64,000 nt of DNA from Candidatus Cloacimonas acidaminovorans str. Evry (GTDB lineage: Bacteria; Cloacimonadota; Cloacimonadia; Cloacimonadales; Cloacimonadaceae), in NCBI RefSeq assembly GCF_000146065.2, contig NC_020449.1, positions 496,001 through 560,000 of the forward strand, written 5' to 3'. The notes below the pieces were generated by a model. It saw only the letters and a program-made list of their open reading frames with translations, did not search any database and had not been told where the DNA came from. Of this stretch, positions 1 through 64,000 are shown piece after piece (the stretch's first letter is position 1; each line of letters opens with the position of its first letter). The position numbers and the translations under genes were made by a program.

Positions 1-381
1 TTCGCAGTAAAACTGGAGCGTGTTTTTGGGTTTGATATAACCCTTATTATATAATTGCAGAAAGAAGTCAGCAGCAAGTTTATAATGAGGGGGACGGGAA
101 GTTCCGCTGAAATTATCAAATTCAATACCGATACCCTCAAATGCTTTTTTAATACTATTATGATAATAATTTACTACTTCCTGAGGTGTAATTCCTTCTT
201 TATCAGCTGTTATGGATATTGGAGTGCCATGTTCATCCGTTCCACAAATGTAAATAACATCTTCACCCTTCAAACGCAAATAGCGAACAAAAATATCTGC
301 CGGTAAATAAGCCCCGGCTAAATGTCCGATATGCAATTTTCCATTAGCGTAAGGAAGGGCGCTGGTAACTAAATATTTCAT
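1..381 (-). CDS. metG: Methionyl-tRNA synthetase, N-terminal part (cut by window edge)
   Basis: This class I aminoacyl-tRNA synthetase charges tRNA-Met in the cytoplasm. Only the first 127 codons are present; the gene runs off the left edge. The nucleotide-binding signature HIGH is at residues 17-20 and the family motif CGTDEHGTP follows at about residue 46, both typical of the MetRS Rossmann fold. The ATG overlaps the lysC stop by four bases (ATGA), so the two genes are probably translated in a coupled way, with lysC upstream. The family assignment is secure. The anticodon-binding and C-terminal domains are outside the window. Confidence 0.95.
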
Positions 382-1559
382 ACCTGTTCCTCAATATAAA
401 TTTTATGCAGGGTTTTTACCGCTGCGGCACAATTTTGGTCTGGCAGTAGAAGTTCTATGCTTTGTTCGTTATTAAAGCTCCGCAGGATGTTAAAATTTTG
501 GCAGTTTTCCATTACAGTTGCCAAAAAAGCAGGGTCGTGACCTAAACCCAATCCGATAAGATTTACAAAAGCCAAATCGCCTTTTTTGCTGATTGGCTTT
601 GTATTTCTTTCCTGCAGAAAATAGTCCACTTCCGTTTCATATTTGCTTTCTACAAAAAGTTCCAGAAGACCTTCATTGACAAAGCTTTTATAAATTTCAT
701 AATACCAGTCGCTAAGAGTTTTCAGCACTTTTACATTAAGCGGGAAAGTATATCTCAGTAATGCATTTTTATGAGCAATAGCAGTCACCTTGCGTTCTTC
801 CATATTATTTTCCTCATTGTTTTCTGTCATTTTATTGGTTATCAGCGAACCGGGTGCAAAAGTGAAAGATGATTTTACTTCCACTTCCACACCGTATTTA
901 AGAGCGTATTCCACAGCTCGGGGATGTAAGACCTTAGAGCCATTATAACAAAGAGTTAACATCAGCTCCGGGCTGATTTGTCTCAATAATTTCGGCTTTT
1001 CCACAAGCTTGGGATCAGCAGTAAAAACTCCGTCCACATCTGTATAAATTTCGCATTTATTTGCCTTTAAATAACAAGCTAAAGCAACTGCAGAAGTATC
1101 AGAACCGCCACGTCCCAAAGTAGTTATTTCTTTACTGGTGCTAACACCTTGAAAACCCGCTACAATAACTACTTTTCCCTTTTCCAGTTCTTCTTGTATG
1201 CGAAAGGCATTTACTTTCAAAATCCGGGCATTACCATGCTTTTCATCGGTTATTATTCCGCTTTGAGAACCGGTAAATGAAATAGAGGGAATTCCTTCTT
1301 CCATTAAAGCTAACGACAATAAACTCATACTGATCCGTTCACCAGCCGTCAATAACATATCCAATTCCCGACGCGATGGATGCTTGGAAATCCCGTAAGC
1401 TAAAGAAAATAGTTCATCCGTTGTTTTAGCCATCGCCGAAACAACTAAAACAAGACCTTCTCCTTTGTGGTATTCACTGGTTAATCTATGAGCTATGTTA
1501 CGGATTAAATCAATGTTACCAACTGAAGTTCCGCCGAATTTTTTCACTATTATTGCCAT
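378..1559 (-). CDS. lysC: Aspartate kinase
   Basis: Aspartokinase phosphorylates aspartate, the first step toward lysine, threonine, methionine and diaminopimelate. The 393-residue protein opens with the nucleotide-binding motif KKFGGTSVG, has [11 protein letters not shown] and [11 protein letters not shown] in the amino-acid kinase core, and ends in a roughly 130-residue regulatory region consistent with ACT domains. The ATG at 1559 is chosen because the kinase motif starts six residues later; an in-frame TTG at 1595 is more likely part of a TTGACA -35 box at 1590-1595. If that promoter is real the mRNA would be nearly leaderless. No homoserine dehydrogenase domain is attached, so it is monofunctional. 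Confidence 0.92.
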
Positions 1560-1613
1560 ATCTTTCTTTATTTCAAGATTTGTAGTTGCTGTCAAGGAAA
1601 AAAATCTTGCTTT

Positions 1614-1744
1614 CTTAATAGCATTGCTTTAGCATTACGGACTCATTGCTAATGCCATTAGTAATGGGTAAGCAATGGGTAAGCAATGCTATTAAGGAAG
1701 AAAATGGAATTATATTTATTTAGTAGGAGTTAGGAGAATTCCTG
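1614..1744. repeat. Dispersed intergenic repeat, copy A (inverted partner at 16389-16517)
   Basis: About 130 bp here recur almost base for base, in opposite orientation, 14.7 kb away. Within this copy a perfect 16-bp inverted repeat, CTTAATAGCATTGCTT at 1614-1629 and its complement at 1681-1696, encloses about 50 bp. This gives it the look of a small non-autonomous mobile or MITE-like unit, followed by a conserved 48-bp tail. It encodes no plausible protein. It lies in the gap between the giant peptidase and lysC. Confidence 0.8.
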
Positions 1745-1836
1745 CTTTCTGTTTTAACTCACAATTTTTTATTTGGGAAACCATCTATAGCGCGGTTGGA
1801 AGTGAAAAAGCAAGAGGACTGTTTATAATTGGGAAA

Positions 1837-1929
1837 GCAGGTGAAAATTGTAAGTCAAAACTTTCTCGCAGGTGAAAATTGTGAGTCAAAACTTTCCCGC
1901 AGGTGAAAATTGTGAGTCAAAACTTTCTA
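1837..1929. repeat. Three tandem copies of a 31-bp repeat
   Basis: Units begin at 1837, 1868 and 1899 with the core GCAGGTGAAAATTGTGAGTC. Units two and three differ at only one or two positions, and the first has one extra change. Single diverged copies of the same core appear at about 1753-1770, 15966-15982 and 16048-16070, so this is a dispersed family in intergenic DNA. There is no spacer between units, so it is not a CRISPR array. The array sits downstream of the peptidase stop codon; no function is evident. Confidence 0.8.
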
Positions 1930-1978
1930 AATCATAAATTTTCCAAGTTTTCCCTGGTATCCCTATTAAATTCACTCT

Positions 1979-4900
1979 TCATTTCAAGAGGAGCATTTTT
2001 TTTATGCAGGAATAATTTTTACTTTCCAGCCGGTAGAAATACATTCCGGAAGCCACATTGCGGTTGTTGTTATCTTTTCCGTTCCAGACAATTTGATGCA
2101 TTCCCGAAGGTAAAACTTCGTCTATCAGCTTTTTCACCAGTTGTCCTTTAATGTTATATACATAAAGTTTAGCCGGAGCCGTTTCCTGCAAAGTAAATCT
2201 GATAGTTGTTTCCGGATTGAAAGGATTAGGATAATTATTTAACAATTGAGTTATAAGAGCAGGATTCACATTATCTTCAATATCTGTAAGATAATTGTAG
2301 TGCAAAATCTCTGAAGGCATACTGCTGCCCTCCGAATAAACGCAAACCACATAAAAATAATAATCCGTGCCTAATTCTCTTAATGTTTCCGTATAAACAG
2401 ACATATCGGTAATTCCTGTCAATGCAAAAGCTCCGGCATTAATTCTACGATAAATTTCATAGTGTATTAAAGGAAATTCCGGTTCAGAAGGAGGATTCCA
2501 GGTAAGGGTTAAAACGCTATCGGCTACCATATAGCTAATTCCCGAAACGGGAGCAAAATAACCCAGATAAAAGTCCTGCTGAACTAAAGGGTTAGCCAGA
2601 GAAATTGTGATCACAGTAGAAGTAGAATTTTTATAGCCATCTGCAGAAGCCCAAATTGAATGCGAGCCAATAGGGAGATAAATTGCGTAGTTTCCTTCAT
2701 TATCAGGATGGCTAATCCAGGAAGCGGAATTTTGCACATTAACTATGCTGAAATCAATAGCAGAATTACTGCTGGTTACCGTTCCGAAAACCTTTCCCGC
2801 AAATTCAACAAAACCTGTAGTGCGAACATCATCTATAAACCATCCATCTCCTGTAATACCACTATCACTCGCAAAAGTAAAACGGAATTGAACACTCTGA
2901 TTGGCATAAATTGAAAGATTGAAACGGGCAAAAACCCAGCCACCACTGTTTCCACTATAACCTGGCCCGTTTAACACACTCAAATTTGCGTTTGGATAAC
3001 CACCTACCGGAGTAAGCAAAGTCCAGGTTGTTCCCCCGTTTGTAGAAATTTTAACATTGCCCCCATCATAATTTGCTTCTGAATTATAATAATGCCAGAA
3101 TTCCAGCATAAAATTGCTGCCGATATAAACACTCGGTGTAGTAAGCTGGTAATTAGCATTATTAGGATAAGGACTATTCAATCGTGTTCCCCAGACCTTA
3201 GTTCCGGAATGAGCTCCGACAACAGTTGATTGACCCCATTCCCAACCGTTGGATGAAGGATTGGGAACAAAATTTCCGTTATTATTTTCAAAATCGGCAT
3301 TCATACCTGTAGTGCCTACACTTAAAACCAATTGCTCACTATGAACACTTGTAAAATCAGCCAAATATGTAAGATAGAAAGTAAGATTATTCCCAACTAG
3401 CACATTCGGAGAAATAGTTATATTATATATTGCCTGACTTATTCCGCCTGCAGGTAAGGAAGAAATAATGCAGGAATTGTTATGAACAGTAACATATTCC
3501 GAAAGGCAAGTGATTGTGCCACTAATATTAGTAGCGGAAACAGGAGTGGTATTGGCAAAGTTGATAATCAAATCAAGTGTTTCACCCGGATCAATAAGTC
3601 CGTTTCCATTTCCTGTAATGCAATCATTCATATACATTCCACTATATTGTATATCAGGTTTATGAACAGTAATATAAATAGGAAAATCCCAGCTGTTATC
3701 TGAAATGCTGAGATGCAAATTGATGGGGATTTCAGCTGCATCGGGACAATTGGCATCAATTTGAAGAGTAATTGGGGTATTATTTATCGCTGTTGCATCT
3801 CCTAAAATATTACTGTAATTGCTGATAGCATTGAGCAGAACAGCATATTCGCTTGCACAAAAAGCACTTAATTGAACTTGTGTAGCTGTGCCTAATCCTA
3901 TATTCATTAGTTCAATACCCAGTTCAATTGTTTCTCCCGGTTCGGCTATCCGATTAAAGTTGGAATCATTTATAATTACTTCATTCAGTACCAGAAAAGG
4001 TGATTCGTATAAAACAGGAGCCGTAGTAATCAACAGAGCTGAAAAATTTGTTATGGGAGCTGCTGCACTGGGATATTGATTGTTAAAAGTATATTCCAGC
4101 CCTATAGTATTCGTATGATCTTTAATTCCGATAGTGCAGAAATTGCCATGCGAAGGACTGTATCCTCCCTGCCCGATATCCACATTATTGAAATCCTGAT
4201 ATTGAAATTTAACCATTCCCTGCCCCATTGAAGTAGGATAGAAAACGGGATCATAAAAAATAACTTCAAAGGTCTCCAGAGAAGAACGATTGTATCCATT
4301 ACGCATTTTGTAATATTCAATTATAAAGTAATGATTTTGGCTATCGTAATATTTATATATTCCAGCATCACTAATTAAACACAGATCATCCCAAAAAGGA
4401 GCCAACATTGGAGAAGGACCATAACCGCCAGGAAGATGATAGTTCCGAAATTCGCCATTTTCAGTAAACCCCATTACTATAAAACCATTCACGCAAACTG
4501 TAATTTGATTGTAGTCAATGCCATAAAAAGGAAAAGTGAAAGGCAAAGCTATTTGCTGTAAAGTGACTGCCCCGGTTTGATCTCCTTCGTCAGTTGAAGA
4601 ACCGGGATCGGAAAAAGCGGTTATTTTTGTTCCCGCTCCTCCCAAGGAAGGATTGATTTCTATCCATTCATAAACGGGACAATCAGGATAAGTGGTATCG
4701 GTTATATCATAAATAAAATAGCCGAAAGCATCGGGTCCTAAAGGTGTGTGAGAATTAACACTGCCTATTTGAATGTTAAACTCGGTATATTGATCAAAGC
4801 CCCATTCGTTATATAGGTGTAAACGCAACGGCATTTGCATTCCAGGAATCAATAAAGGTCGGGCAAAGACCTCAAAACCTTCTACAGTAATTCCCAAACT

Positions 4901-7441
4901 GTTTCCCAAGATGGAACCCACATAAGAAGTAGAATCCGTAACCGTTATCAGATCGTTCAAAGAAGATAATTCGGCATAAACATCAAAGACAGGAGCAATG
5001 GAATTATTTTTAATGGTTAAGGAAAGAAAACCATTTTCACCCGGATCAAGAATATTATTTCCTCCTGCAGATATTGAAGAGTTGTGAACAAGCAACAAAG
5101 CATTATAGATAACAGTATGAAATACAAAGGAATATACATTTTGATCAGCAGTTGTTAATTGCAATGTAAAACGCACATTATGCTGAGCAGGTAAATTGTT
5201 TACTATGCTGAAAGTAAATACAGAATTAGACCAAAGCGTGGCATTACTGCCAATAGCGTCAAAACTGCTTTCAGAATTTAAAATAGTAATATAAGGATCA
5301 TCGGCAGAAAGAATGGCTGTTGTTGCTGGAACTGTTGCTGAAGTTGTATTTTTAATTTCCAAGCTTAGAGCTATGGTTTCTCCTGCAGTAGCAAAACTAT
5401 CGCCATTACCGTAACTGCCATTAGTGCCGTTATCAATAACTATTTTGTTTAAATAAACAAGAGAACCTGTAGGGTCAATTGTTACAACTTTTTGGAAGGG
5501 TTTATAATTATGTTTGGAAACGGTAACCGTCAGCTCATTTAGCACCCCGCCTGAAATATTGATAGTTGCCTTACCTTCACTGTCGGTATAATCTCTGCCA
5601 ACTATAATATTCTGGGCAGGACTATAAAGTGTTACACAGGCATCTTTTACTCCCGTCCCAGAGGAATTTGTAACTTCCACATCCAAAAGATTACTGCCTA
5701 AAGGTAAAATATCTGCACAAGTGAGGTTAAAAATATCAGGAATTTGAGTAAAAACCTCTACCGTAGGGTCTCCCATTAAATTACACCAGTGGGCAAAATA
5801 ATTCGCCTGTTGATCAAAAGTAGAACCATAAACCTGCTTAATATATAATTTGGCATTTAACAATGCTTCTCCCATACTGCGCATTCCATAAGTAAAAATC
5901 CCGTCATAAATTCCGGCATTCAAACAATTGTTAAAAGTAGTATGAGTTCCACTGGTAGCCATTCCAATTGCTGTAATTGCTCCAGCAGGAGCTGCAGAAG
6001 TTCCTAAACGAATTAAATCCTCAGTGGTAGCATTACTATTTTCAAAATTACCGGTGCTACAGGTAAGAATTGTAGAATGAGGCAGCTTATTTCCATTGAT
6101 CAAACTGGCGGATGGACTCCAACCACTCAGTCCTAACCAACCGCGATAATTGAAAAAGGCAACTCCCTGATTAAAACCATTGTTAATATAGGCAGGAAAT
6201 CCGCTGGAATAATTCTCCAGAAAAGTATAATCGGGATTTGTTCTTTTTGCCAATTCCTTGATGAATTTATTTACATAGATGGTAGAAATTCCACTGTTAC
6301 CAGGGTCTCCAATCAGCAACATTTTATTTACCCAGGCACCTGCATTTCCGGATACATTGATATTCTTTTCCACAGCATAAATTTTAGTAAAAAGCACATC
6401 CAATTGACTGATATTTTCTGCTGAAATTCTACCGATAAAAGCGTCTCCCAAATAATCGTTACCCGCTAAAAAAGTATAAGGATAATCCCCTTCACCTCCA
6501 TAAGTGGACATTTGTTCAGTATATGTAGGAATGGTATAACTTCCGTTAGTATCACCTAAAAGGATAATAAAATCGGGACGCGTAGAAGGATTATCATATT
6601 GCGTTTGGATATAGTTCTTAATTGCCTGAGTAGAAGCTCCTCCGGTTTCAGCTGTGCTTACAAAATTTACATCATAACCCTTTTGCCTTTTCCAGGCAAC
6701 AAATTCATTCAGTTTGGCAGTAAAAATAGGATCGGTATTGTTGCCATAAATCAGAAGAATTCTGGCAGGTTCAGGCGCTAAATTGGCATTCCGGTAATAA
6801 TCAAAATTGGCAATCATAGATTCATAAAGATTGGTGAAGGCATAAGAATAGCCGTTGTATTCATCCATTTCATTGATTCCCGGTCTGTCCTTAATCTCTA
6901 TTTCAACTTCCATCTGTTTTTGGATTTTCAGTTCTTGCGTTTCTGCTACATAATGAACCGGATTAAGAGTAATCTGCACAACCCTGAAATCACGGATAAT
7001 TTGGGGTTGACTATAGCTGTAACTATTTGCAGGATATAAGGAAGCACTACGATAAGCTATTTTGTTATATTCGCTTGCAATTTCCTGTTCTTTTGTGGCA
7101 AAAACCGGTTTAGGAATAAACCCCTTTTGGGTAATAATCTCTCCTCCGGTCACTTTTATTTCTATATCTCCTTTTGGAGGAATAGCAATCCAAGCAGAAA
7201 AAACGGGCAATTCAGGAAACCCTGTTTCCGCTGTTGTTTCTGCACCTTGCATACTCAGAATTTTAAAGTTGCTGTTATCAATATCTTCAATATGCAGTTC
7301 GGGAACCTGTAATTGCAGTTTTATCTTTCCTGCATTCTGAGAAACCACGGAAAGGGGTTTTTCTATCGGAATAATTGTTTCTGCAAATAAAGCACTGAAC
7401 AAACACATCAGGATTAGAATGGCGATTTTAGTTGTTTTCAT
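1979..7441 (-). CDS. Secreted gingipain-like C25 family peptidase with type IX sorting tail
   Basis: An 1820-residue exported protein. A signal peptide occupies residues 1-20 and a C25 propeptide-like region about 40-215. The gingipain-like domain is at about 227-565, with the candidate nucleophile Cys461 in the motif LTCSTGNF. Long Ig-like/CARDB-type beta repeats follow, then a MAM/immune-inhibitor-like module near 1480-1640, a fibronectin III-like segment, and a C-terminal sorting domain starting NYPNPFNPETTI and ending in a Lys-rich strand. The tail predicts export by a Por-type system and surface attachment or release. At the place where gingipains usually show Tyr-x-Gly-His-Gly, this protein reads NYRGWLG, so the catalytic His is not obvious. 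It could be an active peptidase of a divergent subfamily or a surface protein that has lost activity. Confidence 0.88.
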   Translation of the reverse strand: MKTTKIAILILMCLFSALFAETIIPIEKPLSVVSQNAGKIKLQLQVPELHIEDIDNSNFKILSMQGAETTAETGFPELPVFSAWIAIPPKGDIEIKVTGGEIITQKGFIPKPVFATKEQEIASEYNKIAYRSASLYPANSYSYSQPQIIRDFRVVQITLNPVHYVAETQELKIQKQMEVEIEIKDRPGINEMDEYNGYSYAFTNLYESMIANFDYYRNANLAPEPARILLIYGNNTDPIFTAKLNEFVAWKRQKGYDVNFVSTAETGGASTQAIKNYIQTQYDNPSTRPDFIILLGDTNGSYTIPTYTEQMSTYGGEGDYPYTFLAGNDYLGDAFIGRISAENISQLDVLFTKIYAVEKNINVSGNAGAWVNKMLLIGDPGNSGISTIYVNKFIKELAKRTNPDYTFLENYSSGFPAYINNGFNQGVAFFNYRGWLGLSGWSPSASLINGNKLPHSTILTCSTGNFENSNATTEDLIRLGTSAAPAGAITAIGMATSGTHTTFNNCLNAGIYDGIFTYGMRSMGEALLNAKLYIKQVYGSTFDQQANYFAHWCNLMGDPTVEVFTQIPDIFNLTCADILPLGSNLLDVEVTNSSGTGVKDACVTLYSPAQNIIVGRDYTDSEGKATINISGGVLNELTVTVSKHNYKPFQKVVTIDPTGSLVYLNKIVIDNGTNGSYGNGDSFATAGETIALSLEIKNTTSATVPATTAILSADDPYITILNSESSFDAIGSNATLWSNSVFTFSIVNNLPAQHNVRFTLQLTTADQNVYSFVFHTVIYNALLLVHNSSISAGGNNILDPGENGFLSLTIKNNSIAPVFDVYAELSSLNDLITVTDSTSYVGSILGNSLGITVEGFEVFARPLLIPGMQMPLRLHLYNEWGFDQYTEFNIQIGSVNSHTPLGPDAFGYFIYDITDTTYPDCPVYEWIEINPSLGGAGTKITAFSDPGSSTDEGDQTGAVTLQQIALPFTFPFYGIDYNQITVCVNGFIVMGFTENGEFRNYHLPGGYGPSPMLAPFWDDLCLISDAGIYKYYDSQNHYFIIEYYKMRNGYNRSSLETFEVIFYDPVFYPTSMGQGMVKFQYQDFNNVDIGQGGYSPSHGNFCTIGIKDHTNTIGLEYTFNNQYPSAAAPITNFSALLITTAPVLYESPFLVLNEVIINDSNFNRIAEPGETIELGIELMNIGLGTATQVQLSAFCASEYAVLLNAISNYSNILGDATAINNTPITLQIDANCPDAAEIPINLHLSISDNSWDFPIYITVHKPDIQYSGMYMNDCITGNGNGLIDPGETLDLIINFANTTPVSATNISGTITCLSEYVTVHNNSCIISSLPAGGISQAIYNITISPNVLVGNNLTFYLTYLADFTSVHSEQLVLSVGTTGMNADFENNNGNFVPNPSSNGWEWGQSTVVGAHSGTKVWGTRLNSPYPNNANYQLTTPSVYIGSNFMLEFWHYYNSEANYDGGNVKISTNGGTTWTLLTPVGGYPNANLSVLNGPGYSGNSGGWVFARFNLSIYANQSVQFRFTFASDSGITGDGWFIDDVRTTGFVEFAGKVFGTVTSSNSAIDFSIVNVQNSASWISHPDNEGNYAIYLPIGSHSIWASADGYKNSTSTVITISLANPLVQQDFYLGYFAPVSGISYMVADSVLTLTWNPPSEPEFPLIHYEIYRRINAGAFALTGITDMSVYTETLRELGTDYYFYVVCVYSEGSSMPSEILHYNYLTDIEDNVNPALITQLLNNYPNPFNPETTIRFTLQETAPAKLYVYNIKGQLVKKLIDEVLPSGMHQIVWNGKDNNNRNVASGMYFYRLESKNYSCIKKMLLLK

Positions 7442-7471
7442 CTTCCGTAAACCTTTATTTGGTATAAATTA

Positions 7472-7513
7472 AAAAGAACCTGAAGTTAAATTACTCTAAC
7501 TTCAGGTTCTTTC
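7472..7513 (-). terminator. Intrinsic terminator for the propeller lipoprotein gene
   Basis: A perfect inverted repeat, AAAGAACCTGAAGTTA paired across an 8-base loop, is followed in the minus direction by a T-rich run. It lies 24 bases past the stop of the 7537-8559 gene and just upstream of the peptidase gene, so the two are probably separate transcripts. Confidence 0.8.
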
Positions 7514-7536
7514 CTATTGTAAAATTGTCTCATAAA

Positions 7537-8559
7537 TTACTTTATCTCGTAGATAAGAATGCCCTGATCGCGAGCTCCTACTACTAATTTATTATCCATA
7601 AATTTCACAGTATTGGTGTAACCGCAGGAAGTTAAATGCTGTAACAATTGCGGTTTTGAAGGAATACTAACATCAAAAAGATAAATACCTCCTCCTCCGG
7701 AAGAAAGAGCAAGTTTATTTCCCGAAACAGCTAAGGAAGTAGCATAACCACTTGTATCAAATGTTGACAGCAACACTGGTGAAGCAGGATTGCTTACATC
7801 AACAATATGTAAACCGCTTTGGCGTCCTGCTACATAAGCAATATTGTTATTAACTTCCACTTTTTGAGCTTCTCCGCTTAAATGAATATTGCCAATCAGA
7901 TGACGGTCATTACGATTATAAATATATAAACCAAGCTGTTCTGCGGCTATGAAAATGTAATTATCGGTCAATTTAAAACCAGCAGCTGCTCCAGGAGAAA
8001 TGGTAAACACATTACTGTTGAAAATTGTGCCATCATAATAATCATATTTGAAACTTCCTGCTGCACAATAGGCACAAACCATTTTATAAGTTCCCTGGGG
8101 AAAAGGAACAGGAGTTATGGCAAAACCATCCAAATCCTTTACATTGCTTGTTCCACCTATAAAATCAAGAATGTAAATAAGGGAATCGGGATCGCTGGTA
8201 TTAATTACTCTAATAGCATCAGTTGCCTCGGTATCCACTAAAAACATAAAATTATGTTCCGGTACTACCGCTACCTTTTTAATTCTGCCTAAAACTTTCT
8301 GGCTACCATCTTCTGCCCAAAATTCAGTAATCCACTGTATATGATAATCCGCTCTACTGATTCGGGACATTCCACCCTGGTCATGTGCCACATATATATA
8401 ATTATCATCAATCTTAATATCCAAAGGATTGCCTACAATCGGTAAAACATTTCTCAAAGTAAGCCAATCCTCTTCCTGATATTCAGTATTGCGTTTTGCG
8501 CATGAACTTAGCAATATCAGCACGATGATTGCTAATGTTATTATATAACTTTTAGGCAT
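7537..8559 (-). CDS. LVIVD-repeat beta-propeller lipoprotein
   Basis: The 340-residue product starts with a lipoprotein signal peptide (lipobox LSSC, Cys at about residue 20), so it is predicted to be lipid-anchored in the envelope. The rest consists of repeats of about 40 residues resembling LVIVD units, for example VAGRQSGLHIVDVSNPASP and SGGGGIYLFDVSIPSKPQ, the pattern of a beta propeller built from repeated blades. No catalytic motif is visible; such proteins are usually surface-binding or scaffold proteins of unknown ligand. A strong ribosome site (GGAGG) precedes the ATG. It is flanked by a terminator downstream, so it is likely monocistronic. Confidence 0.8.
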   Translation of the reverse strand: MPKSYIITLAIIVLILLSSCAKRNTEYQEEDWLTLRNVLPIVGNPLDIKIDDNYIYVAHDQGGMSRISRADYHIQWITEFWAEDGSQKVLGRIKKVAVVPEHNFMFLVDTEATDAIRVINTSDPDSLIYILDFIGGTSNVKDLDGFAITPVPFPQGTYKMVCAYCAAGSFKYDYYDGTIFNSNVFTISPGAAAGFKLTDNYIFIAAEQLGLYIYNRNDRHLIGNIHLSGEAQKVEVNNNIAYVAGRQSGLHIVDVSNPASPVLLSTFDTSGYATSLAVSGNKLALSSGGGGIYLFDVSIPSKPQLLQHLTSCGYTNTVKFMDNKLVVGARDQGILIYEIK

Positions 8560-8862
8560 TCAATTCCTCCACTACCTTTTTTCATCTTTCCTATAGAATA
8601 ATGCAAAAAACATTCCGAAATAAAATATGCTTTACATTGTGATAGGACATATAAAGAGAAATGTCATGTTTGTAACTTTTTTATAGATTGCCAATGAATA
8701 AAAGCCCATCGCTATCATTGTATCGTCCTTCGGACTTTTGTGGTAGTATGTTCATAGTGTTGTTCAGATTAAAAAGGTATTTTTGGGTATTTGGCATATA
8801 TTATATCAATTTGAATGTTAAGCCATTTTTCATTCCTGCGCAAGCAGAAATCAATAAAAACA
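8560..8862. other. Intergenic gap, nothing recognised
   Basis: About 300 bases of AT-rich sequence between the propeller lipoprotein gene and the hcp terminator. I see no coding potential beyond short chance frames and no RNA gene. The promoter of the lipoprotein gene should lie at its left side but no confident -35/-10 pair stands out. Confidence 0.5.
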
Positions 8863-8901
8863 GAAAGAGCTCTCTACTTCTTTTCAAGAGAGCTCTTTTT
8901 T
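8863..8901 (-). terminator. Terminator of the tetR-cupin-hcp operon
   Basis: The hairpin AAGAGCTCTC / GAGAGCTCTT with an A/T-rich loop ends about 20 bases beyond the hcp stop codon. It has A-rich DNA on one side and T-rich on the other, so it could work in both directions. Confidence 0.75.
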
Positions 8902-8921
8902 AGGATTAGGGTTGGAGATTT

Positions 8922-10571
8922 CTATGCCAACATTTTTGCTATATCGCTGTCCGCATCGGTAATTTGTTGCAAACCAAAGGTATCAGAAATAACTTTTGCC
9001 ACATTGGGAGAAAGAAATCCGGGCAAAGTTGGACCTAAAATAATATTCTTAAATCCCAAAGAAAGTAAAGCCAGAAGAACAGCAACGGCTTTTTGTTCAT
9101 ACCAGGCAAGATCAAAAGAAAGAGGAAGTTTATTTACATCATCCAAACCAAATGCCTCTTTCAGTTTCAAAGCAATAACTGCCAGCGAATAGGAATCATT
9201 GCATTGTCCGGCATCCAAAATCCTTGGGATTCCATTAATATCACCTAAAGGAAGTTTTATATAACGATATTTGGCACATCCCGCAGTAAGAATAACCGTA
9301 TCTTTAGGCAATTTTTCCGCTACTTCAGTAAAATATTTCCTGCTTGGCATTCTTCCATCACAACCAGCCATCACAACAAAGCGTTTTATAGCTCCACTTT
9401 TAACTGCTTCAATGATTTTATCCGCCAAGCTTAAAACAGTGGAATGAGCAAAACCGCCGGTAATTTCACCAGTTTCAAGTTCTTTTGGAGGTTGGCATTT
9501 TAGAGCTCTTGCAATTACAGGGCTAAAATCCTTTTCTCTGCCTTTTTCCCTGTCCGGAATATGCACTGCTCCAGGATAATTTACTGTTCCTGTAGTAAAT
9601 AAACGCTCCAGATAGGTATTTTCCTTGCGCAAGGGAACAAGGCAATTCGTAGTCATTAAAATAGCTCCGTTAAAGTTTTCAAAGTCCTCCAGTTGATGCC
9701 ACCAGGAATCACCATAATTACCGATAAAGTGTTTGTATTTCTTAAAAGCGGGATAATAATGAGCAGGCAGCATTTCTCCGTGAGTGTATATATCAACACC
9801 CTTGCCTTCGGTTTGTTTCAGAAGTTCTTCCAAATCCTTCAAATCGTGACCGCTAATTAAAATTCCGGGGTTTTTACCTACTCCCAGTTTCACTTTTGTA
9901 GGTTCCGGATTGCCGTAGGTCTTGGTATTTGCCTCATCCAGTTTTGCCATAATTTTAACGGCATTTTCTCCTGTCCGCAAAACCAAATTTACCAGCTGAT
10001 CAACTGTTAAATTATCATCTAAAGTAGCGGACAGACCTTCCATAATGAACTTGTTTACATCATCATCCTGAAAACCTAAAATGGCAGCGTGTTCACCGTA
10101 AGCGCAAATACCTTTTATGCCGTAAATAATGGTTTCCCGTAAAGAACGGATGTCCTCATTTTCTGTTCTCAGCACACCAACTTTTTTGGCAAATTCATCA
10201 TATTCATCTCTTTTCAGCTGAAAAGTAACTGCTTCGGGACAGGTATCACATTTACCTTCCATCAATTTACAGAGCTCATCTTTCCGCTTATCCCTCAAAG
10301 CCAAAGTTGTTTCAATTGTGTCTTTGATGTTTTCTTCGTCCCAATTGACATTAGTAATGGTTTTAAATAAAGCGCTCATCACAAAAACGGAATCTTCAGG
10401 ATAATATCTATCCTTTTCCTGCAGTTTCACGGATACATAAGCGAGACCCTTCAATCCATAAATCAACAGATCAAACAAATTGGCAAGGGTTTCACTTTTT
10501 CCGCAAACGCCACGCATTGTGCATCCCAGGTTACGAGAAGTTTCCTGACATTGATAACAGAACATACTCAT
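8922..10571 (-). CDS. hcp: Hydroxylamine reductase / hybrid-cluster protein
   Basis: Hcp carries one iron-sulfur cubane and one hybrid Fe-S-O cluster and reduces hydroxylamine or, in current views, nitric oxide in anaerobes. The 549-residue length matches the long class. The N-terminal cysteine set MFCYQCQET...[10 protein letters not shown] binds the first cluster. Conserved hybrid-cluster segments such as [21 protein letters not shown] (split around residues 280-300) and TAGCAKYRY near residue 430 are present. The ATG at 10571 has a GGAG site at a good distance. It is the last gene of an operon behind a TetR regulator and a cupin, suggesting nitrosative or oxidative stress control. Confidence 0.95.
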
Positions 10572-10588
10572 TTTATTTTTCTCCTTTT

Positions 10589-10906
10589 TTAGGGTTTTGG
10601 CATTTTAATTACCAGTAATCTTAAATTGGAATTTCCTTCATTGAACACACCGTGAGGAATATCCTTTGGACTTTCAATCAGAGTGTCTTCAGGAAAACTC
10701 TGTTTCTCTTCACCAATTTCCAAAGTGGCCGTTCCTTCCAATACATAGAAAGCCACATTTACAGGAGTGATATGTTTCTTTAAATGAGCTCCTGGTGCTA
10801 AATTAAGATGAACTATCTCTCCTTCGGGTGCTTCGTAAATTTTGGAACCCAAAATACCATTGGCATTTACTTTGGGTTTCACATCCTGCCAGGTTCTGCT
10901 TTTCAT
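10589..10906 (-). CDS. Small cupin-domain protein
   Basis: A 105-residue single cupin barrel. The metal-site pattern is partly visible: [16 protein letters not shown] (first motif, His residues) and [14 protein letters not shown] (second motif, with one His). Such stand-alone cupins are metal-binding or small-molecule-binding proteins whose substrate cannot be read from sequence. The gene has a strong AAGGAGG site and lies between the TetR gene and hcp with gaps of 9 and 17 bases, so all three are surely cotranscribed. It may serve in redox or nitrogen-oxide handling with Hcp; that role is inference. Confidence 0.85.
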
Positions 10907-10915
10907 TTTTCCTCC

Positions 10916-11503
10916 TTATTGTTTTGTTTCTATTAGTTTTATTATTGTTTCTATCAGTTCCGAACCCTCTTTCTTCAGATCAAAAGCGCCATCGCTCAAA
11001 TTCCACTGAGTAACCGTAAATCTCATTGAACCCACAATAATTCTGAATAATTGAGTTGGAGAAAGGTCACTTCGGATTTTGCCTTCCTGTTGTGCCTGAA
11101 TGATATAATTTTCCATTACCTGCTTGTGTTTATGCATAATACACTGATACTGACCTTTAAAAGTAGGATCATTTTTAAATAGCTCTTCGGAAAACATCAC
11201 TTTTGCCAGGTTGGGATGCTCACTGAAAAGGATATACCTATCCTCCACAAAATGCCTGATACTTTCAAGTGGAGAATAATCTTTTTCTCTTATTTCCTGT
11301 AAAACCTTATTTGAAAGTTCCTCAAAATAACCTAAAAGCGTTGTCACTAAATCCCTTTTACTTTTAAAATGTCTGTAAAGTGCTGCTTCTGTGACCCCTA
11401 TTTTAGTTGCCAGATTCTTTGTAGTTAGCTTTTCATAACCTTGATTAGCAATTATAGCAATTCCAGCCATTATTATATCTTTTTGTCTTTCAGTTAGTTC
11501 CAT
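10916..11503 (-). CDS. TetR/AcrR family transcriptional regulator
   Basis: The 195-residue protein has the N-terminal TetR helix-turn-helix (AIIANQGYEKLTTKNLATKI then GVTEAALYRHFKSKRDL), with a ligand-binding all-helical C-terminal part. The ATG at 11503 is preferred over a GTG ten codons upstream because AAGGAAATAAGG sits just before it and because the upstream stretch contains the probable operator. As first gene of the tetR-cupin-hcp operon it is likely autoregulated and probably senses a nitrogen oxide or redox signal; the ligand is unknown. Confidence 0.9.
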   Translation of the reverse strand: MELTERQKDIIMAGIAIIANQGYEKLTTKNLATKIGVTEAALYRHFKSKRDLVTTLLGYFEELSNKVLQEIREKDYSPLESIRHFVEDRYILFSEHPNLAKVMFSEELFKNDPTFKGQYQCIMHKHKQVMENYIIQAQQEGKIRSDLSPTQLFRIIVGSMRFTVTQWNLSDGAFDLKKEGSELIETIIKLIETKQ

Positions 11504-11517
11504 CCTTATTTCCTTAT

Positions 11518-11566
11518 GTAAGTAAGTATTCACTAACCAATATATTCAAGCCCGCATAAATGTCAA
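11518..11566 (-). promoter_or_regulatory. Promoter and candidate TetR operator of the hcp operon
   Basis: Read on the minus strand, TTGACA at 11566-11561 is followed after 16 bases by TATATT at 11544-11539, a near-consensus sigma-70-type promoter. Directly downstream, over the expected start site, lies GTTAGTGAATACTTACTTAC (11537-11518), an imperfect palindrome built on the TNAGT...ACTNA pattern often bound by TetR proteins. The operator assignment is inference from position and pattern. Confidence 0.65.
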
Positions 11567-11838
11567 GGAAAAAGTAAGAAAGGTTGAGAAGTCAAGAGAT
11601 AGAGAGGATACCTTATATTTGTGTAGCCGGAGGATGCGGTTCCTAAGCTGCAAAAAAATGCTGAGCTACAGCGAGTTCTGGCAACAAATTTTTCCAGTTT
11701 GTAACTTAAAGAAAAAAATAAATCGGCTTTGGTGTCCTTAGTAACCTCATTGTTCTTAGTGTAAATAAATCTGCGTGAGTTATTTTTTAATTGTTAATCC
11801 AAGCATATCACCTTAGTATATTATTAGAGGAATATAGT
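11567..11838. other. Intergenic gap between divergent tetR and hydE
   Basis: No gene is visible. Near its right end a stretch (11731-11777) resembles another just upstream of ebfC (12940-12984): both contain a TGTTCT..GT.TAAATAAATCT core, so it may be a weak dispersed repeat. The hydE promoter should lie here but is not clear. Confidence 0.4.
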
Positions 11839-12909
11839 ATGCGTCCGGATAAAAATAAACTAATAGAACTGCTTTCCACCGAAGGGGAAGAGAACCTTCA
11901 AACATTATATAATCAGGCATACAAGGTTAAAAAAAAGTATGTGGGCACTACCGTATACCTGCGTGGTTTAATTGAGCTTAGTAATATCTGTTCCAAGAAT
12001 TGTTATTATTGTGGAATCCGTAGTGGCAATAAAGAACTTAAGCGTTATCAGATCAGTTATGAAGAGGCAATTGCAGAGGCAAAATTATGCCAACAAATGC
12101 ATTATGGTTCAATTGTTATTCAGGCAGGGGAAAGAAACGATAAACCTTGGATTGATTTCATCACCAAGCTCATAATAGGGATCAAAGAACTTTCTGAAGG
12201 TAAATTAGGAATTACTTTATCCCTTGGAGAACAAAAGTTAGAGGTCTATCAGCAATGGTTTGAAGCAGGAGCACATCGTTATCTTTTACGCATTGAGACC
12301 TCCAATGAAGAGTTATACAAATCATTACATCCAGCTGCTCAAAGTTTTGAAAAACGTTTAAAATGCTTGCATTTAATAAAAGAATGCGGTTATCAAGTTG
12401 GCACAGGAGTTATGATTGGTTTACCAGGACAAACAATTGAGGATTTAGCCAATGATATACTCTTTTTCTATGATGAAGATATAGATATGTTAGGAATGGG
12501 ACCCTATATCCCTCATCATAATACACCTTTAAAGCATTTGGTAGATAGTTTTAATCCTGCAGAGGCATTAAAAATGGGACTTAAAATGATTGCTGCGTGT
12601 CGCATAGCTCTAAAAGATATTAATATTGCTTCTACTACTGCTTTGCAAGCACTACATCCGGAAGGTAGAGAACTGGGGTTAAAAGCAGGTGCCAATGTTT
12701 TAATGCCTAATATAACTGATACAAAATACAGAAAGGGTTATCAACTTTACGAGGGGAAACCTGGCTTGAATGAAACTGCTATTCAATATCAAAAGGAATT
12801 GGAACAACGCATTTCTGCTCTTGGAGAAACAATTGGCTACGATGAATGGGGCGATTCAAAACATTTTTACAGCCGAGAAGTGCAGAGGACAATGAAGAAT
12901 GAAAAATGA
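11839..12909 (+). CDS. hydE: Radical SAM maturase, HydE-like ([FeFe]-hydrogenase assembly)
   Basis: HydE is a radical SAM enzyme that acts on a cysteine-derived precursor to supply part of the H-cluster of [FeFe]-hydrogenase. The 356-residue protein has the CX3CX2C cluster motif CSKNCYYCG followed by IRSGNKELKRYQIS, then IVIQAGERND and a TIM-barrel with GVMIGLPGQTIEDLANDI, all typical of HydE. The ATG at 11839 has GAGG eight bases upstream; a longer frame exists but lacks a ribosome site. HydF and HydG are not nearby. The closely related PylB family is the main alternative, less likely because no pyrrolysine genes are seen. Confidence 0.85.
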   Translation: MRPDKNKLIELLSTEGEENLQTLYNQAYKVKKKYVGTTVYLRGLIELSNICSKNCYYCGIRSGNKELKRYQISYEEAIAEAKLCQQMHYGSIVIQAGERNDKPWIDFITKLIIGIKELSEGKLGITLSLGEQKLEVYQQWFEAGAHRYLLRIETSNEELYKSLHPAAQSFEKRLKCLHLIKECGYQVGTGVMIGLPGQTIEDLANDILFFYDEDIDMLGMGPYIPHHNTPLKHLVDSFNPAEALKMGLKMIAACRIALKDINIASTTALQALHPEGRELGLKAGANVLMPNITDTKYRKGYQLYEGKPGLNETAIQYQKELEQRISALGETIGYDEWGDSKHFYSREVQRTMKNEK

Positions 12910-12998
12910 AGATAGCTCCGAAACCCAAAAGAAATCTCGGTGCTATCCGTGTTTTCGGTGTTCTCGGTATAAATAAATCTTTTCCTTGACGGATACAC

Positions 12999-13015
12999 CT
13001 TATTCCAAGAATAAG
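12999..13015. promoter_or_regulatory. Short palindrome upstream of ebfC
   Basis: CTTATTC CAA GAATAAG is a perfect 7-bp inverted repeat 29 bases before the ebfC start and just after a TTGAC box at 12985. It could be an operator or mRNA hairpin; no regulator can be named. Confidence 0.3.
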
Positions 13016-13043
13016 CACAATACTATAAGAAAAGGAGTTTTAT

Positions 13044-13367
13044 ATGCTTCCCGGTGGAAAAAATATGCAGCAATTGATGAAACAAGCTCAAAAGATGCAG
13101 GCAGAAATAATGAAACAACAAGAAGAACTGGCTAATACAGTTTTTTCCGCTTCTTCAGGTGGAGGAATGGTAACTGTTGAAATGAATGGACAGTTTGAAG
13201 TTGTTTCCTTAAAAATAGACCCTCAAGTTGTTGATCCGGAAGATGTTGAAATGCTGGAAGACCTTATTACTGCAGCAGTTCAGGAAGTTCTAAACAAGGT
13301 GAATGAAGCATCCAGCAGTGTAATGAGTAAAGTTACAGGCGGAATTAATATTCCCGGTTTGGGCTAA
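13044..13367 (+). CDS. ebfC: YbaB/EbfC nucleoid-associated protein
   Basis: A 107-residue DNA-binding protein of the YbaB/EbfC family, which forms dimers shaped like tweezers and binds DNA broadly. Length and sequence fit: the N-terminal helix with MQQLMKQAQKMQAEIMK, a glycine-rich strand region SSGGGMVTVEMNGQFEV, and the helix DLITAAVQEVLNKV. AAGGAG precedes the ATG. Its stop codon is immediately followed by the recR ATG, the ybaB-recR pairing seen in many bacteria, which suggests a link to recombinational repair. Confidence 0.95.
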   Translation: MLPGGKNMQQLMKQAQKMQAEIMKQQEELANTVFSASSGGGMVTVEMNGQFEVVSLKIDPQVVDPEDVEMLEDLITAAVQEVLNKVNEASSSVMSKVTGGINIPGLG

Positions 13368-13967
13368 ATGCTTTTTTCCGAAAACTTAGAAAAACTAATT
13401 CAGAGCTTTAACCGTTTTCCTGGTATTGGACGCAAAACCGCTCAACGACTTGCCTGGTATCTGGTTGCGCAGGATAAAAACTTTGCTTTAAACCTGGCGG
13501 AAACAATAAAAACAACCGTTGAGAGTTTTAAAACCTGCAGTCAATGTAATATGCTTTCAGAAAGCGATCCCTGTCCTTTTTGCATTTCTCCAGACCGTTC
13601 CGACAGTTATCTTTGCGTGGTAGAAAACAGTTCCGACATCCAGATATTAGAAGGTATGAACGAATTTAAAGGCAGGTATTTTGTTTTAGGGCATTTGCTT
13701 TCCCCTTTAGATGGCTACGGACCTGAACAAATAAACACGGCTATGTTATTGGAGAGAATAGAAAATCTTCATCCGAGTGAAGTTATTTTAGCTCTAAAAC
13801 CCTCTGCGGAAGGTGAAGCAACAATTCACTATCTTTGGGAATTGCTAAAAGATAAAGGAATCAGCATAACCCGCCTTTCAACCGGAATTCCTTTCGGAGG
13901 AGACCTGGAATACAGTAACTTAAATACTTTAGCCAATGCCTGGAAACGCAGATATACCGTTCAGTAA
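13368..13967 (+). CDS. recR: Recombination mediator RecR
   Basis: RecR works with RecF/RecO to load RecA at gaps. The 199-residue length is standard. Visible are the helix-hairpin-helix FPGIGRKTAQRLAWYL, the C4 zinc finger (CSQCNMLSESDPCPFC, residues about 57-72) and the Toprim domain with VVENSSDIQILEG and the Walker-like RLSTGIPFGGDLEYSN. It starts directly after the ebfC stop codon and ends one base before the riboflavin synthase ATG, so it is the middle gene of a tight operon. Confidence 0.96.
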   Translation: MLFSENLEKLIQSFNRFPGIGRKTAQRLAWYLVAQDKNFALNLAETIKTTVESFKTCSQCNMLSESDPCPFCISPDRSDSYLCVVENSSDIQILEGMNEFKGRYFVLGHLLSPLDGYGPEQINTAMLLERIENLHPSEVILALKPSAEGEATIHYLWELLKDKGISITRLSTGIPFGGDLEYSNLNTLANAWKRRYTVQ

Positions 13968-13968
13968 T

Positions 13969-14559
13969 ATGTTTACCGGAATTATTGAAGCAACGGAAAA
14001 AATAATTACTCTCCAGCCAATAAGCGGAAAAAAGCTGATAACAATTTCCCGACCCGCTATTTTTGATGACCTGAAAATTGGTTGCAGTATTGCTTGTGAT
14101 GGAATTTGCCTTACAGTTGTTCAGTTTGATGACAAGGCATTTACAGTGGAAATAATGAACGAGACACTCCAAAAAAGCACAGCTAAAAACTGGACTTCGG
14201 GTAAAATCTTAAATCTGGAAAGAGCATTAAAACTGAATTCTCGTGTGGATGGACACTTTGTTCAGGGTCATATAGATAGAGAATTGCGCTTGATTTCACA
14301 TCTGAAAAGAGAAGGAACCGATTATCTGCATTTGGAATTTCCCCGTCAGGAAAGCAATCTAATTGTTCCTCAAGGTGCAATTGCTCTGAATGGAGTTAGT
14401 TTAACCATAGCGGAAATTCGCAGTAATTATTTTAGTGTTGCCTTAATTGGTCATACTTTAACGCATACAAATCTGGGAACAATAAAAACTGGCGAAAAGG
14501 TAAATGTGGAGTATGATATCTTAGGCAAGTATGTTTTATCGCAGATACCGAAAGGTTAA
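13969..14559 (+). CDS. ribE: Riboflavin synthase alpha subunit
   Basis: This enzyme dismutates two 6,7-dimethyl-8-ribityllumazine molecules to riboflavin. The protein (196 residues) starts with the hallmark MFTGIIEA and has two lumazine-binding repeats: first SIACDGICLTVV and the linker GHFVQGHIDR, second GAIALNGVSLTIAEI and IGHTLTHTNLG. The ATG at 13969 is chosen because it gives the invariant N-terminus, although an in-frame ATG lies upstream inside recR. Other riboflavin genes are not adjacent. Confidence 0.96.
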   Translation: MFTGIIEATEKIITLQPISGKKLITISRPAIFDDLKIGCSIACDGICLTVVQFDDKAFTVEIMNETLQKSTAKNWTSGKILNLERALKLNSRVDGHFVQGHIDRELRLISHLKREGTDYLHLEFPRQESNLIVPQGAIALNGVSLTIAEIRSNYFSVALIGHTLTHTNLGTIKTGEKVNVEYDILGKYVLSQIPKG

Positions 14560-14602
14560 TCAAAAACAGATAAAATTGTTTTACCCCAAAGGGCTAAAGT
14601 TT

Positions 14603-15886
14603 ATGAGATTTAATAAGACCTTTATCTGCCTCTTCTCTCTGCTGATTATACTATTTCTAATCAGCGGTTGTGGCAATAAACGCAGTCCTACAGGCGGTCC
14701 TCAAGATATTGATAAGCCAGTAGTTCTGGAAAGTTCTCCGGCAGAATTTGGTGATATTTCTTCAGGATATATTGAGATATCTTTTTCTAAGCCAATGGAT
14801 AGGAATACATTAGCCAATTCTATTTACATCTATCCTCCCGTGCAGAATAAAAAAATTACCTTGGATGGAGCCAATCTTAAAATTCATATTAAGGAATTCT
14901 TAAAGCCCGATACCAATTACTTTATTACTTTAACCAAGCGTCTTAAGGATTTACGTGGCAACACCTTGGAAAAGAATCAAACCCTTATTTACCGCAATGG
15001 AAAACTTGCCACCAATCGTATTGCCGGAACAATTACTTATGAAGAACCAACTGATAAGGGTTTGCCTTTGGAGCTAACTCTTTTGTCTGCTGATTCTTTA
15101 TTGGTTTTAAGCAGTGTTATTCAAGGTGGTGCTTATGCCATTGACAACTTGAATCCTCAGAAACATATCCTCCGTACTTATATAGATAAAGATTTTAATG
15201 GCCGTTACGATTTTGGGAGAGAGCCATTTTTTGAAGGGATTACCGATGGTTCTTCCGTGGCAACTTTAAATATTACAATGGCTTACGGTGATACTACGAG
15301 AGCTAAAATATCCCAAGTGAATGTGCTTAGTGACCGCGAACTGCAAGTTATTTTAAGTGAAGATATTAAGAGCTATGATGAACTTAGCATCCAGACAAAA
15401 AATACCCCCCTATCCATTGCCTATCAATTGATTGAAGGATATATAATTAATTTATTAACCGCCAAAATGGATAGCACGGAATATACCTTAACCCTTACCG
15501 GAGTGAAAGATAAAAAAGATAACATCAGTAACAAACTGGAAACCAAATTTAAAGTTAGACCCGTAGCTGATACTTTGGCTCCCAAAATCATTTTTACAAA
15601 TCCCAGAAACGGTGCTTCGGTAAATACTCTTTTACCTGTTTTGGAAATCCATTTTAATGAAATTATTCCGAAAGCCAATATTAAAGCCAAATTGCTCTGC
15701 GGAAATCAGGAAATTCCTCTCAAACATTTGTCTGAAACGGGACGCATTCACCGTTTTCAACCCCCAAAAGAACTGGAAAATTACAAAAGCCATCTGCTGA
15801 TTATCAGTTCAGAAACCACAGATTTTAGCGGTAATCACCTTAAAAATGATTATGAATTGCAGTTTCTACCTCTCCTGAGAAAATAG
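14603..15886 (+). CDS. Lipoprotein with Ig-like (Big_5) domain
   Basis: A 427-residue envelope protein with a lipoprotein signal (lipobox LISGC, residues about 17-21) followed by SPTGGPQDIDKPVV. The segment after it resembles the bacterial Ig-like Big_5 fold (SPAEFGDISSGYIEISFSKP, then MDRNTLANSIYIYPPV), and a second similar unit comes near the C-terminus (PRNGASVNTLLPVLEIHFNE). The central part, with RTYIDKDFNGRYDFGREPFF, matches a pattern common in FCB-group surface proteins. The ATG at 14603 is selected because it starts the signal peptide. It may be cotranscribed with ribE (gap 43 bases). Function unknown. Confidence 0.8.
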   Translation: MRFNKTFICLFSLLIILFLISGCGNKRSPTGGPQDIDKPVVLESSPAEFGDISSGYIEISFSKPMDRNTLANSIYIYPPVQNKKITLDGANLKIHIKEFLKPDTNYFITLTKRLKDLRGNTLEKNQTLIYRNGKLATNRIAGTITYEEPTDKGLPLELTLLSADSLLVLSSVIQGGAYAIDNLNPQKHILRTYIDKDFNGRYDFGREPFFEGITDGSSVATLNITMAYGDTTRAKISQVNVLSDRELQVILSEDIKSYDELSIQTKNTPLSIAYQLIEGYIINLLTAKMDSTEYTLTLTGVKDKKDNISNKLETKFKVRPVADTLAPKIIFTNPRNGASVNTLLPVLEIHFNEIIPKANIKAKLLCGNQEIPLKHLSETGRIHRFQPPKELENYKSHLLIISSETTDFSGNHLKNDYELQFLPLLRK

Positions 15887-16090
15887 ATATCAGGATAATA
15901 GCTCTGGAAGGAAAAGGATTTAAGGGATTTTTAATTTAAGGTTGAGAGGGTTGGAGAAAATTTTAAGTCACAATTTTCACCTGACTTCCAGAAAACCACA
16001 ATCTACGAATTATCTCACTTACAACTGCATTTTAACGGGCTTCCAAAGTGAAAAATTGTGAGTTAAAATAGAAATCGTCCATCTTCATAG
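15887..16090. other. Intergenic DNA with diverged repeat cores
   Basis: No gene. It carries two degenerate copies of the 31-bp family found at 1837-1929 (GTCACAATTTTCACCTG at about 15966 and GTGAAAAATTGTGAGTTAAA at about 16048), in opposite orientations. Confidence 0.5.
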
Positions 16091-16312
16091 CGCCGGGTTA
16101 AAACCCGTCGTTCATACCTGTCGTTCCTACGGAACTTATTCTTAAAAAAAGAAATAGGTAGTTTCCTTTACTCTTTTCGCCGGGTTAAAACCCGTCGTTA
16201 AAATCTTTCGTTCCTACGGAACTTATTCTTAAAAAAAGAAATAGGTAGTTTCCTTTACTCTTTTCGCCGGGTTAAAACCCGTCGTTAATACCTGTCGTTC
16301 CTACGGAACTTT
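16091..16312. repeat. 87-bp tandem repeat, 2.6 copies
   Basis: Units start at 16091, 16178 and 16265; the last is truncated. Each contains two small palindromes, CGGGTTAAAACCCG and GTTCCTACGGAAC, joined by a conserved A-rich stretch, so RNA from either strand would fold into paired hairpins. Copies are nearly identical, pointing to recent duplication. There is no variable spacer, so it is not CRISPR. REP-like intergenic element is the best description. Confidence 0.85.
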
Positions 16313-16388
16313 TTTTCTATTATTTGTGGTTTATGAATATAAATATTGTATAAAATATGGAGTTACCGATACAATATTGTATTCTTCC

Positions 16389-16517
16389 CAGGAATTCTCC
16401 TAACTCCTACAAAATAAATATAATTCCGTTTTCTTCCTTAATAGCATTGCTTACCCATTGCTTACCCATTACTAATGGCATTAGCAATGAGTCCGTATTG
16501 AGTAAGCAATGCTACTT
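16389..16517. repeat. Dispersed intergenic repeat, copy B (inverted partner of 1614-1744)
   Basis: Its reverse complement matches copy A over about 130 bp with few changes, including the TTAGGAGAATTCCTG end and the AGCAATGGGTAAGCAATG core. The outer inverted repeat is less perfect here (TACTTGGG in place of TATTAAGG). It lies downstream of the rpsG terminator region. Confidence 0.8.
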
Positions 16518-16666
16518 GGGACAATAACTTACAAAAGTGTAAACGAAGGATACCGTTCCTCCGCAAGAATAATGGTTAAAAAAAAAGTGTTTGTAGATAA
16601 CTCCGTAATGGGCAGAAAAATATTTCGTTACAGTAGAATTAGAAGCGGATAAAGGTAATAAAAGAA

Positions 16667-16701
16667 AATGCCTTCACTCTCATCAGATGAGTAAAGGCAT
16701 T
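16667..16701 (-). terminator. Terminator after rpsG
   Basis: AATGCCTT.CACTC pairs with GAGT.AAGGCATT around a short loop, followed on the minus strand by a T-rich tract. It begins 29 bases past the rpsG stop and probably ends the long rpoBC-rpsL-rpsG transcript. Confidence 0.75.
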
Positions 16702-16729
16702 AAATATTCTGATACCTTAAAAAAAGAGC

Positions 16730-17200
16730 TTACCATCTTAAATGGGCAAAAGCTTTATTGGCTTCAGCCATTTTATGGGTATCCTCTCTTTTCTTTATGG
16801 AAGCGCCTTCTTTTTTATGAGCTGCAATAAGTTCGGCGGCAAGTTTTTCGGTCATTGTCTTTTCGCTTCTTGCGCGTGCGTTGGCAATAATCCAGCGGAA
16901 AGCTAATGCTTTACCGTTTTTTTCATTTACCTCAATAGGAATTTGATAGGTTGCTCCTCCCACGCGTCGGGAAACAACTTTAACTAAAGGACGAACATTA
17001 TCCAAGGCGGATTTGAAGACAACAAGGGGGTCTTCTTTCGTTTTAGCAGCGATTATATCAAAAGCACCATACACGATTTTTTCGGCGATGCTTTTTTTGC
17101 CTTTAACCATCAGGCAGTTCATAAATTTGGTAACGGTAATATCGTTGTATTTAGGATCCGGAAGGACTTCCCGGACAACAGCTCTATGTTTTCTAGGCAT
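16730..17200 (-). CDS. rpsG: 30S ribosomal protein S7
   Basis: S7 nucleates assembly of the 30S head and binds 16S rRNA near the decoding site. The 156-residue length is standard, with conserved [32 protein letters not shown]-like ([16 protein letters not shown]) and the C-terminal [15 protein letters not shown]. It follows rpsL by 16 bases in the usual str order; fusA and a second tuf are not downstream here, the operon ending at a terminator. Confidence 0.98.
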
Positions 17201-17216
17201 AAGTTCTATCCTCCCT

Positions 17217-17603
17217 TTACTTTACGGTTTTTGCTTTAGGTCGTTTGGTTCCATATTTGGAACGGGACTTTTCGCGTTTTTCTACTCCAGCGGAATCAAG
17301 AGCTCCGCGAACGATATGATAACGAACACCCGGAAGGTCTTTCACGCGTCCTCCGCGCACTAAAACAATAGAGTGTTCCTGTAAGTTATGACCTTCACCG
17401 GGAATATATGCTGTAACTTCAAATCCATTTACAAGACGGACACGAGCTACTTTTCTGAGAGCTGAATTAGGTTTTTTGGGCGTTGTTGTATAAACACGAG
17501 TACAAACTCCGCGCCTTTGCGGACATTCCATAAGCGCCCTGTTTTTTCTTTTCTTTTCAACTTCAGCTCTTCCTTTACGGACTAATTGGTTAATAGTTGG
17601 CAC
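17217..17603 (-). CDS. rpsL: 30S ribosomal protein S12
   Basis: S12 sits at the decoding centre and controls fidelity. The 128 residues contain the invariant [17 protein letters not shown] and [20 protein letters not shown] segments, where streptomycin-resistance changes arise in other species; the usual Lys residues are present. The start is GTG, with AAAAGGAG upstream, giving the standard N-terminus [11 protein letters not shown]. It lies between rpoC and rpsG. Confidence 0.98.
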
Positions 17604-17645
17604 TGATTTTCTCCTTTTCTATATTTTTAGTGTTTAAGATTATTT

Positions 17646-20600
17646 TTAGAAATCAAGGTAGTCCCCGCTTTCTTCTTCTTTTGAACGATGTGCAAACTCG
17701 TCAATAATCTGAGCAACAGTTTTACCTTCGTTAACTGCCTTTTTAAGCATATTGTTATAGAGTTTGGTTCCTGTTCCGACAGGTATTCTGTGACCGATAA
17801 TAATGCTTTCTTTCAAGCCCTCAAGATGATCAACCCTGCCCTCAATAGCTGCCTTGGTAAGCACTTTTGTGGTTTCCTGGAAGGAAGCTGCAGAAAGCCA
17901 GCTCTCGGTTAACAGAGATGTTTTGGTAATTCCTAAAAGCAATTGTTCAAACTGGGCAGGTGTTTTGCCAAATTCAATTGCTTCGCGGTTTTCTTTTTCC
18001 ACCAGAACCTTATCAACAATATCACCCTGCAGGAAACTGGTGCTGCCGCTATCTGTAATTCTAACCTTTTTAAACATTTGGCGAATAATAACGCTCACAT
18101 GTTTATCGTCAATTTTCACACCCTGCTTGCGGTAAATTTCCTGAATTTCGTTTAAAATCAGGATTTGAGCTTCAATAACCCCTTTCACTAACATATCATG
18201 TGGGTCAAGAGGACCGTCAGATAGTGCATCCCCACTTTCCACATAGTCACCCTGATGAACGATAATCCGCTTTCCGGAAGGAATTATATACTTTCTGCCT
18301 GCAAGAGGTTGATGCATAGTAACATTATCACCTATTTCCACAATACTTTCCTGCTCTGGGGGAACGGCGTAAAGTTTGCCGCAAAGAGGAGTTCCTTTTT
18401 TAACTGATTCTCCCTCTTTAACCAGAATTTGCAAGCCCTTAGGGACAGGATATTGAACCGGGTTTTGATTGCGTTTAGCAACCTGAATAATCTTCTTCCG
18501 GTTTTCTTCAATAATACTTACCTTGCCATCGTTTTCACTATAAACGGCTTTGTCGGGAAGGACGGCAATATATTGATTTTTATCTTCATCATAAAGGACT
18601 ACGACCTTTCCATCACAAGGTGCGAAAAGTCCATTAGGTGGTGTAACAAAAATATCTCTTCCGGTTTTCTTTAAACCACCGATAGTAACAATTCCGTCAA
18701 TATCGGAAATTTTGGCTTTATCTTTGGGAACTCTTGCTTCAAAAAGGTCTTGCACACGAGGCAAACCACCTGTAATATCGCGTTGTTTAATTGTCATTCG
18801 TGATGTCTGACCTAAAATATCACCAATATGGACAAAGCTGCCATCTTCCACGCGGACAATAAGTCCCGTTGGCAGAGGTATTAAACGCACTGTTCCGTCT
18901 TCACCTACAATTCTGAATTGAGGTTGTTTTCTCCGGTCTTTGGATTCAATGATGGTAAGCTCGCGAGCCATAGTAATATCGTTATATTCTTCTTTATAGG
19001 TTATATCTTTGATGAAATTCTCATAATGCAAAACACCTTTGGCTGTTGAGATAAGAGGATTATTGAACTGATCCCAGGAAAGAAGTTTTGTATCTTTAGC
19101 CACCTTTTGACCATCCTGAACATGAACGGTAGCTGCGTATTCTACTTTAAACTCTTCCAAAACCTTATTCTCATCATTTTCATCCACAATTAAGATTTTA
19201 CCCAAATAACTCACGGAAATAAGCTGATTTTCCGTATTGATAACGGTATTCATGCGGTCAAATTTTACAATTCCATCATGCGAAGCAACAACTTCTGCCA
19301 GTTCGGTAGCTGTAGAAGCAGCGCCTCCAATATGGAAAGTTCTAAGCGTTAATTGTGTTCCCGGTTCACCAATACTTTGAGCTGCAATAATTCCAACAGG
19401 ATCACCAATAGTAGCAGGTTTCTGAGTAGCAAGATTGCGACCGTAACATTTGGCACAAATTCCTTTTTCTGCTTCACAGGTAAGAATGCTGCGCACATGG
19501 ACAGAAATCAAACCGTGATTTTGAATAGTTCTTGCCATTTTGTTACTGATTTCTTCACCTGCGGAAACTAATATTCTGCCTGTGATAGGACTTACGATAT
19601 CATCAACTGCTGTTCTTCCCTGAATGCGTTCTGCCAGGGTTTGCACAATTTCATTTCCTTCTTTAAGGGCTGTCATATTCACACCCCTTGTGGTTCCGCA
19701 ATCCTCAATTGTGATAATAGCATTTTGTGCCACATCAACCAAACGGCGTGTAAGATATCCTGCATCCGCTGTTTTAAGTGCTGTATCAGCTAATCCTTTA
19801 CGAGCTCCGTGAGTGGAAACAAAATATTCAAGAACAGTAAGTCCTTCCTTAAAATTACTTTTAATTGGGGTTTCAATAACATCTGCTCCACCTGTTGAAC
19901 CTATTTTAGTTGGCTTATCCATTAAACCGCGCATTCCACCCAATTGTTTAATCTGGTCTTTGCTGCCGCGGGCACCTGATTTATACATCATATAAATAGA
20001 ATTTAAGCCATTTCTGGTTTTAGAAAGCTCTTCCATCATTTCGTCGGTAACGCGAACAGTTGTTTTCTTCCATTGGTCCACAACTCGTCCGAAGCGTTCA
20101 TTTTCCGTAATTCCGCCTTTCTGGTGAAGATCGGTTATTTTTTTTACTTCCTGATCAGCTTGGGCAATAATTTCATCTTTCCGTTTAGGAACTACAATAT
20201 CATCAAAGCTGAAAGTAACGCCTGCACGAGTGGCATAATGAAATCCCAATTCTTTAATCTGGTCCAGAATTTGAGCTGTTCTCCATTGTCCTACTGCATC
20301 AAAACAAAGCATAGCCAAATCATTCAATTTCCCCTTGTCAAATACGATGTTTTGAAAGCCGACTTCCGGAGGCATTATCTGGTTGAAAATAACCCTTCCT
20401 ACAGTGGTAACAATATATTCGGATTCCAATTTCAGACGAATCCAGGTATGCAGGTCTAAATTGCGTTCATAAACTGTTTCACCTTTGGAGCTGCAAAATT
20501 GTTCTTCTGCTTCGTAAGCAGCAATAACTTCATCAGGACCGTAAAAATGTCTCAATTTTTCTATTTCCACAGGTGGCGGTGTTTCTTCCATAGTTAAATA

Positions 20601-22127
20601 ATAACAGCCCAAAACGATATCCTGATTAGCCGCCATAGCCAAACGTCCATTTGCTGGCAACAATAAATTTCGGGTAGAAAGCATTAGGACTCTTGCTTCA
20701 ATTTGTGATTCTATAGACAGGGGAATATAAACACCCATTTGGTCACCATCAAAATCGGCATTAAAAGGAACACAGACCATAGGATGAAGCTGAATTGCTT
20801 TGTTATCAGTTAAAACAGGCATAAATGCCTGAATTCCCAAACGGTGAAGAGTTGGAGCTCTATTCAACAAAACAGGATAATCTTTAATAACTTCTTCCAA
20901 AATTGACCATATTTCAGGTTGCTTTTTCTCAATAAGCTTCTTGGCATTTTTAACCTTATCCACTTCTCCAATTTTCTGCAGTTTTTCAATGAGATATGGC
21001 TTAAAAAGCTCCACAGCCATTTCTTTGGGAAGTCCGCATTGATAAAGTTTAAGTTCAGGACCCACTGTAATCACACTCCGTCCAGAATAATCTACTCGTT
21101 TACCTAAAAGGTTTTGGCGGAAACGTCCCTGCTTTCCTTTAAGCTGATCGGTTAATGACTTTAAGGGCCTATTGCCTCTTCCTCTTACAGGACGAGCTTT
21201 TCTACCATTATCAATGAGGGCATCAACTGCTTCCTGCAACATTCTTTTTTCATTACGAAGGATAACTTCCGGGGCACGAATTTCCAGTAATGCCTTCAGA
21301 CGGTTGTTTCTGGTGATAACTCTTCGGTATAAATCATTAAAATCTGCAGTGGCAAAACGCCCGCCTTCCAAAGGAACTAAAGGTCTTAAAGTTGGAGGTA
21401 AAACAGGTAATGCTTCCAAAATCATATCTTCGGGACGATTGCCGCTTTTGATGAAGGCATCTACTATTTTCAATTTATTGATTAGCTTCTGTTTACGCAA
21501 AGCCGATTCTTCAAATTTAAGCCGGGTTCTGAGGTCAAGCGCTTCATTTTTCAGGTTGATACGCTTAAGCAATTCGCGGATTGCTTCTCCTCCCATAAGA
21601 GCCAGAAAGTTATCCGCTACCTTATCTTTAATCTCATAATATTCATCAACTTCCAGAAGCTCCATTTTTTCAAAAGGACTATCTCCGGGGTCAATTACAA
21701 TGAAGGACTCGTAGTAAAGCACTCTTTCCAGGTCTTTAACCGTCATATCAAGTAAAGTGCCAATTTTACTCGGGGCACTTTTAACAAACCAGATATGAGC
21801 AATCGGAACTGCCAAATCTATGTGTCCCATACGCGTTCTGCGAACCCTGGAAGTAGTTACAAGCACTCCACATCTATCACAAACAGTTCCCTGAAATCTT
21901 TTCTTTTTATATTTTCCGCAAGCGCATTCATAATCCCTTTCAGGACCGAAAATTCTTTCACAAAATAAACCATCTTTTTCAGGTTTAAGAGTGCGGTAAT
22001 TTAATGTATCGGGTTTTGTAACTTCTCCATGCGACCAATCATTCCTGATAGTTTCGGGAGAGGCAATTTTGATGCGGACTGCATCATATTCATTAGGTTT
22101 GATTTCGTGTTTACTTTCTTTTAACAT
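17646..22127 (-). CDS. rpoC: RNA polymerase subunit beta'
   Basis: The 1493-residue catalytic subunit of RNA polymerase. The N-terminal zinc finger (CACGKYKKKRFQGTVCDRCG), the catalytic NADFDGDQM with three Mg-binding Asp, the rudder/bridge-helix region and the second zinc site (CEAEKGICAKCYG) are all visible. The ATG at 22127 has AAGGAGAGAG just upstream; a longer reading frame exists but would overlap rpoB. It follows rpoB after 13 bases. The length without the large lineage insertions of Proteobacteria is normal for FCB bacteria. Confidence 0.98.
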   Translation of the reverse strand: MLKESKHEIKPNEYDAVRIKIASPETIRNDWSHGEVTKPDTLNYRTLKPEKDGLFCERIFGPERDYECACGKYKKKRFQGTVCDRCGVLVTTSRVRRTRMGHIDLAVPIAHIWFVKSAPSKIGTLLDMTVKDLERVLYYESFIVIDPGDSPFEKMELLEVDEYYEIKDKVADNFLALMGGEAIRELLKRINLKNEALDLRTRLKFEESALRKQKLINKLKIVDAFIKSGNRPEDMILEALPVLPPTLRPLVPLEGGRFATADFNDLYRRVITRNNRLKALLEIRAPEVILRNEKRMLQEAVDALIDNGRKARPVRGRGNRPLKSLTDQLKGKQGRFRQNLLGKRVDYSGRSVITVGPELKLYQCGLPKEMAVELFKPYLIEKLQKIGEVDKVKNAKKLIEKKQPEIWSILEEVIKDYPVLLNRAPTLHRLGIQAFMPVLTDNKAIQLHPMVCVPFNADFDGDQMGVYIPLSIESQIEARVLMLSTRNLLLPANGRLAMAANQDIVLGCYYLTMEETPPPVEIEKLRHFYGPDEVIAAYEAEEQFCSSKGETVYERNLDLHTWIRLKLESEYIVTTVGRVIFNQIMPPEVGFQNIVFDKGKLNDLAMLCFDAVGQWRTAQILDQIKELGFHYATRAGVTFSFDDIVVPKRKDEIIAQADQEVKKITDLHQKGGITENERFGRVVDQWKKTTVRVTDEMMEELSKTRNGLNSIYMMYKSGARGSKDQIKQLGGMRGLMDKPTKIGSTGGADVIETPIKSNFKEGLTVLEYFVSTHGARKGLADTALKTADAGYLTRRLVDVAQNAIITIEDCGTTRGVNMTALKEGNEIVQTLAERIQGRTAVDDIVSPITGRILVSAGEEISNKMARTIQNHGLISVHVRSILTCEAEKGICAKCYGRNLATQKPATIGDPVGIIAAQSIGEPGTQLTLRTFHIGGAASTATELAEVVASHDGIVKFDRMNTVINTENQLISVSYLGKILIVDENDENKVLEEFKVEYAATVHVQDGQKVAKDTKLLSWDQFNNPLISTAKGVLHYENFIKDITYKEEYNDITMARELTIIESKDRRKQPQFRIVGEDGTVRLIPLPTGLIVRVEDGSFVHIGDILGQTSRMTIKQRDITGGLPRVQDLFEARVPKDKAKISDIDGIVTIGGLKKTGRDIFVTPPNGLFAPCDGKVVVLYDEDKNQYIAVLPDKAVYSENDGKVSIIEENRKKIIQVAKRNQNPVQYPVPKGLQILVKEGESVKKGTPLCGKLYAVPPEQESIVEIGDNVTMHQPLAGRKYIIPSGKRIIVHQGDYVESGDALSDGPLDPHDMLVKGVIEAQILILNEIQEIYRKQGVKIDDKHVSVIIRQMFKKVRITDSGSTSFLQGDIVDKVLVEKENREAIEFGKTPAQFEQLLLGITKTSLLTESWLSAASFQETTKVLTKAAIEGRVDHLEGLKESIIIGHRIPVGTGTKLYNNMLKKAVNEGKTVAQIIDEFAHRSKEEESGDYLDF

Positions 22128-22140
22128 TTTCTCTCTCCTT

Positions 22141-25100
22141 CTACTTGTTCTCTTCTTTGATAAATTCAATATCAAAACCCAGCGATTTCAGCTCGCTGAT
22201 AAGAACATTAAAGGATTCAGGAACTCCTGGAGGAGGTGGATTATCACCACGAGTGATAGCTTTAAAAGCATTGTTGCGGCCATCCACATCGTCACTTTTG
22301 ATAGTTAACATCTCTTCCAAAACGCTGGCAGCACCGTATGCTTCCAAAGCCCAAACTTCCATTTCTCCTAAACGCTGACCTCCATGTTGAGCTTTTCCAC
22401 CTAAGGGTTGTTGGGTAATAAGAGAATAGGGTCCTGTTGAGCGCGCGTGCATTTTATCTGCTACAAGATGATTCAGTTTCATCATATAGATAATGCCAAC
22501 CGTTACTCTTTCTTTAAAGGGTTCACCCGATTTGCCATCATAGAGAACTGTTTTCCCATCTTCCGGTAAACCTGCTTTGCGTAATTCAGAAACAATATCC
22601 TCATTAGAAGCGCCATCAAAAATAGGGGTTTCTACTTCAAAGCCAAGTGTCTTGGCAGCCCAACCCAAATGGGTCTCCATTATTTGGCCAATATTCATTC
22701 GGGAAGGAACTCCCAAAGGATTTAACACAATGTCCACAGGAGTTCCATCTTCCATAAAAGGCATATCTTCAATAGGAGCGATGATAGAAATAACACCTTT
22801 ATTTCCATGACGACCTGCCATTTTATCGCCTACTTCAATCTTGCGTTTTTTAGCAACATACACTTTAACCATTTTCCGCACGCCATATTGAAGTTCATCA
22901 CCATGCTTAATTCTTTCGCGGGATTTTTTATAGATATTATCGCTTTGTTCAAGTGATTGTTTTATTTTCAGGACAATTTGGGAATAGATATAGTCGTTTA
23001 CTTCCCTATCTTCAACCAGTTCCACATCCAGATCAAGCTTTTTGAAGTTTATCCGTTTCAAATCCTGTTTCGTTATCTTTTTCCCGGGTGCTATAAAGGG
23101 AATATTGGTTTTTTCATCCCAAATATTTTTAGCAATTTGTCCCACTAACACTGCAGAAAGTTTTTCTTCCTTAAATTCTTCAATCTTACTGCGTCGCAGG
23201 GCTAATTCTTCTTTTAGTTTTTCTATCTTATCTTCATTTTCTTCTTCCAAATCGCTGCCTTCTTCCAAACGGGAAAAGACCTTTACATCAATAACTACAC
23301 CCTCCATTCCAGGTTTGGCTTTTAAGGAACTATTGGTAAAATCACCAGCACGGTCTCCGAATAGAGCACGCATCAAGTTTTCTTCCGGTGAAGGATCAAT
23401 TTCTACACTCTTGGGAGTAACTTTACCTACAATTATATCTCCAGCATGAATCACACTTCCTACTCTGATAATGCCTGTTTTATCCAAATTTCTCAATGCC
23501 TGAGCAGGAACATTGGGAATATCATAAGCAAGCTCTTCACGCCCGTTTTTCACATTACGAACCAAAACTTCCAATTCTTCAATATAGATAGATGTTAAAG
23601 TATCTTCACGGGCTACCTTTTCGCTAAGAATAACAGCATCTTCATAATTATAACCATACCAGGGCATAAATGCAACCATTAAATTAGTTCCTAATGCCAA
23701 ACGATTATCTTCCACACAAGCACCGTCAGAAATTGGCTGTCCCTTTTTTACGGTATCCCCAACACGCACAATAGGACGCTGATTGATACAAGTATCCTGA
23801 TTAGTGCGCACAAATTTTTTCAGATGGATGCGATTACCGGTAGAAAGATAATATGCCTCATCCTTTTCATTTAAAGGTTTCAGGTCTATAAAGGCAGAAG
23901 TAACTTTCGTAACTATACCATCATAAGGAGCTACGGCAATGGAAGAAGTATCCATTGAAGCAATCTTTTCCATTCCTGTTCCTACTAAAGGTGCTTGAGG
24001 ATTAATTAAAGGAACTGCCTGCCGCTGCATATTGGAACCCATTAAAGCACGATTGGCATCATCATGTTCCAGGAAAGGAATTAATGCCGCTGATACGGAA
24101 ACCATCTGTTGAGGTGCTACATCCATATAATGAACAAGGTTAGGGCTAACTTGAACAAATTCACCCCGGTCGCGGGCAAAAATCATTTCATCTGTAATTC
24201 TACGGTTGTCATCCAAATGGACATCACTTTGAGCGATAATATATTTCTCTTCCTGTGAAGCATCAAGATATTCATACTCATCAGTTATGCATCCATCAAC
24301 AACCTTGCGGTAGGGTGTTTCCAAAAAACCGAAATGATTTATACGGGAATATATTGCCGGAGATACAATTAAACCGATGTTTGGTCCTTCAGGTGTTTCA
24401 ATCGGACAAATTCTACCATAGTGAGAAGAATGAACATCACGAACTTCAAAACCAGCTCTTTCGCGAGCCAAACCTCCAGGTCCCAAAGCAGATAAAGCTC
24501 TCTTATGTCTTAAAGCTGCCAAAGGATTTGTCTGCTCCATAAATTGGGATAATTGACCTGTTAAAAAGAATGACTGAACTACTGAAATAAGAGCATTGCT
24601 GTTTACCAGATCGTGCACTGTAACTTCATCAATATTGGAAATTGCCATCCGTTCCTGAATTATTCTGGCAACCATAGCCATTCCAATAGTATATTGTTCC
24701 TGGAGCAATTCACCAACAGTTCTAACTCTGCGGTTTGCCAGATTATCTATATCATCAACCTCATCTTCATCATGGTAGATATTGATCAGGGTCTTGAAAA
24801 TATATACAAAATCCTCAACAGTGAGGGTCATTATTTTAGGATCAACATTGATACCTAAACGGCTATTGATTTTGTAGCGGCCTACTTCTCCCAGGTTATA
24901 ACGCTTTTCATTGAAAAACATTCTATCCACAAGCTGTTTGGCCGCTTCCAGAGGGGCATCTTCTCCGGGACGAATTAAGTTGTAAATTTTCTTTAGAGCT
25001 TCTTCCTGATTGGTTGTAGGGTCTTTTGCCATAGTGTTTTCCAGCACTTTTCTGGCAATTTCATAATTGTAATCAATTACTTCAACCTTAGTAATCTTCC

Positions 25101-25917
25101 TTTCCGATAAAAACTTGATTAAAGAATCCGTTATCTGCTCGTTAGCCATAGCTATAGGTTCAGGATTGCCTTTTTCATAAATATCGGCGAAAAGATGACG
25201 ACCTTTTGCCTCTTTTAAATTCAATTTTTCGGATTTATAGAATGTCTTCCTCAAATCCTCGTTGGTGGAAATTCCAATTGCCCGGAAAAGAGTTGTTACA
25301 GGAAGTTTACGCCGTTTATCTATATGGACGAACATTACATCATGAATATCAATATCAAAATCCAGCCAAGAACCGCTGTAAGGAATTACTTTTGCAGAAT
25401 AGAGTGTTTTTCCGCTGGGATGTTTCTCCTCCGAAAAGAAAACACCGGGTGAACGCTGTAATTGTGAAATAATTACCCTTTCTGCTCCATTAATAACAAA
25501 GGTGCCCTGTTCAGTTATCAGAGGTATTTCTCCCAGGAAAACTTCTTGTTCCAAAGTGTCTTTATGCTCGCGGACACCTTCTCTATTTTCAAACACGCTT
25601 AAGCGCATTTTTGCTTTTAACGGTGCCTGATAAGATAAATTTCGTTCGCGGCATTCTTCCAGAGAATATTTCTCCTGCAACACATTGTATTCTATGAATT
25701 CCAACAGGAAATTACCCTTTGTATCTTCAAGGGGAAATATGTTTTCAAATACTGCCTGCAGACCTTTTTTTTCTCTGCGTTGTGGGTGAATATCCTTTTG
25801 TAAAAAATCATTGAAGGAATCCACCTGCATAGCCAGAAGATTGGGTATTTCCACTTCAGGGATACCCAATTCAGCAAATCTTCCGGAAATTCGGGAATAA
25901 CTTTTGACCTTTCTCAA
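22141..25917 (-). CDS. rpoB: RNA polymerase subunit beta
   Basis: The 1258-residue beta subunit. The rifampicin-pocket segment (FFLTGQLSQFMEQTNPLA, then HKRALSALGPGGL), the SHYGRICPIETPEGPNIGLI block and the C-terminal GGKAQHGGQRLGEMEVWALEA block are intact. The start appears to be TTG at 25917 with AAGGAG at the proper distance, giving MRKVKSYSRISGRF; no nearby ATG would keep the conserved N-terminus. It is separated from rplL by about 200 bases holding a strong hairpin, so it may have partly independent expression. Confidence 0.98.
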   Translation of the reverse strand: MRKVKSYSRISGRFAELGIPEVEIPNLLAMQVDSFNDFLQKDIHPQRREKKGLQAVFENIFPLEDTKGNFLLEFIEYNVLQEKYSLEECRERNLSYQAPLKAKMRLSVFENREGVREHKDTLEQEVFLGEIPLITEQGTFVINGAERVIISQLQRSPGVFFSEEKHPSGKTLYSAKVIPYSGSWLDFDIDIHDVMFVHIDKRRKLPVTTLFRAIGISTNEDLRKTFYKSEKLNLKEAKGRHLFADIYEKGNPEPIAMANEQITDSLIKFLSERKITKVEVIDYNYEIARKVLENTMAKDPTTNQEEALKKIYNLIRPGEDAPLEAAKQLVDRMFFNEKRYNLGEVGRYKINSRLGINVDPKIMTLTVEDFVYIFKTLINIYHDEDEVDDIDNLANRRVRTVGELLQEQYTIGMAMVARIIQERMAISNIDEVTVHDLVNSNALISVVQSFFLTGQLSQFMEQTNPLAALRHKRALSALGPGGLARERAGFEVRDVHSSHYGRICPIETPEGPNIGLIVSPAIYSRINHFGFLETPYRKVVDGCITDEYEYLDASQEEKYIIAQSDVHLDDNRRITDEMIFARDRGEFVQVSPNLVHYMDVAPQQMVSVSAALIPFLEHDDANRALMGSNMQRQAVPLINPQAPLVGTGMEKIASMDTSSIAVAPYDGIVTKVTSAFIDLKPLNEKDEAYYLSTGNRIHLKKFVRTNQDTCINQRPIVRVGDTVKKGQPISDGACVEDNRLALGTNLMVAFMPWYGYNYEDAVILSEKVAREDTLTSIYIEELEVLVRNVKNGREELAYDIPNVPAQALRNLDKTGIIRVGSVIHAGDIIVGKVTPKSVEIDPSPEENLMRALFGDRAGDFTNSSLKAKPGMEGVVIDVKVFSRLEEGSDLEEENEDKIEKLKEELALRRSKIEEFKEEKLSAVLVGQIAKNIWDEKTNIPFIAPGKKITKQDLKRINFKKLDLDVELVEDREVNDYIYSQIVLKIKQSLEQSDNIYKKSRERIKHGDELQYGVRKMVKVYVAKKRKIEVGDKMAGRHGNKGVISIIAPIEDMPFMEDGTPVDIVLNPLGVPSRMNIGQIMETHLGWAAKTLGFEVETPIFDGASNEDIVSELRKAGLPEDGKTVLYDGKSGEPFKERVTVGIIYMMKLNHLVADKMHARSTGPYSLITQQPLGGKAQHGGQRLGEMEVWALEAYGAASVLEEMLTIKSDDVDGRNNAFKAITRGDNPPPPGVPESFNVLISELKSLGFDIEFIKEENK

Positions 25918-26021
25918 AAGCGCTCTCCTTTTGGTTCTTATAAACCAGAATGTTGGCTCTTAAGTGTTAATATTTTCTTTTTCACGCTATTAGGCGACAT
26001 TTAGAATGATAAACTGACTAA

Positions 26022-26040
26022 TTGGCTTTTTCAAAGCCAA
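26022..26040. promoter_or_regulatory. Small hairpin in the rpoB leader
   Basis: TTGGCTTT-TTC-AAAGCCAA, a perfect 8-bp stem, lies in the untranslated leader between the attenuator and rpoB. It may be a processing or pausing element; function is not shown by sequence. Confidence 0.35.
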
Positions 26041-26069
26041 AGTTTAAGGATGGTTGTATCCAGAAATTA

Positions 26070-26103
26070 GTCCAAAAAAAGTCCCTGCGGACTTTTTTTG
26101 GAC
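26070..26103 (-). terminator. Terminator/attenuator between rplL and rpoB
   Basis: A perfect 15-bp stem, GTCCAAAAAAAGTCC with loop CTGC (plus-strand orientation), 22 bases past the rplL stop codon. The stem itself contains the T tract. Partial termination between rplL and rpoB is established in E. coli, where it sets the r-protein to polymerase ratio; the same role here is inferred. Confidence 0.75.
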
Positions 26104-26125
26104 CTTTATCCTGATTAGGATTTGG

Positions 26126-26509
26126 TTATTTGACTTCGACAGTTGCACCGGCTTCTTCGAGTTTTTTCCTAACTGATTCTGCTTCTTCTTTGCTAACTTT
26201 TTCGGAGACCACTTTGGGAGCTCCATCAACAAGATCCTTGGCTTCTTTCAAACCAAGCTTGGTTATCTCTCGCACTACTTTGATTACATTAATTTTCTTA
26301 TCTCCGGCACTGGTTAAAATTACATCAAATTCTGTCTGTTCCTCTTTTTCCCCACCTTCAGCAGCAGAGCCCTGTGTGGACATAACAGCGGCTACTGGAG
26401 CAGAAGCGGATACACCAAATATTTCTTCCATTTCTTTCACTAATTCAGAGAGCTCAAGAACCGTCATCTCCTTAATCAGATCAATTACTTGTTGCTTTTT
26501 ATCGGACAT
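26126..26509 (-). CDS. rplL: 50S ribosomal protein L7/L12
   Basis: The stalk protein that recruits translation GTPases. The 127-residue protein has the N-terminal dimerisation part ([20 protein letters not shown]), an Ala-rich hinge and the conserved C-terminal domain [20 protein letters not shown] with [17 protein letters not shown]. It follows rplJ by 32 bases. Confidence 0.98.
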
Positions 26510-26541
26510 TGTTCCTCCATTGGATATATAAATAATTTTTC

Positions 26542-27078
26542 TTAGCTGGCTTCAGCTTGTTTTTTAGCTATGGCATCAAGAGCATAAACAAATTTGCGCA
26601 AGATACCCTGGTTGATGCTTACAAAGTTACTCAGCGGTGCATTCATACCGGCAAGTACTTTGGCAAGCAATTCTTCACGGGATGGTAGTTTTGCCAAAGC
26701 AGTCAGTTCATCAGCATTAAAAATATGCTCTGCTATATAACCGACTTTAAACGAAGGAAAACCTTTATCTTCCATCACCTCTTTTAAGAATTTGATTAGT
26801 TCGCGGGCAGGGGATACCTCATCCAATTTACTCACTGCCACAGCTGTCGGGCCCTTAAGATAAGGGTCCAGTTCCGTAATACCCAAGTCATTTAAGGCAA
26901 TTTTAATCAGGGTATTCTTTTGGACAAAGTAATCCACTTGACTTTCTCTGAAGCGGTTGCGCAATTGATTCACTTGTTCAATATTTATTCCCTTGTAATC
27001 TACCAATACGATTGCTCTTGCGCTACTTAATCTTTCTGTCAAGTCCTTTACTATTTTATATTTAATACTTTGCACCAT
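26542..27078 (-). CDS. rplJ: 50S ribosomal protein L10
   Basis: The base of the L7/L12 stalk, 178 residues. Conserved features are [39 protein letters not shown] and the C-terminal helix that holds L12 dimers. In other bacteria L10 with L12 represses its own leader; the gap to rplA is only 12 bases here, so a long leader is absent. Confidence 0.97.
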
Positions 27079-27090
27079 TTTCCTGCTCCC

Positions 27091-27795
27091 TTAACTTCTT
27101 GCTTCCGCGGTTGCGCTTGCGACCTGAATTTTAATTCCGGGACTCATAGTCGTGCAGAGGGTAATGCTTTTAATGTAAACACCTTTAAGCGTAGGGGGTC
27201 TGTCTCTAAGAACAGCGGCAAGAACAGCTTTGATGTTGTCTTTCAGTTTTTCTTCCTCAAAGCTTAATTTTCCTACCGGAATATGCAAGTTGGCAAATTT
27301 ATCTACGCGGTAAGTTATTTTTCCGCTTTTTGCTTCCTGCACAGCTTTTCCAACATCCATTGTAACTGTTCCCACTTTGGGGTTTGGCATTAATCCTCTG
27401 GGACCGAGAACTCGTCCCAGTTTACCGATTCTACCCATTAAATTGGGAGTAGCGATCACAACATCAAAATCAAACCATCCGTTAGATATTTTTTCAATGA
27501 GATCATCTACGCCCACATAATCGGCTCCTGCTTTTTTTGCTTCTTCTGCCTTGTCGCCTTCAGCAAATACTAAAACTCGCATCTCTTTGCCTGTTCCATG
27601 AGGTAAAACAAGTGAGTTGCGAATTTGTTGATCGGCTTTACGAGGATCTACACCCAGATTGAAATGCAGTTCAACGGTTTCGTCAAACTTGGAAGTTGGT
27701 AAACTTTTCAAAAGTTTGATTGCTTCGTTAAGATCAAATCTTTTCTGGCGGTCAAACATCGTATAGGCAACATTATACCTTTTGCTATGTTTCAT
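27091..27795 (-). CDS. rplA: 50S ribosomal protein L1
   Basis: L1 binds 23S rRNA at the mobile stalk near the E site. The 234 residues show VELHFNLGVDPRKADQQIR, the hinge GPRGLMPNPKVGTVT and the terminal GVYIKSITLCTTMSPGIKI. It is placed after rplK in the standard order with a 41-base gap and is preceded by GGAGAG. Confidence 0.98.
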   Translation of the reverse strand: MKHSKRYNVAYTMFDRQKRFDLNEAIKLLKSLPTSKFDETVELHFNLGVDPRKADQQIRNSLVLPHGTGKEMRVLVFAEGDKAEEAKKAGADYVGVDDLIEKISNGWFDFDVVIATPNLMGRIGKLGRVLGPRGLMPNPKVGTVTMDVGKAVQEAKSGKITYRVDKFANLHIPVGKLSFEEEKLKDNIKAVLAAVLRDRPPTLKGVYIKSITLCTTMSPGIKIQVASATAEARS

Positions 27796-27836
27796 TGACT
27801 CTCCTTATGAATACTATCTCCTGCATAAGCGAAGTA

Positions 27837-28268
27837 TCAGTCCTCTATCGTAACACCCATACTTCGTGCAGTTCCAGCGATCATACTCATAGCAGATTCA
27901 AGGGAATTACAATTCATATCCTTAATTTTCAGCTGAGCTATGTTTTTTAACTGCTCATTTGTAATTTTGCCAACTTTAAGCTTATTGGGAGTGGCACTTC
28001 CCGTAGCTAAACCGGCTTCTTTTTTTATCAGTACTGCAGCTGGAGGGGTTTTAATTTCAAAGGTAAAAGATTTATTCTTTGCCACATAAATTATTACTGG
28101 GAACACCATTCCTGGCTGATCAGCTGTTTTTTCATTAAACTGACGGCAAAATTCAGGAATATTAACTCCTACCTGACCTAAAGCAGGTCCCACAGGAGGT
28201 GCGGGAGTTGCTTTTCCCGCTGGAAGTTGCAGTTTTAATGTTGCTACGGCATCTTTAGGTTTAGCCAT
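27837..28268 (-). CDS. rplK: 50S ribosomal protein L11
   Basis: L11 forms the GTPase-associated centre and is needed for the stringent response. The 143-residue product has [20 protein letters not shown] and the C-terminal rRNA-binding part ending [12 protein letters not shown]. The second ATG (28268) is chosen since GAGG is seven bases before it; the first ATG is too close to that site. Confidence 0.97.
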
Positions 28269-28292
28269 TATCATACCTCTATTGTATCTTCT

Positions 28293-28826
28293 TTATTTTT
28301 TAATTAATTCTACCTGGCTGGCATTTAACTCAACCGGGGTTCTGCGTCCGAACACTGTTACTTCAATAATTAGTTTGGTTCCGTTTTCCGTTGTTTTTTG
28401 CACGATACCCTCAAAATCGGTAAAAGGACCGGAAATAACTTTAACCATATCTCCAGGCATATAGGAATAGACCTTTATATCGCGGTTGGGATCGGTTATT
28501 CCCAAAAGTCGGTCTACCTCTTCCTGCGACAAAGGTATGGGCTCTTTATGTTCTTTGTTTATTCCTAAAAAACTGGTTACTCCTGCAATTTGAAGAATAT
28601 AAGTTTTCAGTTCCGGCGTCATATCTGCTTCCATAATCACATAAGAAGTAAAGAGTTTCTTATCGCGCTCTATCTTTTTACCTTCTCTAATCACAAAGGT
28701 CTTGCGCACAGGAACCAGTAAACGACCTACCTGTTTTTCTAAAGGAGTGCCTGCCAGACCCTTTTCTATAGCTGTCTTAACCTTATTTTCGTGACCTGAA
28801 TAGGTATGAATTACATACCACTTCAT
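28293..28826 (-). CDS. nusG: Transcription termination/antitermination factor NusG
   Basis: NusG binds RNA polymerase and links it to Rho or the ribosome. The 177-residue protein has the NGN domain (MKWYVIHTYSGHENKVKTAI) and a C-terminal KOW domain (GDMVKVISGPFTDFEGIVQK). The gene follows secE by 17 bases and precedes rplK, the universal order. Confidence 0.97.
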   Translation of the reverse strand: MKWYVIHTYSGHENKVKTAIEKGLAGTPLEKQVGRLLVPVRKTFVIREGKKIERDKKLFTSYVIMEADMTPELKTYILQIAGVTSFLGINKEHKEPIPLSQEEVDRLLGITDPNRDIKVYSYMPGDMVKVISGPFTDFEGIVQKTTENGTKLIIEVTVFGRRTPVELNASQVELIKK

Positions 28827-28843
28827 CTGCCTGTACCTATCCC

Positions 28844-29029
28844 TTAGAAAACCAATTCTACAATCTTGGTAAAACCAAAATCAATCAGGGACAAAAATAT
28901 GGCTACAATAGCAGACATAATAATAACTACTAATGTGCCTTCTTTCAAATCCGTCTTGGTAGGCCAGCTTACACATTTCATTTCGGAACGGACATCCCGA
29001 AAGAAACGAGTTATTTTTTCAAATTTCAT
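28844..29029 (-). CDS. secE: Preprotein translocase subunit SecE
   Basis: A 61-residue single-spanning SecE: an amphipathic helix (FFRDVRSEMKCVSWPTKTDL) then one membrane segment (LVVIIMSAIVAIFLSLIDFG). Both are typical of the short bacterial form. The ATG at 29029 is preceded by GGAAG and excludes an unsupported 20-residue extension that reads into the gap after tRNA-Trp. Confidence 0.95.
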   Translation of the reverse strand: MKFEKITRFFRDVRSEMKCVSWPTKTDLKEGTLVVIIMSAIVAIFLSLIDFGFTKIVELVF

Positions 29030-29096
29030 AACATTACTTCCCTTTGTTTGCGGAAAGAAAAACCTGCTTCGGAAATCATAATACCCCAAAATGTTG

Positions 29097-29172
29097 TGGC
29101 AGGACAGGCAGGAATCGAACCCGCAACCCCCGGTTTTGGAGACCGGTGCTCTACCAGTTGAACTACTGTCCT
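29097..29172 (-). tRNA. tRNA-Trp (anticodon CCA)
   Basis: 76 nt including an encoded 3' CCA. The acceptor stem AGGACAG/CTGTCCT is perfect, the anticodon loop reads CTCCAAA, and the T loop is TTCGAAT. It lies between rpmG and secE, its usual place. Confidence 0.97.
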
Positions 29173-29197
29173 GTGCAACATTTTTTAGGGTAAATTA

Positions 29198-29344
29198 CTA
29201 ACGCTGTTTATGAACAGTATGTTTCCGGCAGGTGGGGCAATATTTTTTTAGCTCCAGTCGTGTCGGATGCTTTCTTTTATTACGGGTAGTTGTATAATTA
29301 CGATTCTTGCATTCTTCACAGGCAAGGATAATTATATCTCTCAT
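29198..29344 (-). CDS. rpmG: 50S ribosomal protein L33
   Basis: A 48-residue protein starting [20 protein letters not shown] and containing two CxxC pairs (CEEC, CPTC), the zinc-binding form of L33. It is encoded between tuf and tRNA-Trp, as in many bacteria. Confidence 0.96.
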
Positions 29345-29363
29345 TATTGTTTTTCCGTTTCTC

Positions 29364-30548
29364 TTATTCTATTATTTTAGAGACAACACCGCTACCGATT
29401 GTATGACCACCTTCGCGGATAGCGAAACGCAGACCTTGTTCCATAGCGATAGGAGTTATGAGTTCCGCCTGGATTTCTACATTGTCACCAGGCATAACCA
29501 TTTTCACTCCTTCGGGAAGATATAAGCTTCCGGTAACATCCGTAGTGCGAAAATAAAATTGAGGACGATACCCACTTTGGAAGGGCTTATGTCGTCCACC
29601 TTCTTCCTCAGTTAATACATAGGTCTGACCTATGAATTTAGTATGAGGAGTAATGGATTTGGGTTTTGCCAGCACCATTCCACGCACTACATCTTTTTTG
29701 CCGAATCCACGTAAAAGAACACCAATATTATCTCCGGCTTGTGCTTCGTCAAGAAGTTTACGGAACATTTCCACGCCCGTGCAGGTTGTTTCCACTGTTT
29801 CTCTAATTCCAACGCGTTCAACTTTATCACCAACTTTAATAACACCTCTTTCTACACGTCCTGTGGCAACAGTTCCCCGACCCGGAATACTGAAAACATC
29901 TTCCACAGGCATCAGGAAGGGCTTATCAATTGGACGTTCGGGAAGCGGAATATAGCTATCTACCGCATCCAGAAGAGCTTGAATTTGTTTTTCAGATTCG
30001 GGATCTCCATTGAGTGCCTTAAGAGCAGAACCGCGAATTACGGGAACTTCATCACCCGGAAATTCATACTTATCAAGCAATTCACGAACTTCCATTTCCA
30101 CCAGATCAAGCAATTCAGGGTCGTCAACCAGGTCGCATTTGTTCATAAATACAACTATTGCCGGAACACCAACCTGACGAGCAAGCAAAATATGCTCGCG
30201 GGTTTGTGGCATAGGTCCATCATCAGCACTCACAACCAAAATGGCACCATCCATTTGAGCTGCACCAGTTATCATATTTTTAATGTAGTCAGCATGACCA
30301 GGACAGTCAATATGAGCGTAATGACGTTTTTCTGTTTCATATTCTACATGGGCTGTAGCAATAGTTATTCCGCGGGCTTTTTCTTCCGGAGCATTATCAA
30401 TACTATCAAAAGTACGGAATTTGGCTCCGCCTTTTTTACTCAGATACAAAGTAATCGCTGCAGTTAGCGTTGTTTTTCCATGGTCAATATGACCAATTGT
30501 TCCCACATTCAGATGTGGTTTAGTTCTAACATATTTCTCTTTTGCCAT
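29364..30548 (-). CDS. tuf: Elongation factor Tu
   Basis: EF-Tu delivers aminoacyl-tRNA to the ribosome. The 394-residue product shows G1 GHIDHGKTT, the G2 region [15 protein letters not shown]3 DCPGHADY, G4 NKCDLVD and the C-terminal barrels, ending GVVSKIIE. The ATG at 30548 has CAGGAGG eight bases upstream; the reading frame is open further upstream but without support. It is located after four tRNA genes, and this arrangement matches the E. coli tufB operon. Confidence 0.98.
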
Positions 30549-30680
30549 TGTTCCTCCTGGACTTGAATCACACAAGCCCGTCTCGTTTTCTTAATTTATT
30601 AAAAAATATACACCTTCAGGTATATATTCCTCTTAATATCATAGATGTTGAAATTAAAAACATCTCTTTAACTTCAAAAG

Positions 30681-30756
30681 TGGAGCTCAAGACCGGACTT
30701 GAACCGGTGACCTCCTCCTTACCAAGGAGGTGCTCTACCAACTGAGCTACTTGAGC
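30681..30756 (-). tRNA. tRNA-Thr (anticodon GGT)
   Basis: 76 nt with encoded CCA; acceptor GCTCAAG/CTTGAGC, anticodon loop TTGGTAA. It is the nearest tRNA to tuf. Confidence 0.96.
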
Positions 30757-30779
30757 TTTTACTTCAATTAAAAAAATTT

Positions 30780-30856
30780 TGGAGCGGGAAACGGGGTTCG
30801 AACCCGCGACCCTCAGCTTGGAAGGCTGATGCTCTAGCCAACTGAGCTACTCCCGC
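30780..30856 (-). tRNA. tRNA-Gly (anticodon TCC)
   Basis: 77 nt with encoded CCA; acceptor GCGGGAG/TTCCCGC with one G-T pair, anticodon loop CTTCCAA. Confidence 0.96.
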
Positions 30857-30882
30857 TTTTCTTTTTTATATCTAAAATCTAC

Positions 30883-30968
30883 TGGTGGAGAGGGGAGGAT
30901 TCGAACCTCCGAAGTCATCTGACAGCAGATTTACAGTCTGATCCCTTTGACCACTCGGGAACCTCTCC
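30883..30968 (-). tRNA. tRNA-Tyr (anticodon GTA)
   Basis: 86 nt class II tRNA with a long variable arm; acceptor GGAGAGG/CCTCTCC, anticodon loop CTGTAAA, encoded CCA. Confidence 0.96.
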
Positions 30969-30982
30969 ACGACTATAATTTC

Positions 30983-31057
30983 TGGAGCCGATGAAGGGAA
31001 TTGAACCCCCAACCTATTGATTACAAATCAATTGCTCTACCTTTGAGCTACATCGGC
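30983..31057 (-). tRNA. tRNA-Thr (anticodon TGT)
   Basis: 75 nt with encoded CCA; acceptor GCCGATG/CATCGGC, anticodon loop TTTGTAA. It is the first gene of the tRNA-tuf-sec-rpl-rpo transcription unit. Confidence 0.96.
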
Positions 31058-31070
31058 AGCAAGTTTTGTC

Positions 31071-31099
31071 ATCAAGTTTTAACACCCTTTTTTTGTCAA
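31071..31099 (-). promoter_or_regulatory. Promoter of the tRNA-tuf-rpo supercluster
   Basis: TTGACA at 31099-31094, then 17 bases, then CTTGAT at 31076-31071. The predicted start is about seven bases before the first tRNA. The -35 is perfect, the -10 is weak. Confidence 0.5.
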
Positions 31100-31232
31100 C
31101 TGCTTTTTTGTATCACTCTATATTCTTATTGTCTTTCATACTTGGCGCTAACAAATTTTGCCCTCTGTTTCTGTCAACACTTTTAACCTTGTATATGGTT
31201 AATAGCTATTAGGGTTGAAGTATTTGAAGAAA

Positions 31233-31865
31233 TTAGTAGTTTTTATAAACGGGGATAAAAAGCTCTGTGTTAAAAAAAGTAGAAAAATCAATCACAGAAA
31301 CACCAACAATTTTACGCATTTCAAAGAAATCCGGTTCACCCTGTTCCTGATAAACATAGCGCAAAAGTTCCGAACAATACAATTTGGAAGAGTCATTGAG
31401 ATCAAAATCGTTATCAAAAGGGATTTTTTGTTTTAAAAGTGCGAGGCATCTTTCTTTCATTGAATCAGAATTAAGTTTTTTATGATAACGAATAATGCAA
31501 ATACGATTTTGTTTTGCATCAAGCACAAATTTTTCCAATGTGTTGATGCGTATGCCATCTATGTCGGAAAGAGATTTGGAAATAGTATGAATTACCTGAT
31601 ATTGACCATCAATCTTAAAAATAAAACCGCAATGAGACATACCCTCAGAAGCGGGAAAATTTCTGGCAATAAGTTCTGAGAATATGCTGTTCCCTCTTCT
31701 GAGAATTACATCTCCATCCTTCAATTGGAGCGAGGATAGCTGAGGAAATTCACACTTCTCATTCAAGGATAAATTGGCAGTCCGACTTGAAGAAATTGCC
31801 GAACTGCCAGTTAATAAAATTATCAGTGATGTAAGACCTAATAGGGTAAGGTCTCTGAAGGACAT
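31233..31865 (-). CDS. YiiX-like permuted papain-fold (NlpC/P60-related) envelope enzyme
   Basis: A 210-residue protein with an N-terminal hydrophobic segment (LTLLGLTSLIILLTGSSAI) suggesting export. After it comes LKDGDVILRRG, the start of YaeF/YiiX permuted NlpC/P60 domains, then MSHCGFIFKIDGQYQVIH with the catalytic-type His, and SKLYCSELLRYVYQ with the Cys. This family hydrolyses amide or thioester bonds, often in cell wall or lipid substrates; the substrate here is unknown. Its ATG overlaps the previous stop codon by one base (TAATG), so it is coupled to the lipoprotein gene. Confidence 0.8.
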   Translation of the reverse strand: MSFRDLTLLGLTSLIILLTGSSAISSSRTANLSLNEKCEFPQLSSLQLKDGDVILRRGNSIFSELIARNFPASEGMSHCGFIFKIDGQYQVIHTISKSLSDIDGIRINTLEKFVLDAKQNRICIIRYHKKLNSDSMKERCLALLKQKIPFDNDFDLNDSSKLYCSELLRYVYQEQGEPDFFEMRKIVGVSVIDFSTFFNTELFIPVYKNY

Positions 31866-32203
31866 TATTTTCCTTTAATTTCTACCAACCATTTACTGCC
31901 TTGTTTTACCAGATTCAGATCAAATTCATCTTGTTTTCCATCTTCAGTAGTATATTTTACATTGACGGTAGCACTGTCTCCAGTTACCTTGGTTTCACCT
32001 AAGGTTGCATCTTTAACCTTAAACATAGAGAACATGCCAATCATCTCTTTGCTTTCTGGAGTGGAGAGCTTTACCATCGTTTTCATATCTTGGCTCTTCC
32101 ATGCAGAAACAAACTTTTTGGCAACGCTTTCGGGACCTTTTGCACAGCCCGCAAGGATAAAAATAAGGGCAAGGGCGATGATTACAATCAGTAATTTTTT
32201 CAT
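31865..32203 (-). CDS. Small DUF4878-like lipoprotein
   Basis: 112 residues with a lipoprotein signal (LIFILAGC, Cys near residue 20). The mature part (SVAKKFVSAWKSQDMKTMVK, later SATVNVKYTTEDGKQDEF) resembles the NTF2-like DUF4878 fold found in many small lipoproteins. No enzyme motif is visible. It is the first gene of a two-gene unit with the YiiX-like enzyme and may act with it in the envelope. Confidence 0.75.
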   Translation of the reverse strand: MKKLLIVIIALALIFILAGCAKGPESVAKKFVSAWKSQDMKTMVKLSTPESKEMIGMFSMFKVKDATLGETKVTGDSATVNVKYTTEDGKQDEFDLNLVKQGSKWLVEIKGK

Positions 32204-32233
32204 TGTTACTCCTTAACAATTTTTTATTATTTA

Positions 32234-32262
32234 CTTTATTTTTAATATTCCTGTCTTGTCAA
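32234..32262 (-). promoter_or_regulatory. Candidate promoter of the lipoprotein/YiiX pair
   Basis: TTGACA at 32262-32257, 17 bases, ATAAAG at 32239-32234. The -35 is perfect and the distance to the coding start is suitable; the -10 is weak. Confidence 0.45.
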
Positions 32263-32742
32263 GTATTTTTTTAATATATGATTTTTCTCCTACATTAATT
32301 ACCTCCTGTTTATTTATAACCCCGTTTAATTAATCCAAAGAAAATAGTATTCTCAATTAGCAGTTATAGTTAGACCTTAAGTTTGCCCAATATAGATTCG
32401 GAAAAAATAAAGAATAAAGTATCTTTTGCGAACTCTGTTATAAAAGCAAGGAAGTATATTGATACCCAATTTCATATTAATCTACTCATTTTTGAATAAG
32501 TTAACTTACATATTTTAGAAGAGATTCTATTTTGCAGTAAAACTATTTTCAACTTTTGCAATTTGCAAAACTGCTGTTTATTTGATATCCTCGTTTTGTT
32601 ATAAAGCATCCATAGCCATATCTGCACAAAGTATAAATCATTTTAAATATTTCAGTATCATTAGATTTTCAAAGTAGATATTTAAAAAAATGGTCTTAAC
32701 TGATATAACATATAATGACTGGGGGGTTTATAAAAAAATGTA
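32263..32742. other. AT-rich gap between core and accessory DNA
   Basis: Roughly 480 bases of very AT-rich sequence with no gene, RNA or clear repeat. It marks the change from conserved host genes to accessory genes. Confidence 0.5.
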
Positions 32743-32771
32743 TTGACTTCAATTTATCCTTTTTTTAAATG
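32743..32771 (+). promoter_or_regulatory. Candidate promoter of the type II R-M pair
   Basis: TTGACT at 32743-32748, 17 bases, TAAATG at 32766-32771, about 33 bases before the methyltransferase ATG. Moderate match only. Confidence 0.35.
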
Positions 32772-32803
32772 GAATTATTATATTTCATATAGGTTGATTA
32801 AAT

Positions 32804-33706
32804 ATGGCTAACTCAAATAACGATACTCTCAAGGAAGAGCTTAAAAAAAACAGATATACCAGATTATGTAATTGTCCATCCAGTCATATAAATTGTATGA
32901 CGGCAAAAGAATGGCTAACATCTCAATTAGGTGTATGGCAATTCATATATGAAAAAAGGGATATTAGAGATAAAAACATTCATCCTGCCACCTTTCCTAT
33001 AAGTTTAGCAAAGAAAGTTATTAGTTTATTTTCCCATGAGGGTGAGCTTGTTGTTGATCCCTTTGTAGGTAGTGGAACAACTTTAGTATCAGCCCAGGAT
33101 TTAAACAGAAATTGTGTAGGATTTGACTTGAAGAAAGAATATATTGAATTATGTCACAATAGATTAATTCAGCAGAATGCTTTCAATAGCTGTAAGCAAA
33201 TTCCCATAGAAGATGATGCCAGAAATATTAATCAATATCTTTCCGATCAATCAATAACGCTTATCTTAACTTCTCCACCATATTCTAATTTATTGAACAG
33301 GGAACGCAAGAACAAATCAAGAAGAGACAGGGATAATGGTCAGTTGAATAAAATTGAACAATATTCCCAAGATGAAAGAGACCTTGGAACTTACTCAGTG
33401 GAAAAATGGACTTTGGCTATTGGAGATATTTTTGAAAATCTATTACCATCGTTGAAATATAAGGGACATTGTGTTATTAATGTACCCGATTTCTGGTGGG
33501 AAAATAAAAGAATAACTTTACATATATCCTTAACCGAAGAACTTAGGAAAAGAGGTTTTGAGCTCCGAAATATTATTATTTGGGATAGGACCAATATCGT
33601 TAATAATATAGGTATTTTTGGATGGCCCAGTAATTATATCACGATGGGAACAACTTTTGAATATTTGCTTGATTTTTGGAAACCTCCAAGTAATAGAGAA
33701 AAATAA
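32804..33706 (+). CDS. Site-specific DNA methyltransferase (N4-cytosine/N6-adenine type)
   Basis: A 300-residue modification enzyme. The SAM-binding motif DPFVGSGTTLVSA is at about residues 86-98 and the catalytic motif TSPPYS at about 157-162. SPPY, rather than DPPY or NPPY, is typical of N4-cytosine methylases. The motif order (SAM site before catalytic site) differs from the classic beta arrangement in which SPPY comes first, so this looks like a permuted member. It is directly followed by an MvaI/BcnI-like endonuclease. The likely target is a CC-N-GG-type site as in that family, which is inference from the partner. Confidence 0.88.
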   Translation: MANSNNDTLKEELKKNRYTRLCNCPSSHINCMTAKEWLTSQLGVWQFIYEKRDIRDKNIHPATFPISLAKKVISLFSHEGELVVDPFVGSGTTLVSAQDLNRNCVGFDLKKEYIELCHNRLIQQNAFNSCKQIPIEDDARNINQYLSDQSITLILTSPPYSNLLNRERKNKSRRDRDNGQLNKIEQYSQDERDLGTYSVEKWTLAIGDIFENLLPSLKYKGHCVINVPDFWWENKRITLHISLTEELRKRGFELRNIIIWDRTNIVNNIGIFGWPSNYITMGTTFEYLLDFWKPPSNREK

Positions 33707-33716
33707 GGATGATTTT

Positions 33717-34499
33717 ATGGTGGTGGTTACAAAAGACGATTTGATCAAAAAGTTAAGAGACATTAGAAATTTGGGTTGGATTGAAAATCTGAGAGTTGGA
33801 AATGCCGGCTCAATAGGTAATATGTTGGAAGATTTATTGGGAATAAAAGAAAATAACTTGGCTATTGCCAATGCCGGGGAATGGGAACTTAAAACTAAAA
33901 GAAAGAATTCTTCTTCTTTAACCACATTGCTTCATAATGAACCTTCACCAAGGAAAGCAGGTATTGTAGCTAACTTATTATTACCCTTTTATGGGTGGCA
34001 ACATCAAGAAGCAGGACATAAATATCCAAATTCGGAATTAAGTTTCAGGCAGACAATCTGTTGTAAAAGGTTTAGTGATAGAGGATTCACTGTGGAACTG
34101 GATAGAGAAAATGAAAAGATTATTATTAGATTTGATGCTTCTAAAATTGACCCGAAACATAATGACTGGCTTAAAAAGGTTGACCAAAGAATAGGTCTTG
34201 GTAACCTGAATCCGGAACCTTATTGGGGCTTTAGAGATTTATCTGCGCATATTGGTTCTAAACTAACCAATTGCTTTTTTATTTTGGTAGATGTAAAGAA
34301 AGAGAATGGAAAGGAGTATCTTCAATATAATGATATAAAAATGTTGAGTAATTTTTCTATGAACAAGTTTATAGACACTTTTGAAGATAACCTCATTTAT
34401 ATTGATTTTGATGCAAGAACAGGGCATAATCACGGTACTAAATTTAGAATCAGGGAAACTAATCTACCCTTGCTGTATGATAATGTTACTCAGATATAG
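33717..34499 (+). CDS. MvaI/BcnI-family type II restriction endonuclease
   Basis: A 260-residue protein starting MVVVTKDDLIKKL. The stretch GNAGSIGNMLEDLLGIKENN followed by GEWELKTKRK is characteristic of MvaI/BcnI enzymes, with Glu and Lys of the nuclease core in ELKTKR. Known members cut CC[W/S]GG as monomers. The ATG at 33717 follows AAGGATGA and lies 10 bases beyond the methylase stop; a longer frame overlapping that gene has no ribosome site. The pair forms a complete type II restriction-modification system next to the prophage edge. Confidence 0.85.
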   Translation: MVVVTKDDLIKKLRDIRNLGWIENLRVGNAGSIGNMLEDLLGIKENNLAIANAGEWELKTKRKNSSSLTTLLHNEPSPRKAGIVANLLLPFYGWQHQEAGHKYPNSELSFRQTICCKRFSDRGFTVELDRENEKIIIRFDASKIDPKHNDWLKKVDQRIGLGNLNPEPYWGFRDLSAHIGSKLTNCFFILVDVKKENGKEYLQYNDIKMLSNFSMNKFIDTFEDNLIYIDFDARTGHNHGTKFRIRETNLPLLYDNVTQI

Positions 34500-34698
34500 A
34501 ATAATTATGTCTCTAAAACAAGTAATGCAGTTGAAAAAAATGGATTTGCATATTCTTTGTTTACCATGAAAAGATAAGGGAAAAGAAGAGTAATCAATCA
34601 TCTGCTGAACTGGATTCCGGAAATTAAATAAATGAGTTCCTATTTATTTATTAATTATAAGAATATTAATATATTAAAATATAAAAGGGGTATGTAAA

Positions 34699-35256
34699 AT
34701 GGATTTATCTATTACTTTAAAAGTGGATATATCTGAATCTGAAAAAGATTTATTAATTAAGTATTTGAATATACATGATGAAAAATTTAATGAATCACTT
34801 TCAAAGTTAGCAATTCCTGCAATCAAGGAATATATTATAATGTTTACAGGTAATCCTATGTTTTCAAAAGCAGACGAAATTAAGCAACTAAGACTTTTCT
34901 TGATTATTTGCCATGTTTTTGAAGAAGGATTACCAACGGTTCAACAGATATCTTCTATGTTTCATATTACAGACAAAGCATCGAATACTCTTTTAAAAAA
35001 TGTTCTATCAAAATATAGTAAAGATTTAGAAATTAGATTATCTCAGTATATTAGAAAAATCTTAGAAAGTTCTAATAAAAGAGACGATAAAATGATTATG
35101 ATTTGTACATCTCCAGAAATTATGGATAGGATGAATCAAAAATTAAGCATAGAAGCTCCTACACTAAAAAAAGTTAGTAGAGTAAAAAGATCTGTAGGGG
35201 AAATTGAATGCAGTATAGATACATATATTAAACTTAAAGAACTATTTACTGATTAA
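34699..35256 (+). CDS. Unknown protein, possible helix-turn-helix
   Basis: I do not recognise this 185-residue protein. It is Lys/Ile-rich and largely helical, with a candidate winged-helix segment at residues about 70-115 (GLPTVQQISSMFHITDKASN, then TLLKNVL), so it may bind nucleic acid. The start follows AAAAGGGG. A membrane protein gene begins three bases after its stop, so the two are probably one unit. Base composition is strongly AT-rich, unlike the prophage to the right. Confidence 0.6.
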   Translation: MDLSITLKVDISESEKDLLIKYLNIHDEKFNESLSKLAIPAIKEYIIMFTGNPMFSKADEIKQLRLFLIICHVFEEGLPTVQQISSMFHITDKASNTLLKNVLSKYSKDLEIRLSQYIRKILESSNKRDDKMIMICTSPEIMDRMNQKLSIEAPTLKKVSRVKRSVGEIECSIDTYIKLKELFTD

Positions 35257-35259
35257 ATA

Positions 35260-35625
35260 ATGGAAAACAACAATATTGAATTATTATCACTTTTATTAGT
35301 AGTATTAGTATTCTTATTGGATAAAATACAACAAGAATTATCAAAATTCATAGTAAAAGATACTCCTTCAAAAGACGAATCTTATGAATACAAAAAATAT
35401 CATTTTAAAAAGATTTCTATTATAGTTAAAATGTTGGCTAGCATATTATTTGAAATAGCAATAATAATTGTTTATTGGCACATTATAATAGATACAGTTC
35501 TAAATTATCAGATTAGTTTTATACATCCAGAAGTAAATCGCAGCTTATCCATTTTATTATATGCTGCTTTAATTGGGTTATGTATTTATTCTATAAACTT
35601 ATTTATACAAATTTTACATAAATAA
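35260..35625 (+). CDS. Unknown small membrane protein
   Basis: A 121-residue protein with about three hydrophobic segments: near 8-20 (LLSLLLVVLVFLL), 57-80 (MLASILFEIAIIIVYWHIII) and 97-117 (ILLYAALIGLCIYSINLFI). A charged loop lies after the first. No family is recognised. It is tightly linked to the 34699-35256 gene; a regulator-membrane effector pair is one possibility, but nothing in the sequence proves it. Confidence 0.6.
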   Translation: MENNNIELLSLLLVVLVFLLDKIQQELSKFIVKDTPSKDESYEYKKYHFKKISIIVKMLASILFEIAIIIVYWHIIIDTVLNYQISFIHPEVNRSLSILLYAALIGLCIYSINLFIQILHK

Positions 35626-36026
35626 AATGAGAAAAGTCACATTAGTGAGAGTTAAGTCCCAAATGTTGGTGTAAATTCCAACTCTTTATTTATCAGGTTC
35701 TTTGAGGACATTCTAACTATCCTCGTTACTCACAATCTATATAAGGCCAAACAATCAATTACATTCTTTTCATTTTGTCAATCCTAGCCCAAGTTTCGCA
35801 TTCCCATATTTTTTCACCGGAGCATTATTTTCATTTGATGCAGGTTAATACATTCTGATATTTCCTATTTTCCTTGCTTAAAGCTATCAATCTATCGTTT
35901 AACATACCTTAATCAAGCGTTAATTATTAACGCTTGATTAAGGCCAAATTAACACTTGATTTATGCTGTCAAGTAAGGGCAAAAAGAGATATAAATTCTC
36001 ACCCAAATTTTCAAATCGATATCACT
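35626..36026. other. AT-rich gap at the left border of the prophage
   Basis: About 400 bases without a gene. It contains the long palindrome at 35907-35943 and ends where the first copy of the prophage 13-bp motif begins. Confidence 0.5.
35907..35943. repeat. Perfect 18-bp inverted repeat
   Basis: CCTTAATCAAGCGTTAAT, one T, then its exact complement. There is no T tract beside it, so a simple terminator is not certain. It could be a bidirectional terminator for the membrane-protein gene, a protein-binding palindrome, or a feature of the insertion target. Confidence 0.7.
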
Positions 36027-36099
36027 TGTCACAGAGGTCTTAACTGTTTATAGGGTGGAGAGATAGATAGGACTGGCTTTAGACTGTGTCACAGTGGTC
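36027..36099. other. Candidate left end of the Mu-like prophage: two transposase-type sites
   Basis: TGTCACAGAGGTC at 36027-36039 and TGTCACAGTGGTC at 36087-36099 are the same motif 60 bp apart in the same orientation. They lie between the repressor gene and AT-rich host DNA, where Mu carries its transposase end sites. Many DDE elements start with TGT, so 36027 may be the terminus itself. The 10-mer TCGATATCAC also occurs on both sides (36016 and 36120), and TTTGGACGTTT is duplicated at 36100-36120. The right end is outside the window, so this is unproven. Confidence 0.5.
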
Positions 36100-36199
36100 T
36101 TTGGACGTTTTTGGACGTTTCGATATCACGATTCCTTCAATTTTGCCCTCAATTTAAGGTATTTTCAGAACATCAAATTTTTTGAAATAGTTTACAAAT

Positions 36200-36928
36200 T
36201 TAATAGAGCCGTAACTGAAGTGCTAGGGGGCCGATCATCGTTAACCACTGACTCTGATCAGCGTCTATAAACTCGATCCGGTAGTCTTTATTGAGAGGTT
36301 GGAGGGCAACTCCCCTGCGGGCCTCATCATACTGTATCCTTTTCAGAGTAATGCCTGTCTCGTATCTGACAGCACAGATTTTCCCGTCCAAACCATCCCA
36401 GGTGATCTGCTTTTTGATGAGGACAATATCCCCGTGCAGGATCTGCGGCTCCATGCTTTGTCCATTGATTCGGAAGGCCACGTAGTTATCCGTACCGAAG
36501 GGAATATAGCGAGTGGGGACTTCGACTGATTCCGCCGGCTCCATATCCTCGGGAACTTCCATGGGTGATCCAGCGGATATTTCCGCTACGATCGGGAAGA
36601 TTGAGGTACGCACGTAAGTGGTATCAAAATCATTCACTAAGACCGGTTTACCATCCACAATCTGGACTTTCTTGGTAGTCCTGACGTCATCTCCAAGCTC
36701 CCAGGGAGCCAGGATGAACATACTGCCTTCGCCTCTTAACAGCCAGTTCACATTCACTCCGGCATCGATCAATCTGGCCAAGAATTGAGGGTCGGGAAAC
36801 CGCTCATTGTTCTTGTAGCGGTCCAGAGAATTGGCAGAGATGCCAAACTTTTCGGTAAACTGGTACTGCTTCAATTTCATTGCTTTAATCAGCATTCCCA
36901 GCCTGCTGCCGATATCGTTAGTGTCCAT
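36200..36928 (-). CDS. Phage repressor, LexA/CI-like with S24 peptidase domain
   Basis: A 242-residue lysogeny repressor. An N-terminal helix-turn-helix (GMLIKAMKLKQYQFTEKFGI) is followed by a C-terminal S24 domain. The autocleavage site Ala-Gly is in EISAGSPM, the catalytic Ser in NGQSMEPQILHGDIV, and a Lys candidate in ITLKRI. Such repressors cut themselves when RecA is activated, so the prophage is probably SOS-inducible. The ATG at 36928 has TTAGGAGG upstream; the frame extends further but would overlap the promoter/operator. It is transcribed away from the transposase operon, as Mu c is. Confidence 0.92.
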   Translation of the reverse strand: MDTNDIGSRLGMLIKAMKLKQYQFTEKFGISANSLDRYKNNERFPDPQFLARLIDAGVNVNWLLRGEGSMFILAPWELGDDVRTTKKVQIVDGKPVLVNDFDTTYVRTSIFPIVAEISAGSPMEVPEDMEPAESVEVPTRYIPFGTDNYVAFRINGQSMEPQILHGDIVLIKKQITWDGLDGKICAVRYETGITLKRIQYDEARRGVALQPLNKDYRIEFIDADQSQWLTMIGPLALQLRLY

Positions 36929-36991
36929 TATTCCTCCTAAAAGGTCATTTTCTGCTTGACCTTTTGCCGTATGGGTAAGATTATGCATCCG

Positions 36992-37034
36992 TAGACAAGA
37001 TAAATTGTCTAATCTTTTTGTCAATGCTTATTTA
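36992..37034. promoter_or_regulatory. Divergent promoters and palindromic operator of the lysogeny switch
   Basis: TAGACAA-GATAAA-TTGTCTA (36992-37011) is a perfect 7-bp inverted repeat. On the minus strand it overlaps a promoter TTGACA (37024-37019), 16 bases, TATCTT (37002-36997) for the repressor. On the plus strand TTGTCT (37005-37010) with TATTTA (37029-37034) at 18 bases could serve the early operon. Repressor bound at the palindrome would block both. The repressor-operator match is inference. Confidence 0.55.
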
Positions 37035-37171
37035 TATAGTTGTGCTTCGGTGGCGGATTTTTCCGCTCGTATCAGATAGTTTTCATTAGTCGCTGGAAAG
37101 CGCAGAAAGGACTTCCCAAGTTATTGCGATGCAGTTATATAGCACCCAACAATAACTAAGGGGAGGCGCTT

Positions 37172-37768
37172 ATGAAAGCGACTACTTACGAGCCCGGAGA
37201 AACTTGGGTCAAGGATGACCTCTGTGACACACTGACCTCTGTGACACGTGTCACACACCCTTCCAAGCGGAGAAAAAAGCCGCCGATGCTGATCAGTAGA
37301 TATGTTGAACGCTGTGACAGATCGCCAGAACAGAAAAAGGCTACCACTGTGACAGATTATCCGACCTCTGTGACACGCCACCGGAGTGGAAGTGTCACAG
37401 TGGTCTTACCGGTACCAGAGAATTATTGGCAGAGGCTGAACATGAGCAAGAACAAGATCAGGTCAGTCTGGCTGACCGTGGAGCGGGCAGCGGAGCTGAT
37501 GAACTGCTCCCCCCGCACCGTATGGCGCTATATCAAGCGCAACCGAATCGAAGTGCACAAGCATCTGGTCGAGCAGGATGGCTACAAGGTTAGGAAAACC
37601 TTCCTGCTGACCGAGCCTTCCTTATATATCAAGGAGATGGCAGACTGCCAAGCCAGAAACCTGGTGCCTGCCGGCTTTATTGAGATCACTCTCAAGGTGG
37701 ATGGCAAAGACCTGCACAGCGCTTTGATCTACAAATACAGCGAGGAGGACAAGCATGAGCATCTATGA
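37172..37768 (+). CDS. Phage early DNA-binding protein (excisionase/MerR-like HTH)
   Basis: The first gene rightward from the lysogeny switch. From about residue 95 on, a clear HTH appears (WLTVERAAELMNCSPRTVWR, then YIKRNRIEVHK), like excisionase or Mu end-binding winged helices. It may be a Ner-like regulator or a separate DNA-binding arm for the transposase encoded next, with which it overlaps by 14 bases. Two starts are possible. 37172 has a very strong AAGGGGAGG, but the first 90 codons run through repeated 13-bp sites and read as Val-Thr-rich low-quality protein. The ATG at 37442 has AGAGG and begins just before the conserved part. The longer form is listed; the shorter may be the real one. 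Confidence 0.7.
   Translation: MKATTYEPGETWVKDDLCDTLTSVTRVTHPSKRRKKPPMLISRYVERCDRSPEQKKATTVTDYPTSVTRHRSGSVTVVLPVPENYWQRLNMSKNKIRSVWLTVERAAELMNCSPRTVWRYIKRNRIEVHKHLVEQDGYKVRKTFLLTEPSLYIKEMADCQARNLVPAGFIEITLKVDGKDLHSALIYKYSEEDKHEHL
37217..37405. repeat. Internal cluster of the 13-bp TGTCACAG[A/T]GGTC motif
   Basis: Full copies at 37217-37229, 37234-37246 and 37363-37375 (complement strand) and 37393-37405 (direct), with partial copies at about 37312 and 37344 and a palindrome GTGACACGTGTCAC at 37241-37254. Together with the two outer copies at 36027 and 36087 this resembles the end sites plus internal activation sequence of phage Mu, about 1.2 kb apart. They lie in the 5' part of an open reading frame. 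Confidence 0.75.
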
Positions 37769-39818
37769 TGAAATCGATCCCCTGACCTACGCGGAGCTCT
37801 ATCAGAGCATCTATCCTGATTGGAAGGGTAAGCAGGATTTGCTCAACCAGATTGGGAAAGACCAGGAGATCAAACCTAAGCCGACTCCCAAGCCAGTTCC
37901 GATTGTCACAGAGGATGAGATCACCATACCTGATGAAAGGATAGCTAGGGAAGGAGAGTTAGGCGATCCCAGCGATCCTGAGGAGGAGTACATCGACTTT
38001 ACTCCTCAAGAGCGGGTGCCAGTCAAATACGATCACGAAGCCAAACTGATGGGCTACTTCTGCACCACGGTGCTGGAACGGCTCCAGCATAGCGAGTCCA
38101 AAGGCCGGGAGTGGGAACTGCTCACTAAGGAATACAATAACGGTAGCCTGGCTCCGGAACTCTATGCTTTGAAAGGAAAGCGCACCGAACGGGCCTTACG
38201 CCTCTGGCTGGAACGCTATGAACAGAGCAAGCAGGATATGTATGCTCTCCTGCATGGCAACCGCTATCAGAAACGGCAACGCAAGATCACCGAACTGGAA
38301 GGCAAGGTGCTGTTGGCGATCCTACTGCATCCCAACCGGATCAGCATCGGCAGCGCTCTCAAGTTCCTGAAAGCCAAAGCCGAGTCCGGACTGATCGACT
38401 CACCTAGTTCGGTACCAACGCTTAGACGCTGGGTCGAAGAGTGGCGGGATGACAATCTGGCAATGTGGGAGCAGGCAAGGCAGGGCAGCAAGTTCGTAGC
38501 TGAGCACATCATCAAGACTATCCACCGGGATAGCAGACTATTGAGCGTGGGCGAAGTCTGGGTAGCCGATGGGCACACTCTGGCCTTCGATATCCTCAAT
38601 CCCAAGACCGGAAAAGCGCAACGCATGACCATGATCATGGTCTTCGACTGGGCATCCCGATACCCGGTGGGTGCCACGCTTGCCTTCACTGAGGACAGCC
38701 AGCACATCCAGGCTGCCTTCCGCAATGGCTTCCTCAACTGGGGAGCTCTGCCTCAGTATGTCTATCTCGATAACGGCAAGGCCTTCAAGAGCAAGCTGTT
38801 CCACGAACAGTGGGAAGGGCATGACCTGGCTAAGGAACTAGGTGGCATCTTTCCCAAGTTGGGAATCAGAGCTCAGTTCGCCGAAAGCTACAATGCCAAG
38901 GCCAAGATCATCGAGCGGTTCTTCCGGACCTTCCAGGAGCAGTTTGAACGCTTCATCAGCAGCTTCCGGGGAGCCAATATAGCCGATAAACCTGCCACTC
39001 TGATGCGTAACGAGAAGTGGATCAAGAAGCTCTATACCTGCGAGCCGCCCACCACTGAAGAAGCGATGCAGATGATCGGCTACTATATCAGATATGTATA
39101 TGGCATCACCCCTCACCGGGGATTGGATAACCGTAAACCTTGGGAGGTGTTCAACTCGGCTCCCAAGCCGCAGGACAGGCTGGTCAATCCCTCTCAGCTC
39201 AACTTCATGATGCTGAGCGTAGAACGTAAAGCCATCCGCAACGAGGGCATTGTGCTGAACAAACTGAAGTATTGGCATCCCGACCTGGTCTTTCACATGG
39301 GTAAGCCGGTAATAATCAGATACGATCTGGCGGATGCGAGATGGGTGCTGGTCTATGACGAGGCGGATGTCTTTATCTGCCAGGCCTCCCTGCGCCAGGC
39401 TCAGCATCCGTTCATCCAGGCCGATCTGCAGAACAGCAAATCGCATAAGGAATACCGCCAGGAATATACCCAGATCAAGAAGCTGCAGCGGCTGACTGAA
39501 CAGCGGACCCAGAGCTTCGTGCGCAGCAATCAGGAATCGGTGGATAAGCTGCTCAAGAGCTATATGAACGAGATTCCAGCTGATAACAATCCTATCTTCC
39601 TGCAAGCACCTATGATCGAGGCTCCCGCCCCGGGTCCGGAAGAGGAGATCGCCAGGCTGGAACAGATAGTAATCGAACAGGAAAAAGCAATAGCCGCCAG
39701 CCAACCTGAACAGACCCACAACGATCAAAATCAAGCTGTTGCCGAAGGATCAACCGAGTTCGATCCCTTCGACAATGAGGAGTTCAAGAAAATGCTCAAG
39801 ACGATCGGAATCAAATAA
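37755..39818 (+). CDS. Mu-type DDE transposase (MuA homologue)
   Basis: A 687-residue transposase for integration and replicative transposition of the phage. The DDE triad is visible as Asp272 (WVADGHT), Asp339 (VYLDNGKAF) and Glu387 (KIIERFF), close in spacing to MuA. A Mu C-terminal beta-barrel region follows (RLVNPSQLNFMML onward) and an acidic, glutamine-rich tail likely contacts the ATPase. Unlike MuA, the N-terminal DNA-binding domain is short; that role may be shared with the preceding HTH protein. The ATG is preceded by GAGGAGG and overlaps that gene. The ATPase partner follows after 10 bases. Confidence 0.95.
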   Translation: MSIYDEIDPLTYAELYQSIYPDWKGKQDLLNQIGKDQEIKPKPTPKPVPIVTEDEITIPDERIAREGELGDPSDPEEEYIDFTPQERVPVKYDHEAKLMGYFCTTVLERLQHSESKGREWELLTKEYNNGSLAPELYALKGKRTERALRLWLERYEQSKQDMYALLHGNRYQKRQRKITELEGKVLLAILLHPNRISIGSALKFLKAKAESGLIDSPSSVPTLRRWVEEWRDDNLAMWEQARQGSKFVAEHIIKTIHRDSRLLSVGEVWVADGHTLAFDILNPKTGKAQRMTMIMVFDWASRYPVGATLAFTEDSQHIQAAFRNGFLNWGALPQYVYLDNGKAFKSKLFHEQWEGHDLAKELGGIFPKLGIRAQFAESYNAKAKIIERFFRTFQEQFERFISSFRGANIADKPATLMRNEKWIKKLYTCEPPTTEEAMQMIGYYIRYVYGITPHRGLDNRKPWEVFNSAPKPQDRLVNPSQLNFMMLSVERKAIRNEGIVLNKLKYWHPDLVFHMGKPVIIRYDLADARWVLVYDEADVFICQASLRQAQHPFIQADLQNSKSHKEYRQEYTQIKKLQRLTEQRTQSFVRSNQESVDKLLKSYMNEIPADNNPIFLQAPMIEAPAPGPEEEIARLEQIVIEQEKAIAASQPEQTHNDQNQAVAEGSTEFDPFDNEEFKKMLKTIGIK

Positions 39819-39828
39819 GGAGAAATAG

Positions 39829-40527
39829 ATGAAGCAAGGTAAACTTGTCCCGATCCACAATGTCCAGAAAGCCGATGAGTGCATCGACTTCCTGCTTAAG
39901 CGTCCCCGCCTGGAGATGGTGGGACTGGGCATGCTGTACGGCAGACCCGGCCTCGGCAAGACCACCTATGCCAGCCGTGCTGCCTATGCTCGTGGCTACG
40001 TGTATATCAGACTGGAAGCCACGACCACTCCCAAAACCTTCGCCAAGGAACTGCTCCAGAATCTATACAGAAGCCTGGGTATGGGTGATTATCTCCCCGT
40101 GGGTACTACCAACAACATCTACAAGCAATGTATCCAACTGCTCCTCGATAATGAGGATACCGTCATCATCATTGATGAGATCGACTACGCCTTCCGCTAT
40201 CCTCAGTTACTCGGATCGGTCAGAGATCTGGTGGATGAGACCTTCGCAGTGGTGATCCTGGTGGGCATGCAGAACGCCATGGATAGGCTTAACCAGATCA
40301 ATGCTTACTACTTTGACCGCTGTAACTACTTCTACGAGTTCGAAGCGGTAAGCAAGGATGATATTAGAATGTTGGGCACCGAACTGATGAATATTCCCTG
40401 CCCGGAGTCCCTGGTCAATTACATCCACTTCAACGCAGCTGGGAATCTGAGGAAAGCCATCAAGATCATGCACATGCTTGAAGTCAGAAGTAAAATCAAT
40501 CCTATCCCAGCCATGAACCATATTTAG
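39829..40527 (+). CDS. MuB-type AAA+ ATPase (target selector)
   Basis: A 232-residue AAA+ protein with Walker A GRPGLGKT (residues 38-45) and Walker B VIIIDEIDYAF (about 108-118). It has sensor-like residues in VVILVGMQNAM and a C-terminal helical part. In Mu, MuB picks target DNA and activates the transposase; placement right after the transposase gene supports that role. It lacks the N-terminal HTH appendage of MuB, so it is closer to the short TniB/IstB-like partners. AAGGAG precedes the ATG. Confidence 0.9.
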   Translation: MKQGKLVPIHNVQKADECIDFLLKRPRLEMVGLGMLYGRPGLGKTTYASRAAYARGYVYIRLEATTTPKTFAKELLQNLYRSLGMGDYLPVGTTNNIYKQCIQLLLDNEDTVIIIDEIDYAFRYPQLLGSVRDLVDETFAVVILVGMQNAMDRLNQINAYYFDRCNYFYEFEAVSKDDIRMLGTELMNIPCPESLVNYIHFNAAGNLRKAIKIMHMLEVRSKINPIPAMNHI

Positions 40528-40535
40528 GTGGCATT

Positions 40536-41072
40536 ATGAACGAGCAAAGCATTATAATCGACCGCTTCGTAGACCGCTTCGTCAGCTACTTCAACTTAGA
40601 TCTGATCTGTGAGTGCACCGGAGTAGACCGGGATGTGGTTCAGGAGCGCCTTAACCAACTCATTACAGGCAATGTGATCCGCAAGGTATCCAAATACGAG
40701 GATATCTATGTAACCAACCGGGGCCGCTATAATATCAATGTATCAACCATTTACTGCGGCAACTGGGTATTCGACCTTAAAGCCTGCCAGGATATCTGCT
40801 TCCTGCTTGAAAAGAGCCAAATAAAGAGCATCCGACAATTGGCTTTCAAGATGCAGCGCAGCCGTCAGTGGGCTTATCTCTATCTGGAGGCACTGATCTC
40901 AGTTGATGCGGTGGGTATATGTAAGTCAGGTTACTATACCAAGGACATAAGCATGATCTGCAAAGTCGGCTCGGTGATCAAGAAAGGCATCATTAGCGAG
41001 AAGCGGGCCGAGTGCGGCATCCAGCCTCAGAGACGCCGTAAGAAAACTACTAAAACTACTAACCACAAGTAA
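40536..41072 (+). CDS. Phage early protein with HTH segments, function unknown
   Basis: A 178-residue protein in the early operon, eight bases after the ATPase gene. Two regions look like winged helices: residues about 20-60 (LICECTGVDRDVVQERLNQL) and about 90-125 (IKSIRQLAFKMQRSRQWAYL). The C-terminus is basic (QRRRKKTTKTT). A DNA-binding regulator or replication accessory role is plausible by position; I cannot name it. Confidence 0.65.
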   Translation: MNEQSIIIDRFVDRFVSYFNLDLICECTGVDRDVVQERLNQLITGNVIRKVSKYEDIYVTNRGRYNINVSTIYCGNWVFDLKACQDICFLLEKSQIKSIRQLAFKMQRSRQWAYLYLEALISVDAVGICKSGYYTKDISMICKVGSVIKKGIISEKRAECGIQPQRRRKKTTKTTNHK

Positions 41073-41088
41073 AGAGCGAGGGCATTCT

Positions 41089-41538
41089 ATGACTCAGGAA
41101 CAACGAGAACGAAAACTACGTCAACAGATACATGGCCTGCGGGTCAAGAAGTTTCACTGGACCCTAAATGACTTCAAGTTCATCATCAAGGGCTTGGGCT
41201 ATGGCGAATCACTTAGGGCTTTGCCGGAGGATCGCTTAACTGAACTGAAAGCACTTCTGCTCAAGTACCGTAAGCATGGCAGACCTCAAATCTTTACTTT
41301 TGACCGTCAGGGCAAGTATATGTTCTATCTCATGAAGACTGCGGGATGGACCGAGTCCCAGCTACGGGCATTTACCATCCAACACTATTCCAAAAGCCAC
41401 TGGAACCTACTCAACAAGAAGGAACGCAGAGCTGTGATCGCAATGCTGCAGAACTACATCAAACAGAATGAAAATAAAGCCAAAAATACAACCCAAAAGG
41501 AGATATCTAATGGACACACCCAAAACCCCCAAGGCTAA
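41089..41538 (+). CDS. GemA-like phage regulator (DUF1018)
   Basis: The 149 residues fit the Mu gp16/GemA family: a basic N-terminus, then GRPQIFTFDRQGKYMFYLMK, a Trp-containing helix (AGWTESQLRAFTIQHY) and a final helix of ALxxYI type. In Mu-like phages GemA modulates host and early gene expression. The 3' end overlaps the start of the next gene by 29 bases. The family call rests on pattern and position, so confidence is moderate. Confidence 0.65.
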   Translation: MTQEQRERKLRQQIHGLRVKKFHWTLNDFKFIIKGLGYGESLRALPEDRLTELKALLLKYRKHGRPQIFTFDRQGKYMFYLMKTAGWTESQLRAFTIQHYSKSHWNLLNKKERRAVIAMLQNYIKQNENKAKNTTQKEISNGHTQNPQG

Positions 41539-42130
41539 GAAGCCCATTCCCACCAGAGTTGACGCTAACGGACAGAGCATTCCGGTCTCGATCATCAGGC
41601 CGGAAATCCTCAAGCAGGACTCTATCGTAACCAAGACCATCAACCGGGCGATCAAGCTGCATGACCGCATAGTAGCAGACAAGAACCAGTTCTTTGAAGA
41701 TGTGGAACTCTATCTCCAGCAGGTAGCCGAGAAGAACGGACTCGATTGGAAGGGCAATGCCGTCCTCAACAGCTTTGACGGCAAATATAGAGTTGAGATC
41801 AGATTCAAGGAACGCATCCAGTTCGGCATCGAACTCCAACTTGCCAAGCAGAAGATCGATGAGTGCATCAAAGCCTGGTCAGCCGACTCCAACGTCAACC
41901 TCCGAGCCATCATCAGCGAGGCATTTCAGGTCGATAAGAAAGGCGAAATTGCCAAATATCGTATCCTGCGCCTGCGCCGCTACAACATCAAAGATCAAAC
42001 CTGGAAGGAAGCTATGGAGCTGATCGACCAGGCCATCCAGGTAGTTGCTACCAAGCAGTACATCAACTTCTATGAACGCGACGAATCAGGCCAGTTCCGC
42101 CAGATCGTCCTTAACTTCCCATCTCTGTAA
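41510..42130 (+). CDS. DUF3164 family phage protein
   Basis: A 206-residue early protein typical of Mu-like phages: GNAVLNSFDGKYRVEIRFKE, then a helical middle (QLAKQKIDECIKAWSAD) and the basic KYRILRLRRYNIKD with DQAIQVVATKQYINFYER. The ATG at 41510 has AAAAGGAGATAT just before it; the reading frame extends further upstream but without a site. The biochemical role of DUF3164 is unknown. Confidence 0.8.
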   Translation: MDTPKTPKAKKPIPTRVDANGQSIPVSIIRPEILKQDSIVTKTINRAIKLHDRIVADKNQFFEDVELYLQQVAEKNGLDWKGNAVLNSFDGKYRVEIRFKERIQFGIELQLAKQKIDECIKAWSADSNVNLRAIISEAFQVDKKGEIAKYRILRLRRYNIKDQTWKEAMELIDQAIQVVATKQYINFYERDESGQFRQIVLNFPSL

Positions 42131-42185
42131 GAAACAGTGGCAAGGTAATGCATCTCAATTTGATAAAAGTACAGGAGAATGAATA

Positions 42186-42437
42186 ATGGCATATATGAAT
42201 ACCAAAACTACAGAGGTTGTAGAGACAATGAGTATCTTCAATGATGAACGCAACTACCGCACGGATGAGATAGCCGATATCCTCCGGGTTGACCGCTCCA
42301 GCGTATATCGCTGGATACGGGACATAGAGAACCCTCTGCCTGCTTTCCGTACTAAAGAGAATGGTCAACTGCGCTGCAAGGGCAAAGACCTTAACGCCTA
42401 CTTAGATAAATACAAGGTACGCCCTGAGTATGAGTAA
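42186..42437 (+). CDS. Small HTH (excisionase-like) protein
   Basis: An 83-residue DNA-binding protein with a MerR/excisionase HTH in YRTDEIADILRVDRSSVYRW and a short wing. It ends eight bases inside the next gene, so translation is coupled. It probably regulates the switch from early to late functions or aids packaging; this is inference. Confidence 0.75.
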   Translation: MAYMNTKTTEVVETMSIFNDERNYRTDEIADILRVDRSSVYRWIRDIENPLPAFRTKENGQLRCKGKDLNAYLDKYKVRPEYE

Positions 42438-42879
42438 CAGCCGTGAGTTCCGCATCAAGCGGGACAACTGCAAAGAAGCCTATCTGAACGGCAAGACCGA
42501 TCCTCTGGAACTGGCGGTGATCTTCGGAGTCTCCGACATCACCGTCCATAAGTGGATCAAGAGCGGCAAGTGGGACGAGCTCTTCAAAGAAGAGAACCAA
42601 CTCGACCACGAGATCGCCATCGCCCGCAAGAAGGCACTCATTCAAGCGCTCCGGGAATATGCCAAGAATCCTGCCGACACAGCCATCCAAAGCCTGGTGA
42701 GCATGATGAAGCAGGATCAGAAGGATCGGCAGCCCTCCAAAGAACTGAACGACTACATCGTCAAGTTCCTGGATCAGGTTACCGACTTCATGATCGAGAA
42801 AGGGCATGAGACCTTGCTTAAGCAGTTCCAAAGCATTCTGCACGATTTGGCAGATTACCTGAGAGTGAGAAATGGATAA
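42430..42879 (+). CDS. Probable terminase small subunit
   Basis: The 149-residue protein has an N-terminal HTH (DPLELAVIFGVSDITVHKWI) and a long helical C-terminal part, the layout of small terminases, which bind packaging DNA. It lies one short frame upstream of the large terminase and overlaps both neighbours at their start/stop codons. A DUF1804-type Mu protein is an alternative family label. Confidence 0.7.
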   Translation: MSNSREFRIKRDNCKEAYLNGKTDPLELAVIFGVSDITVHKWIKSGKWDELFKEENQLDHEIAIARKKALIQALREYAKNPADTAIQSLVSMMKQDQKDRQPSKELNDYIVKFLDQVTDFMIEKGHETLLKQFQSILHDLADYLRVRNG

Positions 42880-43087
42880 ATTTACAGCCACGGACATGGT
42901 TGCTTCCATACACAACCTACCTACCCTCCAAACCCTCCAAACAGCGGAGCCGTTGCCTCCGACTCCGTTGAACCTTTCTACCTACCTACAGCATCCAAGC
43001 CAACAGCCCGACAAGGCCGTTCCTCCGACCTCCGGGTCCCCGACGCCCGTCCCCCTGGGCGTCGGGGGGTTACCCGGTTATGCCTAA
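42872..43087 (+). CDS. Proline-rich coupled reading frame, doubtful
   Basis: A 71-codon frame whose start overlaps the small terminase stop and whose stop overlaps the large terminase start, eight bases each. The product is low complexity, rich in Pro, Leu and Thr. The DNA is repetitive and pyrimidine-rich and folds into strong hairpins. Either it is translated to couple the terminase genes, or it is a structured non-coding stretch that happens to stay open. No homology is recognised. Confidence 0.35.
   Translation: MDKFTATDMVASIHNLPTLQTLQTAEPLPPTPLNLSTYLQHPSQQPDKAVPPTSGSPTPVPLGVGGLPGYA
43038..43067. promoter_or_regulatory. GC-rich hairpin before the large terminase gene
   Basis: CCCCGACGCCC pairs with GGGCGTCGGGG across an 8-base loop, an 11-bp stem ending 12 bases before the terminase ATG. 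It lacks a T tract. It could limit terminase translation or be a DNA site for packaging. Confidence 0.55.
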
Positions 43088-44633
43088 GAAGTTTATTCAG
43101 CGGCATAACAAGGCACTGGCGGAGATCGCATCTAAAACGATTTCCGTCTTGCCTTTTATAGACGATAATCCTGAAGCCAAGGCAGAGAGGATAAGGAGGA
43201 CAACTGCTGAGGGTTGGGATGCCTTCTCGTTCTTCTGTCATACCTATTTCCCGCATATCTTCCCCCTACCTTTTTGCCCAGCGCACGAGACCATGTTCGA
43301 TGAGACTGATAATGACTCAGGCATCATCGCCATTACCGGTTTTCGGGGGCTGGGCAAAACGGTGCTCATGGGAGTAGTCTATCCCATCTGGATGATCATC
43401 AAAGGTGAACGTTATGTGATCCATACCGCCGCAGACATAGATTTGGCTCAGGAGAGGACAGCATTCACCTTGCACGAGCTGCAGAACAATAAGCGGCTCA
43501 CCATTGATTATCCGGAGCTGCAGCCAATGGACAGTTTTGATCTGGACTTCTATCTCAAGAATAAAGCCAGGATCAGAGCCAGAAGTATCAAGCAGTCTCA
43601 TCGTGGAACCATCAATCCCAAGACAGCCAAAAGACCGGGACTCATAGTCTGTGATGATATCGATAAAGAAGAGAACATGGGCAACCAGTCCATCGGTAAG
43701 CGCAGAATGGAGAAGATAACCCAGGAGCTTGCCGGAGCACTCTCACCCGAGGGAAATGGAAAGATCATCTGGCTCGGTAACCTGGTACATCCCAACTATG
43801 CCATCTGCCAGTTTCAAGAGCTCATATTAAGTGAAATGCGGGCTGATAATCCCGATTTGGACTTGGGATACCAGTCGGTATTGAAAACGCACCAAAAAGC
43901 GATTTTACGCTTCTCTCTCGAAGATCAGCATGGTAAGTCCATTTGGGAGGAGCAATACCCTACTGCCACTCTGCCAAACCTACGTGCTAAATTCGGGATG
44001 ACCGGTTATCAAAGGGAGATGCTTGGACAGCCGGTTATCGAAGGAAACATCTTCAAGAACCACTGGTTTACCAAGTACCGGACCCTTCCCGAACCATCAA
44101 AGATGAAACGGGTCTGGCTCTATGCTGATCCTGCCTGGGGAGAAAAAGGCTGCTACAAGGCTGTCATCTCTATAGGCTACGATGGTAACAGGTTCTACGT
44201 AATCCATGTCTGGATACGGCAGACTGAGAATACCAAGTTCTTCAGATACTACTACGATGCCTACCAAGAGCTTGATAGAACTTACCGAGTGAAAGCCAGA
44301 GCAGCCTGTGAGACTACATACGGACAGGCTCGTATCCTTGCTGACTTCGACAGGTGGGCACAGGACAATCATCTACCGCCCATCAGTCACAGAATCAAGC
44401 GTATTGATAACAAAGATAACAAGAACCTCCGCATCGAGAGAACTGAGACCATCATAGAGACGGCCAAGGTGCTGTTTCCGGAGGGACAGGATACTCCTAC
44501 TCTCATCAGCCAATTCCTCACCTATCCTGATGGCTATATCGATGGCTGTGATGCTTTGGCTGGCTGCTTAGAACGCTTCTCTGAATACGATATCGGCAGG
44601 AATAGGGTAAAGGTTCGGAGGTTCAGCTTCTGA
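43080..44633 (+). CDS. Terminase large subunit
   Basis: The 517-residue DNA-packaging motor. The ATPase has a Walker A-like GFRGLGKTVLM (about 81-91) and a Walker B LIVCDDIDKEE (about 191-201). The C-terminal RNase H-type nuclease begins with an Asp in WLYADPAWGEK and has further acidic residues in GYIDGCDALAG. It matches the Mu gp28-like group. The stop overlaps the next ATG (TGATG). Confidence 0.92.
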   Translation: MPKKFIQRHNKALAEIASKTISVLPFIDDNPEAKAERIRRTTAEGWDAFSFFCHTYFPHIFPLPFCPAHETMFDETDNDSGIIAITGFRGLGKTVLMGVVYPIWMIIKGERYVIHTAADIDLAQERTAFTLHELQNNKRLTIDYPELQPMDSFDLDFYLKNKARIRARSIKQSHRGTINPKTAKRPGLIVCDDIDKEENMGNQSIGKRRMEKITQELAGALSPEGNGKIIWLGNLVHPNYAICQFQELILSEMRADNPDLDLGYQSVLKTHQKAILRFSLEDQHGKSIWEEQYPTATLPNLRAKFGMTGYQREMLGQPVIEGNIFKNHWFTKYRTLPEPSKMKRVWLYADPAWGEKGCYKAVISIGYDGNRFYVIHVWIRQTENTKFFRYYYDAYQELDRTYRVKARAACETTYGQARILADFDRWAQDNHLPPISHRIKRIDNKDNKNLRIERTETIIETAKVLFPEGQDTPTLISQFLTYPDGYIDGCDALAGCLERFSEYDIGRNRVKVRRFSF

Positions 44634-45508
44634 TGAACTACTATGATCAGCTCATGCTTGAATACTACCGGGTCCTCAATAATGCCTGGAAGACCGAGAT
44701 CAGGGATGCCGCACGCTTAGCTATCCAGATGCTGAGTGACATGCCGAGAGCAGAGAAACTCAACCAGAGCTCAATAGATAAGCTTATGAGCATCATCAAT
44801 ACCCGGTTGGGAGATGACTTCGCAGCCCTGGTCAATGAGCCCACCAAAGCAATAATAGACCGCTGTGTGCGGCTCGGACTTAAGGACACACAAGTGCAAG
44901 CTCCAACCAAGACCAGCATCGGACTCTGGGGTATTGAAGACCAACACTTATCTTCCACCATTCGGAAGCAGCAATTGTTCTGGATCGGGAATCACTTTGA
45001 AGCTGACGTCAGACAGAACTTTGCAGACACACTCTCCAAGGCAATCGAGCAAGGTTATACCAAGGAGATGCTTACTGATACTCTCAAAGACCAGTTCAAT
45101 GACCTCGCCAACAGATCATCCCACTACTGGCAGGGATTGGCAGAGCATACTGCTCTCAGAATAAGAGAGTTCGGAAGGCTTCAGGGCTACAAGAAAGCTA
45201 AAGCCAAATACTACAAGCTCGTAGTTATCCTGGATGACCGCACCAGTGACATCTGCCGGGCTTTGGCTGCCCAGGATAAGATCTACCCTCTAAACGATGC
45301 CTTGGAAGTAATGGACAACCTGATGGCTCTGGACACCAAGTCCAACAGCCTGGATGATGCTCGGGAATACATTAAAGCCCTCGCACCCTGGATCAAGGAC
45401 GATCAGATCGAATATGACTCAGAGATGAATCCTGTAGGAGTATCAGGGGCGCATACTCCGTTTCCGCCGTTTCATTGGAAGTGTAGGACAACAACTGTTG
45501 TATATTGA
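44633..45508 (+). CDS. Phage head morphogenesis protein (Mu gpF / SPP1 gp7 family)
   Basis: A 291-residue minor head protein. The C-terminal family signature is clear: RTSDICRALA, then PPFHWKCRTTTVVY, the Cys/His-containing end of this family. It probably sits at the portal and acts in head assembly or DNA ejection. In Mu-like phages it normally follows the portal; here it follows terminase directly and the portal lies beyond a 9-kb cargo. Its stop codon is only four bases from the stop of the convergent gajB gene. Confidence 0.88.
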   Translation: MNYYDQLMLEYYRVLNNAWKTEIRDAARLAIQMLSDMPRAEKLNQSSIDKLMSIINTRLGDDFAALVNEPTKAIIDRCVRLGLKDTQVQAPTKTSIGLWGIEDQHLSSTIRKQQLFWIGNHFEADVRQNFADTLSKAIEQGYTKEMLTDTLKDQFNDLANRSSHYWQGLAEHTALRIREFGRLQGYKKAKAKYYKLVVILDDRTSDICRALAAQDKIYPLNDALEVMDNLMALDTKSNSLDDAREYIKALAPWIKDDQIEYDSEMNPVGVSGAHTPFPPFHWKCRTTTVVY

Positions 45509-45512
45509 TAGT

Positions 45513-47453
45513 CTATACTCTTTCAATTATCCATCCATTTTGCTTTAGAGCTGTTAGATTTGCTTCGCTAACATTATCATTTTGAAATGCTACACAAAGA
45601 AAGTGAGTCGGTCTGCTTAGACCAACATAACAAACCTTAAGAGTAGTCCTGTATGCATCGTTTTTGGGATCATTGTGGGTGCCAACAAAGTAATCAATCA
45701 GTCGTTTGGATTCAAATGATCCATTGAAATAGGACTCGAGATAAAGCGTAGCGGTATGTGTCTCACCCTTGACTGAATGAACAGTTCCAATCTTAATGGT
45801 AATGTCTGAGACAGCATATGAATTTGATAAGTTATGACATTGCGAATTAATGCCATCTAATTCAGAATCAATAAAATCGCTTAAAGAATCTGTGTTAAAC
45901 TGCATAATTGTAGCCCATTCGTCTTCGATAAAATTTATAATCTCCAACCACACACACATTGCATACAAACACGAATAATGTTCACATTGTGGATTACATC
46001 CATGTGAGTATATTGCTTTTGTCCATTTTGCTGCCTTTTCAAGAAATCTATGATAAAAAGCAGGATGTTTGTCTGCTAACTCTCTGAGTAGAGTATCTTT
46101 TGAGTACGGCACTAGCTTACCACTCAGAGAAGTCCTCTTGATTTTTAGAATCTCAAGAGTCCGTAATAAGCCACTTAAAATGCTATTAAATATTTGATTA
46201 GATTGATTGTTATCTTCGCTGTGGTAGTTTATTAAGTAGTTCTTTAATGAATCAAATGCTGTTTTGTTGGTTTTCTTAGGTTTCTGATAATCAGGGAAAT
46301 AACTACCTATCCAAAGCTTGTCACTATTTTCATCTTCTCTTCTGCCGACCCAACCGACTGCTTTATATATTGGGTTATCAATGGTATGCCACTTATCTCT
46401 ATGCAGCTGTATTAATTCAGAGAATTTTGGTATAACAGATATGGGGTCTCTAAACAGAATAACAGTGGGTGGAACGCATTCTTTACAGAGATCTCCATTC
46501 AAATTCTCAGGGCGTATACATACATTTCTAATTGCTGAGGCAATAGAACAAGACAACCGTTTTGAGTTTGGTATTCGTATTGGATTAGGGGCAACATTCC
46601 AATCTAAGTCTGCTCGTGCAAAGTTATAAATAGCCTGATTTGGGTCTCCTATCCGCTGAAAAACGGTAGGTGGAATGAATATTTTATCTAATATGTTCAT
46701 CTGAAGCGCAGTAGTGTCCTGCATTTCATCAATAAAAGCAAAACAAAATCGCCTCGAAAAGACATAGCAAAGATTAGGATTTCTGTTAAGATACCTATCA
46801 GCTAGCCAATATGCTTCGTCATATTTAAGATATCCATTAGAAAAAACTTCATATTTTGCATTTAACAAACTCTTGTATGTATCCTTATTTTTATCCTTTA
46901 ATGGGAATTCAGCAGCACTCCCATTGATACCTAATCGTAGGTCATAATTATCATCTAGCCGAAGATCTTTTATCAATCCTGGATAATGCTTAGATAACCA
47001 AGAACGCGCTGCCCTAGATATCTTACTATCCGTCAATTTATCAACATACTCATCATCGAAACGAACTGGTCGCATCCCAAATATATTTAAGAATTCTGGG
47101 ATGGCTAAGAATTTATCTGTAAACTCCTGTATTGTTCCAAAGAAATTGGGGTATGCGAACAGAATTGATGCTTCAACGCCCATCTTCAACTTGATTTCAT
47201 CCATAGCAACATTCGTGTGAGTAAGAACACATATTCCTTGATTATCTGTGAAAGGCATGAACCGAGATAGTATGTATAGCTTTGTAATAAGTGCAGTTGT
47301 CTTTCCGCTACCAGGGCATGCGATAATGTCCTTTGTATCAAGGTTACAGATAAATTCCATACTTTCATCATCAAAACTAGCTCCTTGGGGCAGGAACTTT
47401 CTTGAGGCGTCAGGGATAAGTATTCTAATTTCTTCAGATGTTGGAAGTCTCAT
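45513..47453 (-). CDS. gajB: Gabija protein GajB, UvrD-like helicase
   Basis: A 646-residue superfamily 1 helicase-like protein. Motifs: Walker A ACPGSGKT (residues 45-52), Ia VLTHTNVAMDEI, II FIDEMQDTTALQ, III RIGDPNQAIYNF, V GTVHSVKGETHTATL and VI CYVGLSRPTHFLC. The last two are typical of GajB. It lies eight bases after gajA, completing a Gabija anti-phage system. GajB senses DNA ends or unwound DNA and with GajA forms a large complex that degrades phage DNA and nucleotides. It is oriented opposite to the surrounding phage genes and is AT-rich. Confidence 0.9.
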   Translation of the reverse strand: MRLPTSEEIRILIPDASRKFLPQGASFDDESMEFICNLDTKDIIACPGSGKTTALITKLYILSRFMPFTDNQGICVLTHTNVAMDEIKLKMGVEASILFAYPNFFGTIQEFTDKFLAIPEFLNIFGMRPVRFDDEYVDKLTDSKISRAARSWLSKHYPGLIKDLRLDDNYDLRLGINGSAAEFPLKDKNKDTYKSLLNAKYEVFSNGYLKYDEAYWLADRYLNRNPNLCYVFSRRFCFAFIDEMQDTTALQMNILDKIFIPPTVFQRIGDPNQAIYNFARADLDWNVAPNPIRIPNSKRLSCSIASAIRNVCIRPENLNGDLCKECVPPTVILFRDPISVIPKFSELIQLHRDKWHTIDNPIYKAVGWVGRREDENSDKLWIGSYFPDYQKPKKTNKTAFDSLKNYLINYHSEDNNQSNQIFNSILSGLLRTLEILKIKRTSLSGKLVPYSKDTLLRELADKHPAFYHRFLEKAAKWTKAIYSHGCNPQCEHYSCLYAMCVWLEIINFIEDEWATIMQFNTDSLSDFIDSELDGINSQCHNLSNSYAVSDITIKIGTVHSVKGETHTATLYLESYFNGSFESKRLIDYFVGTHNDPKNDAYRTTLKVCYVGLSRPTHFLCVAFQNDNVSEANLTALKQNGWIIERV

Positions 47454-47461
47454 GAAAATCC

Positions 47462-49351
47462 TTACTTATTACAGGCCCATTTGATGGCATCTATTATGTA
47501 AGTTAGTTCAGGATCTTGTTCAATCGTCCCTTTTAAATCTGGTTTTTTATCCATGATTTTCTTAGCCAGAACCTGTGCCGTGAGTGCTTTTGACAAATTG
47601 GAGAGAAATGGTCTCATGAACTCGTATGGAGAGTCGGTTAAATCTGGAGGATCAAAACTAATTCCTGGCATTTTCAGCACTTCAATCATGGACTCATGTA
47701 AGAGGCTTTTTAGACAGCTTTTTGCAAGGCTATATTCCAGTGTCCAATCGTTGTAAGTAATTCTAATATCTGTACCTATACGATCAGGCTTTTCCTGTGA
47801 ACTTGAGACGAACTGTAAATAATCATCGATCCAATCTTCAGTGAGTGGATGTTTGCCGTCCTTCGTTATTAATGCCGATTGGGAGTGTTTTTTCATCTGT
47901 TGCGTGAATCCAACGAGATCAGTTCCAATGTACCTAACATTGTTATCTTCAAGTGTATATACTTTGGGAGGATATTTGGTTAAATGCTCCCTACATGGTA
48001 CATCACCATCAGCGATGATAGCCACTCTCATTCCCAACCCTGAGCCATCAGTCCTTTGAAAGATGTTCGCATACCGTTTCCAAGCTTTACTTCCTACTTT
48101 AACAAGTGATATGCCATATTTGTTAAGGGGAAATCCAATAACATCAGCAATGGCTGGTACAAGCAAATTTTCCGCGTCACCCTCAACAATAATTATACCT
48201 TTCGCAAAAAATAGATTCGCTTTAGTAGCGTCAAGAAACCTCTCAAGGAATAAATAATCAATCTGATCAAGCATTGTATAATCATGCCCCATAGGGTAAA
48301 CACGATTGCCCTTACAAACAATCATATTCTCTAGTGGTATGCTTGAACCTAATATGACACTATGTGTAGTCAGGATGGTCTGACCAATACTATTATAGTT
48401 ATCTATAAGATATTGTAGAACGTTCAACTGATAATGTGGATGAAGATGAGCTTCCAGTTCTTCAAGTAAAACAAGTTTTAAACCCGTGTAGCCATCTCTT
48501 TTCAATAATAGAAATTCTGCAGCTATATACAGCAGATTCATCATACCCAAACTTGGTAAGTTCTTATCTATTTGAAGGGATAGCCTTTGTAGTATTGCCC
48601 ATAACTCAACGCCAGATAGAGATACAAATGGTTTGTTTTTAATATCTTCGGAAGTATAGCTATTTAGCGCTTGTTCAATCTCATCTATTATTATTTTCCC
48701 TTCTGGTTCGATGGGTTTGGTACCAATTGTTAAGCCAGTTTGTTGGCCAAAATACTGCTGGATTTTTTTGTCAGCTTCTTCTACTATCTCTTCAAGGGTA
48801 TGTGATTCATTTGGCTTCTTCTGGAATGCAGGATGACTTTTCAATAACTGTGCAAAGCGGGATCGACGCCCAGAGGACATTTCTATTTCCGCATCACGAA
48901 GTGGCTTAAGATAAGTTACCCTTAATAGATCTCTAGCACCACTCTCAAATACAGTCCCAGTATCATCCATCCCAGCTCGAGTATTAACTATGATACGATC
49001 TGTTTTGATTATTGCAGATAACCATACTCTTAACACAAAGTTATTATTTTCGTCAAATCCGAGCCATTCTAAAAAGTTCCCAGCCTCTTGATCTGTGAAC
49101 CCAGTGAATTCACACTCTATTTTCAATTCTTCAGCACGATTTCCAGCTTGATTACAGTGGAAATCAGTCTCCTGAACTCTTATATACTCATAACTTTGAG
49201 TATTTAATATGTATCGCACAGCGTCAATTATTGTGGACTTCCCAGACTCATTTTCACCGATCAAAACATTCAATCCTTGGTTAAAAATTACTTCAAGTCC
49301 CGGGTCACCATATTTCCTAAAGTTTGTAATCTTCAATTTTAATAGGTACAT
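47462..49351 (-). CDS. gajA: Gabija protein GajA, ATPase plus TOPRIM nuclease (OLD family)
   Basis: A 629-residue OLD-family nuclease. The ABC-type ATPase half has LKITNFRKYGDPG and Walker A GENESGKST (residues 32-40), then LLEELEAHLHPHYQ (Walker B region) and LTTHSVILGS. The TOPRIM half has IIIVEGDAENLLVPA with the metal-binding Glu and IIADGDVPCREH with the Asp pair. GajA is a DNA nicking nuclease held inactive by nucleotides and released when phage depletes them. It has its own promoter (49382-49410). All motifs look intact, so the system is probably active. Confidence 0.92.
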   Translation of the reverse strand: MYLLKLKITNFRKYGDPGLEVIFNQGLNVLIGENESGKSTIIDAVRYILNTQSYEYIRVQETDFHCNQAGNRAEELKIECEFTGFTDQEAGNFLEWLGFDENNNFVLRVWLSAIIKTDRIIVNTRAGMDDTGTVFESGARDLLRVTYLKPLRDAEIEMSSGRRSRFAQLLKSHPAFQKKPNESHTLEEIVEEADKKIQQYFGQQTGLTIGTKPIEPEGKIIIDEIEQALNSYTSEDIKNKPFVSLSGVELWAILQRLSLQIDKNLPSLGMMNLLYIAAEFLLLKRDGYTGLKLVLLEELEAHLHPHYQLNVLQYLIDNYNSIGQTILTTHSVILGSSIPLENMIVCKGNRVYPMGHDYTMLDQIDYLFLERFLDATKANLFFAKGIIIVEGDAENLLVPAIADVIGFPLNKYGISLVKVGSKAWKRYANIFQRTDGSGLGMRVAIIADGDVPCREHLTKYPPKVYTLEDNNVRYIGTDLVGFTQQMKKHSQSALITKDGKHPLTEDWIDDYLQFVSSSQEKPDRIGTDIRITYNDWTLEYSLAKSCLKSLLHESMIEVLKMPGISFDPPDLTDSPYEFMRPFLSNLSKALTAQVLAKKIMDKKPDLKGTIEQDPELTYIIDAIKWACNK

Positions 49352-49381
49352 ATTCCCTCCACCTTTTATATCCTAATATTG

Positions 49382-49410
49382 AACATAACTTTAGCACTCC
49401 TAAATGTCAA
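49382..49410 (-). promoter_or_regulatory. Promoter of the Gabija operon
   Basis: TTGACA at 49410-49405, 17 bases, TATGTT at 49387-49382, about 30 bases before gajA. It is a near-consensus promoter inside the 119-base gap after hsdM-S, so Gabija can be expressed apart from the type I system and from phage late transcription. Confidence 0.65.
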
Positions 49411-49470
49411 ATAAGACAAAATATGTCCGATTCACTCAATAGTTCGTATTATGAATCATCTTTGGCAACA

Positions 49471-51984
49471 TCATAATGGTCTTTTTTGATTGGTTTCCCA
49501 TAAACGGTTTATCCTTTCTTTAATCTTTTGCTCAAAGAGTGCGATTAACTTACGGTTAGCTTCAACGAGCTTTTGTTCAGATTCTATTCGGCTCACAATA
49601 ATCTGTTGCACATCAAGTTCTGGAATTGATATCTCTTTTTCGACCAACTTAGAAAAGTGGCGATTGTATCCTTGCGGAGTAATTGGGAATGCGAGTAAGT
49701 AATAGTACAAATACTTAGGAATGACATTTTCTGTGGTGCTTAATATTTTTATGCCGTCAGCACCTTGACAGAAGTTTTTGGAGATGTATTTGATGCGACA
49801 TGTGTGGTCACCAAATATGACGACTGGTTTCTCAATTCTCACTAAAGCTCGTTCATCATCAGTCCATCCTGCTATCTCGTGCATAGATTGATCAATTATT
49901 GGGTATGCTCCGCTGGAACTGTATTCGGAGGTTTGAATCTTCATAGGTGCAGTCAAGGTGGTAAAAATTTCCTTATATGGGTACGAATCCCACTCCGGAT
50001 CAATATCAATGTGTGGTTTCCAATTGTCCACAACTTGCTTGGCGCCATCTATGATCTTCTGATAGGAATCCAATTCTGCAACTATCTCTTCCTGGACTGA
50101 AAGGGGTGGGAGAGGGATCCGCAAACTTGAATACTGCTGTGCATTGATGTTGGATATTGTGCCAGTTTTTGATTGTTTAATGATCCAATTTGCATAGTAC
50201 TCAGACTTAGTAAGGTAGAATATAAATCTTGGTAAGGCTTTATTCTTATCAAGGACAAAACGGATTAGATATCCTGCAAAGATAAACCTACCTTTCTGTC
50301 GGTGAATATATACCCTACCAACAGACCCTGATCTAGCGAAAAGCAAGTCATCTTCATTCAATAAATATTTTTCATTGATCACTGAGGGAGACACTATATC
50401 GTTATCTTTCAAGTTGCCATCGTCATCTATATCGGTTATCCGGATATACCTTGTCTCTCCATCATAATCAGTTTTTGCGGCTCCCGACCCATATTGAGCC
50501 TTTTTGACACAGATTTCATCAAGTCTAACAGTATCATATGTATAACTGTTTGATGTAGAAGAGATATACCTCTCCCAGCTAAGATTAAAATCTCCATTCT
50601 CTGCCAACCTTGTCTTTTCGACCAAGCTCACATTTTTGTCGGATGCTATATACTCTTCACCAGAAAGCACAGATTCTTTGTATGCCATCGCATTATCAAA
50701 GGCGGCAGGGAGGTCATTGGCTTCAATAGGCCTTCTCTGAGCGCCCAAATCAAATCCATCGTTGTTGATCTTGAGGAAAATGATCTTATCAGTTTTTTTG
50801 GCAAGGGCTTTATCGATCCAGAGAATAGAGGTTTTTACTCCAGAATAGGGATTGAATACTCCTGCCGGAAGCGATATAACTCCTACAAGGTAGTTTTCTT
50901 CAACCAGCAGCTTACGAAGCTGTTTATAGGCGTTTCCACTTTGGAAGATGATACCTTCAGGTACGATGATTCCCGCTCTGCCATTGTTAGTGAGGTGTTC
51001 CAGCATATAGTCCACAAAGAGCACTTCACTGCGTTTGGCCTGGATAGTGAATTTATGATGGGGACGGATACCCCCCTTGGGAGTCATAAAGGGAGGATTG
51101 GCGAGAATCACATTAGCGTATTCATTCCAGCGTTCTGTGCTGGTGAGAGTGTCATACTCAAAGATCTGGGGGGTGTTGAAGCCATGCAGGTACATATTGA
51201 CCAGAGAGAGGCGCACCATCTCAAAGGCAATGTCATAGCCCTTTATGTTCTTATGCAGAAATGCCCGCTGATCCGGAGTAAGCAGATCTCCTGTGTATTT
51301 TTTGCCATTTTGGATAACCAGCTCATCCAGAGGTGTGTTGTGCATGGCAAAGGTGTGGGGGTCATTTACTTTATCATAATTTGAGCTATTCGTTTTGATG
51401 ATGTGTTTATAAGCAGAGATCAGGAAACCGGCTGTCCCGCAAGCGGGATCGAGAATGCTGTCCTCCTTTTGGGGATCGATAAGTTCCACCATAAAGTCTA
51501 TAATGTGGCGAGGAGTTCTAAACTGACCGGCATCGCCCTGAGAGCCAAGCACAGCAAGCAGGTATTCAAAGGCGTCACCCAGTTTTTCACTATGCTCATA
51601 GGTAAATTCGTCTATGCATTTCAGAAAGAGTTTCAAGGTTTCCGGGTCACGGTAGGGTAGGAAGGCATTCTTGAAAATATCCCTGAAAAGTGTGGGTATA
51701 GAAGCATTATTGGGTATCTTTGTCAATGCGTCCTGATAAAGCATAACCCTGCCCTCGCCACTCAGCTTTTGGTCAAAGAGTCTGTTCCATGCGTATTTGG
51801 CATAATCACCTGTAAAATACTTCGGTTTGCCTCCAAGCTCTATGGATTCGTTGTCCATATCATACATAAATTTATAGATCAGAGCTATGGTTATCTGCTC
51901 AACCTGGGAACTGGGCACGGGGACTTTACCGACCAGGATATCCCTGGCGTCGTCTATCTTCTTTTTCGTAATAGAATCTAACAA
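49471..51984 (-). CDS. hsdM: Type I restriction-modification methylase-specificity fusion (HsdM-HsdS)
   Basis: An 837-residue fusion. Residues about 1-470 are an N6-adenine methylase with an N-terminal helical domain, SAM motif DPACGTAGFLISA (179 on) and catalytic ANPPF (295-299). The remainder has two target recognition domains: first about 475-655, ending RIPLPPLSVQEEIVAELDSY, second about 670-837, ending in the coiled-coil LIALFEQKIKERI. So M and S subunits are one chain and the two half-sites are read by one protein. It follows hsdR after nine bases. Fusions of this type occur in some type I systems; the target cannot be predicted. Confidence 0.9.
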   Translation of the reverse strand: MLDSITKKKIDDARDILVGKVPVPSSQVEQITIALIYKFMYDMDNESIELGGKPKYFTGDYAKYAWNRLFDQKLSGEGRVMLYQDALTKIPNNASIPTLFRDIFKNAFLPYRDPETLKLFLKCIDEFTYEHSEKLGDAFEYLLAVLGSQGDAGQFRTPRHIIDFMVELIDPQKEDSILDPACGTAGFLISAYKHIIKTNSSNYDKVNDPHTFAMHNTPLDELVIQNGKKYTGDLLTPDQRAFLHKNIKGYDIAFEMVRLSLVNMYLHGFNTPQIFEYDTLTSTERWNEYANVILANPPFMTPKGGIRPHHKFTIQAKRSEVLFVDYMLEHLTNNGRAGIIVPEGIIFQSGNAYKQLRKLLVEENYLVGVISLPAGVFNPYSGVKTSILWIDKALAKKTDKIIFLKINNDGFDLGAQRRPIEANDLPAAFDNAMAYKESVLSGEEYIASDKNVSLVEKTRLAENGDFNLSWERYISSTSNSYTYDTVRLDEICVKKAQYGSGAAKTDYDGETRYIRITDIDDDGNLKDNDIVSPSVINEKYLLNEDDLLFARSGSVGRVYIHRQKGRFIFAGYLIRFVLDKNKALPRFIFYLTKSEYYANWIIKQSKTGTISNINAQQYSSLRIPLPPLSVQEEIVAELDSYQKIIDGAKQVVDNWKPHIDIDPEWDSYPYKEIFTTLTAPMKIQTSEYSSSGAYPIIDQSMHEIAGWTDDERALVRIEKPVVIFGDHTCRIKYISKNFCQGADGIKILSTTENVIPKYLYYYLLAFPITPQGYNRHFSKLVEKEISIPELDVQQIIVSRIESEQKLVEANRKLIALFEQKIKERINRLWETNQKRPL

Positions 51985-51993
51985 ATGGTTCTC

Positions 51994-54519
51994 CTACATA
52001 AACTTATTAAGGACTACATAGTCCTTGATGTATTCCGGGATGGCAGTGCGCCACTTATCTTTGACAGCCTTGAAGTCGTTCATACCGAAACGGGGATATG
52101 TGTAAAGTTCCGCGTAGTCCCTGCTGTCAATGATGTCTCTTAACCGATTATCTGTAACATAGGCCTTGAAATAGTATTTGAGCGCAGGTATGTTATCTGT
52201 GGTATTGGGTTTAAAAATGGAGATAAACTTGTCAAATTCTGCATTAATCAGCTCGTCTTTGGATTTGAAACCGGGGATGAGGCCAAATGCTTTTTCCACG
52301 ATCTCTCTGAGAGTTAAGCGGCGATCAAGCTGGATAGAATGTCTAAGCTTCTCCAAAGTAAAGAAATCCTCTGGTTTATCGATAATGTTCTGATTGATAT
52401 AATCCAAAACATAATCCCATTTTCCGTCGTTGACCCCTTGCTTGACTTTTGGGTCTTGCTTGATCTTCTCTTCGAACTTTTGGAAGTACATGCGGTCGAT
52501 TTTCATACCTTCTGTTCCAATGGACTTACGATCAATCTTTGCCAGAGGATCGGGAGTGTGAATTTCTGCACTTGTTGCTTGAGGTTGAGGGGGCTCCCCA
52601 CCAACAGGGAAGGTGGTTTGTTCATTTAAAACAGGGAGCGCCAGGACCTGGTCGTAGTCGAACTTTTCTTCAAAATACTCGCATACTGCGAAGAAATCAA
52701 AGAGGATATAGCCTGTTTTGATCTTGTCCTTATGCTGTTCCTTGAGAGATGGATCAATAAATTGCTCGTAGAAATTGTGGAGCCGAGTCCCTCTGCCTTT
52801 GATCTGGATGAACTCTGAGGGTGAGAAAATGGGTCGCATCAAGGCTATGTTGAGGATGTCCGTGCAATCGTAGCCGGTGGTCATCATACCGACAGTTACG
52901 CATACCCTGGTTTTGGATGTGCGGTAATCAGATATGAAGTTTCCTCTACCGGAAAGGTTGTTGTTGGAGAAGTTGATGGACATTTGCTGAGCCGTAGGTA
53001 TGATAGAAGTAACCTGCATGGCAAAGTCAGAATTGTATTTGCCAGGGAACATTTTATCAGCCATCTCATTGAGGATCTGGGTAAGTTTAGTGGCATGCCT
53101 TTGGCTTACCGCGAACACTATTGATTTACCAATCTCGCCGCTGATGGGATCATAAGCGGCATTTTCCAAGAAAGCACGGCAGAGGGTGACATTGGTGTTC
53201 TCCGAAAAGAACCTCTTTTCAAAGTCCCTTTCTTCAAAGTAGGTAATAGATTCCTCTCCTTGGAAGTCCTTTTCCACATAGGCAAAGCCCTGATCTGATA
53301 ATAACTGGGTGGTTACTTGGGAACGGGCATCGATCACTGTTGGGCTAACAAGATAGCCATCTTTCACACCATCAACCAAAGAATAGCGATATGTGGGTAT
53401 GCCACTCTTGCAACCAAAGGTCTCATAAGTATCTAAAAGTAATCTGCGTTCATACTCCCGGGTGCTGTTCTCGTTGGGTTTTGCGTTTTTAAGATAGTCT
53501 TTTGGCGTTGCAGTTAGACCAAGCTTATAACCTACGAAGTACTCAAACACAGCTCTGGCGTTGCCACCGATGGAACGATGAGCCTCGTCAGAGATTACCA
53601 GATCAAAATCGGTGGGGCTGAACTTGGTGCGGTATTTATCGGCTGACAAGAGAGACTGAACCGTCGTTATGACAATATCGGCTTTTCTCCAGTCGTCCTT
53701 GTTTTCTTTGTAGATCAAGGATGTGAAATCATTCTTGAGATACTTGACCATATTACGCTGGGCTTGGTCTTCCAATTCCAGGCGATCTACCAGGAAAAGT
53801 ACTCGGTGAGCGTTCCCAGTCTTAAGAAAGAGCTTTATTACGACAGCAGAGATAAGTGTCTTTCCTGTCCCGGTTGCCATCTCAAATAGGAAACGGTTTT
53901 TCCCCTTTCGGACTGAGTTTTGAATCGATTCTATAGCCTTTACTTGATATGGTCGCAGTAAACTGAGGTTGTGCTTCTTCAGATATTCTGCTCTAGTATC
54001 CTCGTTGTAGAAATCAGGGCTTTGGTCGTAGTCATGCTTTTGGGTTACCGCTATATAGCCAGAGGTCACGATCTCGTTCACCAATGCATCAGGATCGGGA
54101 TTGTAGTGCTCGTAGCCCTTCATAGATTCTGGGGTGGGAAATTTTGTGATAATGTAGGGGTTGCCCTGCTGTGTGTCCCAGAAATAGTGTAGATTACCAT
54201 TAGATAGTAAGATAAACCTACAGTTTTGAGAACGAGCATAGGTTCTGGCTTGTTCTTTCCCCACCAAAGGGCTGTGCTTTTCCGATTTTGCTTCCAGCAC
54301 AATAATGGGATGGGAATGCTCATCTAAAAGCAAGAAATCTATAAATCCCCTGGATACTTTCTCAAAGTCTGCGCCATATTCATCTATCATTTTTTGCGTG
54401 ACCTTGGTTTGGTTTTCGAGCAAGATATTGGCTGGTTTGCCCTTCTCATCAAAGAACCTCCAACCTGCTTCTTTCAAAAGATCATTAATCTTAATTCGTG
54501 CACTAGCTTCTTTACTCAT
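51994..54519 (-). CDS. hsdR: Type I restriction endonuclease, HsdR
   Basis: The 841-residue motor-nuclease subunit. N-terminal nuclease core: Asp in FIDFLLLDEH and the EAK motif in IIVLEAKSEKHS (Glu76, Lys78). SF2 helicase: MATGTGKT (214-221), DEAH in LVISDEAHRSIGG, and motif VI-like QIKGRGTRLHNF. It is first in an operon with the hsdM-S fusion and reads against the phage genes. The chain is complete, so restriction is probably functional. Confidence 0.92.
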   Translation of the reverse strand: MSKEASARIKINDLLKEAGWRFFDEKGKPANILLENQTKVTQKMIDEYGADFEKVSRGFIDFLLLDEHSHPIIVLEAKSEKHSPLVGKEQARTYARSQNCRFILLSNGNLHYFWDTQQGNPYIITKFPTPESMKGYEHYNPDPDALVNEIVTSGYIAVTQKHDYDQSPDFYNEDTRAEYLKKHNLSLLRPYQVKAIESIQNSVRKGKNRFLFEMATGTGKTLISAVVIKLFLKTGNAHRVLFLVDRLELEDQAQRNMVKYLKNDFTSLIYKENKDDWRKADIVITTVQSLLSADKYRTKFSPTDFDLVISDEAHRSIGGNARAVFEYFVGYKLGLTATPKDYLKNAKPNENSTREYERRLLLDTYETFGCKSGIPTYRYSLVDGVKDGYLVSPTVIDARSQVTTQLLSDQGFAYVEKDFQGEESITYFEERDFEKRFFSENTNVTLCRAFLENAAYDPISGEIGKSIVFAVSQRHATKLTQILNEMADKMFPGKYNSDFAMQVTSIIPTAQQMSINFSNNNLSGRGNFISDYRTSKTRVCVTVGMMTTGYDCTDILNIALMRPIFSPSEFIQIKGRGTRLHNFYEQFIDPSLKEQHKDKIKTGYILFDFFAVCEYFEEKFDYDQVLALPVLNEQTTFPVGGEPPQPQATSAEIHTPDPLAKIDRKSIGTEGMKIDRMYFQKFEEKIKQDPKVKQGVNDGKWDYVLDYINQNIIDKPEDFFTLEKLRHSIQLDRRLTLREIVEKAFGLIPGFKSKDELINAEFDKFISIFKPNTTDNIPALKYYFKAYVTDNRLRDIIDSRDYAELYTYPRFGMNDFKAVKDKWRTAIPEYIKDYVVLNKFM

Positions 54520-54717
54520 CCGTTTTCCTTCGGTTCATAATAGATATAATTCTTTACACCTATCTATTACTTTCCTCACAATATGTTATGAATATGCTAT
54601 ATCTATTTCTGTCAAGTCCAAATTCTGTCTCATCCTTGCTCATCCTGATTTGTCAGCATAAAGGGTAGTGCTTTCCTGGCTCCGGATCAATAATCACAAC
54701 TGGAACAAGGAGATAGC
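54520..54717. other. Junction between defence cargo and phage lysozyme
   Basis: A divergent gap of 198 bases. On the minus side TTGACA at 54615-54610 could be the -35 of the hsdR promoter, although the -10 is unclear. On the plus side the DNA becomes phage-like and ends with CAAGGAGATAGC before lysozyme. No terminal inverted repeats of an insertion element are seen. Confidence 0.4.
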
Positions 54718-55143
54718 ATGACCGAAGCATTGATGAATCGAATCAAAGCTCAGTTAGTCAGACATGAAGGTCTGCGGCTGAAGCCATACCGCTGTACTGC
54801 GGGCAAGCTGACCATCGGTATTGGTCGCAATCTCGATGACAGAGGCATCTCCCAGAAAGAAGCTTACGCCATGCTGGAAAGGGATATAGCCGACTGCGAG
54901 CAGTGGCTGATCGATGAGATACCTGAGGTTTATAATAAGCTCGATGAGGTACGCCAATCGGTGCTGCTCAACATGTGCTTCAACCTTGGTATCAAGGGAC
55001 TACTGGGCTTCAACAACACCTTGGCTTTTATTAAAGCCGGAGACTGGGAACGAGCCGCGAATGGTATGCTTGCCTCCAAATGGGCGAAACAGGTGGGTAT
55101 GAGAGCGATAGAGCTTTCCGAGCTGATGAGGAAAGGTCAGTGA
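54718..55143 (+). CDS. Phage lysozyme (glycoside hydrolase family 24)
   Basis: A 141-residue muramidase of T4-lysozyme type. The catalytic Glu is in HEGLRLKPY, and the Thr and Asp of the family are in GKLTIGIGRNLDDRGI. It cleaves the glycan of peptidoglycan for lysis or, given the head-gene context, for entry. No signal peptide is present, so a holin is needed; a candidate is encoded later. Its stop overlaps the next gene's GTG. Confidence 0.92.
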   Translation: MTEALMNRIKAQLVRHEGLRLKPYRCTAGKLTIGIGRNLDDRGISQKEAYAMLERDIADCEQWLIDEIPEVYNKLDEVRQSVLLNMCFNLGIKGLLGFNNTLAFIKAGDWERAANGMLASKWAKQVGMRAIELSELMRKGQ

Positions 55144-55598
55144 TACCTATTCCGGTCGAGACCGATGCCATGCTCGCTATCCTGAATCTGCCCAAAGAGA
55201 TGTCCAACAATGGCATCTTCAAGGAGCATCAGGGCTTGGTTCTGGAGATGATCCACTCTATTGTGCTGCAGGAGCACTATGATCGGGCAACTCACGATGA
55301 CCTGCCGGAAGAGGATCCTTTTCTGGTTTCTTTTCGTTTTGGGTTCTGTTTCCTGATGCTGCACTCAACTGCCGAATTTCTCAATTTGAAGACCCTCGGC
55401 GAGGGCATAGTCAAGACCGTAGGATTAGACCAGTCCGCTACCGAACTGCTCACAGGGAGCGAAATAGACGCCTTCAAAGCCAATCTTGAGCTGCGAGCAC
55501 TGACCATCCTGCAAGCCTATCTCAATTCAGCCGGACTGGATCGCTTGAACGAACTCAAGCCCAGACAAGCTCGCCTGATCCGGGTGGGAGTGATCTGA
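55140..55598 (+). CDS. Phage head-region protein, unknown (possible connector)
   Basis: 152 residues, mostly helical, with no motif I recognise (MLAILNLPKEMSNNGIFKEH and LMLHSTAEFLNLKTLGEG are representative). A GTG start overlapping the lysozyme stop (GTGA) with AGGAAAGG upstream is chosen over an ATG deep inside the lysozyme gene. Position between lysozyme and a gp10-like gene suggests a head-tail connector. Confidence 0.6.
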   Translation: MIPIPVETDAMLAILNLPKEMSNNGIFKEHQGLVLEMIHSIVLQEHYDRATHDDLPEEDPFLVSFRFGFCFLMLHSTAEFLNLKTLGEGIVKTVGLDQSATELLTGSEIDAFKANLELRALTILQAYLNSAGLDRLNELKPRQARLIRVGVI

Positions 55599-56086
55599 TG
55601 CAGGATAGCGATACCACTCCAGATGAGATGATGCGGGAGATCTACCTGGCTATCTATGCTGCTCTGGAGAGCCGACTGCATCTGATTGGTTCTGTGATTG
55701 ATGCCGAGTCCCGCAAGGAGATACTGGCACAACAGATTTACGATAAAGGCGACTTCTATGGCAATACGGGCTATTTGGTGGAGACCAGTCCTGATGCCAT
55801 GATCCTGAGAGTAGGATCCAACGTCCGTCACGAGCCATTCGTTTTGGGCGGTAAAGTGCCTTCCTGGACTCCGATCGCTCCTCTAATCGCTTGGGTCGAA
55901 CGCAAGCACCTGTCCTGGACTGATAAAGAGACGGGTAAAGCTCTGACCGTAGCCGAGATCGCTTATCTCATCCGGGGCAAGATCAAGCGGGAAGGCATAG
56001 CTGCCCGTAATGTATTCGCTACTGTCATAGCTAACCGGGAGCAGTGGATATACCAACAATTGAATTCAATCGAGGTAAGTCTATGA
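55598..56086 (+). CDS. HK97 gp10-like neck/head-tail connector protein
   Basis: 162 residues showing the layout of gp10-like connectors: a central VGSNVRHEPFVLGGKVPSWT, then PLIAWVERKHL and IKREGIAARNVFATVI. Overlaps the previous stop as TGATG. It would join head and tail after packaging. Assigned by pattern and location. Confidence 0.65.
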   Translation: MQDSDTTPDEMMREIYLAIYAALESRLHLIGSVIDAESRKEILAQQIYDKGDFYGNTGYLVETSPDAMILRVGSNVRHEPFVLGGKVPSWTPIAPLIAWVERKHLSWTDKETGKALTVAEIAYLIRGKIKREGIAARNVFATVIANREQWIYQQLNSIEVSL

Positions 56087-56484
56087 CCGCACTTGAAAAG
56101 TACCAAGCCGAACGCAGCTGCATCTCCGAAGCTTTGAAACTAGCAGGATTGACAGAGATACTCTACAACAAGGACAACATCCCCAAGAGCCTCCCTTGCG
56201 CAATTCTGATCCTTGATTCTGAGACAGGCAAGAATGGCACTTCCAGACAGTATGTGAGTACAGACCTGGCATGGACAGTATTCCTAATCGTCAATGCCCA
56301 AAACGTATCCGATCCGGACTCTGAGCTTTACTCGCTAAAGGAGAAGTTCAGGTCTTACTATCAGAAGCTGATGAACCGGGACCTGCCCAGTGTGGAATAC
56401 TATACCAGCCGTATCGATGGCACACGCCTGGTCAGGATCGCCAAGATAGATCTGTTGAAAACTGGCATCGGAGCTGGCTCATGA
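56083..56484 (+). CDS. Phage tail-terminator-like protein
   Basis: 133 residues, ATG at 56083 overlapping the previous stop with GAGG just upstream. The mixed alpha/beta pattern (ALEKYQAERSCISEALKLAG, later LAWTVFLIVNAQNVSDPDSE) suits tail-terminator or tail-completion proteins, which often follow the gp10-like gene. No signature motif is present, so the call is tentative. Confidence 0.5.
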   Translation: MTALEKYQAERSCISEALKLAGLTEILYNKDNIPKSLPCAILILDSETGKNGTSRQYVSTDLAWTVFLIVNAQNVSDPDSELYSLKEKFRSYYQKLMNRDLPSVEYYTSRIDGTRLVRIAKIDLLKTGIGAGS

Positions 56485-57668
56485 GAGTGATGCGACTAGG
56501 TGCTTATAACCTGGCTATCAGTTCTGCTACTGATCTGCTGGAGGCCAAGTACAAGCCGGAGCCCATAGATTTATCCAAGTATCAGAGGATCGGTAAGCAG
56601 TTGGTATCCAAGGCTGCCGAGACCAAGAAGGTAGTTTCTCAACCCTATTCGATGAGCAAGCTTCTCAATCTCCTGGATACCGACGAGTACCACTCCGGCT
56701 GCATAGATGCCCTCACTATGGCTACTATCATGCAGTTCGATTGCAAGAACAGCCAGGTTAAGTCCTGGATGGAAGCTGCCGAGTTTCCTGCCTGTGAAGA
56801 TCAGACCACTATCTTAGGCGAGCTGATGAAGTTCTATCTGGCTTGTGGAAATGGCTTCCTGATCAAGATGCGGAACGCTCAAGGTGAGTGGATAGGACTG
56901 GAGCGCATGCTTCCCTCGGAAGTTCAGATAGTGGAGAACTACGACGAGTTCGGCTTCTTCAAACCCAACTACATCCAAGTCAAGAACAACCAGAAGAAGG
57001 ACTTTGCCTACGAGGACATCATCCACGTGAAGAAGTCCACCCATAGATCTAACGCCTGGGGCCTGGCCTGCCTGCCCATAGCCATCAACATCGAGATATT
57101 GGGTGAGATCAAGACCTTTGATTACAACAACTTCAAGAACGGTCTGATGATTGACTATTTCGTGATCGTAGAAGGTGGCACCCTCAGGGACGGAATCGTT
57201 ACCGATGAGCAGGGCAATGAAGTGCTGACCGATGCCTATACCGAGATCGAGAAGGCACTCACCGAGGTCAAAGGCAATGCCAAGAGCCACTCCACTGTCT
57301 TGATCGAGAGTGAGAGCCGGGACGTGAAGATACGCCTCGAACCACTGCGTCAGCAAGATAGAGAAGGTGGCTTTATCACCCTCAAGAAAGACCTCAGGGA
57401 AGGTATCCTTGCCTATCATAGAGTACCTGCCAGGATCGTCTCACAACTCATTCCCGGGCAGCTTGGTGGCGATAACCGAAGCGATATGCTGATGTTCTAC
57501 CAGTTCGTGGTCAGACCGCTGCAGAACCGCCTGGCTTTAGCTCTGGCAAACGAGTTCAACTTTGATTTCGGCTGGAATGTGAAGCCGGAGGACTTCAACT
57601 TCGGTAACCTGACCGAGGTACTGCAGACTGCTGATGAACAGCTCTTTATGCAAAATCGCAATTTGTAG
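56481..57668 (+). CDS. Phage portal protein
   Basis: A 395-residue portal of the PBSX/P2 gpQ-like family. Typical blocks are ACGNGFLIKMRNAQGEWIGL, the clamp region FAYEDIIHVKKSTHRSNAWG with GLACLPIAINI, and the C-terminal HRVPARIVSQLIPGQLGGD. It forms the dodecameric DNA channel in the head. It overlaps the previous gene by four bases and is followed by the capsid polyprotein. Confidence 0.9.
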   Translation: MRVMRLGAYNLAISSATDLLEAKYKPEPIDLSKYQRIGKQLVSKAAETKKVVSQPYSMSKLLNLLDTDEYHSGCIDALTMATIMQFDCKNSQVKSWMEAAEFPACEDQTTILGELMKFYLACGNGFLIKMRNAQGEWIGLERMLPSEVQIVENYDEFGFFKPNYIQVKNNQKKDFAYEDIIHVKKSTHRSNAWGLACLPIAINIEILGEIKTFDYNNFKNGLMIDYFVIVEGGTLRDGIVTDEQGNEVLTDAYTEIEKALTEVKGNAKSHSTVLIESESRDVKIRLEPLRQQDREGGFITLKKDLREGILAYHRVPARIVSQLIPGQLGGDNRSDMLMFYQFVVRPLQNRLALALANEFNFDFGWNVKPEDFNFGNLTEVLQTADEQLFMQNRNL

Positions 57669-57741
57669 GCTTTGGAGCGCAATAACTATGTATAACTATT
57701 CAACTGACAATCAACTAAACAACAATACTAAAGGAGGTAGC

Positions 57742-59472
57742 GTGAATCGTAAACGCACCATTCTCAAGGGAGAACTCCGCAACGTGGAAGTCGAGTTAGT
57801 CTCGCTCCTCTTCGGAGAAATGACTCCCGCCAACCAGAAGGGCTTTGTGGTCAAGAACGCTTCCGGCAGAAGCTTCGAACACAAGATCAACTCCAGCAAG
57901 TTCAAGAGTGAAACGAGTGGCACTCAAGGACGGCTTTATGTCACTCTGATGGAGCCCAACATCCACGATTCCCAGGGTGACTATTACACCCGGGAAGAGA
58001 TTCAAAAGGCCTGTGACCACTTTGCCAAGCACGGCTTAGTCGGTAAATGCGATGTGAACCACAATATGCAGCCGGTACCTGAGTTCACCGTGGTCGAGAA
58101 CTACATCCTCAAGACCAGCGACCGGGAACACTTCCCCGATACCAAGGTGGGTGCCTGGGTCCAGGTCTTGAAGTGTGAAGATCTGGGCAGTGAGCTCTGG
58201 CAGAAGGTCGAGAAAGGCGAGTTCAATGGGGTATCCATCTATGGCAGAGCTGATGACTACAGCGGAACTGAAGCCAGCTTATCTGAGATCAAGAACGAGC
58301 TCAACAACCTGCGTAAGGTAGCGGAGCATAACAACAACTCCGAGCTGCAGAAGGGCATTACTGCTATCACTGAGAAGATCAGTGAGTTGGAGAAGGGCAA
58401 TCCCAACCTCCAGATTGGTGATGCCATCTACAGCATCGAGAAGAGCCTCAAAGACCTCTCTGTGACTATGTCTCGTGCCATCTCGAAATCAATACCCGGA
58501 GAGCCTGATGCTAACCATTCCAATGTGGACAAAGAGGTTACCATCGATGGCAATAAGATCATGGTCAAGGCCAGTCATCGTGAGATCTACAAGGGTATCT
58601 CCGACGTTGACTCCGGCAAGGCTATGAACATCCTCACCGCCAACACCACTTCTCTGTTTATAGATGAGGTGATCAGCAGCCAGCCCGGAGACACCCTCTC
58701 GGACATCTCGGTGCTGCCGCTACTCAAAGACGAGAAGATCGACGTCGGTCTGATCGATGACCTGGTCTTCAAGAATTCCCTCGATGGAGCTCTGACGGCT
58801 CAGAATGTATCGACTGCTGATCTCTCCGTTCCCACCGGGATACTCAATGCCGAGTTCACCTTAGGCAGAGATGTGGTCGAGTTCTACAAGGACAAGTACG
58901 GTGAAGATGCCTTCGGTGCCTATGTGGAGAACCACATCGCTAAGAAGACCGAGAAAGCCATCCGCATGCTGCTCTTCAAGGGTGATCGATCCTCTGCTAC
59001 TGCCAAGATCAAGGCTCTGGATGGAGTGGTCAAACTGGCTACCACCGCCACCGACGTCACCAACCTCTCCAAGGCCACCTACACCGACTGGGCGAAGCGC
59101 TTTGAAGCCGCTCTGCTGGCATTCTCCGACGAGATGTTGGAAGAGCAGGAGAACTTCAAGTTCTACGTCAGTCATAAAGACCTGATCCGTATCAGGGCTG
59201 AACTCGCCAAGCGTGAGACCGGAGCAGGAGATCGCCTGCTGCTTGAAGGTGGCAATGTCTCCTTTGCGGGTATCCCCGTAAAGCCCCGTCTCATGGATGC
59301 TGATTACATCATCGGCGGTCTGCCCAAGTTCATCATCATCGGCTATCGCACTGATGCCGAACTCAAAGTCGAACACCACGGAAGTGACTGGAAGTACCAC
59401 TGGTACATCCGTATCCGTCCCGGCATCACCTACATTTCCGGCTTCGTGAAAGTGTTCAAACTCACTACATAG
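57742..59472 (+). CDS. Fused prohead protease, scaffold and major capsid protein
   Basis: A 576-residue protein. Residues about 25-172 match XkdF-like prohead protease (GRLYVTLMEPNIHDSQGDYY, then DVNHNMQP with a candidate His and EFNGVSIYGRADDY with a candidate Ser). Residues about 175-250 are a predicted coiled coil, the usual place of the scaffold delta domain. Residues about 265-576 are an HK97-fold capsid (GEDAFGAYVENHIAKKTEKA, FAGIPVKPRLMDADYIIGG). The start is GTG with AAAGGAGG four bases before it; upstream in-frame ATGs lie in the portal end and lack a site. Normally these parts are separate genes. Confidence 0.88.
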   Translation: MNRKRTILKGELRNVEVELVSLLFGEMTPANQKGFVVKNASGRSFEHKINSSKFKSETSGTQGRLYVTLMEPNIHDSQGDYYTREEIQKACDHFAKHGLVGKCDVNHNMQPVPEFTVVENYILKTSDREHFPDTKVGAWVQVLKCEDLGSELWQKVEKGEFNGVSIYGRADDYSGTEASLSEIKNELNNLRKVAEHNNNSELQKGITAITEKISELEKGNPNLQIGDAIYSIEKSLKDLSVTMSRAISKSIPGEPDANHSNVDKEVTIDGNKIMVKASHREIYKGISDVDSGKAMNILTANTTSLFIDEVISSQPGDTLSDISVLPLLKDEKIDVGLIDDLVFKNSLDGALTAQNVSTADLSVPTGILNAEFTLGRDVVEFYKDKYGEDAFGAYVENHIAKKTEKAIRMLLFKGDRSSATAKIKALDGVVKLATTATDVTNLSKATYTDWAKRFEAALLAFSDEMLEEQENFKFYVSHKDLIRIRAELAKRETGAGDRLLLEGGNVSFAGIPVKPRLMDADYIIGGLPKFIIIGYRTDAELKVEHHGSDWKYHWYIRIRPGITYISGFVKVFKLTT

Positions 59473-59500
59473 TTAACAACTTAAAAGATAAGGAGTATCT

Positions 59501-59851
59501 ATGGACTTCATTATTGCCAATCAGGAGTTTATCCTGGGTCTGATCTCGGCTCTGGTGGTCTGGATCATCTCCAGAACCACCGGAAGTGTAATCGACAAGG
59601 CCAAGGTAAACTCGGCTCTGGCTATCATCCTGGACATCATCCAGGACATCAAGATCAACCCTGCCACTAAAGACCTGGACGATTATGCCAAGAAGCAATT
59701 GGCAGTGGAGCGGGCTACCAAGTCCCTCCCGGCCAAGCAGACTAAAGTCATCCTCAAGGTTTTCGGCACTATCGGAGGAGCCATCGAGTATGTGTTCCAC
59801 AACCGCAAATGGCTTTTCTCTATCGGCAAGGCGATCAAAGGGGTGTTCTGA
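59501..59851 (+). CDS. Small phage membrane protein (possible holin)
   Basis: 116 residues with one clear N-terminal membrane helix (FILGLISALVVWIISRTTG) and a basic, amphipathic rest. It could be a holin for the lysozyme or a structural protein; family unknown. AAGGAG precedes the ATG. Confidence 0.55.
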   Translation: MDFIIANQEFILGLISALVVWIISRTTGSVIDKAKVNSALAIILDIIQDIKINPATKDLDDYAKKQLAVERATKSLPAKQTKVILKVFGTIGGAIEYVFHNRKWLFSIGKAIKGVF

Positions 59852-60396
59852 TGCCTCAGCCTGTTTCGCAGCCTATTTACCCCTCCAATATGACCGATGC
59901 TGATCTGGGGTTCAGCAAGCTGATGGATGTCTTGATTGCCGATCTCGTCTATTTCGGGATCGGCACCTATGATCAGACCTCCATCGATACGCTGTATGCC
60001 ACTCAAGGCTCGGTCAAGACGGAACTGACCACCAACTTCGATCTGCTCGGTGAACTGGCCGAGAAGCCCGGTAAGACGGACTCCAAGCTGTCCAAGCTAA
60101 AGACCCGTAACTATACCATCCCGGGCAAGAGAACCAGCACGGTCGAACTTAACATCTCCGGACTCTCCACCAAGCAGAAGAACTTCCTGGAGAGCACTCT
60201 ATTCATGAGCAAGGATACCACCATCGTGGTGGTCTCCAAGGAACTGGATCGGGTGGTGATCTTCACAGGACTCCGCTGGACGGTTGACTGGTCGGGAGAG
60301 GCTGACGGCCTCTTCAACGTAGTCATCTCCACCGAGTTCTCCGGAGTAACCTCCAACAAGATCTACCTGCTCAAGGATATCCCTGCGGGTGTCTGA
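59851..60396 (+). CDS. Probable tail tube protein
   Basis: 181 residues, beta-rich (TSTVELNISGLSTKQKNFLE, DTTIVVVSKELDRVVIFTGL), starting at a TGATG overlap. Position before the tail-assembly chaperone and tape measure fits a tail tube or major tail protein. No motif is decisive. Confidence 0.55.
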   Translation: MPQPVSQPIYPSNMTDADLGFSKLMDVLIADLVYFGIGTYDQTSIDTLYATQGSVKTELTTNFDLLGELAEKPGKTDSKLSKLKTRNYTIPGKRTSTVELNISGLSTKQKNFLESTLFMSKDTTIVVVSKELDRVVIFTGLRWTVDWSGEADGLFNVVISTEFSGVTSNKIYLLKDIPAGV

Positions 60397-60442
60397 TCTA
60401 ACAGCACTTCGCAACTACACTCTGAATAAACAAGGAACCAAG

Positions 60443-60685
60443 ATGGATTGCCTGTGTAAACCTGAAATCGCGGGGTCCTCGCAGCACGACTTGTCGGGCT
60501 GTGGGGTGCTCAAAGAAAAGATAGACAGTGTGCACGAAGAGATCTATGGCAATGGTGACAGCAGCAAGTCACTGGTAACCAGAATGGCGAGAGTGGAGAC
60601 AAACATGAAGATACTTCTGTCCGTCTCCACCTCGCAGTTCTTCCTGCTGTTGGGCATTGCCCTCAAGATGTTCTTCGGCAACTGA
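60443..60685 (+). CDS. XhlA/holin-like small membrane protein
   Basis: 80 residues: Cys-containing N-terminus, a short coiled-coil with IDSVHEEIYGNGDSSKSLVT and ARVETNMKILLS, then a C-terminal membrane segment (FFLLLGIALKMFF). This layout is seen in XhlA-like and other phage lysis accessory proteins. The ATG at 60443 has AAGGA seven bases before it and is preferred to a GTG at 60389 that has no site. Confidence 0.6.
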   Translation: MDCLCKPEIAGSSQHDLSGCGVLKEKIDSVHEEIYGNGDSSKSLVTRMARVETNMKILLSVSTSQFFLLLGIALKMFFGN

Positions 60686-60699
60686 AAAAGGACTATTCT

Positions 60700-61050
60700 A
60701 TGAAGCGAGAACCCAAACTCAGCTATAGCCAACTGCGGCAAATACTCTGCCTCACTATCTCCAATGCGACCCTGAAAGCCAAGCTGGAGGACTTCCTCTC
60801 CGGCCAGGCAGCCAAGGTGAGTGAGGTGGAATTGCTGGAACTGATCAGCCAATCGGAAGCCGATAAAGAGCTGATAAAAATCATCTCAGGAAGAGAACCT
60901 GACGAAATGGATGCCCTTGAAGCCCTGGAGCATATCTCCGCTTTTTTCGTCTATATCAGAGCCAACAAAGAGAGGTTCGCAGGTTGGCTCGGGAGTTTCG
61001 GATTGGCGGTAACAGCGTCTCCAAATACCCCTTCGAGAGGTTCGAAATGA
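60700..61050 (+). CDS. Tail-assembly chaperone, short (unshifted) form
   Basis: A 116-residue helical protein just before the tape-measure region, the position of lambda G-type chaperones that hold the tape measure during tail assembly. The last ~33 codons beyond the slippery site look poorly protein-like (VTASPNTPSRGSK end), while the -1 frame there is open and protein-like; see the frameshift element. AAAAAGGA precedes the ATG. Assigned by position and by the frameshift signal rather than by family motif. Confidence 0.7.
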   Translation: MKREPKLSYSQLRQILCLTISNATLKAKLEDFLSGQAAKVSEVELLELISQSEADKELIKIISGREPDEMDALEALEHISAFFVYIRANKERFAGWLGSFGLAVTASPNTPSRGSK

Positions 61051-61151
61051 TCCTGCGTAAACTGGGTTTCACTAACGAGGACTTCGAGTCTCTCACCCTC
61101 CCTGAGCTGTATCTCAGGCTCTGTATTACCGACCCGAAAGGAGATGCTTGA
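60940..61151 (+). CDS. -1 frameshift extension of the tail chaperone (GT-type product)
   Basis: At T-TTT-TTC (60942-60948) the ribosome can slip back one base. The -1 frame stays open from 60948 to the stop at 61149-61151, adding 67 residues, including LAREFRIGGNSVSKYPFERF and EDFESLTLPELYLRLCI, to give a product of about 150 residues. A perfect 8-bp stem (60959-60966 with 60983-60990) follows at a 10-base distance as a possible stimulator. An internal ATG at 61047 in this frame could alternatively make a separate 34-residue peptide. Confidence 0.7.
60942..60990 (+). promoter_or_regulatory. Programmed -1 ribosomal frameshift element
   Basis: Slippery heptamer T-TTT-TTC in the zero frame, 10-base spacer, then GAGCCAAC...GTTGGCTC with a 16-base loop. 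It has all classic parts of a -1 frameshift signal in a dsDNA-phage tail chaperone. Confidence 0.7.
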
Positions 61152-61969
61152 TGGATGCCATCATCGGCTGGATAGGCGGTAAACGCCTCCTGAGAAAGGT
61201 TATCGCTCCCTACGTCCCCAAGGATATCACAGGCTTCATCGAGCCTTTCGGTGGTGCTGCCTGGATGCTCCTCTACAAAGAGAAGTGGGGAGATCTGGAA
61301 GTCTATAACGATCTCGACAACCGCCTGGTCAACCTCTTCCTGCAGGTGAAGTATCATCCTGATGAGCTGATCAAAGAACTGGACTGGTTAGTAGCCAGCC
61401 GCAAGCTCTTTGGCGATATCCTCAAGCAGGAAGGATTAACCGAGATACAGCGGGCTGCCAGGTTCATGTACCTGATCACCAGATCATTCGGCTCAAAAGG
61501 TGACAGCTTCGGCACCTCTCAGAAGCGTGGCACCTCCAGTATGTATAACCGACTGGAACGCATCAAGGAGCTCCACAGACGCCTGGATATGGTAATCATA
61601 GAGAACCTCTCTTATGAGAAGGTCATAGAGAAGTATGATACTAAGAGCAACTTCTTCTATTGTGATCCACCCTACATGCTTGGCTATACCTACGAGAACT
61701 CCAAGCAGTTCAGTCATGAGGACTTGTGTGCCAAACTCAAGAAGATCAAAGGACGCTTCATCCTCAGTTATGACGATAATCCCGAAGTGCTCAAGCTATA
61801 CAAGGGCTTTGATATCAAGCACGTCACAAGAACCAAAGGCATTAACCGCAAGGAAGGCAAGAGCGAGTTCAATGAAGTGATCATCGCCAACTTCGATCTT
61901 GTAGAATCCGAGCAGGAGAACTCCAAGCTCAATACTAAACCAAGCAAAGACATCAGGGGGCTTTCATGA
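61151..61969 (+). CDS. D12-class DNA adenine methylase (first of two)
   Basis: 272 residues of the Dam-like D12 class. N-terminal AIIGWIGGKRLLRK binds SAM with EPFGGAAWML, and the catalytic motif is FFYCDPPYMLGYTY. It would make N6-methyladenine in phage or host DNA, perhaps guarding phage DNA against restriction. The ATG overlaps the chaperone extension stop (TGATG). No cognate nuclease is adjacent, so it is an orphan. Confidence 0.92.
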   Translation: MDAIIGWIGGKRLLRKVIAPYVPKDITGFIEPFGGAAWMLLYKEKWGDLEVYNDLDNRLVNLFLQVKYHPDELIKELDWLVASRKLFGDILKQEGLTEIQRAARFMYLITRSFGSKGDSFGTSQKRGTSSMYNRLERIKELHRRLDMVIIENLSYEKVIEKYDTKSNFFYCDPPYMLGYTYENSKQFSHEDLCAKLKKIKGRFILSYDDNPEVLKLYKGFDIKHVTRTKGINRKEGKSEFNEVIIANFDLVESEQENSKLNTKPSKDIRGLS

Positions 61970-62742
61970 ATAGCATCATCTCCTGGGTAGGCGGTAAGCG
62001 TATCCTCCGCAAGAAGATCCTGCCCCTCATCCCCAAGCATGACATCTATTGCGAAGTCTTTGGCGGTGCGGCCTGGATATTGTTCGGTAAGAGCGCCAAC
62101 AAGGAAGACTGGCAGCTGTCCAAGAAGAGCCGCTATACTGAGGTCTATAACGACATCAATGGCGACCTGGTCAACTTCTGGAAATACATCAAGAACCATC
62201 CGGAAGCCTTCGTTACCGAACTGAACAACTACTTGATCGCCAGAGAGATGTTCGATAACTTCATGAAACATGAACCCAGAACTGAATTGGAAAGAGCGAT
62301 CAAGTTCTATTACAACCTCGCCTGCAGCTATGGTTCACGCTCCAAGAACTTCTGCGTTAATCAGGGCTACAAGTACATGCCCCTCCGGAATATGGATAAA
62401 GTGAAAGAAGCCTCGGAACGCCTGCGGCACGTGATCATCGAAAAGCAGCCTTGGGAGAAGATCGTAGCTCGGTTCGACCAACCTCATACGTTCTTCTATC
62501 TGGACCCTCCCTACTATACCAAAGAGCACCTCTACGAGCGTGAAGACGCGGATGCTTTCAACCAGCATGAAGAGCTGGCCGAAGCCTTGAAACAGATAAA
62601 AGGCAAGTTCCTGCTATCCTACAACAATGATCCTTACATCAGACAACTATACGATGGCTGCATCATTGATGAAGTCGAGACACAGTACACAGTGTCTGGA
62701 GCGTTCCAGACTAAAATTGAGCTGCTGATCAGGAATTATTGA
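61966..62742 (+). CDS. D12-class DNA adenine methylase (second of two)
   Basis: 258 residues, again SIISWVGGKRILRKK, CEVFGGAAWILF and FFYLDPPYYTKEHLY. It is a diverged paralogue of the preceding gene with the same domain order and overlaps it by four bases (ATGA). The different middle regions suggest different target sites. It ends convergent to the cyclase-like gene, overlapping it by 14 bases. Confidence 0.92.
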   Translation: MNSIISWVGGKRILRKKILPLIPKHDIYCEVFGGAAWILFGKSANKEDWQLSKKSRYTEVYNDINGDLVNFWKYIKNHPEAFVTELNNYLIAREMFDNFMKHEPRTELERAIKFYYNLACSYGSRSKNFCVNQGYKYMPLRNMDKVKEASERLRHVIIEKQPWEKIVARFDQPHTFFYLDPPYYTKEHLYEREDADAFNQHEELAEALKQIKGKFLLSYNNDPYIRQLYDGCIIDEVETQYTVSGAFQTKIELLIRNY

Positions 62743-63496
62743 GCCGTTTGTATATTGAAAAGCCTTCAGGGTATGCGTAAAACATGATAAAGTGGAAAGT
62801 ATTCTCATACTTTGAGGCTACCTTGGGTGATTGTTTGACTGTTAAAAAAGCATCCATGATTTGCTTCAAGAACCCTAATCTGTCTTCATCTTTGGTATAT
62901 GCATCAAACCACTTCACAACAAGAAAACTACATTTTTCACTTTGTAGTTTGGCTTTATAAGGAATACGAGGGTATCTCACTATGTTGCGCATGCAGAAGT
63001 TTATTATCTGTGGTTCGTCTTCGCTAAGAATTGTGCTATTGTACTTGTACTCGGCAGTGGGCGTTAATATTACCCCAAACCAGTCGGTGCTTTCATACCA
63101 TTCCGAAGCTTCATCTACAGCATTACCCATAACGAGGTTAAGTCTCAAGTCAAACAAATACTCTCCAAAGCTTATTGCACCGCGAAAGAAGACGTTATTT
63201 TTGAGGGAGAATTTGAATATCTGCTTAACAAGATCAATCAGGAACATGATCGTTAATCCTTCGAGTTGTTTGTTCTTGTCGATTGTGGAAACTCCAATGA
63301 ATATTGTGTCTGAAACAAAGAGCACATCTACGATTACAGAACCATTCAGCTCTTTGAATATAACATCCCTCTGTTTTTTAATGTTTTCCTGCAATTCTCT
63401 CCAGAGTCTTGGGAAATCACTTTTCGTTTTTGTAACGAATTCACGATACCCTAAAACATCGAGCATCAGTATGTATCCTGTTTTGTTAGTTATCAT
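62729..63496 (-). CDS. Class III nucleotide-cyclase-like protein (lone cargo gene)
   Basis: A 255-residue protein with the layout of a class III cyclase homology domain. A first metal-site Asp13 in ILMLDVLGYREF and a second Asp63 in VLFVSDTIFIGV are spaced about as in known cyclases (50 residues). Then RGAISFGE at 105-112 matches the R-x-G-I-x-x-G strand, and MGNAVDEASEW matches the G-x-x-V-N-x-A-A-R-L helix, but the Asn and Arg that stabilise the transition state are not where expected. It could make a cyclic nucleotide with altered chemistry, or be an inactive relative. It is AT-rich and runs against the phage genes, so it was probably acquired. Confidence 0.55.
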   Translation of the reverse strand: MITNKTGYILMLDVLGYREFVTKTKSDFPRLWRELQENIKKQRDVIFKELNGSVIVDVLFVSDTIFIGVSTIDKNKQLEGLTIMFLIDLVKQIFKFSLKNNVFFRGAISFGEYLFDLRLNLVMGNAVDEASEWYESTDWFGVILTPTAEYKYNSTILSEDEPQIINFCMRNIVRYPRIPYKAKLQSEKCSFLVVKWFDAYTKDEDRLGFLKQIMDAFLTVKQSPKVASKYENTFHFIMFYAYPEGFSIYKRLNNS

Positions 63497-63556
63497 AGTA
63501 ACCTCGTATTTTTTCTACAGGCTAATATTACAAACTTCAACATTCTGTCAATAGCA

Positions 63557-64000
63557 ATGCCAGATCTAACCTTCAAACTCGTCCTCGTTACTAATGATGC
63601 CAGTCTTAAGCTTGCAGAAGTCAAGCAGGAGGTGGAGTCCACCCAGTCTGCGGTGGAGAAACCTGCTGCTGTTAAGATAACTGCGGAACAGGCTCTGGCT
63701 ACCATTCGTGACGTGAAGATCGCAGTCGATGGAGTCCTGCAGGTGGTGGGCGGTCTGGTCAGATCTATGAACGGTCTGCTCGATGCCTCACTGGGGCAAA
63801 GACAAGCCATGACTTTGGCTTCGATAGCCTTTGGCGAAGCTGCGAGTGAGATGGGCAATTTTGCATCCTCTATGCAGTCTGTGACCAATTTTGAAGATGA
63901 TAAGCTTCTATCTCTGATGTCCAAACTCTCCCAGACCTTCAAACTCAATAAAGACGAGATTCAACAGCTTGTGCCGGTTCTATTAGACTTCACCGAAGCC
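63557..64000 (+). CDS. Phage tape-measure protein, N-terminal part (cut by window edge)
   Basis: The reading frame starts MPDLTFKLVLVTNDASLKL and runs 148 codons to the edge without a stop. It is helical and Ala/Leu/Val-rich (ITAEQALATIRDVKIAVDGV), as tape measures are. Position after the tail chaperone and cargo supports it. The ATG has no strong ribosome site, perhaps because the cyclase-like insertion now lies just upstream. Confidence 0.75.
   Translation, partial: MPDLTFKLVLVTNDASLKLAEVKQEVESTQSAVEKPAAVKITAEQALATIRDVKIAVDGVLQVVGGLVRSMNGLLDASLGQRQAMTLASIAFGEAASEMGNFASSMQSVTNFEDDKLLSLMSKLSQTFKLNKDEIQQLVPVLLDFTEA

Follow-up and report, generated by a model that had tools for sequence, protein, structure and literature searches.

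Gabija and type I restriction-modification genes occupy a probable exchangeable cargo slot in a Mu-like prophage of Cloacimonadota

We propose that the Gabija and type I restriction-modification (R-M) genes found within the head module of a Cloacimonadota Mu-like prophage now fill a dedicated, exchangeable and antisense cargo slot, characteristic of a lineage of Mu-like phages of this phylum, where they would defend the lysogen. We estimate the probability of this reading at about 0.85. The window, that is the whole stretch of DNA that was analyzed (64,000 nucleotides, C1:496001-560000), belongs to a single-contig Cloacimonadota chromosome of 2,246,820 bases (2.25 Mb). Positions are those of the window unless a locus or contig is named.

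The prophage, P1, extends on the plus strand from 35990 to 69715 (33,726 bp), past the end of the window at 64000, and its ends were set by alignment with a second copy. As expected of a Mu-like phage, both copies have related inverted ends (TATNNNTTCTCAC) flanked by a 5-bp target duplication, AGAGA for P1 (35985-35989 on the left, 69716-69720 on the right, outside the window) and GTGAA for the other. P1 encodes a phage repressor (36200-37024, minus strand; PHROG phrog_4, E 1e-33) and, on the plus strand, the two proteins typical of Mu-like phages, a MuA-like transposase (37755-39818; phrog_310, E 3.7e-82) and a MuB-like transposition ATPase (39829-40527; phrog_296, E 2e-21). The head genes, also on the plus strand, begin with the terminase small subunit-like gene terS (42430-42879; phrog_4151/1889), the terminase large subunit TerL (43080-44633; phrog_38, E 2e-59) and a gpF-like head morphogenesis gene (44633-45508; PF04233). 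Beyond the cargo come a phage lysozyme (54718-55143; PF00959, E 1.5e-14), the portal protein (56481-57668; PF04860, phrog_12) and a head protease fused to a major-capsid-like domain (57634-59472; phrog_3017 and phrog_1623), and a tape-measure gene is also present, giving a Mu-like set of head and tail genes. The first-pass annotation, made from the sequence alone, had described the cargo as separating gpF from lysozyme, connectors and portal; the separation of gpF from lysozyme and portal is borne out, but the connectors are unconfirmed, as the three small ORFs that follow lysozyme and precede the portal gene gave no functional match.

P1 is not a decayed remnant, since dN/dS between the two prophages is 0.088 over 19 genes and none of their core genes is broken; its target duplication and inverted ends likewise contradict decay, which the first-pass annotation had named as a finding that would overturn its proposal. 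Two genes of the sister prophage show apparent stops, none of them beyond codon 14, for which start choices that are too long in P1 are the best explanation. The two prophages differ at a further variable site (62739-63555, minus strand; 332 bp in the sister), which lies immediately upstream of the tape-measure gene and holds an antisense ORF of 255 aa (62729-63496) without PADLOC match; the adjoining gene mt2 shows a raised dS (0.81). Between the capsid and tail genes, two tandem paralogues (61148-62742; mutual identity about 40%) both match phrog_56, annotated as DNA methyltransferase. Besides small genes, of which the one scanned had no PADLOC match, a very AT-rich segment immediately to the left of P1 (32804-35625, 27-33% GC) carries the gene of a type II DNA methyltransferase (PDLC03363, E 3e-138); this segment constitutes another defence-type locus, outside the phage.

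No close relative was found among the isolated phages of INPHARED, the best TerL being about 25% identical over most of the protein and the best gpF about 26-31% over part of it, and the open-access literature searched contained no description of such prophages in Cloacimonadota. Near-identical phage pieces occur in MAGs labelled Fermentimonas, Bacteroidales, Thorarchaeota and Bacillota (L181, L184, L189, L200 and L218); we rejected a spread of the phage to these groups, misbinning of short contigs being the likely cause.

The cargo itself consists of four intact minus-strand genes running against the phage late genes, and PADLOC and Pfam confirmed the identity first given to each of them. The gajB stop starts at 45513, four bases from the gpF stop (45506-45508), as had been noted. 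The product of gajB (45513-47453), a UvrD-like helicase, matches PDLC00131 over residues 13-645 of 646 (E 1.5e-173). Only 8 bases away, gajA (47462-49351) encodes an OLD-like ATPase-TOPRIM nuclease matching PDLC00080 over residues 1-629 of 629 (E 1.2e-194; AAA_15), with an ABC-type ATPase (PF13175) and a TOPRIM domain (PF20469). These two adjacent genes, both matching full-length models, form a Gabija system, as proposed at first. Gabija is rare in the phylum, with 6 genomes out of 125, and the matched pieces of the other GajA proteins share about 49-63% identity with that of P1. A sequence search of solved structures with GajA and GajB returned only OLD/PtuA/Rad50-type and PcrA/RecB relatives.

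The two other genes encode an R-M system. The hsdM-hsdS fusion (49471-51984; PF02384, PF01420) carries an N6_Mtase domain at residues 133-477, with the motifs DPACGTAGF and NPPF, and two Methylase_S stretches corresponding to two target-recognition domains (TRDs). HsdR (51994-54519; PF04851, PF13588) is a translocase with a PD-(D/E)xK-type nuclease (HSDR_N/HSDR_N_2, ResIII, Helicase_C) and displays the motifs ATGTGKT, DEAH and D...ExK. The separate HsdM and HsdS subunits of a classical M2S enzyme are not found in the slot; because M and S form one polypeptide and no separate hsdM lies beside it there, we file the system as fused, type IMS-like, rather than as classical type I. The AT-richness first ascribed to the cargo holds relative to the phage core (GC 0.36-0.45, against 0.49-0.55 for most of the core) but not relative to the host, whose GC is close (0.37-0.40).

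The sister prophage, on the same chromosome (C1:265872-231704, 34,169 bp), is collinear with P1. Their identity is 86-97% in most 500-bp windows as far as 45491 and from 54620 onward, and nothing aligns between these two points. At this very site the sister carries 9.9 kb encoding HsdR (1011 aa), HsdS (440 aa), HsdM (690 aa) and an RmrA-like protein, that is a type I R-M system different from that of P1. As the flanks align and the slot does not, the cargo has been swapped in its entirety, with the rest of the phage left largely unchanged.

Of 125 genomes of the phylum, 36 contain gpF relatives, and IMG/VR adds 57 loci; most of these relatives lie on MAG or IMG/VR contigs. The 103 loci with at least 600 bp downstream of gpF yielded 79 distinct cargos. 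In the lineage with a gpF identity of about 80% or more, lysozyme never directly follows gpF; the same junction being filled in every related phage examined, its filling is not due to chance. The first-pass annotation had predicted that a comparison at the gpF-lysozyme junction would reveal varied defence genes in many related prophages, or an uninterrupted junction, and had suggested a recurring cargo hotspot. Varied defence genes were indeed found in many relatives, and the number of distinct cargos, with a junction filled throughout the lineage, supports the hotspot. An uninterrupted gpF junction was seen in two divergent phages, L083 and L100 (gpF 53% and 61%), where lysozyme is absent from this place; this arrangement looks ancestral. 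At the same edge of gpF, cargo is present in other divergent phages (L099, L101, L102, L103 and L108). A TIR-pattern search for prophage ends in the other genomes gave one right end only.

The antisense orientation is nearly a rule. Among 36 complete, distinct slots, a few of which sit in decayed copies, 158 of the 174 genes run antisense and 16 in the sense direction (binomial p about 1.5e-30, the genes being treated as independent though operon mates are not). Twenty-six slots are wholly antisense, 10 hold at least one sense gene and none is wholly sense. Their size ranges from 3.7 to 10.3 kb, with a median of 9.4 kb.

Both borders of the slot are well defined. On the gpF side, the sequence is near-invariant, codon third positions aside, up to TGGAAGTGNAGGACnACnAC (CRTTT), beyond which the cargos are unrelated. 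A stop occurs within 6-11 residues past the CR codons in all 71 of 71 distinct cargos, against just 32% of same-frame 6-codon stretches just inside the slot. The cargo itself therefore provides the last gpF codons, which are cargo-specific, and gpF function is kept. The right border is a conserved element of about 110 bp (54609-54717, plus strand), promoter-like and including the lysozyme ribosome-binding site. Many relatives have its core a second time, on the same strand, about 245-280 nt before terS, although some of these matches are weak, and in two it lies 35-65 nt upstream of the protease-MCP gene. The best reading of this element is a late promoter or activator site, from which late transcription could restart past the cargo. 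We also considered that it might belong to the cargo or be an integrase att site, and ruled this out since the core also precedes terS. No enrichment of terminator-like hairpins was seen immediately after gpF, where 3 of 36 slots have one, against 1 of 36 internal controls. In one cargo, a partial lysozyme-side element lies about 1.8 kb from the slot edge (L077:7907-7955, with a copy in L172), which suggests a nested earlier insertion.

The slot is mostly devoted to defence, though not exclusively. Twenty cargos were sampled protein by protein, and 13 gave defence matches: besides Gabija and type I in P1, these are type I (L065, L142), type IIG with an endonuclease-effector-like protein (L070), an NB-ARC STAND ATPase with a C5 methyltransferase and a helicase (L088), type III with HKD-SNF2 (L092), Leo-like dynamins (L069), dynamins (L081), a type II system with an REase and two methyltransferases (L073), a type III methyltransferase (L078), a type III-like REase (L144), a ZorD/Dpd-like helicase (L139) and MzaC of the Mza system (L146). 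Three cargos (L087, L093, L118) encode T9SS-secreted or beta-helix proteins, and in four (L090, L124, L162, L174) the single protein scanned in each had no strong match, those of L090, L162 and L174 having no PADLOC match. ResIII, N6_N4_Mtase, N6_Mtase and dynamins head a domain tally of 86 cargo proteins from 20 slots, which also contains T9SS tails and one AcrB-type (RND-pump-type) protein; the PADLOC tally includes R-M types II, IIG and III, ThsB (Thoeris) and HKD-SNF2. The T9SS-secreted C25-type peptidases or beta-helix proteins, seen at L070:12870-17009 as well as in L087, L093 and L118, are unusual for phage cargo.

How the cargo changes can be approached through the divergence of its flanks. 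Between P1 and its sister, dS is 0.14-0.24 in MuA, MuB and gemA and climbs toward the slot, with 0.40 in terS, 0.62 in TerL and 0.83 in gpF, lysozyme beyond the slot being at 0.79. Such a climb is expected if replacement by recombination in the flanking genes drags the flanks along. On the right, identity varies along the flank (80.6% at 55990, 100% at 57490), which makes this hitchhiking signature cleaner on the left. Other pairs have cargos closer to each other than their flanks are: those of L092 and L155 are mostly 98-99% identical against 88-90% in gpF, those of L143 and L147 about 95% against 84-90%, and in both pairs the shift occurs right at the slot start. Exchange also takes place inside the slot, as indicated by partial sharing such as that between L070, L077 and L137, which have the two gpF-proximal genes in common and not the remainder. 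Pairs sharing cargo have only modestly closer gpF and lysozyme flanks than other pairs, and sharing is a weak predictor of the gpF or lysozyme allele, because sharers are closer overall and the pairs are not independent. No integrase, transposase or recombinase was found in the four P1 genes or in the scanned cargos. The first-pass annotation had proposed that the prophage may move the defence by transposition; the diversity of the cargo appears to stem from recombination between phages instead. One genome, G010, has 12 gpF matches on different contigs, several of them full-length (its loci include L067, L069, L070, L075, L076, L078, L081, L089, L104, L111 and L122); such heavy poly-lysogeny would favour slot-to-slot exchange.

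Remnants with retained cargo do exist in other genomes, although P1 is not one of them. In seven loci (L114, L115, L118 and L120-L123), the final 120-300 bp of gpF, 78-90% identical at the DNA level, are joined to unrelated DNA and followed by cargo genes, with no other phage gene nearby except a lysozyme piece in L114. In L117, broken gpF and lysozyme ends enclose an operon of type I R-M genes akin to the cargo of the sister prophage. The breakpoints in gpF fall at scattered points 118-308 bp before its end, which rules out a fixed breakpoint; the many short gpF matches at contig ends were set aside and excluded from this truncation count. Old prophages thus seem to leave their cargo behind in host chromosomes, where selection may be what retains it.

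On this basis, we propose the following scheme. The slot separates gpF, with which one late block ends, from the promoter-like element before lysozyme, which would restart late transcription beyond the cargo. The cargo would have antisense promoters of its own and probably be expressed during lysogeny, so that Gabija and the R-M system would restrict phages entering the cell. It would be replaced, wholly or partly, by recombination in the conserved flanking genes, with co-resident or infecting relatives as partners, so that the phage backbone would remain constant while the defence changes. When the prophage decays, the cargo may stay in the chromosome beside a gpF stump. A type I system would methylate its own carrier. 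Gabija reportedly spares prophages that are being induced (PMC12407980); given both properties, the carrier need not harm itself.

One could wonder whether the antisense arrangement also serves as a switch, late transcription through gpF running antisense into the cargo upon induction, shutting the defence off and avoiding autoimmunity. The strength of the antisense rule, the lack of terminator enrichment after gpF and the restart element before lysozyme all point in this direction, and a precedent exists in the noncontiguous operon Tha/Ith of Staphylococcus phage 80alpha (PMC11087260). We nonetheless hold this idea as tentative, since the orientation may merely avoid expression during lysis and since a switch would be needless for Gabija at least, induced prophages being reportedly spared (PMC12407980). 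Also speculative is the picture of a regulated, always-occupied defence bay, in which immunity and lysis would be mutually exclusive whatever the cargo, which prophage recombination would reload and from which dying prophages would deposit islands; if this were true, the phage lineage would be a main source of defence genes in Cloacimonadota.

The contents of the slot bear on another hypothesis, that of a general accessory (moron) space filled to reach packaging length, the identity of the cargo being secondary. The slot is never empty in this lineage, its size tops out near 10.3 kb, and T9SS-secreted proteins and one RND-pump-type protein figure among its cargo. We find this hypothesis unlikely, because defence in 13 of 20 sampled cargos exceeds what filler would give and because cargo can be as small as 3.7 kb. 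The sharp edge at the gpF 3' end and the isolated gpF 3' ends in chromosomes might also evoke an autonomous mobile island whose own integrase targets this end. This we regard as very improbable: neither the P1 genes nor the scanned cargos contain an integrase or a transposase, the breakpoints of the remnants are scattered instead of fixed, and the flanks diverge as in homologous exchange. As to a host defence island landed by chance in a dead prophage, it would agree with the closeness of cargo and host GC and with the decayed copies in several chromosomes, but it hardly deserves any credence for the P1 locus. It is already contradicted there by the target duplications, intact genes and dN/dS of about 0.09 of both prophages, and by the same site being filled in all relatives of the lineage.

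A dedicated, exchangeable slot would have several implications. Defence can change while the prophage remains nearly the same, and an always-filled antisense slot in a largely uncultured phylum constitutes a direct route for defence islands into chromosomes. It also gives a testable rule on the way in which prophages could carry immunity while leaving late transcription undisturbed. Finally, the slot is a place to seek new systems, the unmatched cargos of L090, L162 and L174 standing where relatives carry defences.

Phage defence hotspots have so far been documented mainly in P2/P4-type elements, those of Mu-like phages being small accessory loci. P2-like phages and P4-like satellites carry established defence hotspots at a fixed locus (Rousset et al. 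2022, PMC9122126). The Cloacimonadota slot resembles them in that conserved flanks at one fixed locus enclose defence systems that differ from one relative to another, R-M types included. Whereas the P2/P4 hotspots adjoin cos and P4 cargo is found in either orientation, the present slot is located inside the head module, between gpF and lysozyme, and its genes are almost always antisense; it also differs by its transposable phage, its median of 9.4 kb and a gpF border whose last codons come from the cargo. Mu-like phages of P. aeruginosa possess accessory regions including anti-CRISPR genes (PMC4378225), which sit where the central gyrase site is expected (PMC8705779). These are, like ours, fixed accessory loci of low GC, but they hold mainly ORFs of 34-100 codons, as opposed to multi-gene defence operons of 4-10 kb. 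With Tha/Ith of 80alpha (PMC11087260), where immunity is coupled to the lysogenic state, the slot shares a prophage defence placed antisense; Tha/Ith is one gene with a small inhibitor near cI, whereas the slot receives large exchangeable cargos in the late region. The Gabija of P1 is the same gene pair as known Gabija and differs by its genomic setting alone. Its R-M neighbor is built like type IMS, an EcoKI HsdM-S fusion with HsdR (PMC3510504), having one M-S polypeptide, two TRDs and a separate HsdR; the EcoKI version was engineered, while the fusion in P1 is natural. Altogether, defence hotspots as such were already known, and what differs here is the scale, the constant occupation, the orientation and the boundaries of the slot.
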